Below the pieces are notes generated by a model, which worked only from the letters and a program-made list of their open reading frames with translations, ran no database searches and was not told the origin of the DNA. 64,000 nt of DNA. Origin: Blastomyces gilchristii SLH14081 (Eukaryota; Ascomycota; Eurotiomycetes; Onygenales; Ajellomycetaceae). Position numbers and translations under genes: made by a program. The stretch covers positions 1,016,786 through 1,080,785 of the forward strand of contig NW_003101681.1 of assembly GCF_000003855.2 (NCBI RefSeq), in the 5' to 3' direction. Shown here piece by piece: positions 1 through 64,000 of this stretch (positions are counted from its first letter, which is position 1; each line of letters opens with the position of its first letter).

Positions 1-2084
1 TCTCACTATTTTCATCTCTCTATCCTGAATAAATATGCAGTGTATATGCAAATAAACAGGTGAGATTGAAGATTCTTGTGATACTTCTATTTTATCTCAG
101 TTTATCTTGATTTCTTCCATCAAAGAATAGTTGTATAATTCTTTTAGACATGAAACAATCAACTCATTTTATTAGAGAAAAGTGACAGTTTTAACATCTT
201 CAAAGTTTGAATCATCTTAGACTTTGAAACATGATCAAATGCATCTTTTATGTCAATAAAAACTGCAGTTGAGACCAGGTCTTCATGCTTTGCTACTTGA
301 ATATCATGAAGAACTGAGAGAACAGTGTCAATTGCAGAACATTGTTTTCTACCTCTCATTTATTCATTAAATAGAAGAGAATCATTAATAGAGCTTATAA
401 AAGATAATCTAGTAGCTATTATGTTTTCTAGAACTTTTTTCAAACAGTTCAACAGAGATATTACTCTATATGACTTAGAAACTGAAGCTTTTCTATTAGG
501 TTTTGTAAGGATTACTTCAGTAGCTTCTCTCCAGCATTCAGAATGATAATCATTTCTTAAGAGATTGAAAAAGAGCTCAAAATATTCATTCTTCAAGTAG
601 GAATATGTGTTTTGAATAATTAAATGATTAATTGAATCAGGCCCTGCAGCAGTTTTAATTGAACTTGAGAATATTACTGACTCTAGTTCATCATCTGTAA
701 GCTCAGGCCATTCCCAGTTACTTTCATCAATATATTCATGAAATGACATATTCTCCTCTTCTAAATGTGATGAGTTTTGAAAGAGAATTCTTATAAAAGC
801 TTGACATTTTTCCTCAAAAGAGTTTGCTGTATACAATTCATTCTGAAATTCATATTCTAAGATTGGAAGCTTTGCTACACTTCTTGTTTTAGTATAGTTG
901 AAGGCTTTAAAAACTTCTTTTTCTTGTGCTTCTTCAAGAAATTTGTTCCAGTAATCTGTTTTGACTTTTTTAATATCTGAAAAATATTCATTTTGAATAG
1001 CTTTGAACTCTTCATCAGATATTAAGTTATTCTTTCACTCTCTCTTAGCAGTGACTAGTTGCTTTCTTTTAGAAGTGATATTCTCATTCCATCAAGGTTT
1101 GAAATACTCAGAAGACTTTTTCTTTGGAATATTTTCTTCAATACTTGTTAGAAGAATAGATGTAATCAGCTTTGCTCTATTCTCAAGCATTTCATTTGAG
1201 ATATCTTGACTTTGATTTCAATAAAGCTCACTCTGTCTTTCAGATTTCAGCTGTTTTACTCTTTCTTTAACTGCTTTTCAATCAGCTTTTTCAAAACTAT
1301 ACTGATTAGAGAGAAGAGAATTTTCACTTCTTTATTTTTCACTCAGTTCAATATCAAATTGAATGATCTCATGACCTGATCCTGAGATTTCATTTGAATC
1401 AATAAATCAGTTTATAAGTCTTTTTTCAATTAGATTTTGTGATATGAAAGTTAGATCTATAATAGATTTCTGTTTCATGCCTTTTCTAAAGAATGTTTGT
1501 TGATCAGACTTGTTAACTAAATCTATTGAATGCTTAAAAGTTCATTCAACCAGTTTATCTGCTCTTACTGCTCTTATGCACTCTGAGTTTCATCAGGGAT
1601 GATGTGCATTGAAGTCTTCTACAATTATAGAGTTTTTTAAGGAAGTTATATTCAAAAATCCTCTATCAATTGTTCAGATATTGTTGTTTTCTTTCAATGA
1701 CTTTTCATTATAGATATTTATAAGTTGAATAGTATCAAACTCATTCTCTTTATCTATAATATCACCCACTAGAATATCAGAGTCAGATATGATATCAAAT
1801 CTTAAATTAAATTAATACCTTAATCTTTTTCTCTCATAGATCACTACTCTTGATTTTATCTCAGATTTTTCAGAGAGAAAGCAGTAATAGCTTGAATGAG
1901 AAATGATGTACTTTTGCTCAGTATCAAAGTTTGATTCTTGAAGAAGTACAAAGTCAACTTTTTGTTCAAATGCAATCTGAAGACAAGAATAAATGTAATT
2001 TGAGTTTCTATTCACATTATTTTGAATAAATGTGATTTTTGAAGAGTTTTTAAACTTTTTTTGTTGTTTTTGTTGTATATTCAT
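1..2084 (-). pseudogene. LINE A ORF2, endonuclease plus reverse transcriptase, broken and partial
   Basis: ORF2 makes the nick and copies the RNA at the target. It starts at ATG 2084, overlapping the ORF1 stop. The endonuclease has FIQNNVNRN near the start, VEDFNAHHP (from GDFNAHH, Gly to Glu) around 1594-1620, and SGHEI near 1370. RT fingers follow at 836-360 with KTAAGPDSI and SYRVISLLN, then FIDIKDAFDHV, the motif A aspartates, at about 225-260. A decayed GIPQGSP-type region is at 1-60 and the window ends there. Disabling changes include TAA at about 1814 (from CAA) and a double TGA at about 1588 (two Trp). It is followed off-window by the remaining RT, RNase H and C-terminal motif. Confidence 0.85.
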
Positions 2085-3280
2085 ACTAAGAGAGAGTAGA
2101 GATAGACTAGAATATAATTTCTATCATCAGATAGTAGATTATAACTATTTTGAAAAGTAGGAATCTCAACTGCTTGCATTATATCTAGTTTATCACCAGA
2201 GTCATTTCTCAATTCTCTAATCTTAACAGGAGTTTGAGAATTCAAATTCTGTTTACACTTAGCTGAAGAGTTGGAGTTTGAAGATCTAGATAGTTGAGAA
2301 TTTCTTCTTTTTGAGCTTGCAGTTGCAGATTTACTAGCTTGACTTTTCTCTTCAGTTTTAGATTCACTTTGAGCTTCATCTTTTCTCTAGTTCTTCTGAG
2401 TTCTTGGAGTAAATACACATTCTTTTGAGCTAGATGCATGTTTTTCTTTGCAATTGAAGCACTTAAGCAGAGTATGTTGACATATTTCATCTCTTTTTAA
2501 ACATGTTTCACAATTATGCTCACTAGTTTTGTGATCTCTAGCACAGAATACACATTTTGATTCTCTGAAACAAGAGATTGCAAAGTGTTCATATCTTTGA
2601 CAGTTTGAACACTGTGTTTGAGCTTTGAGATTCATTCTTGAGTCTTTGTATTCATGAACTCTCATTTTCAAACCTGCTACTCTTACTTCAGAGATTCTTG
2701 ATTGTTCAAGTGTCTTTGTATACACTAGAACAGAGGCATTTCTTCTACTCTGTCTGAACTCAATTGAATTAAGCCACACAGGCTCTTTTCTCAGTTGAAT
2801 AGAATTGTATTCTTTCAATTCATTTTTGAGGAGTAGCATTCCTTCCTCACAGTCAAAGATTTCAACTGGAATATCATGAAGAATGAATTTATCCCACTTT
2901 TCATCTCTCTCAGATAGAATTGTTGTATTTAACAGAGATTCTACTGCTGACTTCCAGAGATTCTCATTCTGAATAAGGAATTCTGCACTGAATTCAGGCA
3001 TTGTGGTCAGAATGATGGAGTTTCCAAAGAAGAATGGCTCAATTGAAGCTATAACTGGTTTTTGAACTTCAATATCAGTCATTAACTGAGAAAAGAACTG
3101 CTGATTGATTTCATTTCTAATTCTGAAAATGAGGTGAAAAGATTGTTCAGGTTTGCTGTAGTAATATACCAGTTTATCTCTTACAGCAATAATAGTCTGT
3201 GCTATAGTATTATCTCAGACTGAATTTCTTTTTAAGTGATTTAACTGCTTCTCAAGATATGTAAGTAAACTGTTATACAT
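2081..3280 (-). pseudogene. LINE A ORF1, gag-like nucleic-acid-binding protein, broken
   Basis: ORF1 of Tad-type LINEs coats the element RNA. The frame can be followed from ATG at 3280-3278. It crosses a TGA near 3213, then runs open from 3082 to a TAG at 2389-2387, and continues in the same frame to a TGA at 2083-2081. Three Cys/His clusters lie in the second half: CSNCQRYEHFAISC (C-x2-C-x4-H-x4-C, about 2610-2570), then CVFCARDHKTSEH, then CFNCKEKHASSSKEC near 2420. The TAG fits a former CAG and the TGA a former CGA. The tail after the knuckles is rich in Ser, Lys and Asn. The stop overlaps the ORF2 start as ATGA. I chose 3280 because the frame is coherent up to there; 3082 is a possible internal Met. 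Confidence 0.82.
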
Positions 3281-3955
3281 CTATCAGACTGACTGCAGTA
3301 TTGATGAATAAGTGATTGAAACTATCTTAGTTATCTTATATCACTGCAACAGTCAATCAATCATATATTTCAACTAAGTTTACTTTATATTAGAAAGTTT
3401 TAATATCTGAATCTTTTTCTGATCAGAGTATTACACTTAATGATCAATTATCTGACATAATTGAAGAGTCTAAATAGTTATCTTATATATTGAACTTTAC
3501 TGTGTTCTAATATTTTATATTATATTTAGTGATATGACTGATGTATTTATTTTATTGAATATCATAGAATTGTTGTTATTATTTAGAGAAGATACTAATT
3601 ACATTAACAATGTTTCAAATCTGTGATATTTAAATTATTAGTCAATCTATTTAAAATTAATAGTAGTGTTATTAAAAAGCATTATTAAAAAGCAATATTA
3701 AAAAGTGTTATTAAAAAAATATTATCTTTTATAGAGTGAATATAAAAGTTACTTGAGTAATTACTTTCATCTTATTCTCATTTCAAGAATCAGTTATCTT
3801 ATTATTCTTTATCTTAATATTAAGATTCTTTATTAGTGTTTATATCACAAGTTGAACTATATGAGTAATGCAGAGAATATGACCTTGTTTATTATTTCAG
3901 AAATGCAAAGTCAATTTTTACTTCAAGCTCTTCATCATAGTGTAGTTATTTACAG
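3281..3955. other. AT-rich stretch, no gene seen; short tandem repeat inside
   Basis: This is probably the 5' UTR of LINE A and older flank. At about 3670-3725 a 15-17 bp unit built on ATTAAAAAG is repeated about four times. I see no reading frame or known motif, and no other copy in this window. Confidence 0.5.
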
Positions 3956-3966
3956 TATTATCAGTT

Positions 3967-3968
<2 letters not shown>

Positions 3969-4005
<37 letters not shown>

Positions 4006-4357
4006 TTTTATTATACTTATATGCAAGCGGAGCTTCTGATGAGTTCTTGCATGATGTTAAATACAGGCTAAGTGTTGATTATACAGAAGGAAATACAGGT
4101 GTTGAGATCATGTCAAGATAACAAGAATATAGAAAATACAAAGAAGTGATAATTAGATACATACAATCATAACTTTTCAGCTCAGAAACATAGAGTGATT
4201 TATTGAAGTAATTTGTATATCTCTGTATTTATTAGAAACCTGAGGTGCTTGAGTTCTGGATTTAATGTATTTCCTGTGAGTTTCAAACCCACATGCCTTG
4301 ATTTCCCACGCCAAGGCACTACCGGGTGGCCGCATTAATCATTCGGCCACCGGGGCA
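3969..4357 (-). mobile_element. SINE I copy 1, tRNA-Ser-like head with (AAT)n tail
   Basis: A short non-autonomous retrotransposon, read on the minus strand from a tRNA-like head at 4357-4264 to an (AAT)n tail (seen as ATT repeats) at 3969-4003. The head has a box A-like GTGGCCGAATGATTAATGC, a long variable arm, and a decayed box B (GTTTGAAAC). It is flanked by a perfect 13-bp target duplication, tattatcagttgt, at 3956-3968 and 4358-4370. The second copy is at 45345-45719 and the two align along their full length. The head retains CpGs and GC runs lost elsewhere. The ORF reported across this stretch is not a gene. Confidence 0.9.
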
Positions 4358-4370
4358 TATTATCAGTTGT

Positions 4371-5241
4371 AATTATCAGAAGACTGAGACTAATATCTTA
4401 ATAGTTATTTTTAATCACAGTAATGAATATCTCTATTATATAATTCTCAGTATGACTACTAATCAATGATTTAAATTTAATTAAGATCTTTTAATAAGTT
4501 CAGTTCTTATCAATGTAATAACATGTAACTCTTATAAATACAAGATTATTTATACTAGTTCATACATTCACTGTGAGAGATACTCTTCAATGATTCTTCA
4601 ACTCTGATTCTAGATATTATGTATTAACTTTGTATTATGTCTCAAGATTAAACTGAAGATCAAATCAATGTGAAATATGAAGATTTAAATTAAGTATTTG
4701 AAGAAGTGTTCAGAATTCAGGATTTTCAATTAATTAAAGAGAAAGATTTAGAGATATATACATATAAAGTAATTATTCACAGAAGTTATCAGATAAGAGT
4801 TTTGAAATCAGAGTACTGATATATAATTATTTTCACATAATTTTCTTCAAATTAGAAAGTTAGTAGTATTCAAAATTATTATCTGATAGAGTAATTTATC
4901 AGCTCAGTAGTAATTTTCTGATTATTTTTCTTTTATTATCTATATTCTGATAACTTCTAATATTGAGAAATTTCTTCAGAGTCATAAGAAGTTTGTGATA
5001 AATATTTCTAAACAAAGTTGCAGTCATTGCAGTAAAGAGATAACTCTTCAGTAATCTACAATACAATCTGTTAATAATTATTTCATAGTTCATCTCAGTG
5101 TTTATATTGAGTTTTTCATAAATTTCATAGTCTGAAATTAGATGTGAAGAATGAAGTAATCATTTATCATAATTAAAAAGAGAGTATTCTGTGTTGAATT
5201 GTAAATAACATAGACTTTGTAATTCAAGTGATTTCTTGAAG
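4371..5241. other. Unassigned AT-rich sequence left of Z1
   Basis: I cannot match this stretch to any other part of the window. Short open frames exist on both strands (for example 5093-4899 minus, 64 codons, Lys/Arg rich), but none carries a motif I recognise. It should be the left target flank of Z1, yet it does not continue into the X1 sequence on Z1's right, so a rearrangement joined them. Confidence 0.4.
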
Positions 5242-5501
5242 TGTAAGAAATCCGCTTCTTGTGAATTCTTTACCTCTATTTCTATCTCTCACGTAATAAT
5301 AGAGTAGCAGCTCTTGACTATACACACTATATAGACTGAAGTTCGCGAATACTATTTATAACTTCGCTTAAATACTATTATATATTTAATCTCTACATTT
5401 ATCTTTCTATTATAAATACTTCTAGTAGCTATCAGTATATATCATGATTTATGTCAAGTTGCAAATATCTGAATAAATGTCTGTAAGCACTTTTTCTTAC
5501 A
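5242..5501 (+). repeat. Z1 5' LTR
   Basis: 260 bp, TGTAAG...CTTACA, matching the 3' LTR at 12245-12502 and the reverse-oriented Z2 LTR at 25946-26203 along its length. The right-hand third of the 3' copy keeps several CpGs that are CpA/TpG here. Confidence 0.93.
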
Positions 5502-5544
5502 TTTCAAGCTCTGTCAGTCAGCAACTGCTCATTATAACTGAAAG

Positions 5545-6700
5545 AACTAGAAACTTATATACTTTAATCTCTGCAAACTCTGCTACAGACACTCAGAAGC
5601 AGCTATCTGAATTATAAATAACTCTTATAAAAGAAGTCTCAGAGAACTTATTAATTACTTATAAAATTTTATTCTCTATATCTGTGACAGAGAAACTCTC
5701 TGAATTTATGAATAAATCAATCTCAGTGAAGAATATTCTTAAGTATTTTCTATATAATTAAGTTATTTTTCTATAAGAAATACTTACTCTCTGTAAACAC
5801 TCTTGAACTGAGACTTAAGACATAATCTTCAGAAATATCTATAAACTGAAAAGAAACTTTCTTAAGCTATAATTACTTAAAATCATCTACTGAATTACAA
5901 TCTATAAAAGCTTTTATAAGTTTATCTTTGAAATTGACTCACAAGCTCAGCTGTGTGATATGAAAGATGAAGAAGCTGTTATTTATATAATAACAGATCT
6001 CTACTACACTGAAGTCAAGAACTGACTGAATTATTTAGAGAATAATTATAAGAGATTCTACTGATCTGTTCTCAAGACCTATCTAGAGAATAAGTTAAAA
6101 GACTCTGTGAACTGAACAGAGAACATCTAAGCTGTAATTATTAATATTAGAAAAAGAGATAAGAAATCTGATATAGACTACTCACAGTGCTTTATAAAAT
6201 TGTGATATGAATTGAGATCTGTGAAAACAGAACTCTGAAACAAGATCTAAATGATGATATTTATAAAGAGACTGAATAAAAATATATAAAATAAGTTTAT
6301 TAAGTAAGACTCTAAGCTCTTAATTCTGAAGAAACTGATAACTCTCATTCATTACTTACAGATCACTGTGAGAGTTACAGACTTATAGAGAGTGAATCAT
6401 TAATCAGCTCTGTGAGAATCAGAATAACAGAGAACAGATTTATTAGAGAAAGATAATAAGATATAGAGAGATTTATATCTGACTACTGAGTAGAGAGAGA
6501 GAGCTTCACAAGCTTCTATAAATAGAGTATATAATAGAGAGATTGAGAAAAAAAATCTTTACTTTATCTGTTCTAAATTAGAATATCTCTGTGCAAACTG
6601 TCTGAACAAATCAAAATAGAAATTTAGAGAGTCATGAACAGAGTCAGCAACAGTCTTCTTAAGAGTCTTGAAGCTAATATCTGAATCTATTACTTCTCTG
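5545..6700 (+). pseudogene. gag: Z1 gag, broken
   Basis: The capsid/nucleocapsid region. It is too decayed for a continuous frame. At about 6560-6602 a zinc knuckle survives as Y-F-I-C-x4-Y-x4-C: the expected C-x2-C-x4-H-x4-C with the first Cys and the His both changed to Tyr. Z2 keeps CFICLKSEYLHINC in the same place (31878-31837), which confirms the motif. The gag start is not determinable. Confidence 0.7.
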
Positions 6701-6759
6701 ATAAAAATACTTTCTTATAAAGAGAGATTATACTGTGATACTACTGCTCTATAAGTATG

Positions 6760-8700
6760 AAAAGTATTAATAAACTCAGGATCTCAGATCACTGTAGTGC
6801 TTCTAAAGCTTGCAGAGTGAATAAGCTGAATAATGAAAACTGAGAACCTGCTCTTATAATAAGCAGAATATGAGAACTCAGATCTGAGAACTGAGAGACT
6901 TATAAGAATTATCTTTGAATTATAAGATCTCTTCAGAATCTGAAGAAGATTTGCAGAAACTATAATTATCACAGATATCATAGATAATATATACTTAGAA
7001 CTTATATGACTTCAAAGACACAATTCATATATAGCTGTCTGTGAGTCAGGTTTATACTTCTAATCAGTGTTAACAGACTCACTCACAGAGATAGAATCAG
7101 TTAATACTGTAGAGTTAATTAGACAAGACAAGCTTATCTATATAATAACTTTGTAAATATCTGAGAACTTTATAATCATGAAAACTGAGCTTCAGATATC
7201 AGAGAAATACTAAGATCTTACAGAGATGTTTAGCTCAGTCAAGGCAGCTGAGCTTTTCTTCTCCTGTGAGAAGAATCTGATAATAGATTTAATAGAAGAG
7301 TTTTAACTCTTCTAAGAATTAATCTATAAGCTCTTTCACTATGAGACAGAGGTCTTACAGATCTATGTAAAGAAGAATCTGAAGAATGACTTTATCTGAT
7401 CTTTATAGATCTCTGTGAGAGCTTCTGTAATATTTATAAAGAAGAAGAATAAAAGTCTCAGATTATATATAGACTACTGTGATCTGAACTTCAAGATAAT
7501 AAAGAGTCACTATTCTCTGTCTCTGATTGAGAATGTGATTAATTATCTCATGAGAGCTGTCATATTCACACAATTAAATGTAATTAATATATATACACAG
7601 CTGTGAATACAGTCTGAGAATGAATAAAAGACTGTCTTTAGAACTGCACTGAGATTATTTAAATATCTAGTGATATCTTTTGATTTGATTAATACTCTTA
7701 TAGCATTTCAGTCTTTCATTAATAAAACACTTCATATATATCTGAATGTCTTTATAATAATATATCTGAATAATGTGATAATGTACTCTGTGAAAAAGAA
7801 AGAATACACTGAGTATATACAAAATATATTGAAGATCTTAGATAAGACAGAACTGTATATTAAGCTTATAAAGTATAACTTCAGTATCTATCAGATTAAT
7901 TTTCTAGAATATGTAATCACTGTAGATAATATTCAGATGAAATCTTTGTAGATTGAGACTATTCTATTATAATCAGAGTTAACTAGTATTTATAAGATTC
8001 AGATCTTTCTAAGCTTTATAAATTTCTATAGATAATTTATCTTCATATTCATAAGAATCTTCTTAACTCTTACAAACATGCTGAAGAGTGAATATAAGAA
8101 GAACTTATTCTGTGAATAAAGAATAAAAAGATTATTAAGAAGAGAGAGCTGTAAGAACTTTCTTACATCAGAAGCTTACAGAGTTTTTATAAGATTGAAA
8201 TAGATATTTATAGATACAGTGATACTGTTTCACTTTAATTTCTTACTCTTAATCAGATTGAAGACAGATATCTTCTTCTTTGTGATTTCAGAAATAGTCT
8301 TATAACTACAGTTAAATAAGAACTGAATTCTAGTAATCTTTTTCTTATAAAAGATGCAACCTGTGAAGATTAACTATAGTATTTATAATCAGAAGTTTCT
8401 CATAATAGTGAAATTCTTCTATCACTGATGTTACTACTTTAAGAGTCTTGTAACAGTGATTACTGTTAGAACTGATTATAACAGCTTATAATAGTTTACT
8501 TTAATCAAGAAACTCTCACAGTGATAGATTTACTGAGCTCAGAGACTGAGTAAGTTCTGATTTAAGATAGAATATATCAAGAGAACTAAGAACTCAGCAG
8601 ACAGACTCTCTCACAGGTCAGACTATGTTAAGAAGATCAGAGTGACAGACACAGAGAGACTAGAGAAGACAGAAAAGCTTTACAGAATGCTCAGACTGAG
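6760..8700 (+). pseudogene. pol: Z1 pol part 1: protease, reverse transcriptase, RNase H, broken
   Basis: The protease active site reads VLINSG at 6764-6781, with catalytic Asp changed to Asn (expected DSG). RT follows: RLYIDYCDLNFKI (from the RxCxDYRxLN block) at about 7454-7495, VIFTQLNV (motif A, Asp to Asn) at 7559-7582, SFDLINTLIAFQSFINKTL (FGLTNAPATFQ block) at 7676-7735, and IYLNNVIMYS in place of YLDD at about 7762-7791. RNase H lies at about 8200-8600 and is barely readable. The two longest open pieces are 7415-7606 and 7670-7951, separated by stops that replace Arg and Trp. Confidence 0.88.
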
Positions 8701-9079
8701 TGTTATAAAGAGATTAACTGAAGAGTCTCTTAATTCTCTGTAAGAGAAGAGAGAGAAGAAAGAAAAGAAGCCTGTATAACTACTCTTTATAACACTGAGA
8801 GTCAATACTCTAAGAATCTCTGTGAGAATTCTTGAAGAGAGTATCTATAATCTGAAGAATTTATAAGCTTTGAGAAGCACTATGAAAGATCTGATATAAG
8901 AAAAAACAGAGTATAAGTCTTTATAAGATCTTCTATTCAGATTATCTGAACTATAACTGAAGAATGAATATACTCAGTATATTTAAAAACTGCTTACAGC
9001 AGGGATCAACTCTGCAGAAATAAAGAATTGAAGAGACTTAAATAATCTCTTATAAAGAGAGGGTCAGATTTATATATCT

Positions 9080-10440
9080 ATAAATGAGTTTCTATATATA
9101 GAACTTATTAAAAGGTATTATGACTTTTCTCTAGTAAGTTATTTTACAGATACTAGAACTTATAAGTTATTTATAAGAAAATACTTCTGACTGAAGATGT
9201 AAGAACTTATAAAGAAGATAGTAAATTCTTATACTATTTATCAGAGTTCATAGATAGTGTGATTCAGATTATATAAAGAACTTACTTCTCTACTCATTTC
9301 ATAAGAATCTTGAAAATAGCTAGAAATGAATGCTCTTATAAGTCTCTCTGAAAGTAAGAATATATATAATGCCTGCTTTGACAGTGTGCTGATGATAGTG
9401 AATTACTTCATTAAGATGACACACTTTATACTCACTTATAAGAACTTGAAGTCAAAGAATTTAACTTATATCTTCTTCTGCAATGTGATTCAGTTATATG
9501 AATTATCTGTGAACATTGTCTCAGATAGAGAATCAATCTTTATAGAAAAGTTCTAGTCTAATCTAATAACTATACTGAAGATCTTGCAAGATCTAAACAC
9601 AGCTTTTTATTAACAGACAGATAATCAGATAGAACATCTGATAAGTATATTAAAACAGTATCTGCAGTGCTTTATCAATTATAATCAGAATAACTGAGTG
9701 TATTAATTATCATTTACAGAGTTTATATACAATAACTCAAAGCATGTCAGTATAGATAAAACTCTCTTTGAGATGCTTACTGAGACTCATCTGCAGATGA
9801 TCTTGATAAATCTGTGAGAGTACACTATAGAGTGTAGTGATGTCTATAAACAGGCTGAGAGAATTCAGAAGATCTGAAAGAAAGTCTGTGAATTCTTAAG
9901 AAAGACTCAAGAGTATCAGAAGAGATACTATAACTTTAAGCATATTATAAAGAGTTTTAAGAAAGATGATAGAGTCTGACTAAGTCTAGAAAATATTATT
10001 ATACAGAGATCTAGTAAGAAGCTGAATCTCTTATAGACAGAGTCTTATAAGATTATGAAGAAAGTTAGCTTATAGTTTTATAGATTGAAACTATCACCTG
10101 AGTTATAGATATATAATATTTTTCATATCTTCTTACTCTGTGAATATAAGGAATTTTCAGAAGAGAACTCTGTGACTTATTACTCTGTTTATAAAGTACT
10201 AGAGAGTGAAAGAGAATATCAGATTAAAGAAATTATTAACTCAGAGAAGTGAGATTATGAGCTCTGATTTCAGATTCAGTGACAAGAATATTCTGATAAG
10301 ATAAATAAGTTCACTTGAGAATTATTCAGATAGATAAGATATCTGTAGAAGCTGAGACATGACTTTCATACTGTAAATTCTGATAAGTCAGAATAATATA
10401 ATCTTTACTAAGAATCTGATTATAATAAAGATATTAATAC
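9080..10440 (+). pseudogene. pol: Z1 pol part 2: integrase with chromodomain, broken
   Basis: Integrase joins the cDNA to the genome. The core is clear at 9326-9556: CFDSVLMIVNYFIKMTHF (first Asp), NIVSDRESIF (second Asp) and, past a stop at 9554, QQTDNQIEHLI (Glu) near 9620. The C-terminal region has RVWLSLEN-like and YRLKLSPEL pieces, then a chromodomain remnant at about 10200-10340 (EIINSEK...QEYSDKIN...). In chromoviruses this domain steers insertion toward heterochromatin, consistent with the nested setting here. Reading stops are frequent. Confidence 0.85.
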
Positions 10441-12244
10441 TGTTATTTATAAATTCTAGTTTATAAGATAATGAGTTTCTACTGAGATGAACAGTCTGTG
10501 ATGTATATAAGAAAAGAAGAAATCATATTCTCATTAAAGCTAAAAAATAAGAAAATAAACAGGACTGCAAACACAATTTAGAGATTAATAAAGAAAAAAT
10601 AAAGAAAACTCACACTTATACTCTTAACACTCTCAACATCTGTGACACTTAATTCTCTTATAACTATCAATTTCTCTCTTCAAAGAAGCAGAAAGTATCA
10701 TGCCTGTGATACAGACAATTATTACATTTAACATGAAGACTGTTAGAAATGCACAGACTTCAGAGAAGCTGAACACCAGAGTACATACAGTTGCAGCAGA
10801 GTCTTGAGAACTGGCTATCTGTATATGTGATCAGATACTTCTTATGAAGCTATATCTACTTCTCTAGTTATACTGAAGTATTCAGTCTGAAAACAATTAA
10901 GATACAGAGAGAGAGCTCATCTGTTCAGATTAACTTCTGTTATGAATTCATGACATTTACATTGTCTTGATTACCTGGATTTTATAAGTACTTAGAAATC
11001 TATCTCTCATTGATAATGAGATTATGAAAATGCACTGCAGTGTGAGAACCATTGATAGAGAATCTAAACATATTTATATATGCCTGGTTAGAGATTGTGC
11101 AGGCAGAGAAGAAGTGATCATAGGCTCACAGAGCTGTAGAAGACACTGGCATCACTGAGAGCTTTGCAAGAACTGTCAGCTAGAATCTATAAGAAATTAC
11201 TTATGAGAAGACTTACAGCAAAGAGAGAAACTATACTACTTAAAGTCAGAGACTGATCTGAGAGAGGCATGAGATTGACTACTGGCCTGAAGATCAGATG
11301 CAGTGACAGGACTGAGAGAGATAAAGATATAATTATAAGTGACAGTGTCCCTGCTTCATCAGCCAGTAAAAAGTAATCAGAGAAGTTACAGAAATACTTA
11401 TAAGAAGCTCAGCAGTGATCAGACATTGTTTATAAAGATATTGAAATTGAAAAATTTTTTATTCTTGAGAAGTTCTTGAATCAATATTCAGATATTGTTA
11501 GAAACACTCTCTCTCTGTTATCTGAGTGAAAATACTTTATGAATGAATGAGAATACTTACAGTTTATAAGAATGAAAGCTGTTACAGAAAAAGAGAAAAG
11601 AAGATAAGATTTTATAAACAGATCTGAGATATTTATACTACTCTAGAGAGATTTGTTTGCACTGTGAGTGATTTCACAGAACAGTCAGATTACTCTAGTA
11701 AATAAGAGTGATTATGAATCACAGACCTGAATCTTTCTATATGACTATAAAGAGTGATTGCAGACTGCAGATATCTTGATTCTACAATTCTACAGAGTTA
11801 ATGAAAGAATGAAAAATTCCTCACAATTCTACAGTATTAAAGAACAATGATTTATAAGAATAAGTGAAAGATTAACTCACAAATGCTTCTCTTTGATAAG
11901 AATGATCTCACAGAGAGTGATTCATCTGTGAGATGAATCTGTGTGATAATCACACAAGAATCTTGTGAAAATAGTTAAGAGTTAATCAGAACTCTTCTGT
12001 ATGAAAGATGTAAGATAAATCTGTGTAGTAGTTAGAGAAGAATCTGTAGACTATAAAGAATCTTATGAAATAAGAAACTGAGTGACAGACTCTTTTCTCC
12101 TTATAATAATAAGGAATTTTTCCTCACTGAGATTTTTTTATAAATATGAAGGATTTTTAGTGAGTATCACTGCAGTGCTGAGCTGACTCTATGAAGTCAC
12201 TCAGTGAAAGACTTTGTGAATAAAGTCTTAGAGAGAAAGAAGTA
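10441..12244. other. Z1 region between pol and the 3' LTR
   Basis: About 1.8 kb with no sense reading frame. It holds the antisense frame at 10633-10833 and, at 11919-11939, a perfect 9-bp inverted repeat with a 3-nt loop (GATTCATCT / AGATGAATC), also present in Z2 at about 26509-26528. Z2 has the same region at 26204-28000. Its length is unusual for a chromovirus, where the LTR normally follows pol closely. Confidence 0.6.
10633..10833 (-). pseudogene. Z1 antisense reading frame, small hydrophobic protein
   Basis: An open frame on the strand opposite to pol, without an obvious ATG. It includes SSQDSAATVCTLVFSFSEV and VCAFLTVFM and ends in IKCHRC. Z2 carries the same frame at 27630-27815 plus strand with most residues identical. 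The middle is hydrophobic enough for one membrane segment. I do not recognise the protein. Conservation in two copies is partly shared descent, so coding status is uncertain. Confidence 0.4.
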
Positions 12245-12502
12245 TGTAAGAAATTCTGCTTCTTGCAGATTCTTTATCTCTATTTCTATCTCTTATATAA
12301 TCAATAGAGCTAGTGGCCCTTGGCTACATATAACTATATAGACTGAAGTTTGTGAATACTATTCATAACTCAGCTTGAATGCTATTATATATTTAATCTC
12401 TACATTTTATCTTTCTACTGTGAATACTTCTAGTAGTTAACAGTACATATCACGCCAAGCTGCAAACACCTGAATAATCGCCTGCGAGCACCTATTCTTA
12501 CA
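12245..12502 (+). repeat. Z1 3' LTR
   Basis: 258 bp, TGTAAG...CTTACA. It is the partner of 5242-5501. The part near 12455-12495 retains CpGs (cacgcc, atcgcctgcg) that are mutated in the 5' LTR. Confidence 0.93.
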
Positions 12503-13040
12503 ATGCATGTGCAAAAGCTAATAAGTTACTTCTGAATTAAGCAATTCAATCAAAAAGAATACAAGACTTACTAATTAAGAAATTAAGTCTCAAGATGAGA
12601 ATGTGAGTTCTTATATATAATAAGAGTTCTGAGAAGTTTCAATCTAGATGATTTAGACTCTATAAAATACTCAAATCACATTCTCTGAGAATATATAGAT
12701 TGAAAGAATCAGAGGAACAGATCTTATACAACTTAATAAATGATTTATATCTTATGAAGATAAAGATATAAGATCTGAGTGAATTATAGTTATCTGCAGC
12801 ACTATTATCAGTGTTGAAAAAGAAGAGACTTATAATTGAAAAGTCTTACAAAGTAAGAGAAATCATAGATACTTATAAATCAGATAATCTCACTTATTCT
12901 GATCTTTTCACAATTATAAGAAAAGAATGAGAAGTAATAAAGAAATCAGACAAATATCACACTCTAATAAGTGATAAGACTGTAGCTGATTGTATAATAA
13001 CACACTACAGACAGTGAATGTAACACAGTAAAGAGCAGTC
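12503..13040 (+). pseudogene. pol: X1 pol C-terminal tail, broken
   Basis: In the pol sense frame the translation reads CAKANKLLLN then, past stops, FRLYKILKSHSL and LYNLINDLYL, which match the GPY/F-like tail of Ty3 integrases after decay. It ends near 13030 at SDKTVADCIIT. The same sequence follows the integrase in X2 (33236-33730) and X3 (51810-51290 minus). I infer the end of pol here. Confidence 0.6.
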
Positions 13041-13600
13041 TCAAAGCAGTAGACTTACACATGAATCAGATTACAGAAGAAAAAGAAATTCAGAGTTAAA
13101 TTTAACTGTTTACATCAGTTTAATTGTGAAGACAACAGAGAATAAATCATCTGAAACATCTGTGAACATGTGAGATTAAGTCATCTCAATCTCTGAGAAC
13201 ACTCAGAGATCAGGTGAGATTAGTTTCAATGAGCTGTTTACTGTAGTAATCTGAGTGAGTGAAGAGAGACAGTATAATACGCGAGCCAGAATCACAAGAT
13301 GAAAGCTGCTGAACCTAGTCACTGAATGCTGTATTATATAGAGATTGTGTAGGAGTAGTGACTAGCAGATAAAGAAAAAGTGTAAGAAAAGAAAAGAAGA
13401 TAACTTAAGAGATAATGAATTGATTATCAACTGTAAGAGTCAGCTGTAAAAGATAAATGTTATTATACAACTCATTCATTTTCATACATCACATATTTGA
13501 TCTATTTTCAACATCATGCCACCTGAAAAGAAAAATGTCAAAAACAAAGAAAATCTCAAAACTCGAGATCTGTAAGAGATTCAAGAGCTGTAAGTCACTC

Positions 13601-13879
13601 TTATAATAATGCTGTGCATGTCTCTGATTTCTCTACTGCTCTGTGTATGACATTAATATCATTTATTTCAAGATTGACTGGAATGCCAATATAGAAATGT
13701 GTATGTATATGCATAGAAAAATTGAAGAAGAGTATAAAATCTGCAGAATCAGAAGTCAGAGCAGAAGAGACAGAGATAGAAGAAACAGAAGAGAAAGAGA
13801 GCATAGAACTGAATAAATAATGATGAGAGCTACTCAGAGCTGAACACTTACAATCTGATATGCATATAACCTTTCTCAC
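13601..13879 (-). pseudogene. X1 antisense frame c
   Basis: The third antisense frame of the X cassette (92 codons open here; 123 in X2 at 34318-34689, 122 in X3 at 50370-50738). It ends in a shared block NVIHRAVEKSETC and starts downstream of a SEI(I/M)LIEDDN block in the better copies. Ser-rich stretch in the middle. Unknown protein. Confidence 0.5.
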
Positions 13880-13993
13880 AGAGAAGAGAGAGAAAGTACT
13901 GAAAGAAGCTTAAGAGCAGAAGAGAATAGTCTCAGTGATATTATCATCTTCAATTAAAATAGTCTCTGACACTGAAGTAACTAAAAACTATTA

Positions 13994-14266
13994 TTAGTAT
14001 ACAAAACTGTAAAAACAGAGATAATAATTACTGAATAAACACTTGCTTATCTTAGAGTTATACACATAATTACAACACACACAAGGCTTCTCAGAAAGAG
14101 AGAGAGGAACACAGAGAAATACAGAATGCAGAATACAGTATATAAACAGCTTATTTTCATAATAACATCTCAGACAAGGTGTACAAGCCTCATACCTGTG
14201 AATGTAAAAGAGTATGATATTCACATTTCTATTTCTGAAAACACAGATATCTTTCACCTGTATCAC
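13994..14266 (-). pseudogene. X1 antisense frame b, Cys-rich
   Basis: 90 codons, same length as in X3 (50076-50348). Conserved blocks are VFRNRN, ACTPCLRCYYENKLF and PCVCCNYVYNSKISKC. The spacing of Cys pairs suggests a small metal-binding fold, but it fits no zinc-finger family I can name. In this copy the candidate splice donor downstream reads GCAAGT where X2 and X3 read GTGAGT. Confidence 0.5.
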
Positions 14267-14594
14267 ACAGTTAAATAACAGACATCAGAGAATAGACTGA
14301 TACAGATCTATCATTTCAAAGAAATTCATTAGAGCAGATATATCTACAATATTAAATTTAACAGTTATGAAAAGTTTCTTAATATCTGTGAATATTATAA
14401 CTTTATATATAATAAAACTTATAATGATTTTTTCTAAGAACAGAAAAATCAGTGTCAGAAAGAAAAGATAAAAAAGAAAAAGACTTATAATCTCAACACT
14501 GTTAAAGAGAGAGATAATTCTTTGATATAAATGAATAATTATCTCATCATGAATATTTAAAATAAATATAATAATTGATATCTGTGACTGAGCT

Positions 14595-15053
14595 TTAGAT
14601 AGTTATATTGTACACAGTCTTTATACAATAAATTATTTTAGAGATTGACAAGAAGAATGAGAGTATATATACTGAAAAACATGATTCATTAAGTCTATGC
14701 AACATCTTCTTGAAATAGAAAGAGCTGATAATGAAAGCAGAGATGATAAAAGCAGAGAGAGCAGAAGTAGCAGAAGTAAGAATCACAGAAACAGAGGTAG
14801 TGAAAGCGGGAGAATCAGATGCAGAAACAGATATAAAAGATTGAGAGAGAGCAGCAGAGAAAGAAACAGAGAGAATAGAGAGAGATATAAAAGACTCAGT
14901 CATATATAATATAGACAATTTCTTCATTATCACATCTCTTAAGTTCTCAATCAATAATTTAACATTAAGGTCATGATTATCAGTGAATATAGATCTGTTA
15001 ATGTATGAAGATTTTATATGAATTAAAATAAATATATTAGTATCTGTGTTCAT
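14595..15053 (-). pseudogene. X1 antisense frame a, Ser/Thr-rich with a hydrophobic end
   Basis: 152 codons from ATG 15053. N-terminus MNTDTNIFILIHIKSS, then LLIENLRDVIMKKL, a Ser/Ala/Thr-rich middle, and a hydrophobic C-terminus ending IKTVYNITI that could be a membrane segment. X2 (35307-35717) and X3 (49298-49747) share the start, the middle and the exact end. The Arg-rich frame on the opposite strand (14697-14909) is only its shadow. Confidence 0.5.
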
Positions 15054-15589
15054 GTAAAATGATCAGAAAACATGATCAGAAAACACAATCAGATACCTGC
15101 TGAGAACAGAAGGTTAAGAGTGTATAAGAAGATGAAGAAGATGTATCATTCATAATAATATATTCTGATGATTATTAGAAGAAAACAAGTTCTGATCATA
15201 TTTCATAATGTGTTACACTTACTGCTAATAAACTGCTCAGTATAAGTACTACAATGACACTTGTTATAAGAACAGAAGATCATCATCAGAAACATGTATA
15301 ATATAATAAATAAACAGATAGAAGATATGAGACAGAAGAAGAGACAGAAATCTTGAATAAGATAGTAGTATTCAATAATAATAATGATGAAGAAGATAAT
15401 TGAAGAATGAAAAAAGTTAGTAAATAAGTAATATAATATAGTGAAAGATTCTTTATAAGAGTGTAAGAAGAATACTAGTCAGATCAGAAATAGACTGTAT
15501 AATTGTGAATACTAGTGACATGCTAATCTGCATGAAGCTAGAGCTTATATCATAATCACATGAGTGTGACTGAATCTGGTGAGGAAGAA

Positions 15590-15756
15590 TGTGATTCAGA
15601 AGAATATACAATCACTGAATAATAACACAGCTGCTTTCAAACATGCTTACAAATGTAAAGGGGCTATAGCGGCCACTAATTAATTTAGTATAATGTATAT
15701 AAGAAGCCGGCGTACGCCTGTAATCGTACGCTGGCTCAAGTAATCATTGAATCACA
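15590..15756 (+). repeat. X1 3' LTR
   Basis: 167 bp, TGTGATTC...GAATCACA, ends inverted for 8 bp. It contains a near-perfect hairpin at 15706-15735: GCCGGCGTACG, 8-nt loop, CGTACGCTGGC. The left half is decayed while the hairpin keeps all its CpGs. A purine-rich stretch (ggtgaggaagaa) precedes it and may be the polypurine tract. Confidence 0.92.
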
Positions 15757-15861
15757 CATTTGCATTGCAGAATGAGCATTCTGTTGAATCAAATCTATTA
15801 TCAAATCTTTGTATATAAGATTTGAAATAATCATATTCTAGTTTCAGCTGAATTATAGATG
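15757..15861 (-). mobile_element. Slice of LINE B (end of ORF2) between X1 and X2
   Basis: 105 bp matching the ORF2 C-terminus of the LINE family (compare 45940-46040): reads QLKLEYDYFKSYIQRFD and CSFCNAN on the minus strand. It continues at 36477 on the far side of X2, because both junctions carry the 4-bp duplication gatg (15858-15861, 36477-36480). X1 and X2 therefore sit 105 bp apart in the same LINE. Confidence 0.9.
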
Positions 15862-16028
15862 TGTGGTTTGAAAGAATGTACAACCGCCAGATAATAACGC
15901 GGCCGCTTCCGAACATGCTTACGAATGTAAAGAGGTCATAGCAGCCACTAATTAATTTAGTATAACATATATAAGAAGTCAGCATACATCTGTAATCATA
16001 CACTGACTTAAGCAACCTTTGAATTATA
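15862..16028 (+). repeat. X2 5' LTR
   Basis: 167 bp. The left half keeps CpGs (cgcggccgcttccg) but the hairpin on the right has every CpG changed to CpA or TpG. The 3' LTR at 36310 shows the opposite pattern. The sequence just after the LTR, tctgatagcatg, does not start with TGG, so a standard tRNA primer site is not evident. Confidence 0.93.
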
Positions 16029-16435
16029 TCTGATAGCATGTTTAAAAATTAGTGAGAAGTGCAGACTTCTTCAGAGCATGATAATTCTATCTACAAAGCA
16101 ATTTATAGTTATCATGTCAGAGTGATTCTAAAACATCTTAAAAGATAGTGTATGAAGAAGCAGTGAGTGAAAGAGTATTCAATTGATACTGCTTTACTTA
16201 TTAGGAAAAAACTTCACACTCAGATAAATGTCATGTATATAAATGAATGAGATGTGAGAAAGAAAATACAAGCAGTGAATTAGATTCAAAGAAGAGTACT
16301 CTCTACTCAGAAGAATAAAAGAAGAGTAATTATCACTGAAGTTATATAATGATAACAGAAATCAGAAATCAGAAATCATATAATGATATAATGATATAAT
16401 AATAGATATTATACAATTAATAAGAAATCACTGAA

Positions 16436-17811
16436 ATGAACATCTTCTCTAGTTAATATGAATAATACTCTTCTCTACTATCTGAACTGAAAGGTATACA
16501 GAACCTCTCAGAGAGTTTACTCAAAACAGTAAGAAAAGTAACTGAGATTACTGAACTAAAGTCAAAGCTCTGTACATGTACAAGAATTCTAAATAAGATT
16601 GAGATCTTGTATACACAGTAACAGGCTAAGACAGAAGTTAAGTAACAATTGATATTCATGATAGATTAAGTATTCACTATGAAGAGCTTCACTGATACAA
16701 TTATCATCATTAATAAGAATAGAGAAAACCTGATTATAGACCTGTAGTAAGAGATTGAATAATTATACAGATAGACAACTACACTGAATCTGAAGATCTT
16801 ATCATGATTATTCACAATCTCTTCAGAAGTGTATACATCATCTGAGACTGCTGCATATGATGAGAATTCAAGTATAGAATATATCAAGTCAGACAATCTA
16901 CTGAAGTTATTAAGCTTTAATAGCAACTGAAAAAATAATGCTGCAATCAGCTGACTAAGTCAAATACAATTATATTATTAAATTAAGTATGAACTGACAG
17001 ACAGACAGTTAACAGAATTTTAATAAGTCTTAAGATCTGCTATATTTCTACACAGAAAAACAAAGTTATTATAAATAACTGATAAAAAGATGAATCTCAC
17101 AGACTCAGAGCAATATTCATTCTTATAAATATAAAATGAGTTTTTCAAATGAATCTTATATAACTTTGAGAAAGTGAATATATAAGATAAGTATTATGAA
17201 TACTTCACTAAGTATAGATAAGTGAGTAATCTTATATTATACTTTACACACTTCAGCTTATACTATCTTATATTGAATAAAGAGCTTTTAACATCTTTTT
17301 ATTTATAGATCTTCATTCATGATCTTATATCTGAGTTGAGAGTGAAATGGAAATGCTTAATCTTACAATCAGATACAGTAAAAGAAGTATATAATATTCT
17401 TATTATGCAGAAATAAGTAAGTCAATTGTAACAGAAAATACTGTAATTGAGTATTTCTTAGTAAAGAATGAGTAATCAGACTTCTATAACATAAGTCACA
17501 CACTTGAATACAATGAATCTAGATTTGAATACTATTATTAAAGTGCTGAATTCTCTGAAAAAGAGATTCTCTGAGTGAAAATCTTGATATTATAAGTATT
17601 GAGCTTACTTCAACTGCAGATATCAAAATCATAATACAAAGAATTACACACAGTATATACAGTTAAGAGAAGTAAGAGAGTTAAAAAACTAGCAGAATCA
17701 GTGAGCTCAGAGACACTTGCTGATATTCTATAAAAGGTCTTCAAAGTGAAAGAGATGCTTATATTAGATAATTCTTTGAATTCTGTGAATACTAAGAGAA
17801 AGCAGACTCTT
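16436..17811 (+). pseudogene. gag: X2 gag, broken and interrupted by Y
   Basis: The start is set by X3, whose gag begins MNIFSNQYEQHSSLL at 56298 minus; here the same ATG at 16436 is followed by TAG and TAA codons. The first 60 residues look coiled-coil-like (Leu/Glu/Lys). The knuckle at about 17605-17650 reads A-Y-F-N-C-x4-H, with the first Cys now Tyr and the last Cys lost. Element Y entered about 160 bp later at ctctt (17807-17811); the gag sequence resumes at 23469. Confidence 0.75.
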
Positions 17812-18136
17812 TGTAAGAGGCCTACGCCGAATAGATCGGTATTATATTAATAGGTCTTATATAACAAAGAGAAAAATGTTAGAGAAGAAAAGAAAGAGAA
17901 AGTGTGAAAATCAGCAATTAAGATGAATATTTATACATGTATGTGATGGCATACACAGTGGAGCTTCAGAGCAGAAGAATCTATACATGTTCATAGTGGC
18001 TGAGAATCGGCGATTGAGAATGGCTGAGAATCGGAGTATACACATTCAAGAATGAAGTGAAAGAATCTATGAAGCGGAAGAATCTATGAAGTGTAACAGA
18101 ATAGTCTATAGAATTGATCGGGCACAGCCTGCCACA
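17812..18136 (-). repeat. Y 3' LTR
   Basis: 325 bp, TGTGGC...CTTACA on the minus strand. It pairs with 23139-23463 and differs mostly by C/T and G/A changes distributed in patches. The polypurine tract adjoins it at 18137-18151. Confidence 0.94.
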
Positions 18137-18199
18137 TTAGCCCCCTCTTTTCAGAAGCAGTTCTCATCAGTTAAGAGTCTCTGATTCAGATAATGTGAA

Positions 18200-19620
18200 A
18201 CTCAGAGTCTAGGTTGAGTGATCATCCCTGACTCATTTCACAAGATATTGTCAGCTGCGGCCGCGGGGTCTCTCATTGAGAATATTCTCAATCTCTCACT
18301 CAAGCTCATTATCTTCTTCTATAATGCCTGGCAGCTGCCAGTTGAAAGTCAGTTGAGAAGGGAACAGATTGATGACAGTGTGACAGAGCAAGCTTGTATG
18401 AAAGATATCATGAATTTCTGATGATGTGTCAAGACAGTAATTATGACTGTCTAGAACTTCTATCACTTTATATTTGATATGGCAGTAATTCAGTGTATGA
18501 GATGAGTGTGTGATTTGTATATTCTTAAGATTCAATTATATCAAGTCTTCTATCTTATATTATTTAGTGGGATCTCAGTGAACATTGATTTGATTCTCTT
18601 AATCTTGTTTCACAGTTGTCATGAAGACCTCTGCTCAGTCACAGACATCTCAGAGCTTCATTATTATATTATCAGTGATCTGAATCAGACTGCAAGAGTT
18701 AAGTATGAACTGTGTAATCTCTAGAAAAGTCAACACCTTCATGTGATAACTGTGTGTAAGAAAGAATGAGCTTATATCTGTTGAAACAGCATCTCATTCA
18801 TTGATAGTAATCTCTGTGTGTAGAAGCAGATCATGTCAATCATCTTATAAGTGATTGCAGAACTTATGAAGATAATTCTTTATAGTCTGAATTGTTCATT
18901 CTGATATATTATCAGTCTCAGAGTGATAGACAGTTGACAGACAGTATATAATCTTAAGAATCTGACAGATTCTTGTTCAGAGAGCACTCATGAATTGATG
19001 ACTCTGATCTGATACTATAGATCTCAGTAACTCATGCATCTGATAGAACAGACTCTGTAAGAAGACTTTAATAACTTATTCAGCATTTATCTTATTATAA
19101 GATTTCAATATTACACTCTTACTTAGTCAGTTAATAATGATCAGAATGTTTCTACAACTCTTACTCTTAGATAGATTAATAGTGAAGTCAATTACTACAT
19201 CTTATCAGATTCTATCAGAGATATTAAGTGATTTTAGTAGATCTTTTCTACAATTCTTTTATGAGATAACAGAAGAACAGCAGTTACAGTTTCAGACAAA
19301 GTATCTGATACTGTTTAATATCTCAGGTTAATAGAACTCTCAAGAGATCATTCTATACAGTTGTTCACAGTCTGAATAATCAGTTATATATAAATCATGC
19401 ATCTCTTGCATTATCCAGGCGTGTAAGAGTTCAAAGTGAGAGACTCAGCATTTTTTGTGAAATTGTAGAGTGTTATTATCATCAATTGAACATTCTGAGA
19501 TGTCAGTTCTTATATGTAGTTCTGAGAGGAATTGAGGTGCTTCTTGATATACTGCTTTAATGAGTGCTTGAAGAAGTTCATCAGTTTGAGCTGTTACATG
19601 CTATAATTCATCTAGTGTAG
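18200..19620 (-). pseudogene. pol: Y pol part 2: integrase and chromodomain, broken
   Basis: The HHCC zinc-binding part lies near 19300-19450 (FHKKC, LLHAWIMQEMHD, FVWNCNCC in a decayed frame). The DDE core follows at about 18840-19250 with many stops. An open frame at 18535-18296 covers the region before the chromodomain (YKVIEVLDSHNYCL, IHDIFHTSLL, PGIIEEDNELE). The chromodomain comes next at about 18310-18200: EIENILNERPRGRS, then QYLVK and DDHST. A CpG-rich bit (gcggccgcgggg) survives at 18256-18268. Confidence 0.85.
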
Positions 19621-19640
19621 CTTCAGAAGAAGTTGAGATA

Positions 19641-19669
19641 TCAGTGTCAGTGTCAGTGTCAGTGTCAGT
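19641..19669. repeat. Hexanucleotide repeat (tcagtg)n
   Basis: Almost five copies of tcagtg inside Y between RNase H and integrase; on the minus strand they would encode a Thr-Asp or similar dipeptide run. Confidence 0.9.
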
Positions 19670-19859
19670 TCAGAGAGAAAGTGTTCTAATCAGAGAAGTG
19701 TGTATAGTATCATGAGTTGTTTCATCTTGATCAACTAATATCTTCAGATCTAGAAGCTGATGTTCTTAGTTCATTCAATAGGTGTCTGCTATATTGAAAG
19801 ACATATCTTACTCTCATTAGAAGAGAGTATCTATTATCAAGTTCTGACTGCTGAAACAG

Positions 19860-21060
19860 TAGTGTATTATAAAATAAAAGCAGCTTAAGAACTCAGATCA
19901 TCACATCTGTCATTCAGTGAGTTTATAGATAGTTATAAAGTATTTAAGATTTTTATAATCTGTGATTATCTCAAATTCAGAGATACTTCAGAGTTCAGAG
20001 TCTCATTCTTTCAAACAGTGTATAATTGTGAGAAGTTTCTTATTATAGATTTCATAATTGCATTCAGCAGAACTCAGTTTCTTAGATATAAAGATATATA
20101 ATTGTAAAATATCTTCATCATTATATTATAATATCACTTCTTCTATTACATAGTCAGAGAAATCAGCTTCAATAACTATCTTATGATCAGAATTAAATGT
20201 TATCGGCAGAGAGATATTAATGAACATCTTCTTTATCTGTATAAATACAGCTTCAGTGTTCACTGATTATTAAAATACTGAGTCTTTCTTAGTGAGTTCT
20301 GTAAGTAATCTTATAATATCTGAGAAGTTTTATATAAATCACTAATAGAAGTTAGCAAATCTGATGAAGCTTCATATATCTTTCACAGTGTGTGAGATCT
20401 CTCATTCAAGAATAGCAGAGATCTTCTTAGAATTCATTCAGATTTTCTTATCAGCTTCTATGATGAAATCTAAGTATTTAGTACTCTTGACTTTAAAATC
20501 ACACTTGTCAATATCAATTGATAGTTATGCTTCTTATAGTCATTATAATACTCTTTGCACATGCTCTTGATATTCCTTTCTAAATTTATCAATGAAGATG
20601 AGAATGTCATCTAGATAAGTAGATACAAATTCATCAAGAAAGTCTTGAAGTGCTCAGTTGATATACTTCTGAAATGTACTGAGAGCATTGATCAGTTCAA
20701 AGAATGTGACTATTCATTCAAAGAGATTATAACATGTTCAGAATACTGTAAGTCATTCATCTTCTTCAGTGATACAAATCTTATGAAACACAGTGATGAC
20801 ATCTAGCTTTATAAATCATTGAGCTCATCTGATTCATGCTAGGGTTTCATTGATGAGAGATAAGAGTTATCAATCTTTCTTTGTCAATCTGTTCAGATCT
20901 CAGTAGTTCACACAGAATCAGAGTTCTTCATCTGGCTTCTTTATAAAGAGAATAGAAGCTGCAGTGAAAGAGTTACTAATATATATAAATCTCTTATTCA
21001 ACAGATCATTGAGTGTCTTTCAAAGAAGAAGAAGTTCATCTCAAGACATATTATAAAGAG
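19860..21060 (-). pseudogene. pol: Y pol part 1: reverse transcriptase and RNase H, broken
   Basis: RT is readable on the minus strand: FFELINALSTFQKYIN (FGLTNAPATFQ block) near 20700-20650, then TYLDDILIF with both catalytic aspartates kept at about 20606-20617, and IDIDKCDFKVKSTKYLDFIIEA after it. RNase H follows at about 20200-19870: [38 protein letters not shown] and EFEIITDYKNLKYF. Stops interrupt it, but this copy is better preserved at the active site than X2, X3, Z1 or Z2. Confidence 0.88.
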
Positions 21061-21289
21061 GGTCTCATAGTGACTCAGAGTTCTTATCATTCTTCTTTTC
21101 TAACTTGATACTGTGATCCACTCCTTAGCCTTGTAAAGAAGGTATATTCATAATATTGTCTTATTAAAAGACATCTAGATATTCATGATATTATTGAGAG
21201 AGTTTTGTGTGAGAATCTGTTATTGTAGTACAGGATAACCTTTCTAGAGCTTTCTTAATATCAGTCAGACTGGCAGAATAGATTGATAC

Positions 21290-21640
21290 ATGATTCTGCT
21301 GTCAGTAACTTTGTCAGCGACTCTGTCAGCGGTTTTGATGACTTCTTTTTCGGAGCATTTCGTAAGCGTTGGCAGAGATCTGTGTCAGGTTCATAGTCTT
21401 GTGAATATCATCTTCATATGCGTAGGCATCTTCACGTTGATGTCCTTCCACATCTATGGTCAACTTCACCATGTAACGGGTACAAATGTCTTTTGAACCA
21501 TCAAATCCTGCGAGGAGTCAGAGTTTTGATAAGGGGATACACTGGAGGTTATGACATCTTACAACTGAAGATTTTATCATTGCATAGTAGCATAGACCGC
21601 TGTCTATCATGACTTTCATATTATACATGTTATCAATCAC
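21290..21640 (-). pseudogene. pol: Y protease, truncated; unusually unmutated patch
   Basis: The minus-strand frame reads KVMIDSG (active site, 21614-21594), LAGFDGSKD and KLTIDVEGHQRE, as in chromovirus proteases. It then jumps to ISANAYEMLRKRSHQ, which normally lies after the LG-PW block, so part of the protease seems deleted. About 310 bp here keep more than ten CpGs, unlike everything around it. Confidence 0.75.
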
Positions 21641-21839
21641 AGTAGATACAAGAATTGCATTCATTGTCATTTTCTCTTTAAATTGTTGTCATCTGACCTC
21701 TTCAAGCTCCTGTTTGTGAATTTGAACAGGAGCTAATCTTTTCCCTGTTTCATTGAGACATTCTCATAGTTATCTTCTGAATCTTTCTCTAATGTAACAT
21801 GATTGGCACAGACAGATGTTAATTCATTCTTCAAGTGAG

Positions 21840-23004
21840 AAGGCACATAGACTGATCAGCAGTTGAAAGCAATGTGTTCTGATCAGTTACAGTTGATACA
21901 CACTTCACATTAATGTTGATCAGTGACTTCTTCAGAAGTGATCTCAGAGACTCAGAAGTCTGTTCAAATAGTGAAAACTCTTGCTTATGCATAGACATTT
22001 GAATCTATTCAGTTCATAATATCTGCATTATTGCTGTTCTTCAGTGTGAGTGTATGAGTTGCTGAAATGTAATATCTTCTGCCACTGTTCTGTATACTCT
22101 TGACCTTGATAAGATAATCATTCAATGTCTGAAGCTGTGTGCAGAAGCCTTTATAAGTCTGGTCTTTGTCTACATCTACAAGAGCCTGTAAGAGTTTGAA
22201 AGTCAATGCCTTCTTAAATATGCTAATCTTCATTTGATTCTCTCAAGATTAATCACCTACTTCTAGAATCTTGATGTTGAAGTCAGAGATAAATGTTGTA
22301 AGATAAGTATTTCTCTGTCAGATACTCTGTAATCAATCTAACACTTTCTGTTACATGACAGTGTCTTGAAACAGAATATCAAGATATTTAATGATATTGT
22401 CAGGTGTTTGCAACACTGATTCACATACTTTTATTCATGAATGAAACTTCTATTTCATATAATTCTTCAATTATTCATTGATATATTAATCTTGATTAAT
22501 TAATGAACTGATGACATCTTTATCTACACTCAGTTTCACAAGCATTTTCATTCTTTATAATGAGTAGAGAGTGAGATCAGAAGCATCAAAATATACAGAA
22601 GTATTTAAGCATTCTTTCAGCACTTTTGTATTTAACTCTGTAGATGTTGAAATCACATAAGTTAATCATTGAATCTCTTCATATTGAAGTTACTGAGTTG
22701 TATGCATATCTGCTATCTGTTATTATTGTAATTTTAACATTGCTCAGAGTCACTGTGATATCACTTCTATACTTGTATTTAAGAGTTCTCTCATATTATT
22801 ATTAGACATGATTATATCATTTTATTGAATATATGATATCTGTGAAATCTGAAGAAGTGTAATTGTATTCTCATATGTCTGAGTGTCAGAACTCTCAGGT
22901 CTTTCACTGACATTCTCTTGTAAAATCTTACTCTCTTTGTGAGATCTTGTTACAGAGTCAGAATGACTGACAAGCAAGCTTCTATCTGAGAACTCAGTGT
23001 TCAC
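21840..23004 (-). pseudogene. gag: Y gag, broken
   Basis: Open pieces are 23004-22822 and 22233-22009 (FKKALTFKLLQALVDVDKDQ and a following IQNSGRRYYISATHT). Downstream at about 21913-21872 is an intact zinc knuckle, C-x2-C-x4-H-x4-C, read CINCN*SEHIAFNC with one TGA. The order and length match Ty3/gypsy gag. A second copy of the N-terminal half is at 63026-63954. Confidence 0.8.
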
Positions 23005-23138
23005 TTAACTGTTTAACTGTTTCTCTATTCTTATATGTTGTTACATGTTCAGATATCTCTCAATAAATAATCATTTGTAATAAGAAGACAATGTGTGAAT
23101 AATCATTTCTAATAAGAAGACAATGAACATTTTTCTAA

Positions 23139-23463
23139 TGTAAGAGGCCTATGCTGAATAGATTGATATTATATTAATAGGTCTTATATAATAAAGAGAA
23201 AAACATTGAAGAAGGAAAGAAAGAGAAAGTGTGAGAATCAGTGATCAGAGTGAATATTTATACATGTATGTGATGATGTACATAGTGAAGCTTCGGAGCG
23301 GAAGAATCTATACGCGTTCGTGGCGGCCGAGGATCAGCAATCGAGGATGGCTGAGAATTGGAGTGTACACATTTGAGAATGGAGCGGAAGAATCTATGAA
23401 GCGGAAGAATCTATGAAGTGTAACGGAATAGTCTATAGAATTGATCGGGCGCAGCCCGCCACA
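23139..23463 (-). repeat. Y 5' LTR
   Basis: 325 bp. It keeps a CpG-rich block at 23290-23345 (gcggaag, acgcgttcgtggcggccgag) that is decayed in the 3' LTR; conversely gaatcggcgatt is intact only in the 3' LTR. Confidence 0.94.
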
Positions 23464-23468
23464 CTCTT

Positions 23469-24889
23469 GAATGAGATGTAGACAAGAATGAAGAAGTGAA
23501 TACTTATCTCAATATCTTAAGATCTGAAATGTTAATATATAGAGAGCACTTGAGTAAGAATTGAGAGATGATTATAAAAGTATTAGTGAATATAGAAGCT
23601 TCTACATAATATATTGATAATTATATAATTTAAAGACTAAAAGAGGTTCACTGAGTGAAGAATTTCTGATATATAAGATTATCTGATAACTGATATTTAG
23701 TATCACTTGTAAGAGTAAGAGTTCTTCTGTACATTGAAGAATAATCTTACTATATCTGAGCATGAGAGCTGCAGAACATGAAATATGATCTTATTCTTGA
23801 ACTTAATTGATTTCAAAGATTCAATCTGCAGATTCAATGATGTACATGTCATATATAGTTAACTGATAGAAAGAAAACAGTTTATATAATTTTATTAACT
23901 GATATGAGAAGGATATTTCACATCTCTGATATAGAAGAATTAAATCTGTTTATATATTAATAAGCAAAGAGAATGATTTACAAGACCTCATCTGAAAGTA
24001 TTCTGTATGTTATACAGAACCTGAAAGTAGAGAAAATCAAGATAAAGAATATATAGAAGAATAAGTATATGAGAAAACTTCTGAAGAAGTATAAGAAGAT
24101 CTTCTGAACAGATATTTCACTGAAATTATCACTGAAACAAGGATTTGTACATGAGATCAATATAAGAGATATGAAACTAGTCAATCAGAATGCATACTCT
24201 CTGTTGTAAATACATCTCAAATAATAGAAGTATCAGATCACAGATCTTCTAGAATGTGATCTTATACAACTCTCATTAAGTGTGTGAGACTTCTCAGTTC
24301 TATTTATAAAAAAGGCAGATGAGAAGTAATGAATATGTATTAATTATCAAGCACTCAATAAGCTTACAATTAAGAACAGATACTTATTATCACAGATTTA
24401 ATAACAGTTGAATACAGTCAGAAACACTTAATATCTATCAAAGATTAATCTTCTCTCAGAATATTAACAGATTCATATAGATGAACTATCAGTACTGTGA
24501 ACTGCATTTAATATATAATAAGAGAAGTTCAAATTTCTGATAATATTATTCAGTCTGATAAATACACTCATCATATTTCAAATAATGATGAATATAATTC
24601 TTTATAAACAGAATGAAATCTCATATCTTATATATCTGAATAACATTCTAGTCTTCTCAAACTTATATAATGAATATCTAAAGTATCTTGATAAAGTACT
24701 TATAACTCTGACAGAGTATAAGCTCTACATTAAACTAATAACATGTGTGTTTGAAATAGAAGAGTTGAAGTTTATAGAATATATAGTGAGTGATGACTGT
24801 ATACACCTCATTTTAGAGAAATTGAATGTTATAAGTGAATTAGTTACAGCTAAGAAACATACATTATATACAACAGTTTCTTGAGTTAA
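23469..24889 (+). pseudogene. pol: X2 protease region and reverse transcriptase, broken
   Basis: Resumes after Y. The protease part is unreadable. RT starts near 24190: FSVLFIKKADEK (from PVLFVKKADGK), YQALNKLTIKNRYLLSQI, then FKFLIILFSLINTLIIFQIMM. The open piece 24585-24884 carries ISYLIYLNNILVFS (24615-24659), with both catalytic aspartates of YLDD changed to Asn, and KLYIKLITCVFEIEELKFIEYIVS. X3 has the same frame at 53803-53549. Confidence 0.88.
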
Positions 24890-24894
24890 TCTTA

Positions 24895-25500
24895 TATTAT
24901 CACAGATTTATTAAAGATTTCATATAAATAGCTGTATCACTCTCAGATCTATTAAGAGAAACAGATACTAATCTGTGAAAGAAGAAGTTTCAGTCAATTA
25001 TCTGAAATGCTGTGTGTAAAGAGGTCTTTCTTACACTGAGAGAATGTGTGATAATATTCTCAGTGCTTATTCAATCAGATTGTGATAAATCTTTCTATAT
25101 TAAGATGAATACATCTGAATGAGCTATCAAAGATACTCTTCTACAGATGAGTAAGAACAGCAAGCTGCATCTGATAATATATAATAATAGAAAACTATCA
25201 GACACTGAGCTCAATTACTCAGTGTATGAAAAGAAATTACTAGTAATCAAGCATACACTGATATTATGAAATAGATATATTAACAACAAATATACAATAA
25301 CAGTGATCACAGATTATAAAAGTCTTATCTATCTATAATTAACAATGAAACATTTTAAATACTTAGTATATTAAATCTCACAGTTTCAAGTGTATAATCT
25401 TCATATTAAATACTGAAAGAGATTGAATGCTGTGATGTTTAATACAAGCAGTCACAGACTTAATTTCATAGATGAGAATTCTGTAAACTAGATATAAGAG
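24895..25500 (+). pseudogene. pol: X2 RNase H, broken
   Basis: Reads in pieces: IKMNTSE (from KTDAS), NSKLHLII, RKLSDTELNYSVYEKKLLVIKHTL and NKYTITVITDYKSLIYL, the usual Ty3 RNase H blocks. Trp and Arg codons are replaced by stops. Degrades towards the integrase at 25546. Confidence 0.8.
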
Positions 25501-25545
25501 AAGTTCATATTAAATATACTAAGAGAATGCAAGAAATTGAAATGA

Positions 25546-25945
25546 GTGAACACAATAATCTCTCACTTGAAGAATGACAAGATATCAGATAATAAGCATC
25601 TTGTAAAAGTAGTAGAAGAGATGCTTTCAAACTTTAAGCTGAGAAAATTGAAGAATGATGTTGTATTTTACTATAATCTAGAATATGTGAAAGCTCTCTA
25701 TCTGAAATATTTATTTAGATATGACTTGATGACTTACATGTACAAGGAATTCAGTTATTTAGAGAGCTCTAAACTCATGAGTATACTTAAATCAAGAGTG
25801 TCCTACTCAAGCATGGCTGAGAACATTCAGATATACACTCACAAGTGTCGAATTATCAGGTCACAAAAGAATTCAAGAAAGGGTCAAAATATGAGAAAGT
25901 ATAACATCAGATGAAATGTATAATATAACTGTTTAAATAATGAAG
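25546..25945 (+). pseudogene. pol: X2 integrase, N-terminal zinc domain
   Basis: 122 open codons. The HHCC module appears as MYKEFSYLES (His to Tyr changes) and YSSMAENIQIYTHKC; X3 (52846-52487) reads MHKKFSYLES and YWPSMTENIQMYTHEC. The frame is stopped near 25914, and element Z2 begins at 25946 after flank tgaag. The core continues at about 32605. Confidence 0.85.
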
Positions 25946-26203
25946 TGTAAGAATAAGTACTCACAGGCGATTATTCGGGTGTTTGCAGCTTGGCGTGATA
26001 TGTACTGTTAACTACTAGAAGTATTCATGATAGAAAGATAAAATATAGAGGTCAAATGTATAATAGTATTCAAGCTAAGTTATAAATAGTACTTGCAAAC
26101 TCCAGTCTATATAGTTGTGTGTAGTCAAGGGCCACTAACTCTATTGATTACACAAGAGATAGGAATAGAGATAAAGAATCTGTGAGAAGTGAAATTTCTT
26201 ACA
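25946..26203 (-). repeat. Z2 3' LTR
   Basis: 258 bp; reverse-complement match to both Z1 LTRs. The partner 5' LTR is absent. Confidence 0.93.
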
Positions 26204-27117
26204 TATCTTTCTCTCTCTAAGACTTTGTCTATAAAGTCTTTCACTGAGTGACTTCATAGAATCAGCTCAGCACTGTAGTGATACTCACTAAAAATTCTTT
26301 ATATCTATAAAAAATCTCAGTGAGGAAAAATCTCTTATTATTATAAAGAGAAAAGAGTCTGTCACTTAGTTTCTTATTCTATAAGATTCTTTATAATCTA
26401 CAGATTCTTCTCTGACTATTATACAGATTCATCTTATATCTTTTATATAGAAGAGTTTCAGTTGACTCTCAATCATTTTTATGAGATTCTTATATGATTA
26501 TTACACAGATTCATCTCACAGATGAATCACTCTCTGTGAGATCACTCTTATTAAAGAGAAGTATTCACAAGTTAATCTTTCACTCATTATTGTAAATCAT
26601 TATTCTTTAATACTATAGAATTATGAGGAATTTTTCATTCTTTTATTAACTCTGTAGAATTGTAGAATCAAGATATTCACAGTCTGTAATCACTCTTTAT
26701 AGTTATATAGAAAGATTCAGATCTATAATTCATAATCACTCTTTATTTACTAGAGTGATCTGACTGTTCTGTGAAATCACTCACAGTGTAAGTAAATCTC
26801 TCTAGAGTAGTATAAATATCTCAGATCTATTTATGAAATCTCATCTTCTTTTTTCTTTTTCTGTAACAGCTTTTATTCTTATAAACTGTAAGTATCTTCA
26901 TTCATCTGTGAAGTGTTTTTACTCAGATAATAGAGGGAGAGTGTTTCTGACAATGTCTGTATATTAATTCAAGAACTTCTCAAGAATAAAAATTTTTTCA
27001 ATTTCAATATCTTTATAAATAATATCTGACTGCTGCTGAGCTTCTTATAAGTGTCTCTATAACTTCTCTAATCACTTTTTATCAGCTGATAAAGTAGAGA
27101 TATTACTGTTCATAACA

Positions 27118-27330
27118 GTGTCTTCACTTCTCTCAGTCTTATCATCACACTCAATCTTCAGGTCAGTGAACAATCTTATATCTTCTTCAGATCAGCTTCT
27201 AACTTTAAGCAGTGTAGTTTCTCTCTTTACTGTAAGTCTTCTTATAAGTAATTTCTTACAGACTCTAGCTAACAGTTCTTGTAAAGCTCTCAGTTTTGTC
27301 AGTCTCTTCTGCATTCTTATAAACCTATAA
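27118..27330 (+). pseudogene. Z2 antisense open frame, Ser/Leu-rich
   Basis: 70 codons opposite to pol in the long 3' region of Z2. Rich in Ser and Leu. The matching Z1 region (about 11100-11300, minus) is related but more broken. Function unknown; it may not be coding. Confidence 0.3.
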
Positions 27331-27629
27331 TCACTCTCTCTCTGCTCACATGATCTCTGATCAGATATATATAAATATGTCTAGGTTCTCTATCAATGAT
27401 TCTCACACCGCAGCACATTTCCACAATCTCATTATCAATGAGAGATGAGTTTCTGAGTATCTGTAAAATCTGAATAATCAAGACAATGTAAATGTTATGA
27501 ATTTATGACAGAAGTTGATCTGAACAGATGAGCTTTCTCTCTACATTTTAATTATTTTCAGACTGAATACTTCAGCACAACTGAGAAAGTGAACACAGCT
27601 TCATAAGAGATATCTAGTTATATACACAG

Positions 27630-27815
27630 ATGATCAGCTCTCAAGACTCTGCTGCAACTGTATATACTCTGATATTCAGCTTCTCTGAAGTCTGTGCATT
27701 TCTGACAGTTTTCATGTCAAATGTAACAATTGTCTGTATCACAGATATAATACTCTCTGCTTCTTTAAAGAGAGAAATTAGTAGTTATGAGAGAATTGAG
27801 TATTACAGATATTGA
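27630..27815 (+). pseudogene. Z2 antisense reading frame, small hydrophobic protein
   Basis: 61 codons including SSQDSAATVYTLIFSFSEV, VCAFLTVFMSNVTIV and ILSASLKREISSYERI. It matches the Z1 frame at 10633-10833 almost residue for residue, including length and end. One likely membrane segment. Unknown protein. Confidence 0.4.
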
Positions 27816-28099
27816 GAATATGAATATAAGTTTTCTTTATTTTTTCTTTATTGATCTCTAAATTGTGTTCATGACTCTGTTTTTATTTTCTTATTTTTTA
27901 GCTTTAATAAGAGTATGATTTCTTCTTCTCTTTATATACACTGTAGACTGTTCATCTCAGTAGAAACTCATTATCTTATAGACTAGAATTTATAAATAAC
28001 AGTGTTAATATCTTTATTATAATCAGATTCTTAGTAAAGACTGCATCATTCTGACTTATCAGAATTTATAGTATGAAAGTCATGTCTCAGCTTCTGCAG

Positions 28100-29250
28100 A
28101 TATCTTATCTGTTTAGATAATTCTTAAGTGAACTCATTCATCTTATCAGAATATTCTTATCACTGAATCTTGAATCAGATCTTATAATCTTACTTCTCTG
28201 AGTTAATAATTTCTTTAATCTGATATTCTCTTTTACTCTCTAGTATTTTATAAACAGAGTGATGAGTCACAGAATTCTCTTCTGAGAATTTCTTATATTC
28301 ACAGAGTAAAGAGATATAAAAAATATTATATATCTACAACTCAGATAGTAGTTTTAATCTATAGAATTATAAGCTAACTTTCTTCACAATTTTATAAGAC
28401 TTTATTTATAAGAGATTCAGCTTCTTACTAGATCTCTGTATGATAGTATTTTCTAGACTCAGTCAGACTTTATCATCTTTCTTAAAACTCTTTATAATAT
28501 GCTTGAAGTCATAGTATCTCTTCTGATACTCTTGAGTCTTTCTCAAGAATTCACAGACTTTCTCTCAGATCTTCTGAATTCTTTCAGTCTGTTTACAGAT
28601 ATCATCACACTCTATAGTGTACTCTTGCAGATTCATCAGAGTCATTCACAGATAAGTCTCAGTAAGCATCTCAAAGAGGATTTTATCTGTGCTGACATGT
28701 TTTAAGTTGTTATATATAAACTCTGTAAGTGATAATCAATGTACTCAGTTATTCTGATTATAATTAACAAAGCACTGCAGATACTGTTTCAATATACTCA
28801 TTAGATATTCTATCTGATTATCTGTCTGTTGATGAAAAGCTATGCTTAGATCTCATAAGATCTTCAGTATAGTTATCAGATTAGATTAGAACTCTTCTAT
28901 AAAGATTAATTCTCTATCTGAGATAATGTTTATAAACAATCTATGCAATCAGATGACATTGCAGATGAAGATATAAGTCAAATTCTTTAACTTCAAGTTC
29001 TTATAGATGTATATAAAGTGTGTTATCTTGATAAAGTAATTCACTATTATCAGCACACTGTTAAAGCAGGTATTATATATGTTCTTGCTTTCAGAGAGAC
29101 TTATAAAAGTATTTATTTCTAGCTGTTTTCAAGATTTCTGTGAGATGAGTAGAGAAGTAAGTTCTTTATATAATCTGAATCATACTATCTATAAATTCTG
29201 ATAAATAGTATAAGAATTCACTATCTTCTTCATAAGTTCTTGTATCTTCA
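28100..29250 (-). pseudogene. pol: Z2 integrase and chromodomain, broken
   Basis: The minus strand repeats the Z1 integrase sequence: the core around 29120-28680 and the C-terminal/chromodomain part around 28300-28100. There are more stops than in Z1 and no long open frame. Confidence 0.8.
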
Positions 29251-29899
29251 GTCAGAAGTATTTTCTTATAAGTAACTCATGAGTTCTAGTGTCTATAAAA
29301 TACCCTGCTAGAGAAGAGTCATGATATCTTTTAATAAGTTCTATATATAGAAACTCATTCACAGATATATAAATTCAGTTCTCTCTTTACAAAAGATTAT
29401 TTAAGTCTCTTTAACTCTTTATTTCTGCAGAATTGATCTCTGCTGTGAGCAGTTTTTAAATATACTAAGCATATTCATTCTTCAGTTGCAGTTCAGATAA
29501 TCTGAATAGAAGATCTTATAAAGACTTATACTCTGTTTTCTCTTATATCAGGTCTTTCACAGTGCTTCTTAAAGTCAGCAAACTCTTCAGATTATAGATA
29601 CTCTCTTTCAGAATTCTTATAAAGATTCTCAGAGTGTTAACTTTCAGTGTTATAGAGAGTAGTTATACAGATTTCTTCTCTCTCTTTTTCTTCTTCTCTT
29701 ATAAGAGATTGAGAGACTCTTCAGTCAATCTCTTTATAACACTCAGTTTAAGCATCTTATAAAGCTTTTCTGTCTTCTCTAGTCTCTCTGTATCTATTAT
29801 TCTGATCTTCTTAATATAGTCTGATCTGTGAGAGAGTTTATCTACTTAGTTCTTAGTTTTCTTGATATATTCTATCTTGAATCAGAACTCACTCAGTCT

Positions 29900-31690
29900 C
29901 TGAGCTCAGTGAATCTGTTATTGTAAGAGTTTCTTGATTAAAGTAAACTGTTATAAGCTATTATAATCAGTTCTAACAGTAATCACTGTTATAAGATTCT
30001 CAAAGTAGTGATATTAGTAACAGAAGAATTTCACTATTATAAAAAACTTCTAATTATAAATGTTATAATTAATCTTCATAGATTGCATCTTTCATGAGAA
30101 AAAGATCATTGAAACTTAGTTTCTATTTGACTATAGTTATAAGACTATTTCTGAAATTATAAAGAAGAAGATATCTGTCTTTAATCTGATTAGAAGTAAG
30201 AAATCAAAGTGAAATAGTATCACTGTATTTATAAATATCTATTTCAATCTTATAAGACTCTGTGAGCTTCTGAGATAATAAAGTTCTTACAGTTCTTTCT
30301 TCTCAATAATCTTTTCATTCTCTGTTTATAAATAACTTCTTCTTATTTTATTCTTCAGTATATCTGTAAGAGGTAAGAAGATTCTTATAAATATAAAGAT
30401 AAATTATCTATAGAAATTCACAAAGCTCAGAAAGATCTGAATCTTATACATACTAGTTGACTTCAGTTATAATAGAATAGTCTTAATTTATAAAGATTTC
30501 ATCTGAATATCATCTGCAGTGATTACATATTCTAGAAAATTAATCTAATAGATACTGAAGTTGTACTTTATAAGCTTAATATACAGTTCTGTCTTATTCA
30601 AGATCTTCAATATACTTTATATATACTCAGTGTGTTCTTTCTTCTTCACAGAGTACATTATCACATCATTCAGATATATTATTATAAAGACATTCAGATA
30701 TATATGAAGTATTTTATTAATGAAAGACTGAAATGCTGCAGAAATATTAATCAGATTAAAAGATATTACTTGATATTTAAATAATTTCAGTGCAGTTCTA
30801 AAGACAGTCTTTCATTCATTCTCAGACTGTATTCACAGCTATGTATATATATTGATTATATTCAGTTATATGAATATGACAGCTTCTGTAAGATAATTAA
30901 TCACATTCTCAATCAGAGATAGAGAGTAATAACTCTTTATTATCTTGAAGTTCAGATTATGATAGTCTATACATAATCTGAGATCTCTATTCTTTTTCTT
31001 CACAAATATCACAGAGACTTCTGCAGAGATCTGTGAAGATCAGATGAAGTTATTCTTTAGATTCTTCTTCATATAGATTTACAAGATCTCTGTCTCATAA
31101 TAACAGAGCTTATAGATTGATTCTCAGAAGAGTTTCTACTCTTCTATTAAATCTATTATCAGATTCTTCTTACAGTGAGAAGAAAGCTTAGCTGTCTTTA
31201 CTACACTGAATATCTCTATAAGATCTTGATATTTCTCTGATATCTGAAGCTCAGTTTTTATAATCATAAAGTTATCAGATATTTGCAAAGTCATTATATA
31301 AATAAGCTTATCTTCTTTAATTAACTCTGCAGTATCAACTGATTCTATCTCTGTGAGTAAGTCTGTTAACACTGATTGAAAGTATAAACCTGACTTACAG
31401 ACAGCTATGTGTAGATTGTGTCTTTGAAGTTATATAAGTCTTAAGTATATATTATCTGTGATGTCTGTGATAATTATAGTTTTTATAAATCTTCTTCAGA
31501 TTCTGAAGAGATCTTGCAATTTAAAGATAATTCTTATAAGTCTCTCAGCTCTCAGATCTGAGTTCTCACATTTTACTTATTATAAGAGCAGATTCTCAGT
31601 TTTCATCACTCAGCTTATTCACTTCACAAGCTTTAGAGATACTACAGTGATCTGAGATTCTGAGTTCATCAATACTTTTCATACTTGTGA
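29900..31690 (-). pseudogene. pol: Z2 protease, reverse transcriptase and RNase H, broken
   Basis: The protease site reads VLMNSES near 31665, with the catalytic Asp lost as in Z1. The open piece 31372-31136 covers the linker before RT (SEKYQDLIEIFSVVKTAKL). The RT active site reads IYLNDVIMYS at about 30655-30680, so one of the two aspartates remains. Confidence 0.82.
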
Positions 31691-31699
31691 GATAGCAGC

Positions 31700-32600
31700 A
31701 CTGTGATGTAATCTCTTCTTATAAGCAAGTATTTTCATTAGAGAAGCGACAGATTCAGATATCAGCTTTAAGATTTTTAAAAAGACTGTTACTGACTCTA
31801 TCTGTGACTTCTTAAATTTCTATTTTAATTTATCTGAACAGTTTATATGAAGATATTCTGATTTTAAACAGATAAAGCAGAGTTTCTTTTTCATAATCTC
31901 TCTATTATACACTCTGTTTATAGAAGCTTATGAAGCTCTCTCTCTCTACTCAGTAATCAGATATAAATCTCTCTATATCTTATTATCTTTCTCTGATAAA
32001 TCTGTTCTCTGTTATTCTGATTCTCACAGAGCTAGTTAGTGATCTGCTCTTCATAGATCTGTGACTCTTACAGTGATCTATAAGTGATGAATAAGAGTCA
32101 TCAGTTTCTTCAGAGTTAAGAACTTAGAGTCTTACTTAATAAGCTTATTCTGTATATCTTTATTCAGTCTCTTTATAAATAATATTATTCAGGTCTTATT
32201 TCAGAGTTCTGTTTTCACAGATCTCAATTCATATCATAATTTCATAAAGTATTATGAGTAGTCTTTATCAGATTTCTCATCTCTTTTTCTAATATTAATG
32301 ATCACAGTTCAGATATTCTCTATTCAGCTTACAGAGTCTCTTAACTTATTCTCTAGATAGATTTTAAGAACAGATTAGTAAGATCTCTTATAATCATTCT
32401 CTAGATAATTCAGTCAGTTCTTGACTTCAGTGTAGTAGAGATCTGTTATTATATAGATAACAGCTTCTTCATCTTTTATATCACACAGTCAGACTTATAA
32501 GTCAATTTCAAATACAAACTTATAAAAGCTTTTATAGATTGTGATTCAATAAGTGATTTTAAGTAATTACAGCTTAAGAAAGTTTCTTTTTCAGAGATAA
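31700..32600 (-). pseudogene. gag: Z2 gag, 5'-truncated
   Basis: Contains the knuckle CFICLKSEYLHINC (31878-31837), lacking only the His (now Tyr). Everything upstream of the point equivalent to Z1 5865 is missing. Confidence 0.75.
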
Positions 32601-32605
32601 TAGAG

Positions 32606-33740
32606 AAGATGATGATGAAGTTTCTATATAATGAGATCTATATCATCTATGAAATGCTGCATGAGATTCTAACTGATAACAGTGTAAATCTTGTAGAAGA
32701 AGTGATGAGGCATTTCATAAGCCAGTTACAGACAAGATATTGTAGAACAATGTCATATCATCTATGAATAAATGAGAAGATGAAACACTTGAATAAAATT
32801 GTGAACAATATGCTGATAAAATATCTAGTGAGCAAGTCTACAAGATTATAAGATGAATATCTCAGTCAGATGCTATTAGCTACATGAATTCAGCAGCATG
32901 CAGTCTTTAAGCATTTATTATTCTATCTTTTGTATGAATTGCATCTGTGCATCTCAGAGAATGCTTTGAAAAAGATGAGAGAGAAAACAGCAGTTGTGAC
33001 ACAAGTCTACAAGATTATAAGATGAATATCTCAGTCAGATGCTATTAGCTACATGAATTTAGCAGCATGCAGTCTTTAAGCATTTATTATTCTATCTTTT
33101 GTATGAATTGCATCTGTGCATCTCAGAGAATGCTTTGAAAAAGATGAGAGAGAAAACAGCAGTTGTGAATGCAATAGTTACAGATACAGCAGTTGTGAAC
33201 ATGAAATCAAGATTGAAAGAAATCAGTCACATATGTGCAAAAGCTAACAAGTTACTCCTGAATTAAGCAATTCAATCAAAAAGAATACAAGACTCACTAG
33301 TTAAGAAATCAAGTCTTAAGATGAGAACATAAGTTCTTATATGTAATGAGAGTTCTGGGAAGTTTCAATCTAGATAATTTGAGTTATATAAGATACTTAA
33401 ATCACATTCTCTGAGAACATATGTATTGAAAGAATCAGAGAGATTAGTCTTATATAACTTAATAAATGATTCACATCTTGTGAAGATAAAGATGCAAGAC
33501 CTGAGCAGATTATAATTATTCACAGCACTATCATTAGTATTGAAAAAAAAGAGACTTATAATTGAAAAGTCTTACAAAGTAAGAGAAATCATAGATATTT
33601 ACAAATCAGATGATCTCACTTATTCTAATCTTTTTATAATTATAAGAAAAGAATGAGAAGCAATGAAGAAATCAGATAAATATCACACTTTAATAAGTGA
33701 TAAGACTGTAGTCAGTTATATAATAATGCACTGCAGATAG
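32606..33740 (+). pseudogene. pol: X2 integrase core and pol tail, broken, with a tandem duplication
   Basis: Resumes the integrase after Z2: IYIIYEMLHEILTDNSVNL (second Asp of DDE) and YHL*INEKMKHLN (Glu) match X3 at 52339-52085. The first Asp block (IDYTTD in X3) falls in the deleted part. The tail CAKANKLLL... to about 33730 matches X1 and X3. A 169-bp direct duplication sits inside. Confidence 0.82.
32834..33171 (+). repeat. 169-bp perfect-order tandem duplication in X2 pol
   Basis: Two adjacent copies, 32834-33002 and 33003-33171, starting aagtctacaagattataag and differing at about two positions. X3 (about 52110-51940) has one copy. The near identity means it arose after most of the decay. 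Confidence 0.95.
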
Positions 33741-34317
33741 CAGATACAACACAGTAAAGAGCAGTCTCAGAGCAGCAGACTTACACATGAGTCAGATTGC
33801 AGAAGAAAAAGAGATTCAGAGTTAAATTTAACTGTTTATATCAGTTCAATCACAGAGATAATAGAGGATAAAGTATCTGAAATATTCACAGATATATAAG
33901 ATCAAGTCATCTCAATCTCTGAAGATACTCAGAGATTGAATGAGATTAGTTTCAATAAGCTATTCACTGTAGTAGTCTGAGCAGGTGAAGAGAGACAGTA
34001 TAATATATGAGACAGAATCATAAGAGATGAAAGCTGCTGAATCTAGTCACTGAATACTATATTATATAGAGATTGTATAAGAGTAGTGACTAGAAGACAA
34101 AGAAAAAGTATAAGAGAGAAGAAATAATGAATAATGAATTAGTCATCAATCATAAGAATAGACTATAAAAAGATAAATGTTATTATACACACTTTATTCA
34201 TTTTCATATACTACATGTTTAATCTATTTCCAACATCACATCATCTGAAAAATGTTAAAAACAAAGAAAATCTCAAAACTCGAGATTCACAAGAAATTTG
34301 AGAGTCATCAGTCACTC
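33740..34317. other. X2 spacer between pol and the antisense frames
   Basis: No reading frame. Same sequence as X1 13040-13600 and X3 50739-51290. It includes a conserved segment around the antisense frame c stop. Confidence 0.5.
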
Positions 34318-34689
34318 TTACAATAATATCATACATATCTCTGATTTCTCTACTACTCTATATACAACATTAATATCATTTATTACAAGATTGACTGAAA
34401 TGTCAATATAGAAATGTATACACATGCATGTAGAAAAATTGAAGAAGAGTGTAGAACTCACAGAATCAGAAGTCAGAGCAGAGAGAGTGAAGACAGAAGA
34501 AATGAAAGAAGAAGAGAGTGCAGAATCAGATGAATAACAGTAGAAGTTATCTGAGACTGAATGCTTATAATCTGATATATGCACAATCTTCTTCACAGAG
34601 AAGAGAGAGAAAGTAATGAGAGAAGCTTGAGAGCAGAAGAAGATAGTCTCAGCAGTATTATCATCTTCAATTAACATGATCTCTGACAT
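34318..34689 (-). pseudogene. X2 antisense frame c
   Basis: 123 codons: SEIMLIEDDNTAETIFF, a Ser-rich middle, TCMCIHFYIDISVNLVINDI, and NVVYRVVEKSEIC at the end. The first residue shown is not from an ATG; in X3 the frame begins at an AG that could be a splice acceptor. Counterparts 13601-13879 and 50370-50738. Confidence 0.5.
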
Positions 34690-34731
34690 CAGAGTAACTA
34701 AGAATCATTATTAGTGTATAAAACTGTAAAA

Positions 34732-34977
34732 TCAGAGATAGAAATAGTTACTGAATGAACACTCACTAATCTTAGAGTTGTATATGCAATTACAACACAC
34801 ATGAAACTTCTCAGAAAGAGAGAGAGAGACATGAAGAAATACAGAAAGTAGAACACAGTGTATAAACAGCTTATTCTCACAATAACAACTCAGACAAGGT
34901 GTATAAGTCTCACACTCATAGATATAAAAGAGTACAATATTCACATTTCTGTTTCTGAAAACACAGATATTCTTCAT
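34732..34977 (-). pseudogene. X2 antisense frame b, Cys-rich
   Basis: 81 codons: ICVFRNRNVNIVLF, CETYTPCLSCYCENKLF, FHVCCNCIYNSKISEC. The Cys pattern is the same as in X1 and X3. The candidate donor GTGAGT is at 34766-34761. The overlapping frame 34880-34698 is a shadow. Confidence 0.5.
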
Positions 34978-35306
34978 CTGTACTATGAAGTCAGATAATA
35001 AATATCAGAGAATAGACTGATATAAGTTAATCATTCTGAAGATATTCATCAGAGCAGATGTATTTATAATATTGAATTTAATAGTTGTAAAAAGTTTCTT
35101 TGTATCTGTAGATATCACAACTTCATATATAACAAAACTTATAACAATTTTCTCTAGGAAAATTAGTATTAGAAGAAAAGATGAAAAAGAAAAGACTTAC
35201 ACTCTTAACACTGTTGAAGAGAGAGATAATTCTCTGATATAAATACATAATTATTTCATTATACATACTTAAAGTAAATGTAATAATCAGTATCTGTGAC
35301 TGAGCT

Positions 35307-35717
35307 TCAGATAGTTATGTTGTACACAGTCTTTATACAATAAATTATTCTAGAGATCAGTAAAAAGAGTAGAAGTGTACATACTAAGAAATATGATTCA
35401 CTAAGTCTATGCAATATCTTCTTAAAATAGAAAGAGCTGATAACAATAGCAGAAGCAGCAGAGACAGAAGAAGTAGAAGTAGCAAAAGCAGAAGTAGCAG
35501 AAGTACAGGTTGTGAGAACAGAGGTAGTGAGAGTGAGAGAATCAGATACAGAGATAAGTGTAGAAGATTGAGAAGAAGTAGCAGATAAAGAAACAGAGAG
35601 AATAGAGAGAGATATAGAAGACTCAGTTATATAGATCACAGATAATTTCTTCATTATCATATTCTTCAAGTTTTTAATCAATGATTCAATATTGAGTTTA
35701 CTATTATTAATAAACAT
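35307..35717 (-). pseudogene. X2 antisense frame a
   Basis: 136 codons: LNIESLIKNLKNMIMKKL, Ser/Thr/Ala-rich middle, hydrophobic end IYCIKTVYNITI. Compared with X1 and X3 the N-terminal MNTDTD part lies upstream of a break. An intron-like segment (donor GTAAGT, branch CTAAC, CAG; 35943-35884, 60 nt) lies further upstream on the same strand. Confidence 0.5.
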
Positions 35718-36309
35718 GAATCTGTCAACATGTGAAGATTCTATATAAATAAAAAAACAAACATATCAGTATCTGTGTTCATATAAAATCATATCAGAAA
35801 ACACAATCAGAAGCTCACTGAGAAGAAAAACAGTCAAGAGTGTATAAGAAGATGAAGAAGATATATTATTTATAATAATACATTCTGATAATTGTTAGAA
35901 GAAAACAAGTTCTGATTATATTTCACAATGTGTTATACTTACTACTAATAAACTGCCTGGTATAAGCACTATAATAATACTTATTGTGAAAATGAGAGAT
36001 TATCACCAGAAACATATACAATGTAATAGATAAATGAATAGAAGATGTTAAACAGAAGAAGAAGCAGAAATCTTAAATAGAATAATAATATTCAATGATG
36101 ATAATAATGAAGAAGATAATTAAAGAATGAAAAAAGTTAGTGAATAAGTAATGTAATATGATGAAAGTTTCTTTATAAGAGTGTACACAGAATACTAGCT
36201 GAATCAGAGATAGACTATATAATTACAAACACTAGTAGCACACTAATCTGCATAAAGCTAGAGTGTATATTATAGTCACATGAGTGTGACTGAATCTGAT
36301 AAGAGAGAA

Positions 36310-36476
36310 TGTGATTTAAAAGAATGTACAATCACTGAATAATAACACAGTAACTTCTGAACATGCTTACAAATGTAAAGAGGCCATAGCGGCCACTAAT
36401 TAATTTAGTATAATATATATAAGAAGCCGGCGTACGCCTGTAATCGTACGCTGGCTCAAACAATCTTTGAATTACA
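36310..36476 (+). repeat. X2 3' LTR
   Basis: 167 bp. The hairpin (36426-36455) keeps all CpGs; the left half is fully decayed (cacagtaacttctg for gcggccgcttccg). MITE 1's duplication overlaps its last two bases. Confidence 0.93.
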
Positions 36477-36482
36477 GATGAG

Positions 36483-36989
36483 TAGACTGACCATGTGACT
36501 ATGTCTGAAACCAGGACCAGATTTTTTGATAGTCTCATTATCAATTCAACTGATTTCATTACATGATTTTAACATTAGATAGTAGTCTCATACTGTCTCA
36601 GTGAGACTTACTGTCTACTCTTGTCACATTTTTCAAATGAGATTGTAATTTTCACTTCTTAATTTAAATTATTTTTGTTGTTTTAAATGACTTTAAATCT
36701 CATTTGAGTATTATCAAAAAGTGTTACTTTTAAAAAAATTAAAAATAGTCTAAAAGAAAACCTTAAAATGTCTAAAAATAGTAACTTTATGCTAAGAATG
36801 GAACTAAATGAGATTAAATGAGACCACTTTCTCATTTTTTTCAAGTCATGATTTCATTTTAAGATCTCATATATAGTCACTTTGCATGTTTTTTTAATTA
36901 CTAGTCCCAGCGGGATTCACGCCAAGAAATGTATGAGATCAGATCAAATGAGACTAAATATGAAATTCATGGTTCTGGCGGCCAGTCTA
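36483..36989 (+). mobile_element. MITE 1, hAT-like
   Basis: 507 bp, starting tagactgaccatgtg and ending ggccagtcta, so the ends are inverted for about 10 bp. Flanked by a perfect 8-bp duplication cagatgag (36475-36482, 36990-36997). Because that duplication spans the X2/LINE junction, it inserted after X2. No coding capacity. Confidence 0.93.
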
Positions 36990-37618
36990 CAGATGAGAAT
37001 ATTTTCTTTTTATATTTAATTAAATAAGATTTTCACTTGAGTTTTGTTTCAAATCTTGAATAATGTATACTCTTCTTTTGTTTCTACCAGCTTTTATTTT
37101 ACTTATTTAAACAAGATTCTTTTATCTTTCTTCTTATAAAAGATCAGAACACTGTTTTTTGAATAGATCTGCTTAATTCTGAACTCTTTTTTATAGCTAA
37201 ATCAGTCAATTCATTATCATAAATATTCATATAAGCAGAAACTTAGTGCAGATGAATTATCAGTTTTAATATTCTTCTCTTTTGAATTTTTATAACAGAA
37301 TTTAAAATCAGTTCAAGATTCATTTGATCATTATAAATCTGTCAATTTCTAAGTTATTTTAAAGTAGCTTAACTATCAGAGAATATTCATATCTCTTTTA
37401 AACTAGTTTCTCTTTTATAATATTTTATTTCAATAAGTTTGAAAGCTTTTACTATTGTAAATAGTTCAGTATCAAAGACTTCAGATTCACAGTCTAAATT
37501 TCAGAAACCTGAACTAAAATTGATATTATCTTCAGTATAAGTAATATCCGCATCTAATCTGTTCAAATTCTCATTTTTTGAGTCATCTGAGTAAATCAGA
37601 ATAGAGTCTTTTATATTA

Positions 37619-37839
37619 TTATTATTATTATTATTCTTCAATTATAGATGTATGCAGTCAGAGACTATGACATCTATCTGAGAACTTTTAGTTCTCAGAG
37701 TTTTTCCTATATCTGTAAAGTTAACTATTATACATTCATCAATTTCAGATAGGCAAAATCAGAAAATTCCAGCCCAGAATACAAAAACTGTTTACAAATT
37801 GCAGTGTTTTAACATCGTCTCATACTTTGAAACCATTTG
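37619..37839 (-). mobile_element. 5'-truncated LINE 3' end inserted in LINE B
   Basis: 221 bp of LINE 3' UTR with its (AAT)n tail at the left end. A 16-bp target duplication, agagtcttttatatta, flanks it (37603-37618, 37840-37855). The uninterrupted site is seen in LINE D (46650-46670) and LINE C (60220-60235). Confidence 0.93.
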
Positions 37840-37928
37840 AGAGTCTTTTATATTAATTGTAGAGATTTTTTTCAAATACTGTTTATATTCTCTCTCTTTA
37901 GATAGTTCACTAATTTACAAGTCTATGA

Positions 37929-39015
37929 AGGCCTGGTGACGTAGTGATTAACTACAATATTATAAAGTCTCAATTGACGGCCTTTCTCTCAGAGAATGAA
38001 TGCTAAGAGAGAGTAGATTCAAACTCTGTGAGAGTTATCTTAATCACAGCTTTCACTGTTAAGTTATAAAATAGTATCAGAGACTCTCAGATACACTATA
38101 GTGAATTATCATCACACTTAAGATATTTATCTCAGAGATTCTCAGGCACTAATTCTCACTGATCTTAGAATTAACAGCTCTTCAGATACTTTAAGTTAGA
38201 TTAGTACTAGAGTGATTAAGATCTAAAATATCTGCAGAATAGTGAATCATTATTAAGCTTAAGTGATTAGATCTCATCTCTCTCACTCTAAACACTTACT
38301 TCTGAGAAATTGAAATTTAAAAACTATCTGATTAGAATACTCTGAGCCTAGTAAGAATCTAGATGAGATAAGATCTAGATGCTTTTAATAGATGATTAGT
38401 GTAAGCAAGACTGTGACAGCTAATTGATAGACTGAAATACTGAGATTAACAGTTAGAAGATTAGAGACTTAACTAGAATTAAGTAGCTCTGATGTTATTC
38501 TTAGTAAGAATCTCACTTATGAATAAGCTAGTTACAGAAGCTAGCTGAGCAGCAGCTTTTTAAAGAGAATGATAATCTCTGAAGCAGGCTTGAGAGAACA
38601 GAAACAGCAGTCAGTTATATAGAGTGTTAAAATATGTATATAGCTTAACATGTTATCTGCAGAGATCTTATTCTGTAGATTTTTATTTTATTATAGTCTT
38701 TCTTTACTTTACTTTTCTCTCTGTTCTTTTCTATCTATTTAGTTAATATGTTTATCTTTAAGACTTTGTTCTCTTTTCGTTTGTCATGATATTTTCAAAT
38801 GATTTCAAAGTATCAGAAGATGTTAAAATACTGCAATTTATAAAGAGATTTTATATTCTGAGCTGAAATTTTCTGATTTTACATATTTGAAATTGATAAA
38901 TGTATAATAGTTGACTTTATAGATATTAGAAAACCTCTGAGAACTAAAAGTTTTCAGATAGATATTATAGTCTCTGACTGTATATATCTATTATTAAAGA
39001 ATAATAATAATAATA
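37929..39015 (+). mobile_element. SINE II, 1.09 kb, tRNA-like head and LINE-derived 3' end
   Basis: Begins with a tRNA-like head (ggcctggtgacgtagtgatt; box B-like gattcaaact at 38024-38033) and ends in (AAT)n at about 39000-39015. The last 335 bp or so (from about 38680) match the LINE 3' UTR (41678-42010 minus; 45141-45344 plus 59472-59666). Flanked by a 12-bp duplication acaagtctatga (37917-37928, 39016-39027). Empty sites are at 46722-46732 and 60293-60303. The middle 38050-38670 is unique in the window and has no ORF. Confidence 0.88.
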
Positions 39016-39545
39016 ACAAGTCTATGAGAGATTTCAGCTTTTCTCTTCAGAGACATATCTTCTCATAATCAATTTTCTCAACATTTAATAAAGAAAATTG
39101 ATTTTTAATCAGTGAATATAGTCTGTATAGTTGAGAGAGCATTTTCTTTGAAAAATCACTTTTATTTTAATCAAGAAATTTATTTTAATTCAGTTCATTT
39201 CCTGAGTTGATTGATGAAAATGAAGAAGAAACTCTTTGTTTGATTATATAGTTTAAGCTCATCTTTATAACTCTCAGAGTATAGTTCATACAGGCCTTTT
39301 CAAATCTAATAGTAGAAAGAGAAATTGATGCTTCAATTTTCATTTCTTTAATAGAAGATGATTTGAATACTCTCAGAATTCTTCTCAAAGCTCTGTTTTA
39401 CAGACTTTGAAAAAGTTCAGTGAAATTTCCTTGATTATTTCATTAAACTTGAACTTCATAATCAGCTACTGAGATAATACAGGCTATGTATAACTGTCTT
39501 ATAGCCTGGAAGAATAGATCTCTCTCTGTATTTAATAGTCTGACT

Positions 39546-40051
39546 TAGACTGACCGTGTGACCGTGTCTGGAACCAGGACCAGATTTTTTGATAGTCTCA
39601 TTATCAATTCGACCGCTCCCATTACACGGTTTTAACATTAGATAGTGGTCTCATACTGTCTCAGTGAGACTTACTGTCTACTCTTGTCACATTTTTCAAA
39701 TGAGACCATAATTTCCACTTCTCAATTTAAATTATTTTTATTGCTTTAAATGATTTTAAATCTCATTTAAGTGTTAACAAAAAGCATTACTTTTTAAAAA
39801 ATTAAAAATAGTCTAAAAAAAACCTTAAAATATCTAAAAATAGTAACTTTATGCTAAGAATGAGACTAAATGAAATCAAATGAGATCACTTTCTCATTTT
39901 TTTCAAGTCATGATTTCATTTTAAGATCTCATATACAGTCACTTTGCATGTTTTTTTAATGACTAGTCTCAGCGGCATTCATGCCAAGAAATGTATGAGA
40001 CCAGACTAAATGAAATCAAATGTGAAATTCATGGTCCCGGCGGCCAGTCTA
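39546..40051 (+). mobile_element. MITE 2, hAT-like
   Basis: 506 bp, tagactgaccgtgtg...ggccagtcta, with an 8-bp duplication gtctgact (39538-39545, 40052-40059). It retains CpGs at both ends. About 90% similar to the other four copies by eye. Confidence 0.94.
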
Positions 40052-40059
40052 GTCTGACT

Positions 40060-41328
40060 ACGGGTGCTAGTCATCTGCAGAATGCATCTTAAGCTAATTA
40101 CATTTAATTCTCTATAATTAACTGATCACTGCGTCCGTTCTCTCAGACCAGTTACTAATTTCCAGAGATGTTATTTAGTGACTGCTACTGCTCACTTAGT
40201 AATGTACACATCAAGCTTTCCGTTGCTGATCTCAGCATCATTAGATGTCTATAGGCCTATTAATCAGCTGTTGTGACCTCACTCTGTATTAGAGACTAAT
40301 TATAGACTTGATTAGGCTGAGTGTCAAAATTATAAATTTCATATTTGATCTCATTTGATCTGATTTCATACATTTCTTGGTGTGAATCCTGCTGAGACTA
40401 ATCAACAAAAAAATATACAAAGTAACTATTAATCAGATCTCAAAATGAGATCATGACTTAGAAAAAATAAGAAAGTGATTTCATTTGATCTCATTTAGTC
40501 TGACTCTTGACATAAAGTTACTATTTTTAGACATTTTAAGGTTTTTTTTAGACTATTTTTAATTTTTTAAAAAGTAACACTTTTTGATAACACTTAAATG
40601 AGATTTAAAGTCATTTAAAGCCATAAAAAGAATTTAAATTGAGAAGTGAAAATCATGATCTCATTTGAAAAGTATGATAAGAGTAGACAGTAAGTCTCAC
40701 TGTAACAGTATAAGATTACTATCTAATCTTAAAACTGTGTAATGAGGTTAATTAAATTGATAATGAGATCATCAAATATTCTGATTCTGATATCAGACAC
40801 AGTTATACAGTTAGTCTAGACTTAATGACTGCAGTTCTCTCTGTCAGTATTAAAGCTTGATAGTAAGCTTGCAGACTCTAGCCTATCAGACTACTCTGTC
40901 TAGAGTCTAGATACATGTCTAGATCTGCTAGTCAGATGATTTTTAAAATCATTCTCTGTATTTAAGAGAAAGCTAGACTCTGATAACAGCTCTAGTTAGA
41001 AACTAGCTTAAGTATTGTATAATCACTACATTAGACTTGACTCTATATTGTTAGAGTCTTGACAGATGTATAGTAAATTAGTAAAACATTGACATCTCAT
41101 ACTGACTCTGATGAGGGTTTGCAGAATCTTGCTTAACTAGTGACTTGACTTGTAGTAGTGAGTACTACTCTGTATCAAGTCTTACTAATTAGACTCAGCC
41201 TCTATTACATGAGAGCTTTCATGAGTAAGAAGTAGCAGATGCTAGTAATAAGATTCGAACTCACACATCTCTAATATGTGTAGTCTTGATTACCAGTCTT
41301 ATTAACTGAGTTATACTGACTTCATTGC
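40060..41328 (-). mobile_element. SINE III candidate with tRNA-like head, interrupted by MITE 3
   Basis: On the minus strand this starts at 41328 with a tRNA-like piece: box A-like ATAACTCAGTTAATAAG at about 41320-41304, a hairpin arm (ACACAT/ATGTGT), and box B GAGTTCGAATC near 41260. The rest, about 760 bp without the MITE, is rich in agtct/ctagt words and has no ORF. I see no tail and no target duplication, so the 3' boundary is set only by MITE 2. Confidence 0.45.
40313..40818 (-). mobile_element. MITE 3, hAT-like, reverse orientation
   Basis: 506 bp; ends taggctga...cagttagtcta are decayed TIRs. 8-bp duplication gactt(g/a)at (40305-40312, 40819-40826). The most mutated of the five copies. 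Confidence 0.9.
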
Positions 41329-41677
41329 TTTAATAGAAGATGATTTGAATACTTCTAGAATTCTTCTCAGAGATTTGTTTTACAGACTTGAAAAGAGTTC
41401 AGGGAAATCTTTTTAATTATTTCATCAAACTTGAACTTTATAATCAGCTACTGAGATGATAAAGACTATGTATAACTATCTTATAGTCTAAAAGAATATA
41501 TCTCTCTTTATATTTAATAGTCTGATTATGCTATTTAATAGTCTTTCTATCTTGATAGTTCTTTTTTAAATATAATATTTAAAATTCAACTTAGAGTTTA
41601 ATCATACTTCTAATTATTTAATATTCAAACTAGGTTTAATCTCTTTATTCAAAAGAGTTAGACATAGTTTTTTCTCA
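41329..41677 (-). mobile_element. LINE E fragment
   Basis: About 350 bp of LINE ORF2 just after RT. Its first 205 bp repeat what LINE B already has at 39335-39540, so it is a separate copy or a duplication. It is cut at the right by the tail of LINE C. Confidence 0.8.
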
Positions 41678-42466
41678 TTATTATTATTATTATTATTCTT
41701 CAATTATAGATATATGCAGTCAGCGACTATGATATCTATCTGAAAACTTTTAGTTCTCAGAGTTTTTCTAATATCTATAAAGTTAACTATTATGCATTTA
41801 TCAATTTCAGATATGCAAATCAGAAAATTCCAGCTCAGAATATAAAAACTCTTTACAAATTGCAGTATCTTAGCATCTTCTGATACTTTGAAATTATTTA
41901 GAAATATCATGACAAAAGAAAAGAGAACAGAGTCTTAAAGAGAGACATATTAAATAAGTAGATAGAAAAGAACAGAAAAGAAAAGAAAAAGTATAATAAA
42001 GAGAGACTATAATAAAATAAAAATATTAAAAGATAGTGTATAGCTGTTTTAACAGACTATATCTGATTAATTTCCATCTCTTCATATTCAGATATTTCTG
42101 AATTTAGTCATTTTTCTATAGCTGCTTAAGTTTCTGATAGAAAGTCTATTAAGTATTTAATTTCTATCTTAGTTAAGAATAAGAATCTTATATTTAATTG
42201 ATTTAAATCATACTTCTCTTTCAATCTGACTCTGAGACTATTGTATAGTGCACAATGTATTATAAATTTATAATATACTTAGAATTTTCATTTGCATTGC
42301 AGAATGAGCATTCTATTGAATCAAATCTATTATTAAATCTTTGTATATAAGATTTGAAATAATCATATTCTAGTTTCAGCTGACTTATAGATGAGAATAT
42401 TTTCTTTTTACATTTAATTGAACAAGATTTTCAGTTGGATTTTGTTTCAAATCTTGAATAATGTAT
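41678..42466 (-). mobile_element. LINE C, 3' part with (AAT)n tail
   Basis: The end of ORF2 (CNAN, MHCVL-type Cys/His motif near 42300-42240; stop about 42055), a 375-bp 3' UTR, and the (AAT)n tail at 41678-41697. LINE D is inserted at 42466 with duplication ttgaataatgtat (42454-42466, 59667-59679). LINE C continues at 59680. The frame at 41910-41704 lies in the 3' UTR and is shared with SINE II; I do not treat it as a gene. Confidence 0.9.
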
Positions 42467-42900
42467 GGCTCAGAACCGCTCCACCACGAACTCACTTGAT
42501 TTTTCGAATATGAACCCGCCAATAGATCCATCAAAAAGCCCTCGATCATACAAGCATTTTAACCCCATCGCCGACCGCATACCCCGTGTGGTGGTGGAGC
42601 TATCCAGCCAAATGTGAACCAGACGTTGTTCGAAACTCCTGTGTGGGATTATCCCCCATTCACCCCTACCACACCACAACCCCGGGCCAAATTGCCATAC
42701 AAATTGTAAGGTGAAGAGACCTAGCCATATATGCCAATCTTCTTGATTTTGGAAGATCCCTGATCTGTAATTGTGAAGATATCTGAGAAGCAATCTTCAT
42801 GAAAACTCTGTTCATCTTTGATGTTTCAAAACATCAATGCCAAGTCCCACCCTTGTACCGCCCTTCTCAATCTGGCCCATCCCTGGCAGAAAAATACAAA
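42467..42900. other. GC-rich, unmutated 430-bp block at the LINE D 5' end
   Basis: More than ten CpGs and many CC/GG runs, against almost none on either side. A minus-strand frame without ATG spans 42793-42470 (107 codons, several Trp codons TGG intact); another begins MKIASQISSQLQIRDL at about 42811. Neither is recognised. It is either the normal LINE promoter region, spared because few copies are full length, or host sequence attached by template switching. Confidence 0.6.
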
Positions 42901-43829
42901 AAGATACCTCAGTAACAGTATTTGATAAATAATCAGTGAACAATGAGTCAACAGCATATTAACAACTATAAAATCAGTATATTTCAAGATCTGACTGAGC
43001 CTTTAATCCCTGCACAGTGAGATATATTAAATCTAGTTTTAATATCTCAATATTCAATAGATTCTGCAAGAGATTAAGAACAGCAACACTAAATTTCTAT
43101 TGAATTTGAAAATTAACTCTATATTAATATAATCATTGACAAAGTCTTCTATTTTGAGATATAAATAACCAGTTTCTTCACATCCTGCTGACAATATTTA
43201 TATTATTATATAGAAACAGACTTATATTCTTTATAATATCAAGACTCTGAAGAGAGAAAGTCTTGATAGAGAATATACAGTAGTACATATTTTAGCAGTT
43301 TCTATCTCATTCTTCTGCAGCAGTTAATACAAAAAAAGAGATCTTAGAAATAGTTTTTTACTTCTCTTGAAAAAGTAAGATGTTTTTCTCTGAATTTTCT
43401 ATAATATTCTTATAAAGAATTAAAAATAGAGTTATTTTCTATTATAATTTCATATTCTTTTAAATAAGAATTACTTTTTCAGTGACTGAAGAGCTTTTAT
43501 TAATACTTAGTTCTTTTTTACACTCTTTATTAACTGATTTGAGTTGAATACTTGTTATGTGAGAAGAATTGAATAATTTAGAATAAAATTGATTTATTTT
43601 TTATCAGTTTTACTCTCAAAAACTGTTATATTATCTGATTTAATATCAAGTAATATCATACTATTTCTCACTGTATTTCAAGAAAGAGATTGTAAAGATT
43701 TTATTGATTTATCTTTAAAATCAATTTTAGTTTATTTGATTCTCTTCAAAAATCTAACCTAGTTACTAAACTAGTGTGAAAAAAATCAGGTGTTTTATAT
43801 GTAAAAGTCTTTTATTCTTCTTTTGAAAT

Positions 43830-43966
43830 AGTCTGATCAACTTTTTCATTGAAATCAGACTTAGAATTCTCTTAATTAAAACAGTCTGATTAACTTTTCA
43901 ATTGAAAAGAGTTTAATAAATCTCTCAATTGAAACAGTCTGATCAACTTTTTATTGAGTGAGAATA
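43830..43966 (+). repeat. Tandem 5' UTR repeats of LINE D
   Basis: Three copies of an AAxAGTCTGATxAACTTTTT unit spaced about 50-60 bp, ending just before the ORF1 ATG at 43967. Repeated monomers in a LINE 5' UTR are often promoter units; here this is inference. Confidence 0.7.
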
Positions 43967-44634
43967 ATGAGTTCAAAAATACACTCAGTTGATATGAAAA
44001 AAAATGCTTTCTCAAATGCTATTTCTGAGCTTGAAATTCTAAAGAGAAGAAAGAAAGAAGAAATAGAGAAATAACAAGTTCTTGAAATACAGAAACTTGA
44101 AAAAGTAAGTAAGATTCTTGAAAAGCAGTGTCTGAATAAGATGAATGAAGAAGTTCTGTTAACTCTTTATACTCAGGCTAGACAACTACAGAAGATGATC
44201 AAGTTCAAACTTAAAATTTTAAACACAGTTCAAAAAACATTGAAAATTCCTAGTATAATTACTGACTCTTCACTTTACTCTTCTTCTTTTTCTACTTCTT
44301 CTTCTTCTTCTTTAAATTAGAAGAAAATATATGCTCAAGCAGCTGAATCTGCTGTCTTTAAATCTACTGTCTCAAAACCTGCTCAAAATTCTGAGAAAAC
44401 TGAGAAGAATACTGCTCATGCTTCTATTCATAGAAAAGTGAAGAAAAAAATGCAAAAAGAGAAAAACTTTCAAATTCTTAGAAATAGAAGACTTATTCTC
44501 AAAGTCTCAAATCAGAATATCTTGCAGAGAAATAAGCTAAACTCAAATCTCATTTTTAGAATCAGAAATGAAATTAATTAGCAGTTCTTTTCTCAATTAA
44601 TAACTGATATTAAAGTTCAAAAATCAGTTATAGC
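43967..44634 (+). pseudogene. LINE D ORF1, N-terminal half, broken
   Basis: Starts MSSKIHSVDMKKNAFSNAI at 43967, then a Lys/Glu-rich coiled-coil-like stretch (SELEILKRRKKEE), a Ser run, a KKIYAQAAESA block, and RNRRLILKVSNQN, as in other Tad ORF1 proteins. Stops replace Gln (TAA, TAG). The frame reaches the MITE 4 site at gttatagc and continues from 58966 downward on the minus strand because of the inversion. Confidence 0.85.
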
Positions 44635-45140
44635 TAGACTGACCGTGTGACCGTGTCTGGGACCAGGACCAGATTTTTTGATAGTCTCATTATCAATTCG
44701 ACTGATCCCATTACATGGTTTTAACATTAGATAGTAGTCTTATACTGTTTCAGTGAGACTTACTGTCTACTCTTATCACATTTTTCAAATGAGACCATGA
44801 TTTCCACTTCTCAATTTAAATTATTTTTATTGCTTTAAATGACTTTAAATCTCATTTGAGTGTTACCAAAAAGTGTTACTTTTTAAAAAATTAAAAATAG
44901 TCTAAAAAAAACCTTAAAATGTCTAAAAATAGTAACTTTATGCCAAGAATGAGACTAAATGAAATCAAATGAGATCACTTTCTCATTTTTTTCAAGTCAT
45001 GGTTTCATTTTGAGATCTGATATATAGTCACTTTGCATATTTTTTTAATAATTAGTCCCAGCGGAATTCACACCAAGAAATGTATAGAATCAGATTAAAT
45101 GAGACTAAATATGAAATTCATGATCTCAGTGACCAGTCTA
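44635..45140 (+). mobile_element. MITE 4, hAT-like; left inversion breakpoint
   Basis: 506 bp, tagactgaccgtgtg...gaccagtcta. Left flank gttatagc (44627-44634), right flank attttaac (45141-45148): no duplication of its own. Each flank matches a flank of MITE 5. Confidence 0.94.
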
Positions 45141-45344
45141 ATTTTAACATCTTCTGATACTTTGAAATCATTTAACAATATCATGACAAAAGAAAAGAGA
45201 ACACAGTCTTAAAGATAGACACATTAAATAGATAGATAGAAAAGAATAGAAAGAAAAAAGTAAAGTAAAGAGAGACTGTAACAAAGTAAATTATTAAAAG
45301 ATAGTATATAGCTGTTTTAACAGACTATATCTGATCAATTTCCT
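45141..45344 (-). mobile_element. LINE D 3' UTR, first part (inverted segment)
   Basis: Matches LINE C 41880-42080. The ORF2 stop lies near 45330. The remaining 3' UTR and tail are at 59472-59666 on the other strand. Confidence 0.88.
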
Positions 45345-45719
45345 CGCCCCAGTGGCCGAATGGTTAATGCGGCCACCTGATAGCGCCTTGGCGCGGGAAA
45401 TCAAGGCATGTGGGTTCGAAACCTGCAGGGAATACATTAAATCCGGAACTCAAGTACCTCAGGTTTCTAATAAATACAGAGGTGTATGAATCACTTCAAC
45501 AAATCACTCTATGTTTCTGAGATGAGAAGTTATTATTACATGTATTTAATTATCATCTCTTTGTATTTTCTATATTCTTGTTATCTTGATATGATCTCAA
45601 CACCTGTATTTTCTCCTGTATAATCAACACTTGACCTGTATTTAACATTACACAAGAACTCATCATAAGCTCCGCTTGCATATGAGTATAATAGAAGAAG
45701 AAGAAGAATAATAATAATA
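45345..45719 (+). mobile_element. SINE I copy 2, tRNA-Ser-like head with (AAT)n tail
   Basis: 375 bp. Head 45345-45440: box A GTGGCCGAATGGTTAATGC, long arm, box B GGGTTCGAAACC. Tail (aag)n/(aat)n at 45695-45719. Flanked by atcaatttcct (45334-45344) and atcagtttcct (45720-45730). The head keeps its CpGs, so it is younger or better protected than copy 1. LINE C at 42060-42080 shows the site without the insert. Confidence 0.93.
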
Positions 45720-45730
45720 ATCAGTTTCCT

Positions 45731-48574
45731 TCTCTTCATATTCAGATATTTCTGAATTTAGTCATTTTCTTATAGCTGCTTGAGTTTCTGATAGAAAGTC
45801 TATTAAATATTTAATTTCTGTCTCAGTTGAGAATAAGAATCTTATATTTAATTGATTTAGATCATACTTCTCTTTCAATCTAACTCTGAGATTATTGTAT
45901 AATACACAGTGCATTACAATATACTCAGAATTCTCATTTGCATTGCAGAATGAGTATTCTATTAAATCAAATCTATCATCAAATCTTTGTATATAAGATT
46001 TGAAATAGTTATGTTCTAGTTTTAGCTGCATTATAGATGAGAATATTTTCTTTTTATATTTAATTAAACAAGATTTTCACTTGAATTTTATTTCAAATCT
46101 TGAATAATATATACTCTTCTTTTATTTCTGTCAGCATTTATTTCACTTATCTAAATAAGATTCTTTTATCTTTCTCTTTATAAAAGATCAGAACATAATT
46201 TTTTAAATAGATCTGCTTAATTCTGAACTCTTTTCTACAGCTGAATCAGTCAATTCATTGTTATGAATATTCATATAAGCAGGAACTCAGTGCAGATAAA
46301 TTATCAGTTTTGATATTCTTCTCTTTTGAATTTTAAAAACAGAGTTTAAAATCAGTTCAAGATTCATTTGATCATTATGAATCTGACTATTTCTAAGTCT
46401 TTTTAAAGCAGCTTGACTATCAGAGAATATTCATATCTCTTTCAAACTATTTTCTCTTTTATAAGATTTTATTTCAATAAGTTTGAAAGCTTTCACTATT
46501 ACAAATAGTTCAGTATCAAAGACTTCAGATTCACAGTCTAAATTTCAGAAATCTGAGATAAAATTGATATTATCTTCAGTATAAGCAATGTCTGCATCTA
46601 ATTTATTCAAATTCTTATTTTTTAAGTCATCTGAATAGATCAGAATAGAGTCTTTTATATTAATTATAGAAATCTTCTTCAAATACTATTCATATTCTCT
46701 CTCTTTAGATAGTTCACTTATTTACAAGTTTATAAGAGATTCAAGCTTTTCTCTTCAAAGAAATATCTTTCCATGATTAACTTTTTCAATATTTAATAAA
46801 GAAAATTGATTTTTAATCAGTGAATATAGTCTGTATAGTTGAGAAAGTATTTTCTTTAAAGAATTATTTTCATTTTAATCAAGAAATCTATTTTAATTCA
46901 GTTCATTTTCTGAGTTAATTGATAAAAATGAAGAAGAGACTCTTTCTCTAATTATATAATTTAAGCTTATCTTTATAACTCTCAGAGCATAGTTTATACA
47001 GATCTTTTCAAATCTAATAGTAGAAGAGAGAATTGAAGCTTTAATTTTTATTACTTTAATAGAAGATGATGTGAATGCTCTCAGAATTCTTCTCAAAACT
47101 CTGTTTTACAAACTTTGAAAGAGTTCAGTGAAATTTTCTTAATTATTTCATTAAACTTGAAGTTTATAATCAGCTACTGAGGTAATACAGGCTATATATA
47201 ACTATCTCATAGCCTGGAAGAATAGATCTCTCTCTGTATTTGATAGTCTGATTATACTATTCAATAGTCTTTCTGCCTTGATTATTCTTTATTAAATATA
47301 ATATTTAAAATTCAACTTAGAGTTTAATCATACTTTTAATCATTTAACATTCAAACTGAGTTTAATCTCTCTATTTAAAAGTGTTAGATATAGTTTTTTC
47401 TCATTAAATCTAGAAAAGAAATGAATTAACTCAGTTTTATTCATATTAAATTGAATTTAATTAATATCTGCTCTAACAAAGATTTTCTTTACTGCTTTTT
47501 CAATCACTTCTAAATTCTCTTTGATTGTTTTTGAGCTGTAGACTAGATCAATATCATTCATATAAGTTAAAGATTGCACTATTTTCATATCTCTATTCTG
47601 GAATAGATATACAGTGTATATTATAAATAAAATAAGTGAGATTGAGAATTCTTACAGTACTTCTATTTTTATCTCAGTCTTATCTTATTTCATTTTATCA
47701 AACAATAGTTATATAATTCTTTTAGATATAAAATAGTTAACTCATTTTATTAGAGAAAGTGATAGTTTTAATATCTTCAAAGTCTGAATTAACTTTGACT
47801 TTGAAAAATGATTAAATGCTTCTTTTATATCAATAAAAATGATAGTTAAGATCAGATCTTCATACTTTACTATTTAAATATTATGAATAACTGAGAGAAC
47901 AGTGTTAATTATAGAGTATTGTTTTCTATCTTCTATTTATTCACTGAATAGAAGAGAATTATTAATAGAGTTTATAAATAATAGTTAAGTAGTTATTATC
48001 TTTTCTAACATCTTTTCTAGACAGTTCAATAGAGATATTACTCTATATAACTCAGAAATTGAAGTTTTTCTATTAGGGTTTACAAGAATCACTTCAGTGA
48101 CTTCTTCTCAGTCTTCAGAATGATATTCATTTTTCAAGAGATTGAAAAAGAGCTCAAAATATTCATTCTTTAAGTAGAAGTATGTATTTTAAATGATTAA
48201 GTGATTGATTGAATCAGACTCTGCAGCAGTTTTAACTGAACTTAAGAAGATAGCTGACTCTAATTCATCTTATATAAGCTCAGATTATTCTCAGTCATTT
48301 TCATTAATATACTTATAAAGTGATATATTCTCTTTCTCTGAATCTGAATCTGATAAGTTTTGAAAGAGAATTCTTATGAAAGCTTGACATTTTTTCTCAA
48401 AAGAATTTGCTGTATATAATTCTGAAACTTATATTCTAAGACTGAAAGTTTTGCTACACTTCTTATTTTAGTATAGTTAAAAGCTTTAAAAACTTTCTTT
48501 TCTTATATCTCTTCAAGAAATTTATTTCAGCAGTCTATTTTAGCTCTTTTAATATCTGAAAAATATTTATTTCT
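45731..48574 (-). pseudogene. LINE D ORF2, C-terminal two thirds, broken
   Basis: From 48574 downward: end of endonuclease/RT linker, RT (about 48400-47400), the block after RT (47096-46893, RRILRAFTSSSIKVIKIKAS), RNase H (about 46640-46400), and the C-terminal Cys/His motif CNANENSEYIVMHC with the open frame 46031-45762. The stop is just beyond SINE I. The RT is badly decayed: the GGRKQ region near 47925 and motif A near 47840 contain stops. Confidence 0.85.
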
Positions 48575-48770
48575 TGTGATTCAAAGGTTGCTTGAGCCAG
48601 TGTACGATTACAGGCGTATGCCGGCTTCTTATATATCATACACTAAATTAATTAGTGGCTGCTATGACCCCCTTACATTCATAAGCAAGTTCGGAAGCGG
48701 CCGCGTTATTATTCAACAGTCATATGTTCTTCTGAACCACATCAACAGTCATATATTCTTTCAAATCACA
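48575..48770 (-). repeat. X3 3' LTR
   Basis: 196 bp. It has an extra 29-bp unit compared with the 167-bp LTRs of X1 and X2 (…gaaccacatcaacagtcatat…). The right half is CpG-decayed; gaagcggccgcg is kept at 48692-48703. Confidence 0.94.
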
Positions 48771-48891
48771 TTCTCTCCCATCAGATTTGATCACACTTAC
48801 ATGATCATGACATTCATCCTAGCTTCATGCGGATTAGTGCGCCACTAGTGTTCACAATCTTGTAACCTATTCCTGATTTAGCTAGCATTCT

Positions 48892-49164
48892 GTGTACATT
48901 CTCACAAAGAAACTTTCACTATATTACATCACTCATTCACTAACTTTTCTTATTCTTCAATCATCTTCTTCATCATCATTATTATCAAACATCACTATCT
49001 CATTCAAGATTTCTATTTCTTCTTCTATTCAACTCTTTTCATCTGTTCATCTATTATATCATACACATTTCTGGCAATGGCTCTTCATTTTCATAACAAG
49101 TGTTCTCATAGTACTCATATCAGGCAGTTTGTTAGCAGTAAGTGTAATATGTTATGAAATATAA
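48892..49164 (+). pseudogene. X3 antisense frame d, membrane-like
   Basis: 90 open codons with no clear ATG, running from just inside the 3' LTR. Ser-rich, then HTHFWQWLFIFITSVLIVLI, a convincing membrane segment. At 49138-49143 the sequence GTAAGT starts a 59-nt intron-like segment ending CAG at 49196 with CTAATAATCAT before it. X1 (15223-15165) and X2 (35943-35884) keep the same signals. Confidence 0.5.
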
Positions 49165-49297
49165 TCAGAACTTGTTTATCTTCTAATAATCATCAGAATG
49201 TACTATCATGAATGACACACCTTCTTCATCTTCTTATACATTCTTAACTGTTTCCTTCTCAGTGAATTTCTGATCATGTTTTCTGACACAATTTTAC

Positions 49298-49747
49298 ATG
49301 AATACAGATACTGATATGTTTGTTTTTATTCATATAGAATCTTCACACATTGACAGATTCACATCTGCTGATGATAGTGAACTCAATATTGAATCATTGA
49401 TTGAGAACTTGAAGAACATGATAATGAAGGAATTATTCATGTCATGTATAATCAGGTCTTTCACATCTCTCTCTGCCTTCTCTGTTTCTTTCTCTGCCAC
49501 TTCCTCTCAATCTTCTACACCTGCTTCTATGTCTGGTTCTCCTGCTTTCACTACCTCTGTTCCCGCGACCCTCACTTCTGCTACTTCTGGTTTTATTATC
49601 TCTGCTTTCATTATCAGCTCTTCTTATTTCAAGAAGATATTGTGTAGACTTAATAAATCATGTTTCTCAGCATGTACACTCTCACTCTTCTTACTGACTC
49701 TCAGAACAATTTATTATATAAAGACTGTGTATAATATAACTATCTGA
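49298..49747 (+). pseudogene. X3 antisense frame a, Ser/Thr-rich
   Basis: 149 codons from ATG: MNTDTDMFVFIHIESSHIDR, LNIESLIENLKNMIMKEL, a Ser/Thr/Ala/Pro-rich middle and a hydrophobic end IYYIKTVYNITI. No stops in this copy, better than chance in such a decayed setting, though the low-stop Ser codons help. The frame 49444-49647 is a shadow. Confidence 0.55.
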
Positions 49748-50075
49748 AGCTCAGTTATAAATACTGATTATTACATTTATTTTAAATATTCATGATAAGA
49801 TAATCATTCATTCATATCAGAGAATCACTTCTCTCTTCAACAGTGTTAAGATCATAAGTCTTTTTCTTTTTCATCTTTTCTTTTCAACACTGATTTTTCT
49901 ATTCTTAGAGAAAATTGTTATGAGTTTTACTGTGTATGAAGTCATAATATTCACAGATATCAAGAAGCTTTTTACAACTGTAAAGTTCAATATCACAGAG
50001 ATATTCACTCTGATGAATTTCTTCAGAATAATAGATTCATATCAGTCTATTCTCTAATATCTATTATCTGACTTC

Positions 50076-50348
50076 ATGATGCAGACAAAAGATATTCATG
50101 TTTTCAGAAACAGAAACACAGATGTCATACTCTTTTACACCTGCAAGTGTGAGGCTCATACACCTTGTCTGAGATATTATTGTAAGAATGAGTTATTCAC
50201 ACACTGCATTCTACTTTCTGTATTCCCCTGTATTTCTCTCTCTCTTCCTGAGAAGTCTCATGTATGTTGTAATTGTGTGTACAATTCTAAGATCAGTGAG
50301 TGTTTATTCAGTAATTATTATCTCTGCTTTTACAGTTTTGTATACTAA
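50076..50348 (+). pseudogene. X3 antisense frame b, Cys-rich
   Basis: 90 codons from an ATG: IHVFRNRNTDVILF, CKCEAHTPCLRYYCKNELF, SHVCCNCVYNSKISEC. Eleven or so Cys residues. A 75-nt intron-like segment from GTGAGT (50296) to CAG (50370), with TACTAAT inside, would join it in frame (phase 1) to frame c and skip its stop. Confidence 0.55.
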
Positions 50349-50369
50349 TAATGATTCTTAGTTACTTCA

Positions 50370-50738
50370 GTGTCAGAGATTATTCTAATTGAAGATGATA
50401 ATATCACTGAGACTACTTTCTTCTACTCTCAAGCTTCTTCTGTCACTTTCTCTCCCTTCTCTGCAGAGAAGATTGTGCACACATCAGATTATAAGCATTC
50501 AGCTCTGAGTGACTCCTGTCATCATTTATTCAGTTCTGCATCTCTCTCTTTCATTTCTTCTGTCTCTGTCTCTTCTGCTCTGACTTCTGATTCTGTGAGT
50601 CTCACACTCTTCTTCAATTTCTCTATGTGTACGCGTACACATTTCTATATTGACATTTCAGCCAATCTTGTGATAAATCACATTAATGTCATATACAGAG
50701 CAGTAGAGAAATCAGAGACATGCATAGCATTGTTATAA
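50370..50738 (+). pseudogene. X3 antisense frame c
   Basis: 122 codons beginning right at the candidate splice acceptor: SEIILIEDDNITETTFF, Ser-rich middle, TRTHFYIDISANLVI and VIYRAVEKSETC. The end is identical in layout in X1 and X2. Unknown protein. Confidence 0.55.
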
Positions 50739-51290
50739 GAGCAGCTTACAGCTCTTGAATCTCTTACAGATCTTGAGTTTTGAGATTTCCTTTATTTTTA
50801 ATGTTTTTCAGGTGGTGTGGCATTGAAAATAGATTAAATATATAACATATAAAAATGAATGAAGTATGTATGATAACATTTATCTTTTACAGCTGACTCT
50901 TACAGTTGATGATCAATTCATTATCTCTTTTCTTTTCTTACACTTTTTCTTTATCTGCTAGTCACTACTCTTACATAATCTCTATATAATACAGTATTTA
51001 ATGACTAGGTTTAGCAGCTTTCATCTTTTATAATTCTGTCTTATATATTATACTGTCTCTCTTCACCTGCTCAGATCACTACAGTGAACAGCTTATCAAA
51101 ACTAATCTCACTCAATCTCTGAGCATTCTCAGAGATCAAGATGACTTGGTCTCATATATTCATGAATATTTCAGATAGTTCATTCTCTGTAATCTCTGCA
51201 ATTAAACTGATATAAACAGTTGAATTCAACTCTGAATTTCTTTTTCTTCTGTGATCTGACTCATGTATAAGTCTGCTACTTTGAGACTGC
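50739..51290. other. X3 spacer between antisense frame c and pol
   Basis: No reading frame in either direction that is shared between copies. Homologous to X1 13040-13600. Confidence 0.5.
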
Positions 51291-52846
51291 TCTTTACTGC
51301 ATTGTGCTCACTGTCTGTAGCATGTTATCATACAATCAGCTATAGTCTCATTACTTATTAAAGTGTGATATTCATCTGATTTCTTCATTACTTCTCATTC
51401 TTTTCTTATAATCATAGAAAGATCAGAATAAGTGAGATTATCTGATTTATAAGTATCTATGATTTCTCTTACTTCATAAGACTTTTCAATTATAAGTCTC
51501 TTCTTTTTCAACACTGATAATAGTACTGTAGATGATTATAATTCACTCAGATCTTATATCTTTACTTTCATAAGTCATGAATCATTGATTAAGTTGTGTA
51601 AGACTCATTTCTCTGATTCTTTCAATGCATATATTCTCAGAGAATGTGATTTGAGTATTTTATACAACTTAAATCATCTAGATTGAAACTTCTCAGAATT
51701 CTCATTGTATATGAGAACTCACATTCTCATCTTGAGACTTGATTCCTTAACTAGTGAGTCTCATATTCTTTTCAATTGAATTGCTTGATTCAGAAGTAAC
51801 TTGTTAGCTTTTGCACATGTGTGACTGATCTCTTTCAATCTTGATTCTGTGTTCACGACTGTTGCATCTGTAACTGCTACTGCTGTGTCTGTAACTGCTG
51901 TTCCTGCTGCGTCTGTAACTGCTGTTCCTGCTATGTCTGCAACTGCTGTTCTCTCTTCCACCTTTTCTAAAGCATTCTCCGGGATGCGCGGATGCAATCC
52001 ATATAACAGGTAGAATGGTGAACACTTGGAGACTGCATGCTGTTAAATCCACATGATCAATAGCACCTGCCCGAGATATTCATTTCATAGTCTTATAGAC
52101 TTGCTCACTAGATATTTTATTAACATATTGCTCAAGATTTCATTCAAGTGTTTCATCTTCTCATTTATCTGTGAATGATATAGCATTGTTCTACAATGTC
52201 TTGTCTGTAACTGGTTTATGAAATGCCTCACTACTTCTCTCATGAGATTCACACTGTTATCAGTTAGAATCTCACACAGCATTTCATAGTTAACATAGAT
52301 CTCATCATGTAGAAACTTCACTATCATCTTCTCTATCATCTCTGAAACTGCTTTTGTGACTGGTCAGTCAGTAGTGTAATCAATAGCAGTGATTATTCAT
52401 TGATTTCTATTTAACATTTGTGATAATATGTCTATGAGATTCATCTCTTATTATTTAAACAGTTGTATTGTACACTTCATCTGATATTATACTTTCTCAT
52501 ATTCTAATCCTTTCTTAGATTCTTTCATAATCTGATAATTCAGACACTCATGAGTATACATCTGAATGTTCTCAGTCATGCTTGGCCAGTATACTCTTAA
52601 TTCAAGTATACTCATGAGTTCAGAGCTTTCTAAGTAACTGAATTTCTTGTGCATGTGAGTTATCAAGTCATGTCTAAATAAAGATTCTAGATAGAGAGTG
52701 TCTATATATTCTAGATCACAGTAAAGCATAACATTGTTTTTCAATTTTCTCAGTTTGAAGTTTGAAAGCATCTCTTCTACTACTCTTATGAGATGCTTGT
52801 TATTCAATATCTTATCATTCTTCAAGTGAGAGATTATAATGTTCAC
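51290..52846 (-). pseudogene. pol: X3 integrase and pol tail, broken
   Basis: Three open pieces. 52846-52487: zinc domain (MHKKFSYLES, YWPSMTENIQMYTHEC). 52339-52085: core with EILTDNSVNLMREVV (second Asp) and YHSQINEKMKHLN (Glu); the first Asp is in AIDYTTD at about 52385-52365, between the two pieces. 51997-51761: MHPRIPENALEKVEE, then Ala-Val-Thr-Asp repeats and CAKANKLLLNQAIQLKR. About 51835-52070 keeps CpGs. The other frame at 52052-51804 is a shadow. Confidence 0.88.
51860..51965. repeat. Minisatellite in X3 pol
   Basis: Four to five copies of a 24-27 bp unit around gtctgtaactgctgttcctgc (minus sense: an AGTAVTDA-type repeat). X2 has a single degenerate unit here (33170-33200) but duplicates the 169 bp before it. 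Confidence 0.85.
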
Positions 52847-52899
52847 TTATTCTGATTTCTTGCACTTTCTCAGTGTATTTAATACAAACTTCTCTTATA

Positions 52900-54190
52900 T
52901 CTGATTCACAGAACTCTCATTCATGAAATCAGATCTGTGACTGATTACATCAGATATTACAGTATCTGATTTCTTTCAGTATTTGATATAAAGATTGTAT
53001 GCTTAAAACTCTGAGATTCAACATACTAAGTATTTAAAAGATTTTATTATTAATTATAGATAGATAAGACTTTCATAATCTGTAATCACTGTTATTATAT
53101 GCTTATTATTAATATATCTATCTCATAATATCAGTATGTGCTTGATCAGTAGTAATTTCTTTTTATATACTGAGTAATTGAGCTTGATATCTGATAGTTT
53201 TCTATCATTATACATCACTGAGTGCAGCTTGCTGTTCTTACTCATCTGTAGAAGAGTATCTTTAATAGCTTATTCAGATGCATCTGTCTTAATATAGAAA
53301 GATTTATCATAATCTGATTGAATAAGTACTGAGAATATTGTTATATATTCTCTCAGTATGAGAAAAGCCTCTTCACACACAGTATTTCAGATGATTGAAT
53401 GAAACTTCTTCTTTTACAGATTTATATTCATTTCTCTTAAGAGATCTGAGAGTGATATAGATATTTATATGAAATTCTTGATAAATCTGCAGTAATATGA
53501 GATCAACTCAAGAAACTGTTGTATATAATATATGTTTCTCAGTCATAGTTAATTCATTATAATATTCAATTTCTCTGAGATAAGATATATACAGTCATCA
53601 CTTACTATATATTCTACAAACTTCAACTCTTTCATTTCAAATATACACTTTGTTAATTTAATATAGAGCTTATACTCTGTTAGAGTTGTAAGCACTTCAT
53701 TGAGATACTTCAGATATTTATTGTATAAGTTTGAAAAGACTAGAATATTATTAAGATATATAAGATATGAGATTTCATTCTGTTTATAAAGAATTATATT
53801 CATTATTATTTGAAAGATAACAGATGCATTTATTAGACTGAATAGTATTATCAGAAATTCAAACTTCTCTTATTGTATATTAAACACAGTTTATGAGACT
53901 GACAGTTTATCTACACAGATCTGTCAGTATTCTGAGAGAAGATCAATCTTTGATAGATATCAGATGTTTTCAATTATATTCAACTATTGTTGAATCTATG
54001 ACAGTGAATATTCATTCTTAATTATAAGCTTATTAAGTGCTTAATAATTAATACACATTTATCACTTCTTATTCACCTTTTTCATGAATAGGACTGAAAA
54101 GCCTCACATTCTTAATGAGAGTTATATAAGATCATGTTCTAGAAGATCTGTGATCTGACACTTCTATTCTTCAAGATATGTTTGTGACAG
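52900..54190 (-). pseudogene. pol: X3 reverse transcriptase and RNase H, broken
   Basis: The open piece 53803-53549 reads YLIYLNNILVFS (YLDD to YLNN at about 53765-53740) and KLYIKLTKCIFEMKELKFVEYIVS. RT upstream of it to 54190 and RNase H at 53400-52900 follow X2 with additional stops. Confidence 0.87.
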
Positions 54191-54349
54191 AGAATATATA
54201 TTCTGATTGACTGATTTTACATTCTCTGTGTTAATCTTATGTACAAATTCTCATTTCAGTGACAGTTTCAGTGAAAGATTTATTCAGAAGATTTTCTTAT
54301 ACTTCTTCAGAAGCTTCTTCATACACTTATTCTCTTATATATCTTTTAT

Positions 54350-56298
54350 CTTGATTTTCTCCACTTTCAGGTTCTGTATAACATACAGAATGCTTTCAGA
54401 TGAGGTCTTATGAATTGTTCTCTTTACTTATTAATGTATAAGCAGATTTAATTCTTCTATATCAGAGACATGGAATGTTCTTCTCATATCAGTTAATAGA
54501 ATTATATGAACTGTTTTCTTTCTATCAGTCAACTGTATATGACATGTATATCATTGAATCTGTGAATTGAACCTTTAGAATTAATTAAGTCTGAGAATAA
54601 GATCATATTTCACATTCTGCAGCTCTCATACTCAAATATAGCAAGATCATTCTTCAAAGTGCAAGAGAACTCTTACTCTTGCAGATGATATCAAATATCA
54701 GTTATCAGATAATCTTATATATCAGGAATTCTTCACTCAGCAGACCTCTTTCAGTCTTCAGATCATATAATTATTAATATATTATATAGAAGCTTCTGTG
54801 TTCACTAACACTTTTGCAGCCATCTCTTGATTCTTATTCAAGTGTCTCTTACACATTAACATTTCAGGTCTCAAGACATTGAGATGAGTATTCACTTCAT
54901 CATTCTCATTCATATCTCATTTGAGAGCCTGCTTCTTCTTTGTATTTACAGAATCTAGAGAATTATCCAACATGAGTATCTCTTTCACTTTGAAAACTTT
55001 TTATAGAATATCAGCAAGTGTCTCTGAGCTCACTGATTCTGCTAGTTTTTTGACTTTCTTACTTCTCTTAACTGTGTACACTCAATACAATCTTTTACAT
55101 CATGATTTTGATATCTGCAGTTGAAGTAAGCTCAATACTCACAATATTAAGATTTTCACTCAGAGAATTTCTTTTTCAGAGAATTCAGTACTTTAGTAAT
55201 GATATTCAGATCTAGATTCATCACATTCAGATGTATGACTTATATTATAGAAGTCTGATTACTTGTTCTTCACTGAGACATACTTAATTACAGTATTTTC
55301 TGTTATAATTGACTCACTTGTTTCTGTATAATGAGAATATTGTATACTTCTTTCATCATATCTGATTATAAGATTAAGCATTTTCATTTCACTCTCAACT
55401 CAGATGTAAGATCAGGAATAAAGATCTGTAAATAGAAAGATGTTAAAAGCTCTTCATTCAATATGAGATAGTGTAAGCTGAAGTGTGTAAAGTATAATAT
55501 AAGATTACTCACTTATCTACACTCAGTGAAGTATTCATAACACTTATCTCATATATTTACTTTCTCAAAGTTGTGCAAGATTCATTTGAAAAACTCATTT
55601 CATATTTATGAAAATGAATATCACTTCAGATCTGTAAGATTCATCTTTTCATCAGTCATTTATAATAACTTTGCTTTTTCACATAGAAATGTATCAGATC
55701 TTAAGACTTGTTGAAATTCTGTTAACTGTCTGTCTGTAAGTTCATATTTAATCTGATAATATGATTGTATCTGACTTAGTCAGCTGATTACAGCATTATT
55801 TTTTCAGTTGCTCTTGAAGCTTGATAGCTCTGACAGATCTTTCAGCTTGATATATTTCATACTCAGATTCTTATTCTGTGCAGTGATCTCTGATGATATG
55901 TACACTTCTGAAGAGATTATAAACAATTGTGATGAAATCTTCAGATTTAGTATAGTTATCTGTCTGTGTAAATATTTAATCTTCTGCTATAGATCTAAGA
56001 TCTGATTTTCTCTATTCTTATTAATGATGATAATTATGTCAGCAAAGCTCTTCATAGTGAATGCTTGATCTGCAGTAAATGTCAATTATTGTTTGACTTT
56101 CATCTCAGCCTGTCACTGTGTATGCAAGATCTTGATCTTGTTTAGAATTCTTATATATGTACAGAGCTTTGATTTCAGTTCAGTGATTTCAGTCACTTTT
56201 CTTACTGCTTTAAGTAAACTCTCTGAGAGATTCTGCATATCTTTCAGTTCAGATAGCAGAGAAGAGTGTTGTTCATATTGATTAGAGAAGATATTCAT
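54350..56298 (-). pseudogene. gag: X3 gag and protease region, broken
   Basis: Gag starts at ATG 56298: MNIFSNQYEQHSSLL, open for 61 codons with a heptad-like Leu pattern (LLSELKDMQNLSESLLKAV). The knuckle at about 55135-55090 reads AYFNCRYQNHDVKDC, that is C-x2-C-x4-H-x4-C with the first Cys as Tyr. The protease between 54850 and 54350 cannot be read with confidence. Confidence 0.78.
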
Positions 56299-56707
56299 TT
56301 CAGTGATTTCTCATTGATTATATAATATCTATTGTTATATCACTGTATCATTATCACTTTATTATTATATAATTTCTGTTATCATTATATGACTTCAGTG
56401 ATGACTACTTCTCTCTTTTATCTCTTTGAGTGAAGAGCAGTCTTCTTTGAATCTGATTCACTGCTTTAATTTCTCTTTCTCATATCTTATCTGTTCATGT
56501 ACATGGCATTTACCTGAGTGTGGAGTTTTCTCTCAACAAGCAAAGCAGCATTAATCAGATGCTCTTTCACTCATCACTCTTTATATGCTATCTTTTGAGA
56601 TGTTCTAGAACCACACTGGCATGATAACTATAAATCACTTCATAGACAGAATTATCATGCTCTGAAGAAGCCTGCACTTCTCACCAGTTTTTAGACATGC
56701 TATCAGA
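56299..56707 (-). other. X3 leader between 5' LTR and gag
   Basis: About 410 nt. It begins tctgatagcatgtctaaaaa right after the LTR; no TGG, so the primer site is unclear. A TGATA/ATTAT-rich stretch precedes gag. Confidence 0.55.
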
Positions 56708-56903
56708 TGTGATTCAAAGGTTGCTTGAGCCAGCATACAATTACAGGTGTATGCCGGCTTCTTATATATCATACACTAAATTAATTAGTGGCTGCTATGG
56801 CCCCCTTACATTCGTAAGCAAGTTCGGAAGCGGCCGCGTTATTATCCGACGGGCGTACGTTCTTCCGAATCACATCGACGGTCGTACGTTCTTCCGAACC
56901 ACA
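56708..56903 (-). repeat. X3 5' LTR
   Basis: 196 bp. Keeps an almost intact CpG-rich half (56820-56900) with two copies of a cgtacgttcttccgaa unit; the same half is decayed in the 3' LTR. Confidence 0.94.
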
Positions 56904-56907
56904 TTCT

Positions 56908-57995
56908 GACAGCTTTAAACTTTTTATCAGATATTATATTATTCTTTCAATCTCTTCTAACAGTAGGTAATTGTTTTCTTTTAGATATGATATTCTCATT
57001 TCATTAAGATTTGAAACACTCAGAAGACTTTCTCTTTGACATATTATCTCTAACACTTGTTAGAATAATAGATGTAATGAGCTTCACTCTATTTTCAAGT
57101 ATTTCATTTGAGATATCTTGATCAGAATTTCAATATAACTCACTCTGCTTTTCAGATTTTAACAGTTTTATACTTTCTTCAACTGCTTTTCAATCAGCTT
57201 TTTCAAAGTTAAACTGATTAGAGAGAAGAGAGTTTTCACTCATTTATTTTTCACTTAGTTTAATATTAAATTGAATAATCTCATGATCTGATTCTGATGT
57301 CTCATTTGAATTAATAAATCAGTTTACAAGTCTTTTTTCAATTAGATTTTATGATATGAAGATTAGATCTATAATAAATTTCTGTTTCATATCATTCTAA
57401 AGAATGTTTATTGATCAGACTTGTTAACTAGATCTATTTCATACTCAAAGATTTATTTAATCAGATTATCTGCTCTTACTGCTCTTTTGCATTCTGAATT
57501 TTATCAGAGATGATGTGCATTGAAATCTCCTGCAATTATAGAGTTTCTTAATAAAGTTATATTCAGAAATTCTCTATTAATTATTCAGATATTATTATTT
57601 TTCTTCAATGACTTTTCATTATAGATATTTATAAGCTGTATAGTATCAAACTCATTCTCTTTATCTATAATATCACTCATTACAATATCAGAGTCAGACA
57701 TGATATTAAATCTTAGATTAAATTAGTATCTTGATCTCTTTCTTTCATAGATCACTACTCTTAACTTTATCTCAGACTTTTGAGATAGAAAGCAGTAGTA
57801 GCTTGAATGAGAAATGATGTATTTTTACTCAGCATCAAAATTCAGTTTCTGAAGTAGTATAAAATCCACTTTTTATTCAAATGTAATTTGAAGATAAGAA
57901 TAAATACAATTTGAGTTTCTATTTACATTATTTTGAATAAATATGATTTTTGAAGAGTTTTTAAACTTTTTTTGTTATTTTTATTGTATATTCAT
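56908..57995 (-). pseudogene. LINE D ORF2, endonuclease part, broken
   Basis: Starts at ATG 57995, overlapping the ORF1 stop as ATGA, as in LINE A. IIFIQNNVNRNSN, then RVVIYERKRSRY, then a GDFNAHH-type block near 57520. X3 interrupts it at 56907. Stops replace Gln and Trp. Confidence 0.85.
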
Positions 57996-58966
57996 ACTGA
58001 AAAAGAGTAGAGATAGAGTAGAATTTAATCACTATTATCAGATAGTAGATTATAACTATTTTGAAAAGTAGAAATCTCAACTGCTTGCATTATATCTAGT
58101 TTATCATCAGAGTCATTTCTCAATTCTCTAATTTTAATAGAAGTTTGAGAATTCAAATTCTGTTTACATTTAGCTGAAGAATTGAAGTTTGAAGATTTAG
58201 ATAGTTAAGAGTTTCTTCTTTTTAAGCTTACAGTTATAGATTTACTGGCTTGACTATTCTCTTCAGTTCTAGATTGACTTTGAGATTCATCTTTTCTTCA
58301 GTTCTTTTGAGTTCTTGAAGTAAATATACATTCTTTTGAGCTAGATGCATGTTTTTCTTTACAATTAGAGCATTTAAGCATAGTATGTTAATATATTGTA
58401 TCTCTTTTTAAGTAAGTTTCATATTTATACTCACTAGTTTTGTGATCTCTAGTATAGAATGTATATTTTAAGTCTCTAAAACAAGAGATTGTAAAGTGTC
58501 TATATCTTTGATAGTTTGAACACTGTGTTTGAGCTTTGAGATTCATTCTTGAGTCTTTGTATTCATGAACTCTTACTTTCAAACCTGCTACTCTTACTTC
58601 AGAGATCTTTGATTGTTCAAGTGTCTTTATATATACTAGAACAGAGACATTTCTTCTACTTTATCTGAACTCAATTGAAGTTAGTTATATAGACTCTTTT
58701 CTCAGTTGAATAGAGTTGTATTCTTCTAATTAATTTTTGAGAAGTAGTATTTCTTCTTCACAGTCAAAAATTTCAACTAAAATATTATAAAGAATGAATT
58801 TATCTCACTTTTTATCTCTCTCAGATAGAATTATTATGTTTAATAAAGATTCTACTGCTGATTTTCAGAGATTCTCATTCTGAATAAGGAATTTCACACT
58901 GAATTCAGGCATTGTAGTCAGAATGATGAAGTTTTCAAAGAAGAATAGCTTAATTAAAGCTATAAC
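57992..58966 (-). pseudogene. LINE D ORF1, C-terminal half, broken
   Basis: Continues from 44634 across the inversion: FFFENFIILTTMPEFSVKFL, then VRVHEYKDSRMNLKAQTQCS. The zinc knuckles are damaged (YQRYRHFTISC, YTRDHKTSEY). The frame ends with SFSV then TGA at 57994-57992. Confidence 0.85.
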
Positions 58967-59471
58967 TAGACTGGCCGCTGGGATCATGAATTTCACATTT
59001 GGTCTCATTTGGTCTGATTTCATACATTTCTTGGCATGAATCCCGCTGGGACTAGTCATTAAAAAAACATGCAAAGTGACTATATATCAGATCTTAAAAT
59101 GAAACCATGACTTGAAAAAAATGAGAAAGTGATCTCATTTGATTCCATTTAGTTTCATTCTTAGCATAAAGTTACTATTTTAGACATTTTAAGGTTTTTT
59201 TTAGACTATTTTTAATTTTTTAAAAAGTAACACTTTTTGGTAACACTCAAATAAGATTTAAAGTCATTTAAAGCAATAAAAATAATTTAAATTGAGAAGT
59301 GAAAATCATGATCTTATTTGAAAAATGTGATAAGAGTAGACAGTAAGTCTCAATGAGACAGTATAAGACTACTATCTAATGTTAAAACTGTGTAATGAAA
59401 TTAGTTGAATTGATAATGAGACTATCAAAAAATCTGGTCCTAGTCCCAGACACGGTCACACAGTCAGTCTA
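58967..59471 (-). mobile_element. MITE 5, hAT-like; right inversion breakpoint
   Basis: 505 bp, reverse orientation to MITE 4. Left flank gctataac (58959-58966), right flank gttaaaat (59472-59479). These are the reverse complements of MITE 4's left and right flanks. Confidence 0.94.
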
Positions 59472-59666
59472 GTTAAAATACTGCAATTTGTAAACAGTTT
59501 TTGTATTCTGAGCTGGAATTTTCTGATTTTACATATCTGAAATTGATGAATGTATAATAGTTGACTTTAGAGATATAGGAAAAACTCTAAGAACTAAAAG
59601 TTCTTAAATAGATGTCATAGTCTCTGACTGTATACATTTATAATTGAAGAGTAATAATAATAATAA
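59472..59666 (+). mobile_element. LINE D 3' end with (AAT)n tail
   Basis: The rest of the 3' UTR, plus-sense, with the tail at 59652-59666, followed by the target duplication. It shows that LINE D was originally plus-sense throughout. Confidence 0.92.
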
Positions 59667-59679
59667 TTGAATAATGTAT

Positions 59680-62600
59680 ACTTTTCTTTTATTTCTATCA
59701 GCTTTCATTTTACTTATCTAAATAAGATTCTTTTATCTTTCTCTTTATAAAAGATCAGAACACTATTTTTTAAATAGATCTGCTTAATTCTGAACTCTTT
59801 TTTGCAGCTGAATCAGTCAATTCATTATCAGAAATATTCATATAAGCAGGAACTCAGTGCAGATAAATTATCAGTTTTAATATTCTTCTCTTTTGAAATT
59901 TAAAAACAGAGTTTAAAATCAGTTCAAGATTCATTTGATCATTATAAATCTGACTATTTCTAAGTCTTTTTAAAGCAGCTTAATTATCAGAGAATATTCA
60001 TATCTCTTTCAAATTATTTTCTCTTTTCTATGAGATTTTATTTTAATAAGTTTGAAAGCTTTCACTATTGTAAATAGTTCAGTATTAAAGACTTCAGATT
60101 CACAGTCTAAATTTCAGAAATCTGAGATAAAATTGATATTATCTTTAGTATAAGCAATGTCTGTATCTAATCTATTCAAATTCTCATTTTTTAAGTTATC
60201 TGAGTAAATAAAAATAGAGTCTTTTATATTAATTATAGAGATTCTTTTCAAATACTGTTCATATTCTCTCTCTTTAGATAGTTCACTTATTTACAAGTCT
60301 ATGAGAGATTCAAGCTTTTCTCTTCAAAGAGATATCTTTCCATGATTAACTTTTTCAATATTTAATAAAGAAAATTGATTTTTAATCAGTGAATATAGTC
60401 TGTATAGTTAAGAGAGTATGTCCTTTAAAGAATTATTTTTATTTCAATCAAGAAATCTATTTCAATTCAGTTAATTTTCTGAGTTAATTGATGAAAATGA
60501 AGAAGAGACTCTTTCTCTGATTATATGATTTAAGCTTATCTTTATAACTCTCAGAGCATAGTTTATACAGACCTTTTCAAATCTAATAGTAGAAGAGAGA
60601 ATTGAAGCTTTAATTTTTATTACTTTAATAGAAGATGATTTGAATGCTCTCAGAATTCTTCTCAAAGCTCTGTTTTACAGACTTTGAAAGAGTTCAGTGA
60701 AATTTTCTTGATTATTCTATTAAACTTGAACTTCATAATCAGGTACTGAGATAATACAAGCTATGTATAACTGACTTATAGTCTGGAAGAATAGACCTCT
60801 CTCTGTATTTGATAGTCTGATTATACTATTTAATAGTCTTTCTGTCTTGATAGTTCTTTGCTGAATATGATATTTGAAATTCAACTTGAAGTTTAATTAT
60901 ACTTCTAATTATTTAACATTCAATCTGAATTTAATCTCTTTATTTAAAAGAGTTAGACACAGTTTTTTCTCATTGAATTTAGAAAAGAAATGAATCAACT
61001 CAGTTTTATTTATATTAAATTTAATTTAATTGATATCTACTCTAATAAAGATATTCTTTACTGCTTTTTCAATTACTTTCAAATTCTCTTTGATTATTTT
61101 TAAACTGTAGACTAGATCAATATTATCTATATAACTTGAAGATCTCACTATTTTCATATCTCTATTCTTAAATAGATATACAGTGTATATTACAAATAAA
61201 ATAAGTGAGATTGAAGATTCTTACAGTACTTCTATTTTTATCTCAGTCTTGTCTTATTTCATTTCATTAAAGAATAATTGTATAATTCTTTTAGATATAA
61301 AACAGTTAACTCATTTTATTAGAGAAAGTGACAGTTTTAACATCTTCAAAGTCTGAATCATCTTTGACTTTGAAGCATGATTAAATGTATGTTTTATATC
61401 AATAAAAACTGCAGTTGAGACCAGATCTTCATACTTTGCTATTCAAATGTTATAAATAACTGAGAGAATAGTGTTAATTACAGAGCATTGTTTTCTATCT
61501 CTCATTTATTTACTAAATAGAAGAGAATTATTAGTAGAGCTTATAAAAGATAGTCTAATAGCTATTATCTTTTCTAAAATCTTTTCTAGACAGTTCAATA
61601 CAGATATTACTCTATATGACTTAGAAATTAATGCTTTTCTATTAGGTTTTATAAAAATCACTTCAGTGACTTCTCTTCAGCATTTAGAATAATAATCATG
61701 TTTCAAGAGATTGAAAAAGAGCTCAAAATATTCATTCTTTAAGTAGAAATATGTATTTTAAATGATCAAGTGATTGATTGAATCAGGCTCTGCAGCAGTT
61801 TTAATTGAACTTGAGAAGATAGCTGACTCTAATTCATCTTATATAAGTTCAGATCATTCTCAGTTATTTTTATTAATATAGTTATGAAGTGATATATTCT
61901 CTTTCTATGAATCTGAATCTGATGAGTTTTGAAAGAGAATTCTTATAAAAGCTTAATATTTTTTCTCAAAAGAATTTGCTGTATATAATTCATTCTAAAA
62001 CTCATATTCTAAGACTGAATGTTTTGCTACACTTCTTGTTTTAGTATAGTTAAAAGCTTTAAAAACTTCTTTTTATTATACTTCTTCAAGAAATTTGTTT
62101 TAGCAGTCTGTTTTAGCTCTTTTAATATCTGAAAAATATTCATTTCTGACAGCTTTGAACTCTTTATCAGATATTATATCATTCTTTCAATCTCTTCTAG
62201 CAGTAACTAATTATTTTCTTTTAGATGTGATATTCTCATTTCATCAAGATTTGAAATACTCAGAAGACTTTTTCTTTGAAGTATTATCTCTAATACTTAT
62301 TAAAATAATAGATGTAATGAGCTTTACTCTATTCTCAAGAATTTCATTAGAGATATCTTAACTGGGATTTCAATAGAGCTCACTCTGCTTTTCAGATTTT
62401 AACAGTTTTATACTTTCTTCAACTGCTTTTCAATCAGCTTTTTCAAAGTTATACTGATTAGAGAGAAGAGAGTTCTCACTCATTTATTTTTCACTCAGTT
62501 CAATATTAAATTAAATAATCTCATGACCTGATTCTGATGTCTCATTTGAATCAATAAACTAGTTTATAAGGCTTTTTTCAATTATATTTTATGACATGAA

Positions 62601-63025
62601 GATTAGATCTATAATAGATTTCTATTTCATATCTTTTCTAAAGAATGTTTGTTAATCAGACTTGTTAACTAGATCTATTGAATGCTCAAAGATCTATTCA
62701 ACTAGTTTATCTGCTCTTACTACTTTTTCACATTCTGAATTTCATCAGAAATGATGTGCATTAAAATCTCCTGCAATTATAGAGTTTTTTAACAGAGTTA
62801 TGTTTAAAAATCCTCTATTAATTGTCCAGGTATTGTTATTTTTCTTCAATAACTTTTCATTATAGATATTTATAAGCTGTATAGTATTAAACTCATTCTC
62901 TTTATCAAAAATATCACTCACTAAAATATCAGAGTCAGATATGATATTAGATCTTAGATTAAATTAATATCTTGATCTCTTTCTTTCATAGATTACTACT
63001 CTTGACTTTATCTCAGACTTTTGAG
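59680..63025 (-). pseudogene. LINE C ORF2, 5'-truncated and broken
   Basis: Begins inside the endonuclease at 63025 (SRVVIYERKRSRY region), then a GDFNAHHF block near 62760-62740, RT (about 61990-61000, with GRKQ and motif A near 61480-61380), the block after RT (60665-60471, RRILRAFKSSSIKVIKIKAS) and RNase H (about 60240-60000). It continues at 42466 across LINE D. LINEs are commonly 5'-truncated, so 63025 is probably the original 5' end. Confidence 0.86.
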
Positions 63026-64000
63026 ACTAATCTTTATTTAATTCTTTTAAGATTGATCATCTGCTTCTAGAATATTAATGTTAAAGTCAGAAATGAATGT
63101 TATAAGAGAAGTATTTCTCTGTCAGATACTCTGTAATCAATCTAATATCTTCTACTGCATAGCAGTGTCTCTGAACAGAACATTGAGATGTTTGATAATA
63201 TTATCAGAGATATGTAACACTGATTTATATATCTTCATTTATAAATGAAACTTCTGTTTCATACAACCTTTTAATTAATTATTGATATATCAATTTTGAT
63301 TGATTAGTAAGCTGATGACATCTTCATCTACAGTTAGTTTTATAAGTATGTTCAATTTTCATGATGAGTAGAGAGTGAGATCAGAAGTATTAAAATATAC
63401 AGAAGTATTTAGACATTTCTTCAATACTTATATTATTTTCATATCTGATTCAGTTAATGTTGAAATTGTCTATACAGAGACTTCTTATTAAGTTAATTAT
63501 TGAATTTCTTTGTATTGATGTTATTAAGTTACATGCATATCAGCTATCTACTGTTATTATAATTTCAATATTACTCAGAGTCACTGCAGCACTGTGTCTA
63601 TACTTGCATTTGAGAGTTCTCTCATGTTATCAGTAGATATAGCTATATCATTCATCAAATGTATAATATCTGTGTTTAAGAGTTCTTCAGAATCAGAAGA
63701 AGTATAATTATATGAATATTTCATATATCTAAGATATCATAACTCTCAGGTCTTTTACTGATATTCTCTTTGTAAGATCTTATTACAGAGCTAGAGTAAC
63801 TGATGAGCAAGCTTCTATCTATCTAGCAGAGACTCAGTGTCTGCTTAGCTAGTCTGTGATTATTTATTTTCTTATTATTATGTGTTATTACACATTTGAA
63901 TATCTTTTCAATGAGTAATTATTTCTAATGAGAAGATAATGAATATTTTTCAAGTGTAATGAGTCTACACTGAATAGATCAGTATTAAGATATAGATTTT
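63026..64000 (-). mobile_element. Element Y2, gag N-terminal region and start of 5' LTR
   Basis: Matches Y 22240-23139 on the minus strand, ending in the inner edge of an LTR (tgtaatgagtctacactg at 63955) that runs past the window end. The gag frame is full of stops. Left side is cut by LINE C. Confidence 0.85.

Follow-up and report, generated by a model that had tools for sequence, protein, structure and literature searches.

Organization of the locus and flanks of the two MITEs

Two MITEs of the same family, M4 and M5, lie in opposite orientation within one copy of a LINE, LINE D, and neither has an 8-bp duplication of its own, which raises the question of how the DNA between them acquired its present order. 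An earlier note had proposed that this segment was turned over by recombination between the two elements. The features concerned, given as positions in the window (the whole 64-kb stretch of DNA that was analysed), are:

44627..44634, + strand, gttatagc, left flank of M4, partner of 58959-58966
44635..45140, + strand, MITE M4, 506 bp, with the ends TAGACTG...CAGTCTA
45141..45148, attttaac, right flank of M4, reverse complement of 59472-59479
45141..58966, inverted segment, 13,826 bp
58959..58966, gctataac, left flank of M5, reverse complement of 44627-44634
58967..59471, - strand, MITE M5, 505 bp
59472..59479, gttaaaat, right flank of M5, partner of 45141-45148

The flanking letters were as the earlier note had given them, and turning 45141-58966 over created two perfect 8-bp duplications, gttatagc and gttaaaat (16 of 16 positions). 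Including the flanks, M4 and M5 shared 92.7% identity across 519 bp, and in their opposite orientation they are a substrate for recombination.

LINE D is broken by this arrangement and carries two further insertions between the MITEs:

42454..42466, left 13-bp target-site duplication of LINE D, TTGAATAATGTAT
42467..44634, + strand, 5' part of LINE D (5' region and start of ORF1, ORF 43958-44650), outside the inversion
45141..48574, - strand, 3' part of LINE D (ORF2 with reverse transcriptase, 3' UTR), turned round, with a SINE-like insertion inside
45334..45729, + strand, tRNA-like SINE insertion with an (AAT)n tail, in the inverted segment, named by eye from the sequence
48575..56903, - strand, LTR retrotransposon in LINE D, LTRs of 196-200 bp with TG...CA ends
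56904..58966, - strand, middle part of LINE D (end of ORF1, start of ORF2), turned round
59472..59666, + strand, final 195 bp of the LINE D 3' UTR with the (TAA)n tail, outside the inversion
59667..59679, right 13-bp target-site duplication of LINE D, TTGAATAATGTAT

The presence of the same 13 bp at both ends bears out the claim that LINE D was a single insertion. Its start was placed by means of this duplication, and the stretch adjoining M4 was collinear with all 30 fetched LINE loci. Elements A-D were classified as LINEs by a reverse transcriptase of LINE type, with RVT_1 found in A (E 5e-12) and in D (47745-48107, E 6.7e-7); four of five PDB matches of a LINE A piece were LINE-1 ORF2. LINE D in addition shows the target-site duplication and the simple 3' tail of a LINE. 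The LTR retrotransposon is bordered by a 4-bp duplication, TTCT (48571-48574 and 56904-56907), and contains an Integrase_H2C2 domain (E 2e-7). For the SINE-like insertion, an imperfect 10-bp duplication, ATCAATTTCC and ATCAGTTTCC, was found within 45334..45729; ARAGORN and Rfam detected no tRNA in the 64-kb window, this insertion included.

Continuity of LINE D in the flipped and the present order

For a junction test, the MITEs were removed and LINE matches were scored genome-wide across the flipped junctions, with the present-order junctions serving as controls. Among the genomic LINE matches listed, all 40 ran without a break across the flipped 5' junction, and 41 of 42 did so across the flipped 3' junction. 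The present-order junctions were crossed by none of the matches listed (0/41 and 0/41), the overrun being at most 7 bases, and other copies matched them half by half only. Over longer flanks the flipped order was collinear in 30 of 30 fetched LINE loci at either junction; these loci were 30 of the 40 scored places per junction and had been picked through the flipped junctions. Within the window, LINE A (3133-2898) matched the flipped 5' junction at 89% across 236 bp; for the flipped 3' junction, matching copies lay at 38682-38979, 42030-41718, and 37838-37656. The flip therefore makes ORF1 continuous across gttatagc and joins the 3' UTR across gttaaaat, both as predicted in the earlier note. 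Reciprocal recombination between inverted repeats would be expected to leave both of these signs: swapped duplications on two inverted copies, and a LINE that regains its continuity at either end.

The same pattern would arise if the genome were un-inverted and the assembler had joined the inner segment backwards through the similar inverted MITEs. Inverted repeats are a known cause of such assembly flips, and here they sit at both ends of the segment. Moreover, among the matches listed, the window was the sole place where the halves of the present order occurred at 100%, which left no second allele to compare. However, the repeat measures just about 506 bp and is 7% divergent, and the 75 contigs of the assembly total 74.8 Mb, the one at this locus measuring 7.1 Mb; this contiguity points to long reads that would span a repeat of this size. 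We therefore regard an assembly flip as improbable.

Target-site duplications in the MITE family

Among 130 full-length MITE copies sampled, 121 had kept a duplication matching at 7 or 8 of 8 positions, as expected of a hAT-type MITE; in the less biased part of the sample the proportion was 28 of 30. M4 and M5 belong to the nine copies below this level. Five others (L104, L164, L045, L089, and L160) had duplications matching at 5 or 6 of 8 positions with transitions as the only differences, as decayed duplications would show, and the duplication of L140 fitted after a one-base shift made by eye. Apart from M4 and M5, L126 (C6:3004143-3004647) was the only one of the 130 without any duplication at all. 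When its partner was sought by pattern with up to two mismatches allowed, 14 places came up, none of them on the contig of L126. L126 was rejected as a member of a second exchanged pair, as none of the measured places among the 14 had exchanged flanks; L149 was left out because it lies too near the end of its locus, and L159 is another element.

M4-M5 was the only one of the 8,385 pairs formed by the 130 copies in which the exchanged flanks agreed at 16 of 16 positions, the next best being 23 pairs with 14 of 16. For one pair of unrelated flanks in this family, an exchanged 16/16 match is expected by chance at about 1.7e-8, which corresponds to 0.05 such pairs over all pairs of 2,351 copies. 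Two MITEs with decayed duplications might nevertheless share flanks by coincidence, and duplications do decay in this family: with M4 and M5 set aside, transitions made up 33 of the 46 mismatches in the other 128 copies. Against such a coincidence stand the chance expectation per pair and the LINE continuity regained at both ends, and its probability is practically negligible. The earlier note had named chance sharing as one of the findings that would overturn its reading, and the junction test speaks against it.

The MITE family is probably hAT-type. Of 11 matches to hAT domains on contigs C1 and C2, at least three were preceded on their own strand by an exact MITE 5' end at a distance of 4.9-6.4 kb, and among the 5' ends listed, three or more such neighbours occurred in 0.29% of 20,000 random placements. 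hAT elements such as Ac/Ds are able to mobilise the ends of neighbouring copies. Since the family looks hAT-related, a transposase acting on the ends of the two MITEs together could have made the inversion, through alternative or composite transposition and without homologous recombination. The flanks, however, contain no third target site, and each original site has one duplicated partner, so that a transposed block would need to have reinserted exactly at the empty site that it had left. The outer ends, moreover, are both 5' ends of the element, which would be an unusual pairing. Inversion by a transposase is thus highly improbable, and recombination between M4 and M5 remains the preferred explanation.

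Position of the crossover within the MITEs

The earlier note had stated that both breakpoints are recorded exactly. This holds at the level of the MITEs; the crossover point within the 506 bp is not fixed. Variants are concentrated in the 3' part of M4 and in the 5' part of M5, and a crossover near alignment columns 330-376 would explain this distribution. With a free cut, the mosaic contrast between M4 and M5 peaked at column 376 and was matched by 215 of 7,875 other pairs; at three fixed cuts, picked after the variant pattern had been seen, it was reached by 57, 66, and 72 of 8,128 pairs (M4-M5 included). As the contrast is this common in other pairs, we do not claim a mapped crossover. Mutation loads in the 5' and 3' parts are uncorrelated within the family, and the contrast is therefore no firm test. 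The chimerism expected of M4 and M5 is seen weakly, which counts weakly against recombination between them.

Proposed order of events and comparison with known inversions

The recombination origin advanced earlier is supported by the whole-genome test of duplications and LINE continuity with its present-order controls. We consider it very probable that a reciprocal ectopic homologous recombination between inverted MITEs within one LINE copy flipped the segment. Whereas the restoration of the flanks and of LINE D upon flipping is observed, homologous recombination as the agent and the order of events are inferred. LINE D would first have landed in the older LINE B, creating the 13-bp duplication. 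Two MITEs of the same family would then have entered it in opposite orientation, one at gttatagc in ORF1 and the other at gttaaaat in the 3' UTR, with an 8-bp duplication made by each; the SINE-like element and the LTR retrotransposon would also have entered between them, at whatever time. Finally, a crossover between the inverted MITEs (non-allelic homologous recombination) would have flipped everything in between, leaving two MITEs with exchanged duplications.

Inversion 2s of Drosophila mojavensis was made by the MITE BuT5, and its exchanged duplications were taken by the authors as "unequivocal" evidence of ectopic recombination (Guillen and Ruiz, 2012; PMC3355041). It resembles the present case in having a MITE copy at each breakpoint and exchanged target-site duplications (9 bp for BuT5, 8 bp here). 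In contrast, 2s is a fixed chromosomal inversion with one BuT5 copy cut to a 27-bp fragment, whereas both MITEs here are full length and the segment spans just 13.8 kb, wholly within nested transposons; the ancestral order was obtained from a sister species for 2s and from the host transposon here. In inversion 2z3 of Drosophila buzzatii, made by Galileo, the duplications are likewise exchanged between two transposon copies that face opposite ways (Delprat et al., 2009; PMC2775673). Galileo, however, is a P-superfamily transposon with long inverted repeats and not a MITE of the M4/M5 family, and both of its copies at 2z3 were found to be chimeric, whereas the M4-M5 contrast is shared by other pairs as given above. 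Judged by titles and the beginnings of abstracts, none of the papers listed by a literature search on microinversions and protists was a close precedent.

The inversion is a very clean case of a process already known: the class of mechanism is ordinary, and its sequence record is very clear. Substrate, ancestral order, and both breakpoints are legible from a single assembled sequence because the inversion fell within a host transposon for which many other copies give the order. If real, it would mean that recombination could take place in this genome between inverted MITEs some 506 bp long that lie 13.8 kb apart and are 93% identical today. Applied to every MITE copy, the tests of exchanged duplications and host-transposon continuity could give a rate of such events. 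Given that the MITE 5' end has 2,351 matches in the 75 Mb, the inverted pair might still be flipping: close inverted pairs would recombine repeatedly, the orientation of this segment and of others would vary between nuclei or strains, and inversions made by MITEs would steadily supply small rearrangements in this genome, a proposal that we consider rather unlikely.

Decay of the repeats and genetic code

The repeats show a RIP-like C-to-T decay, with CpC and CpG as the preferred contexts and CpT almost unaffected. This decay with its CpC/CpG preference may perhaps be more unusual than the inversion. Genetic code 6, in which TAA and TAG encode glutamine, was considered and rejected, as in-frame TAA and TAG are better explained as CAA and CAG after C-to-T decay. 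Two TAA codons inside one of four DNA methylase matches speak against the standard code, but another of these matches sits in a frame of 1,236 amino acids without stops under that code. This stop-free frame and the C-to-T decay make the standard code likely on the sequence evidence, short of proof.

Exchanged Duplications at M4 and M5

Re-reading of the sequence showed that the coordinates and flank letters previously given for the 13,826-bp inversion (45141-58966) and the MITEs were all correct. The window (G000:C2:1016786-1080785; G+C 29%) is evidently eukaryotic, to judge by its transposons.

Copies of the MITE family in the window
M1, 36483-36989: full-length MITE, ordinary 8-bp duplication cagatgag
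M2, 39546-40051: full-length MITE, ordinary 8-bp duplication gtctgact
M3, 40332-40818: fifth copy, one end truncated, left out of the analysis
M4, 44635-45140, + strand: copy of the same MITE as M5
M5, 58967-59471, - strand: copy of the same MITE as M4

Flanks included, M4 and M5 were 92.7% identical over 519 bp. Duplications were scored in 130 distinct full-length copies, after partial ones and those running up against a locus end had been excluded; most were best matches to M4, M5 or M2, so this sample is biased to well-kept copies. The 8-bp duplication was perfect in 98 and matched at 7/8 positions in 23. A less biased subset comprised 34 loci chosen by the MITE 5' end (20 heading the exact-match list, 14 by this end together with a flank resembling the one at locus L126), from which three with a different body and one too near the locus end were dropped. 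A duplication of 7 or 8 of 8 was present in 28 of the 30 left (one, L162, is the same locus as L117). Few MITE copies therefore lack a duplication; two that do lie 14 kb from each other with exchanged flanks. The swapped duplications proposed for M4 and M5 in the earlier note were borne out: 16/16 exchanged bases agreed, which was unique among all 8,385 pairs of the 130 copies. The next best match, 14/16, was reached by 23 pairs.

The earlier note had named chance likeness of the flanks as an outcome that would speak against the inversion. Estimated from flank base use, the probability of an exchanged match was ~1.7e-8 per unrelated pair, so that 2,351 copies would be expected to yield 0.05 such pairs. 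The figure of 2,351 is the number of genomic occurrences of the MITE 5' end at ≤3 mismatches (0 when the end is read backwards), and it includes some other elements (3 of 34 fetched). Given so many ends, a pair in inverted orientation at a distance of 14 kb is unremarkable by itself.

The sole other sampled full-length MITE without any trace of a duplication was L126 (G000:C6:3004143-3004647; flanks TCTGAGAC / GCTTCTAT). A search by MITE end plus flank found no exchanged partner of L126 among 14 places. One further element family (L159, L169 and L178, 88% alike) had the first 43 bp in common with the MITE and a different, A-rich body. At G000:C16:317987-319006, a MITE was located within another of the same family. 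Among the matches listed, three stretches (G000:C2:2593003-2598333, 6496022-6502699 and 5284175-5289329) had an exact MITE 5' end followed downstream, at 4.9-6.4 kb and in the same strand sense, by a hAT dimerisation domain with in-frame stops. Judged by this arrangement, the three loci might be longer hAT relatives of the MITE.

Continuity of LINE D in the Flipped Order

For junction queries, each MITE was cut out and ~150 bases per side were fused, either in flipped order, as if the segment were turned back, or in the present order. Both flipped joins were collinear with other LINE copies in the window and the genome, in agreement with the proposal that the flip restores LINE D. Within the window, LINE A continued unbroken across the flipped 5' join (236 bp, 89%), as did three other copies across the flipped 3' join; the present-order joins matched other copies only one half at a time. 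In the genome, 39 of the 40 matches listed for the flipped 5' join spanned bases 1-300 and one 2-300 (93-95% identity; best 40 of 966 first-look candidates scored). For the flipped 3' join (best 40 of 2,192 candidates), 41 of 42 matches listed spanned all 308 bases (93-95%) and one was a half match. With the present-order joins, 0/41 and 0/41 matches listed spanned the junction by >7 bases (best 40 of 2,998 and best 40 of 2,982 candidates; the window itself accounts for two matches in each).

In nearly all flipped-join matches the genome stretch equalled the query length, the 8 bases being present once with no gap at the MITE position. Each flipped join thus also has the form of an unoccupied site for an ordinary insertion with an 8-bp duplication. 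The flipped order was kept over longer pieces in 30/30 and 30/30 loci, drawn from 40 scored places each; since these were preselected by the flipped joins, the fair control is the present-order searches. The ORF1 frame of LINE D extends into M4, and the frames of LINE A and the LINE copy L039 continue through the flipped join.

Origin of the Inversion

A reciprocal exchange between inverted MITEs would turn the intervening segment round and swap the outer flanks, matching what was observed. The flank swap is also predicted if a composite transposon re-landed precisely in its own empty site, but this is unlikely, as it requires an improbable event. An assembly flip through the 506-bp repeat would be conceivable, but is unlikely at the contiguity of this assembly (74.8 Mb in 75 contigs). 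Variants exceeded expectation at the 3' end of M4 and the 5' end of M5. A crossover point within the MITEs might leave such a contrast, but with three fixed cuts it was equalled by 57 to 72 of 8,128 pairs (M4-M5 counted), and with a free cut by 215 of 7,875 other MITE pairs.

As far as the available text of the two reports goes, the Galileo inversions of D. buzzatii (PMC2775673) and inversion 2s of D. mojavensis with the MITE BuT5 (PMC3355041) have the same signature as the M4/M5 pair, and the inversion between M4 and M5 is a further member of this kind. It is smaller, and its two MITE copies are full length.

Contents of the Inverted Segment and Nested Elements

The inverted segment contains the 3' part and middle of LINE D and two insertions in register with the LINE D sequence around them:

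45334-45729: tRNA-like SINE insertion, its duplication included
48575-56903: LTR retrotransposon, duplication TTCT

The LTRs (48575-48774 and 56708-56907) differed almost entirely by transitions, concentrated in the 3' half. The tRNA-like SINE copies at 45334-45729 and 3981-4356 were 89% alike; resemblance of the SINE (AAT)n tail to the LINE tail suggests that LINE machinery moves these SINEs. LINE D itself was inserted in LINE B (13-bp duplication TTGAATAATGTAT). Both LINE A and LINE D gave an RVT_1 match (E 5e-12 and 6.7e-7, respectively), and 4/5 PDB matches of a LINE A piece were LINE-1 ORF2. Inside LINE C, 37604-39016 apparently comprises two LINE insertions in opposite orientation, one short and 5'-truncated with a 15-bp duplication (AGAGTCTTTTATATT), the other identified by its 3' end alone.

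C-to-T Decay of the Repeats

Decay was measured on genome-wide MITE copies (M1, M2, M4 and M5 of the window; L001-L182) and LINE loci L009-L068. Compared with the majority base, 128 MITEs showed 2,853 transitions and 169 transversions (~17 to 1). At sites where the alignment suggested an ancestral C, the share of T averaged as follows.

Mean T share by context
MITEs: CpC 0.33, CpG 0.25, CpA 0.08, CpT 0.02
1.5-kb LINE piece (22 copies): CpC 0.56, CpG 0.53, CpA 0.27, CpT 0.08

The CpC/CpA/CpT order was the same in two shorter pieces of the LINE (30 and 34 copies), and ≥10% change was seen at 38/49 CpC and 2/50 CpT sites of the MITE. The repeats decay by C-to-T change dependent on the next base, CpC and CpG being favoured, CpA less so and CpT nearly spared. 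Decay loads of the two strands were rank-correlated at 0.76 (MITEs), 0.58 (long LINE piece) and 0.35 and 0.04 (short pieces). Relative to expectation, CpC (0.30) and CpG (0.12) were depleted in the window.

By analogy, this context-dependent decay, as measured in repeats, resembles repeat-induced point mutation (RIP). Of the usual RIP indices, however, TpA/ApT (0.87 in the window; threshold 0.89) and (CpA+TpG)/(ApC+GpT) (1.37; threshold 1.03) both missed the customary thresholds. Most known RIP-affected fungi prefer CpA, according to the available text of the RIPCAL paper (PMC2621366), whereas CpC and CpG are preferred in the repeats here. The RIP-like CpC/CpG decay is possibly more unusual than the inversion. 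Four DNA methylase matches were found in the genome, one within a 1,236-aa open frame.
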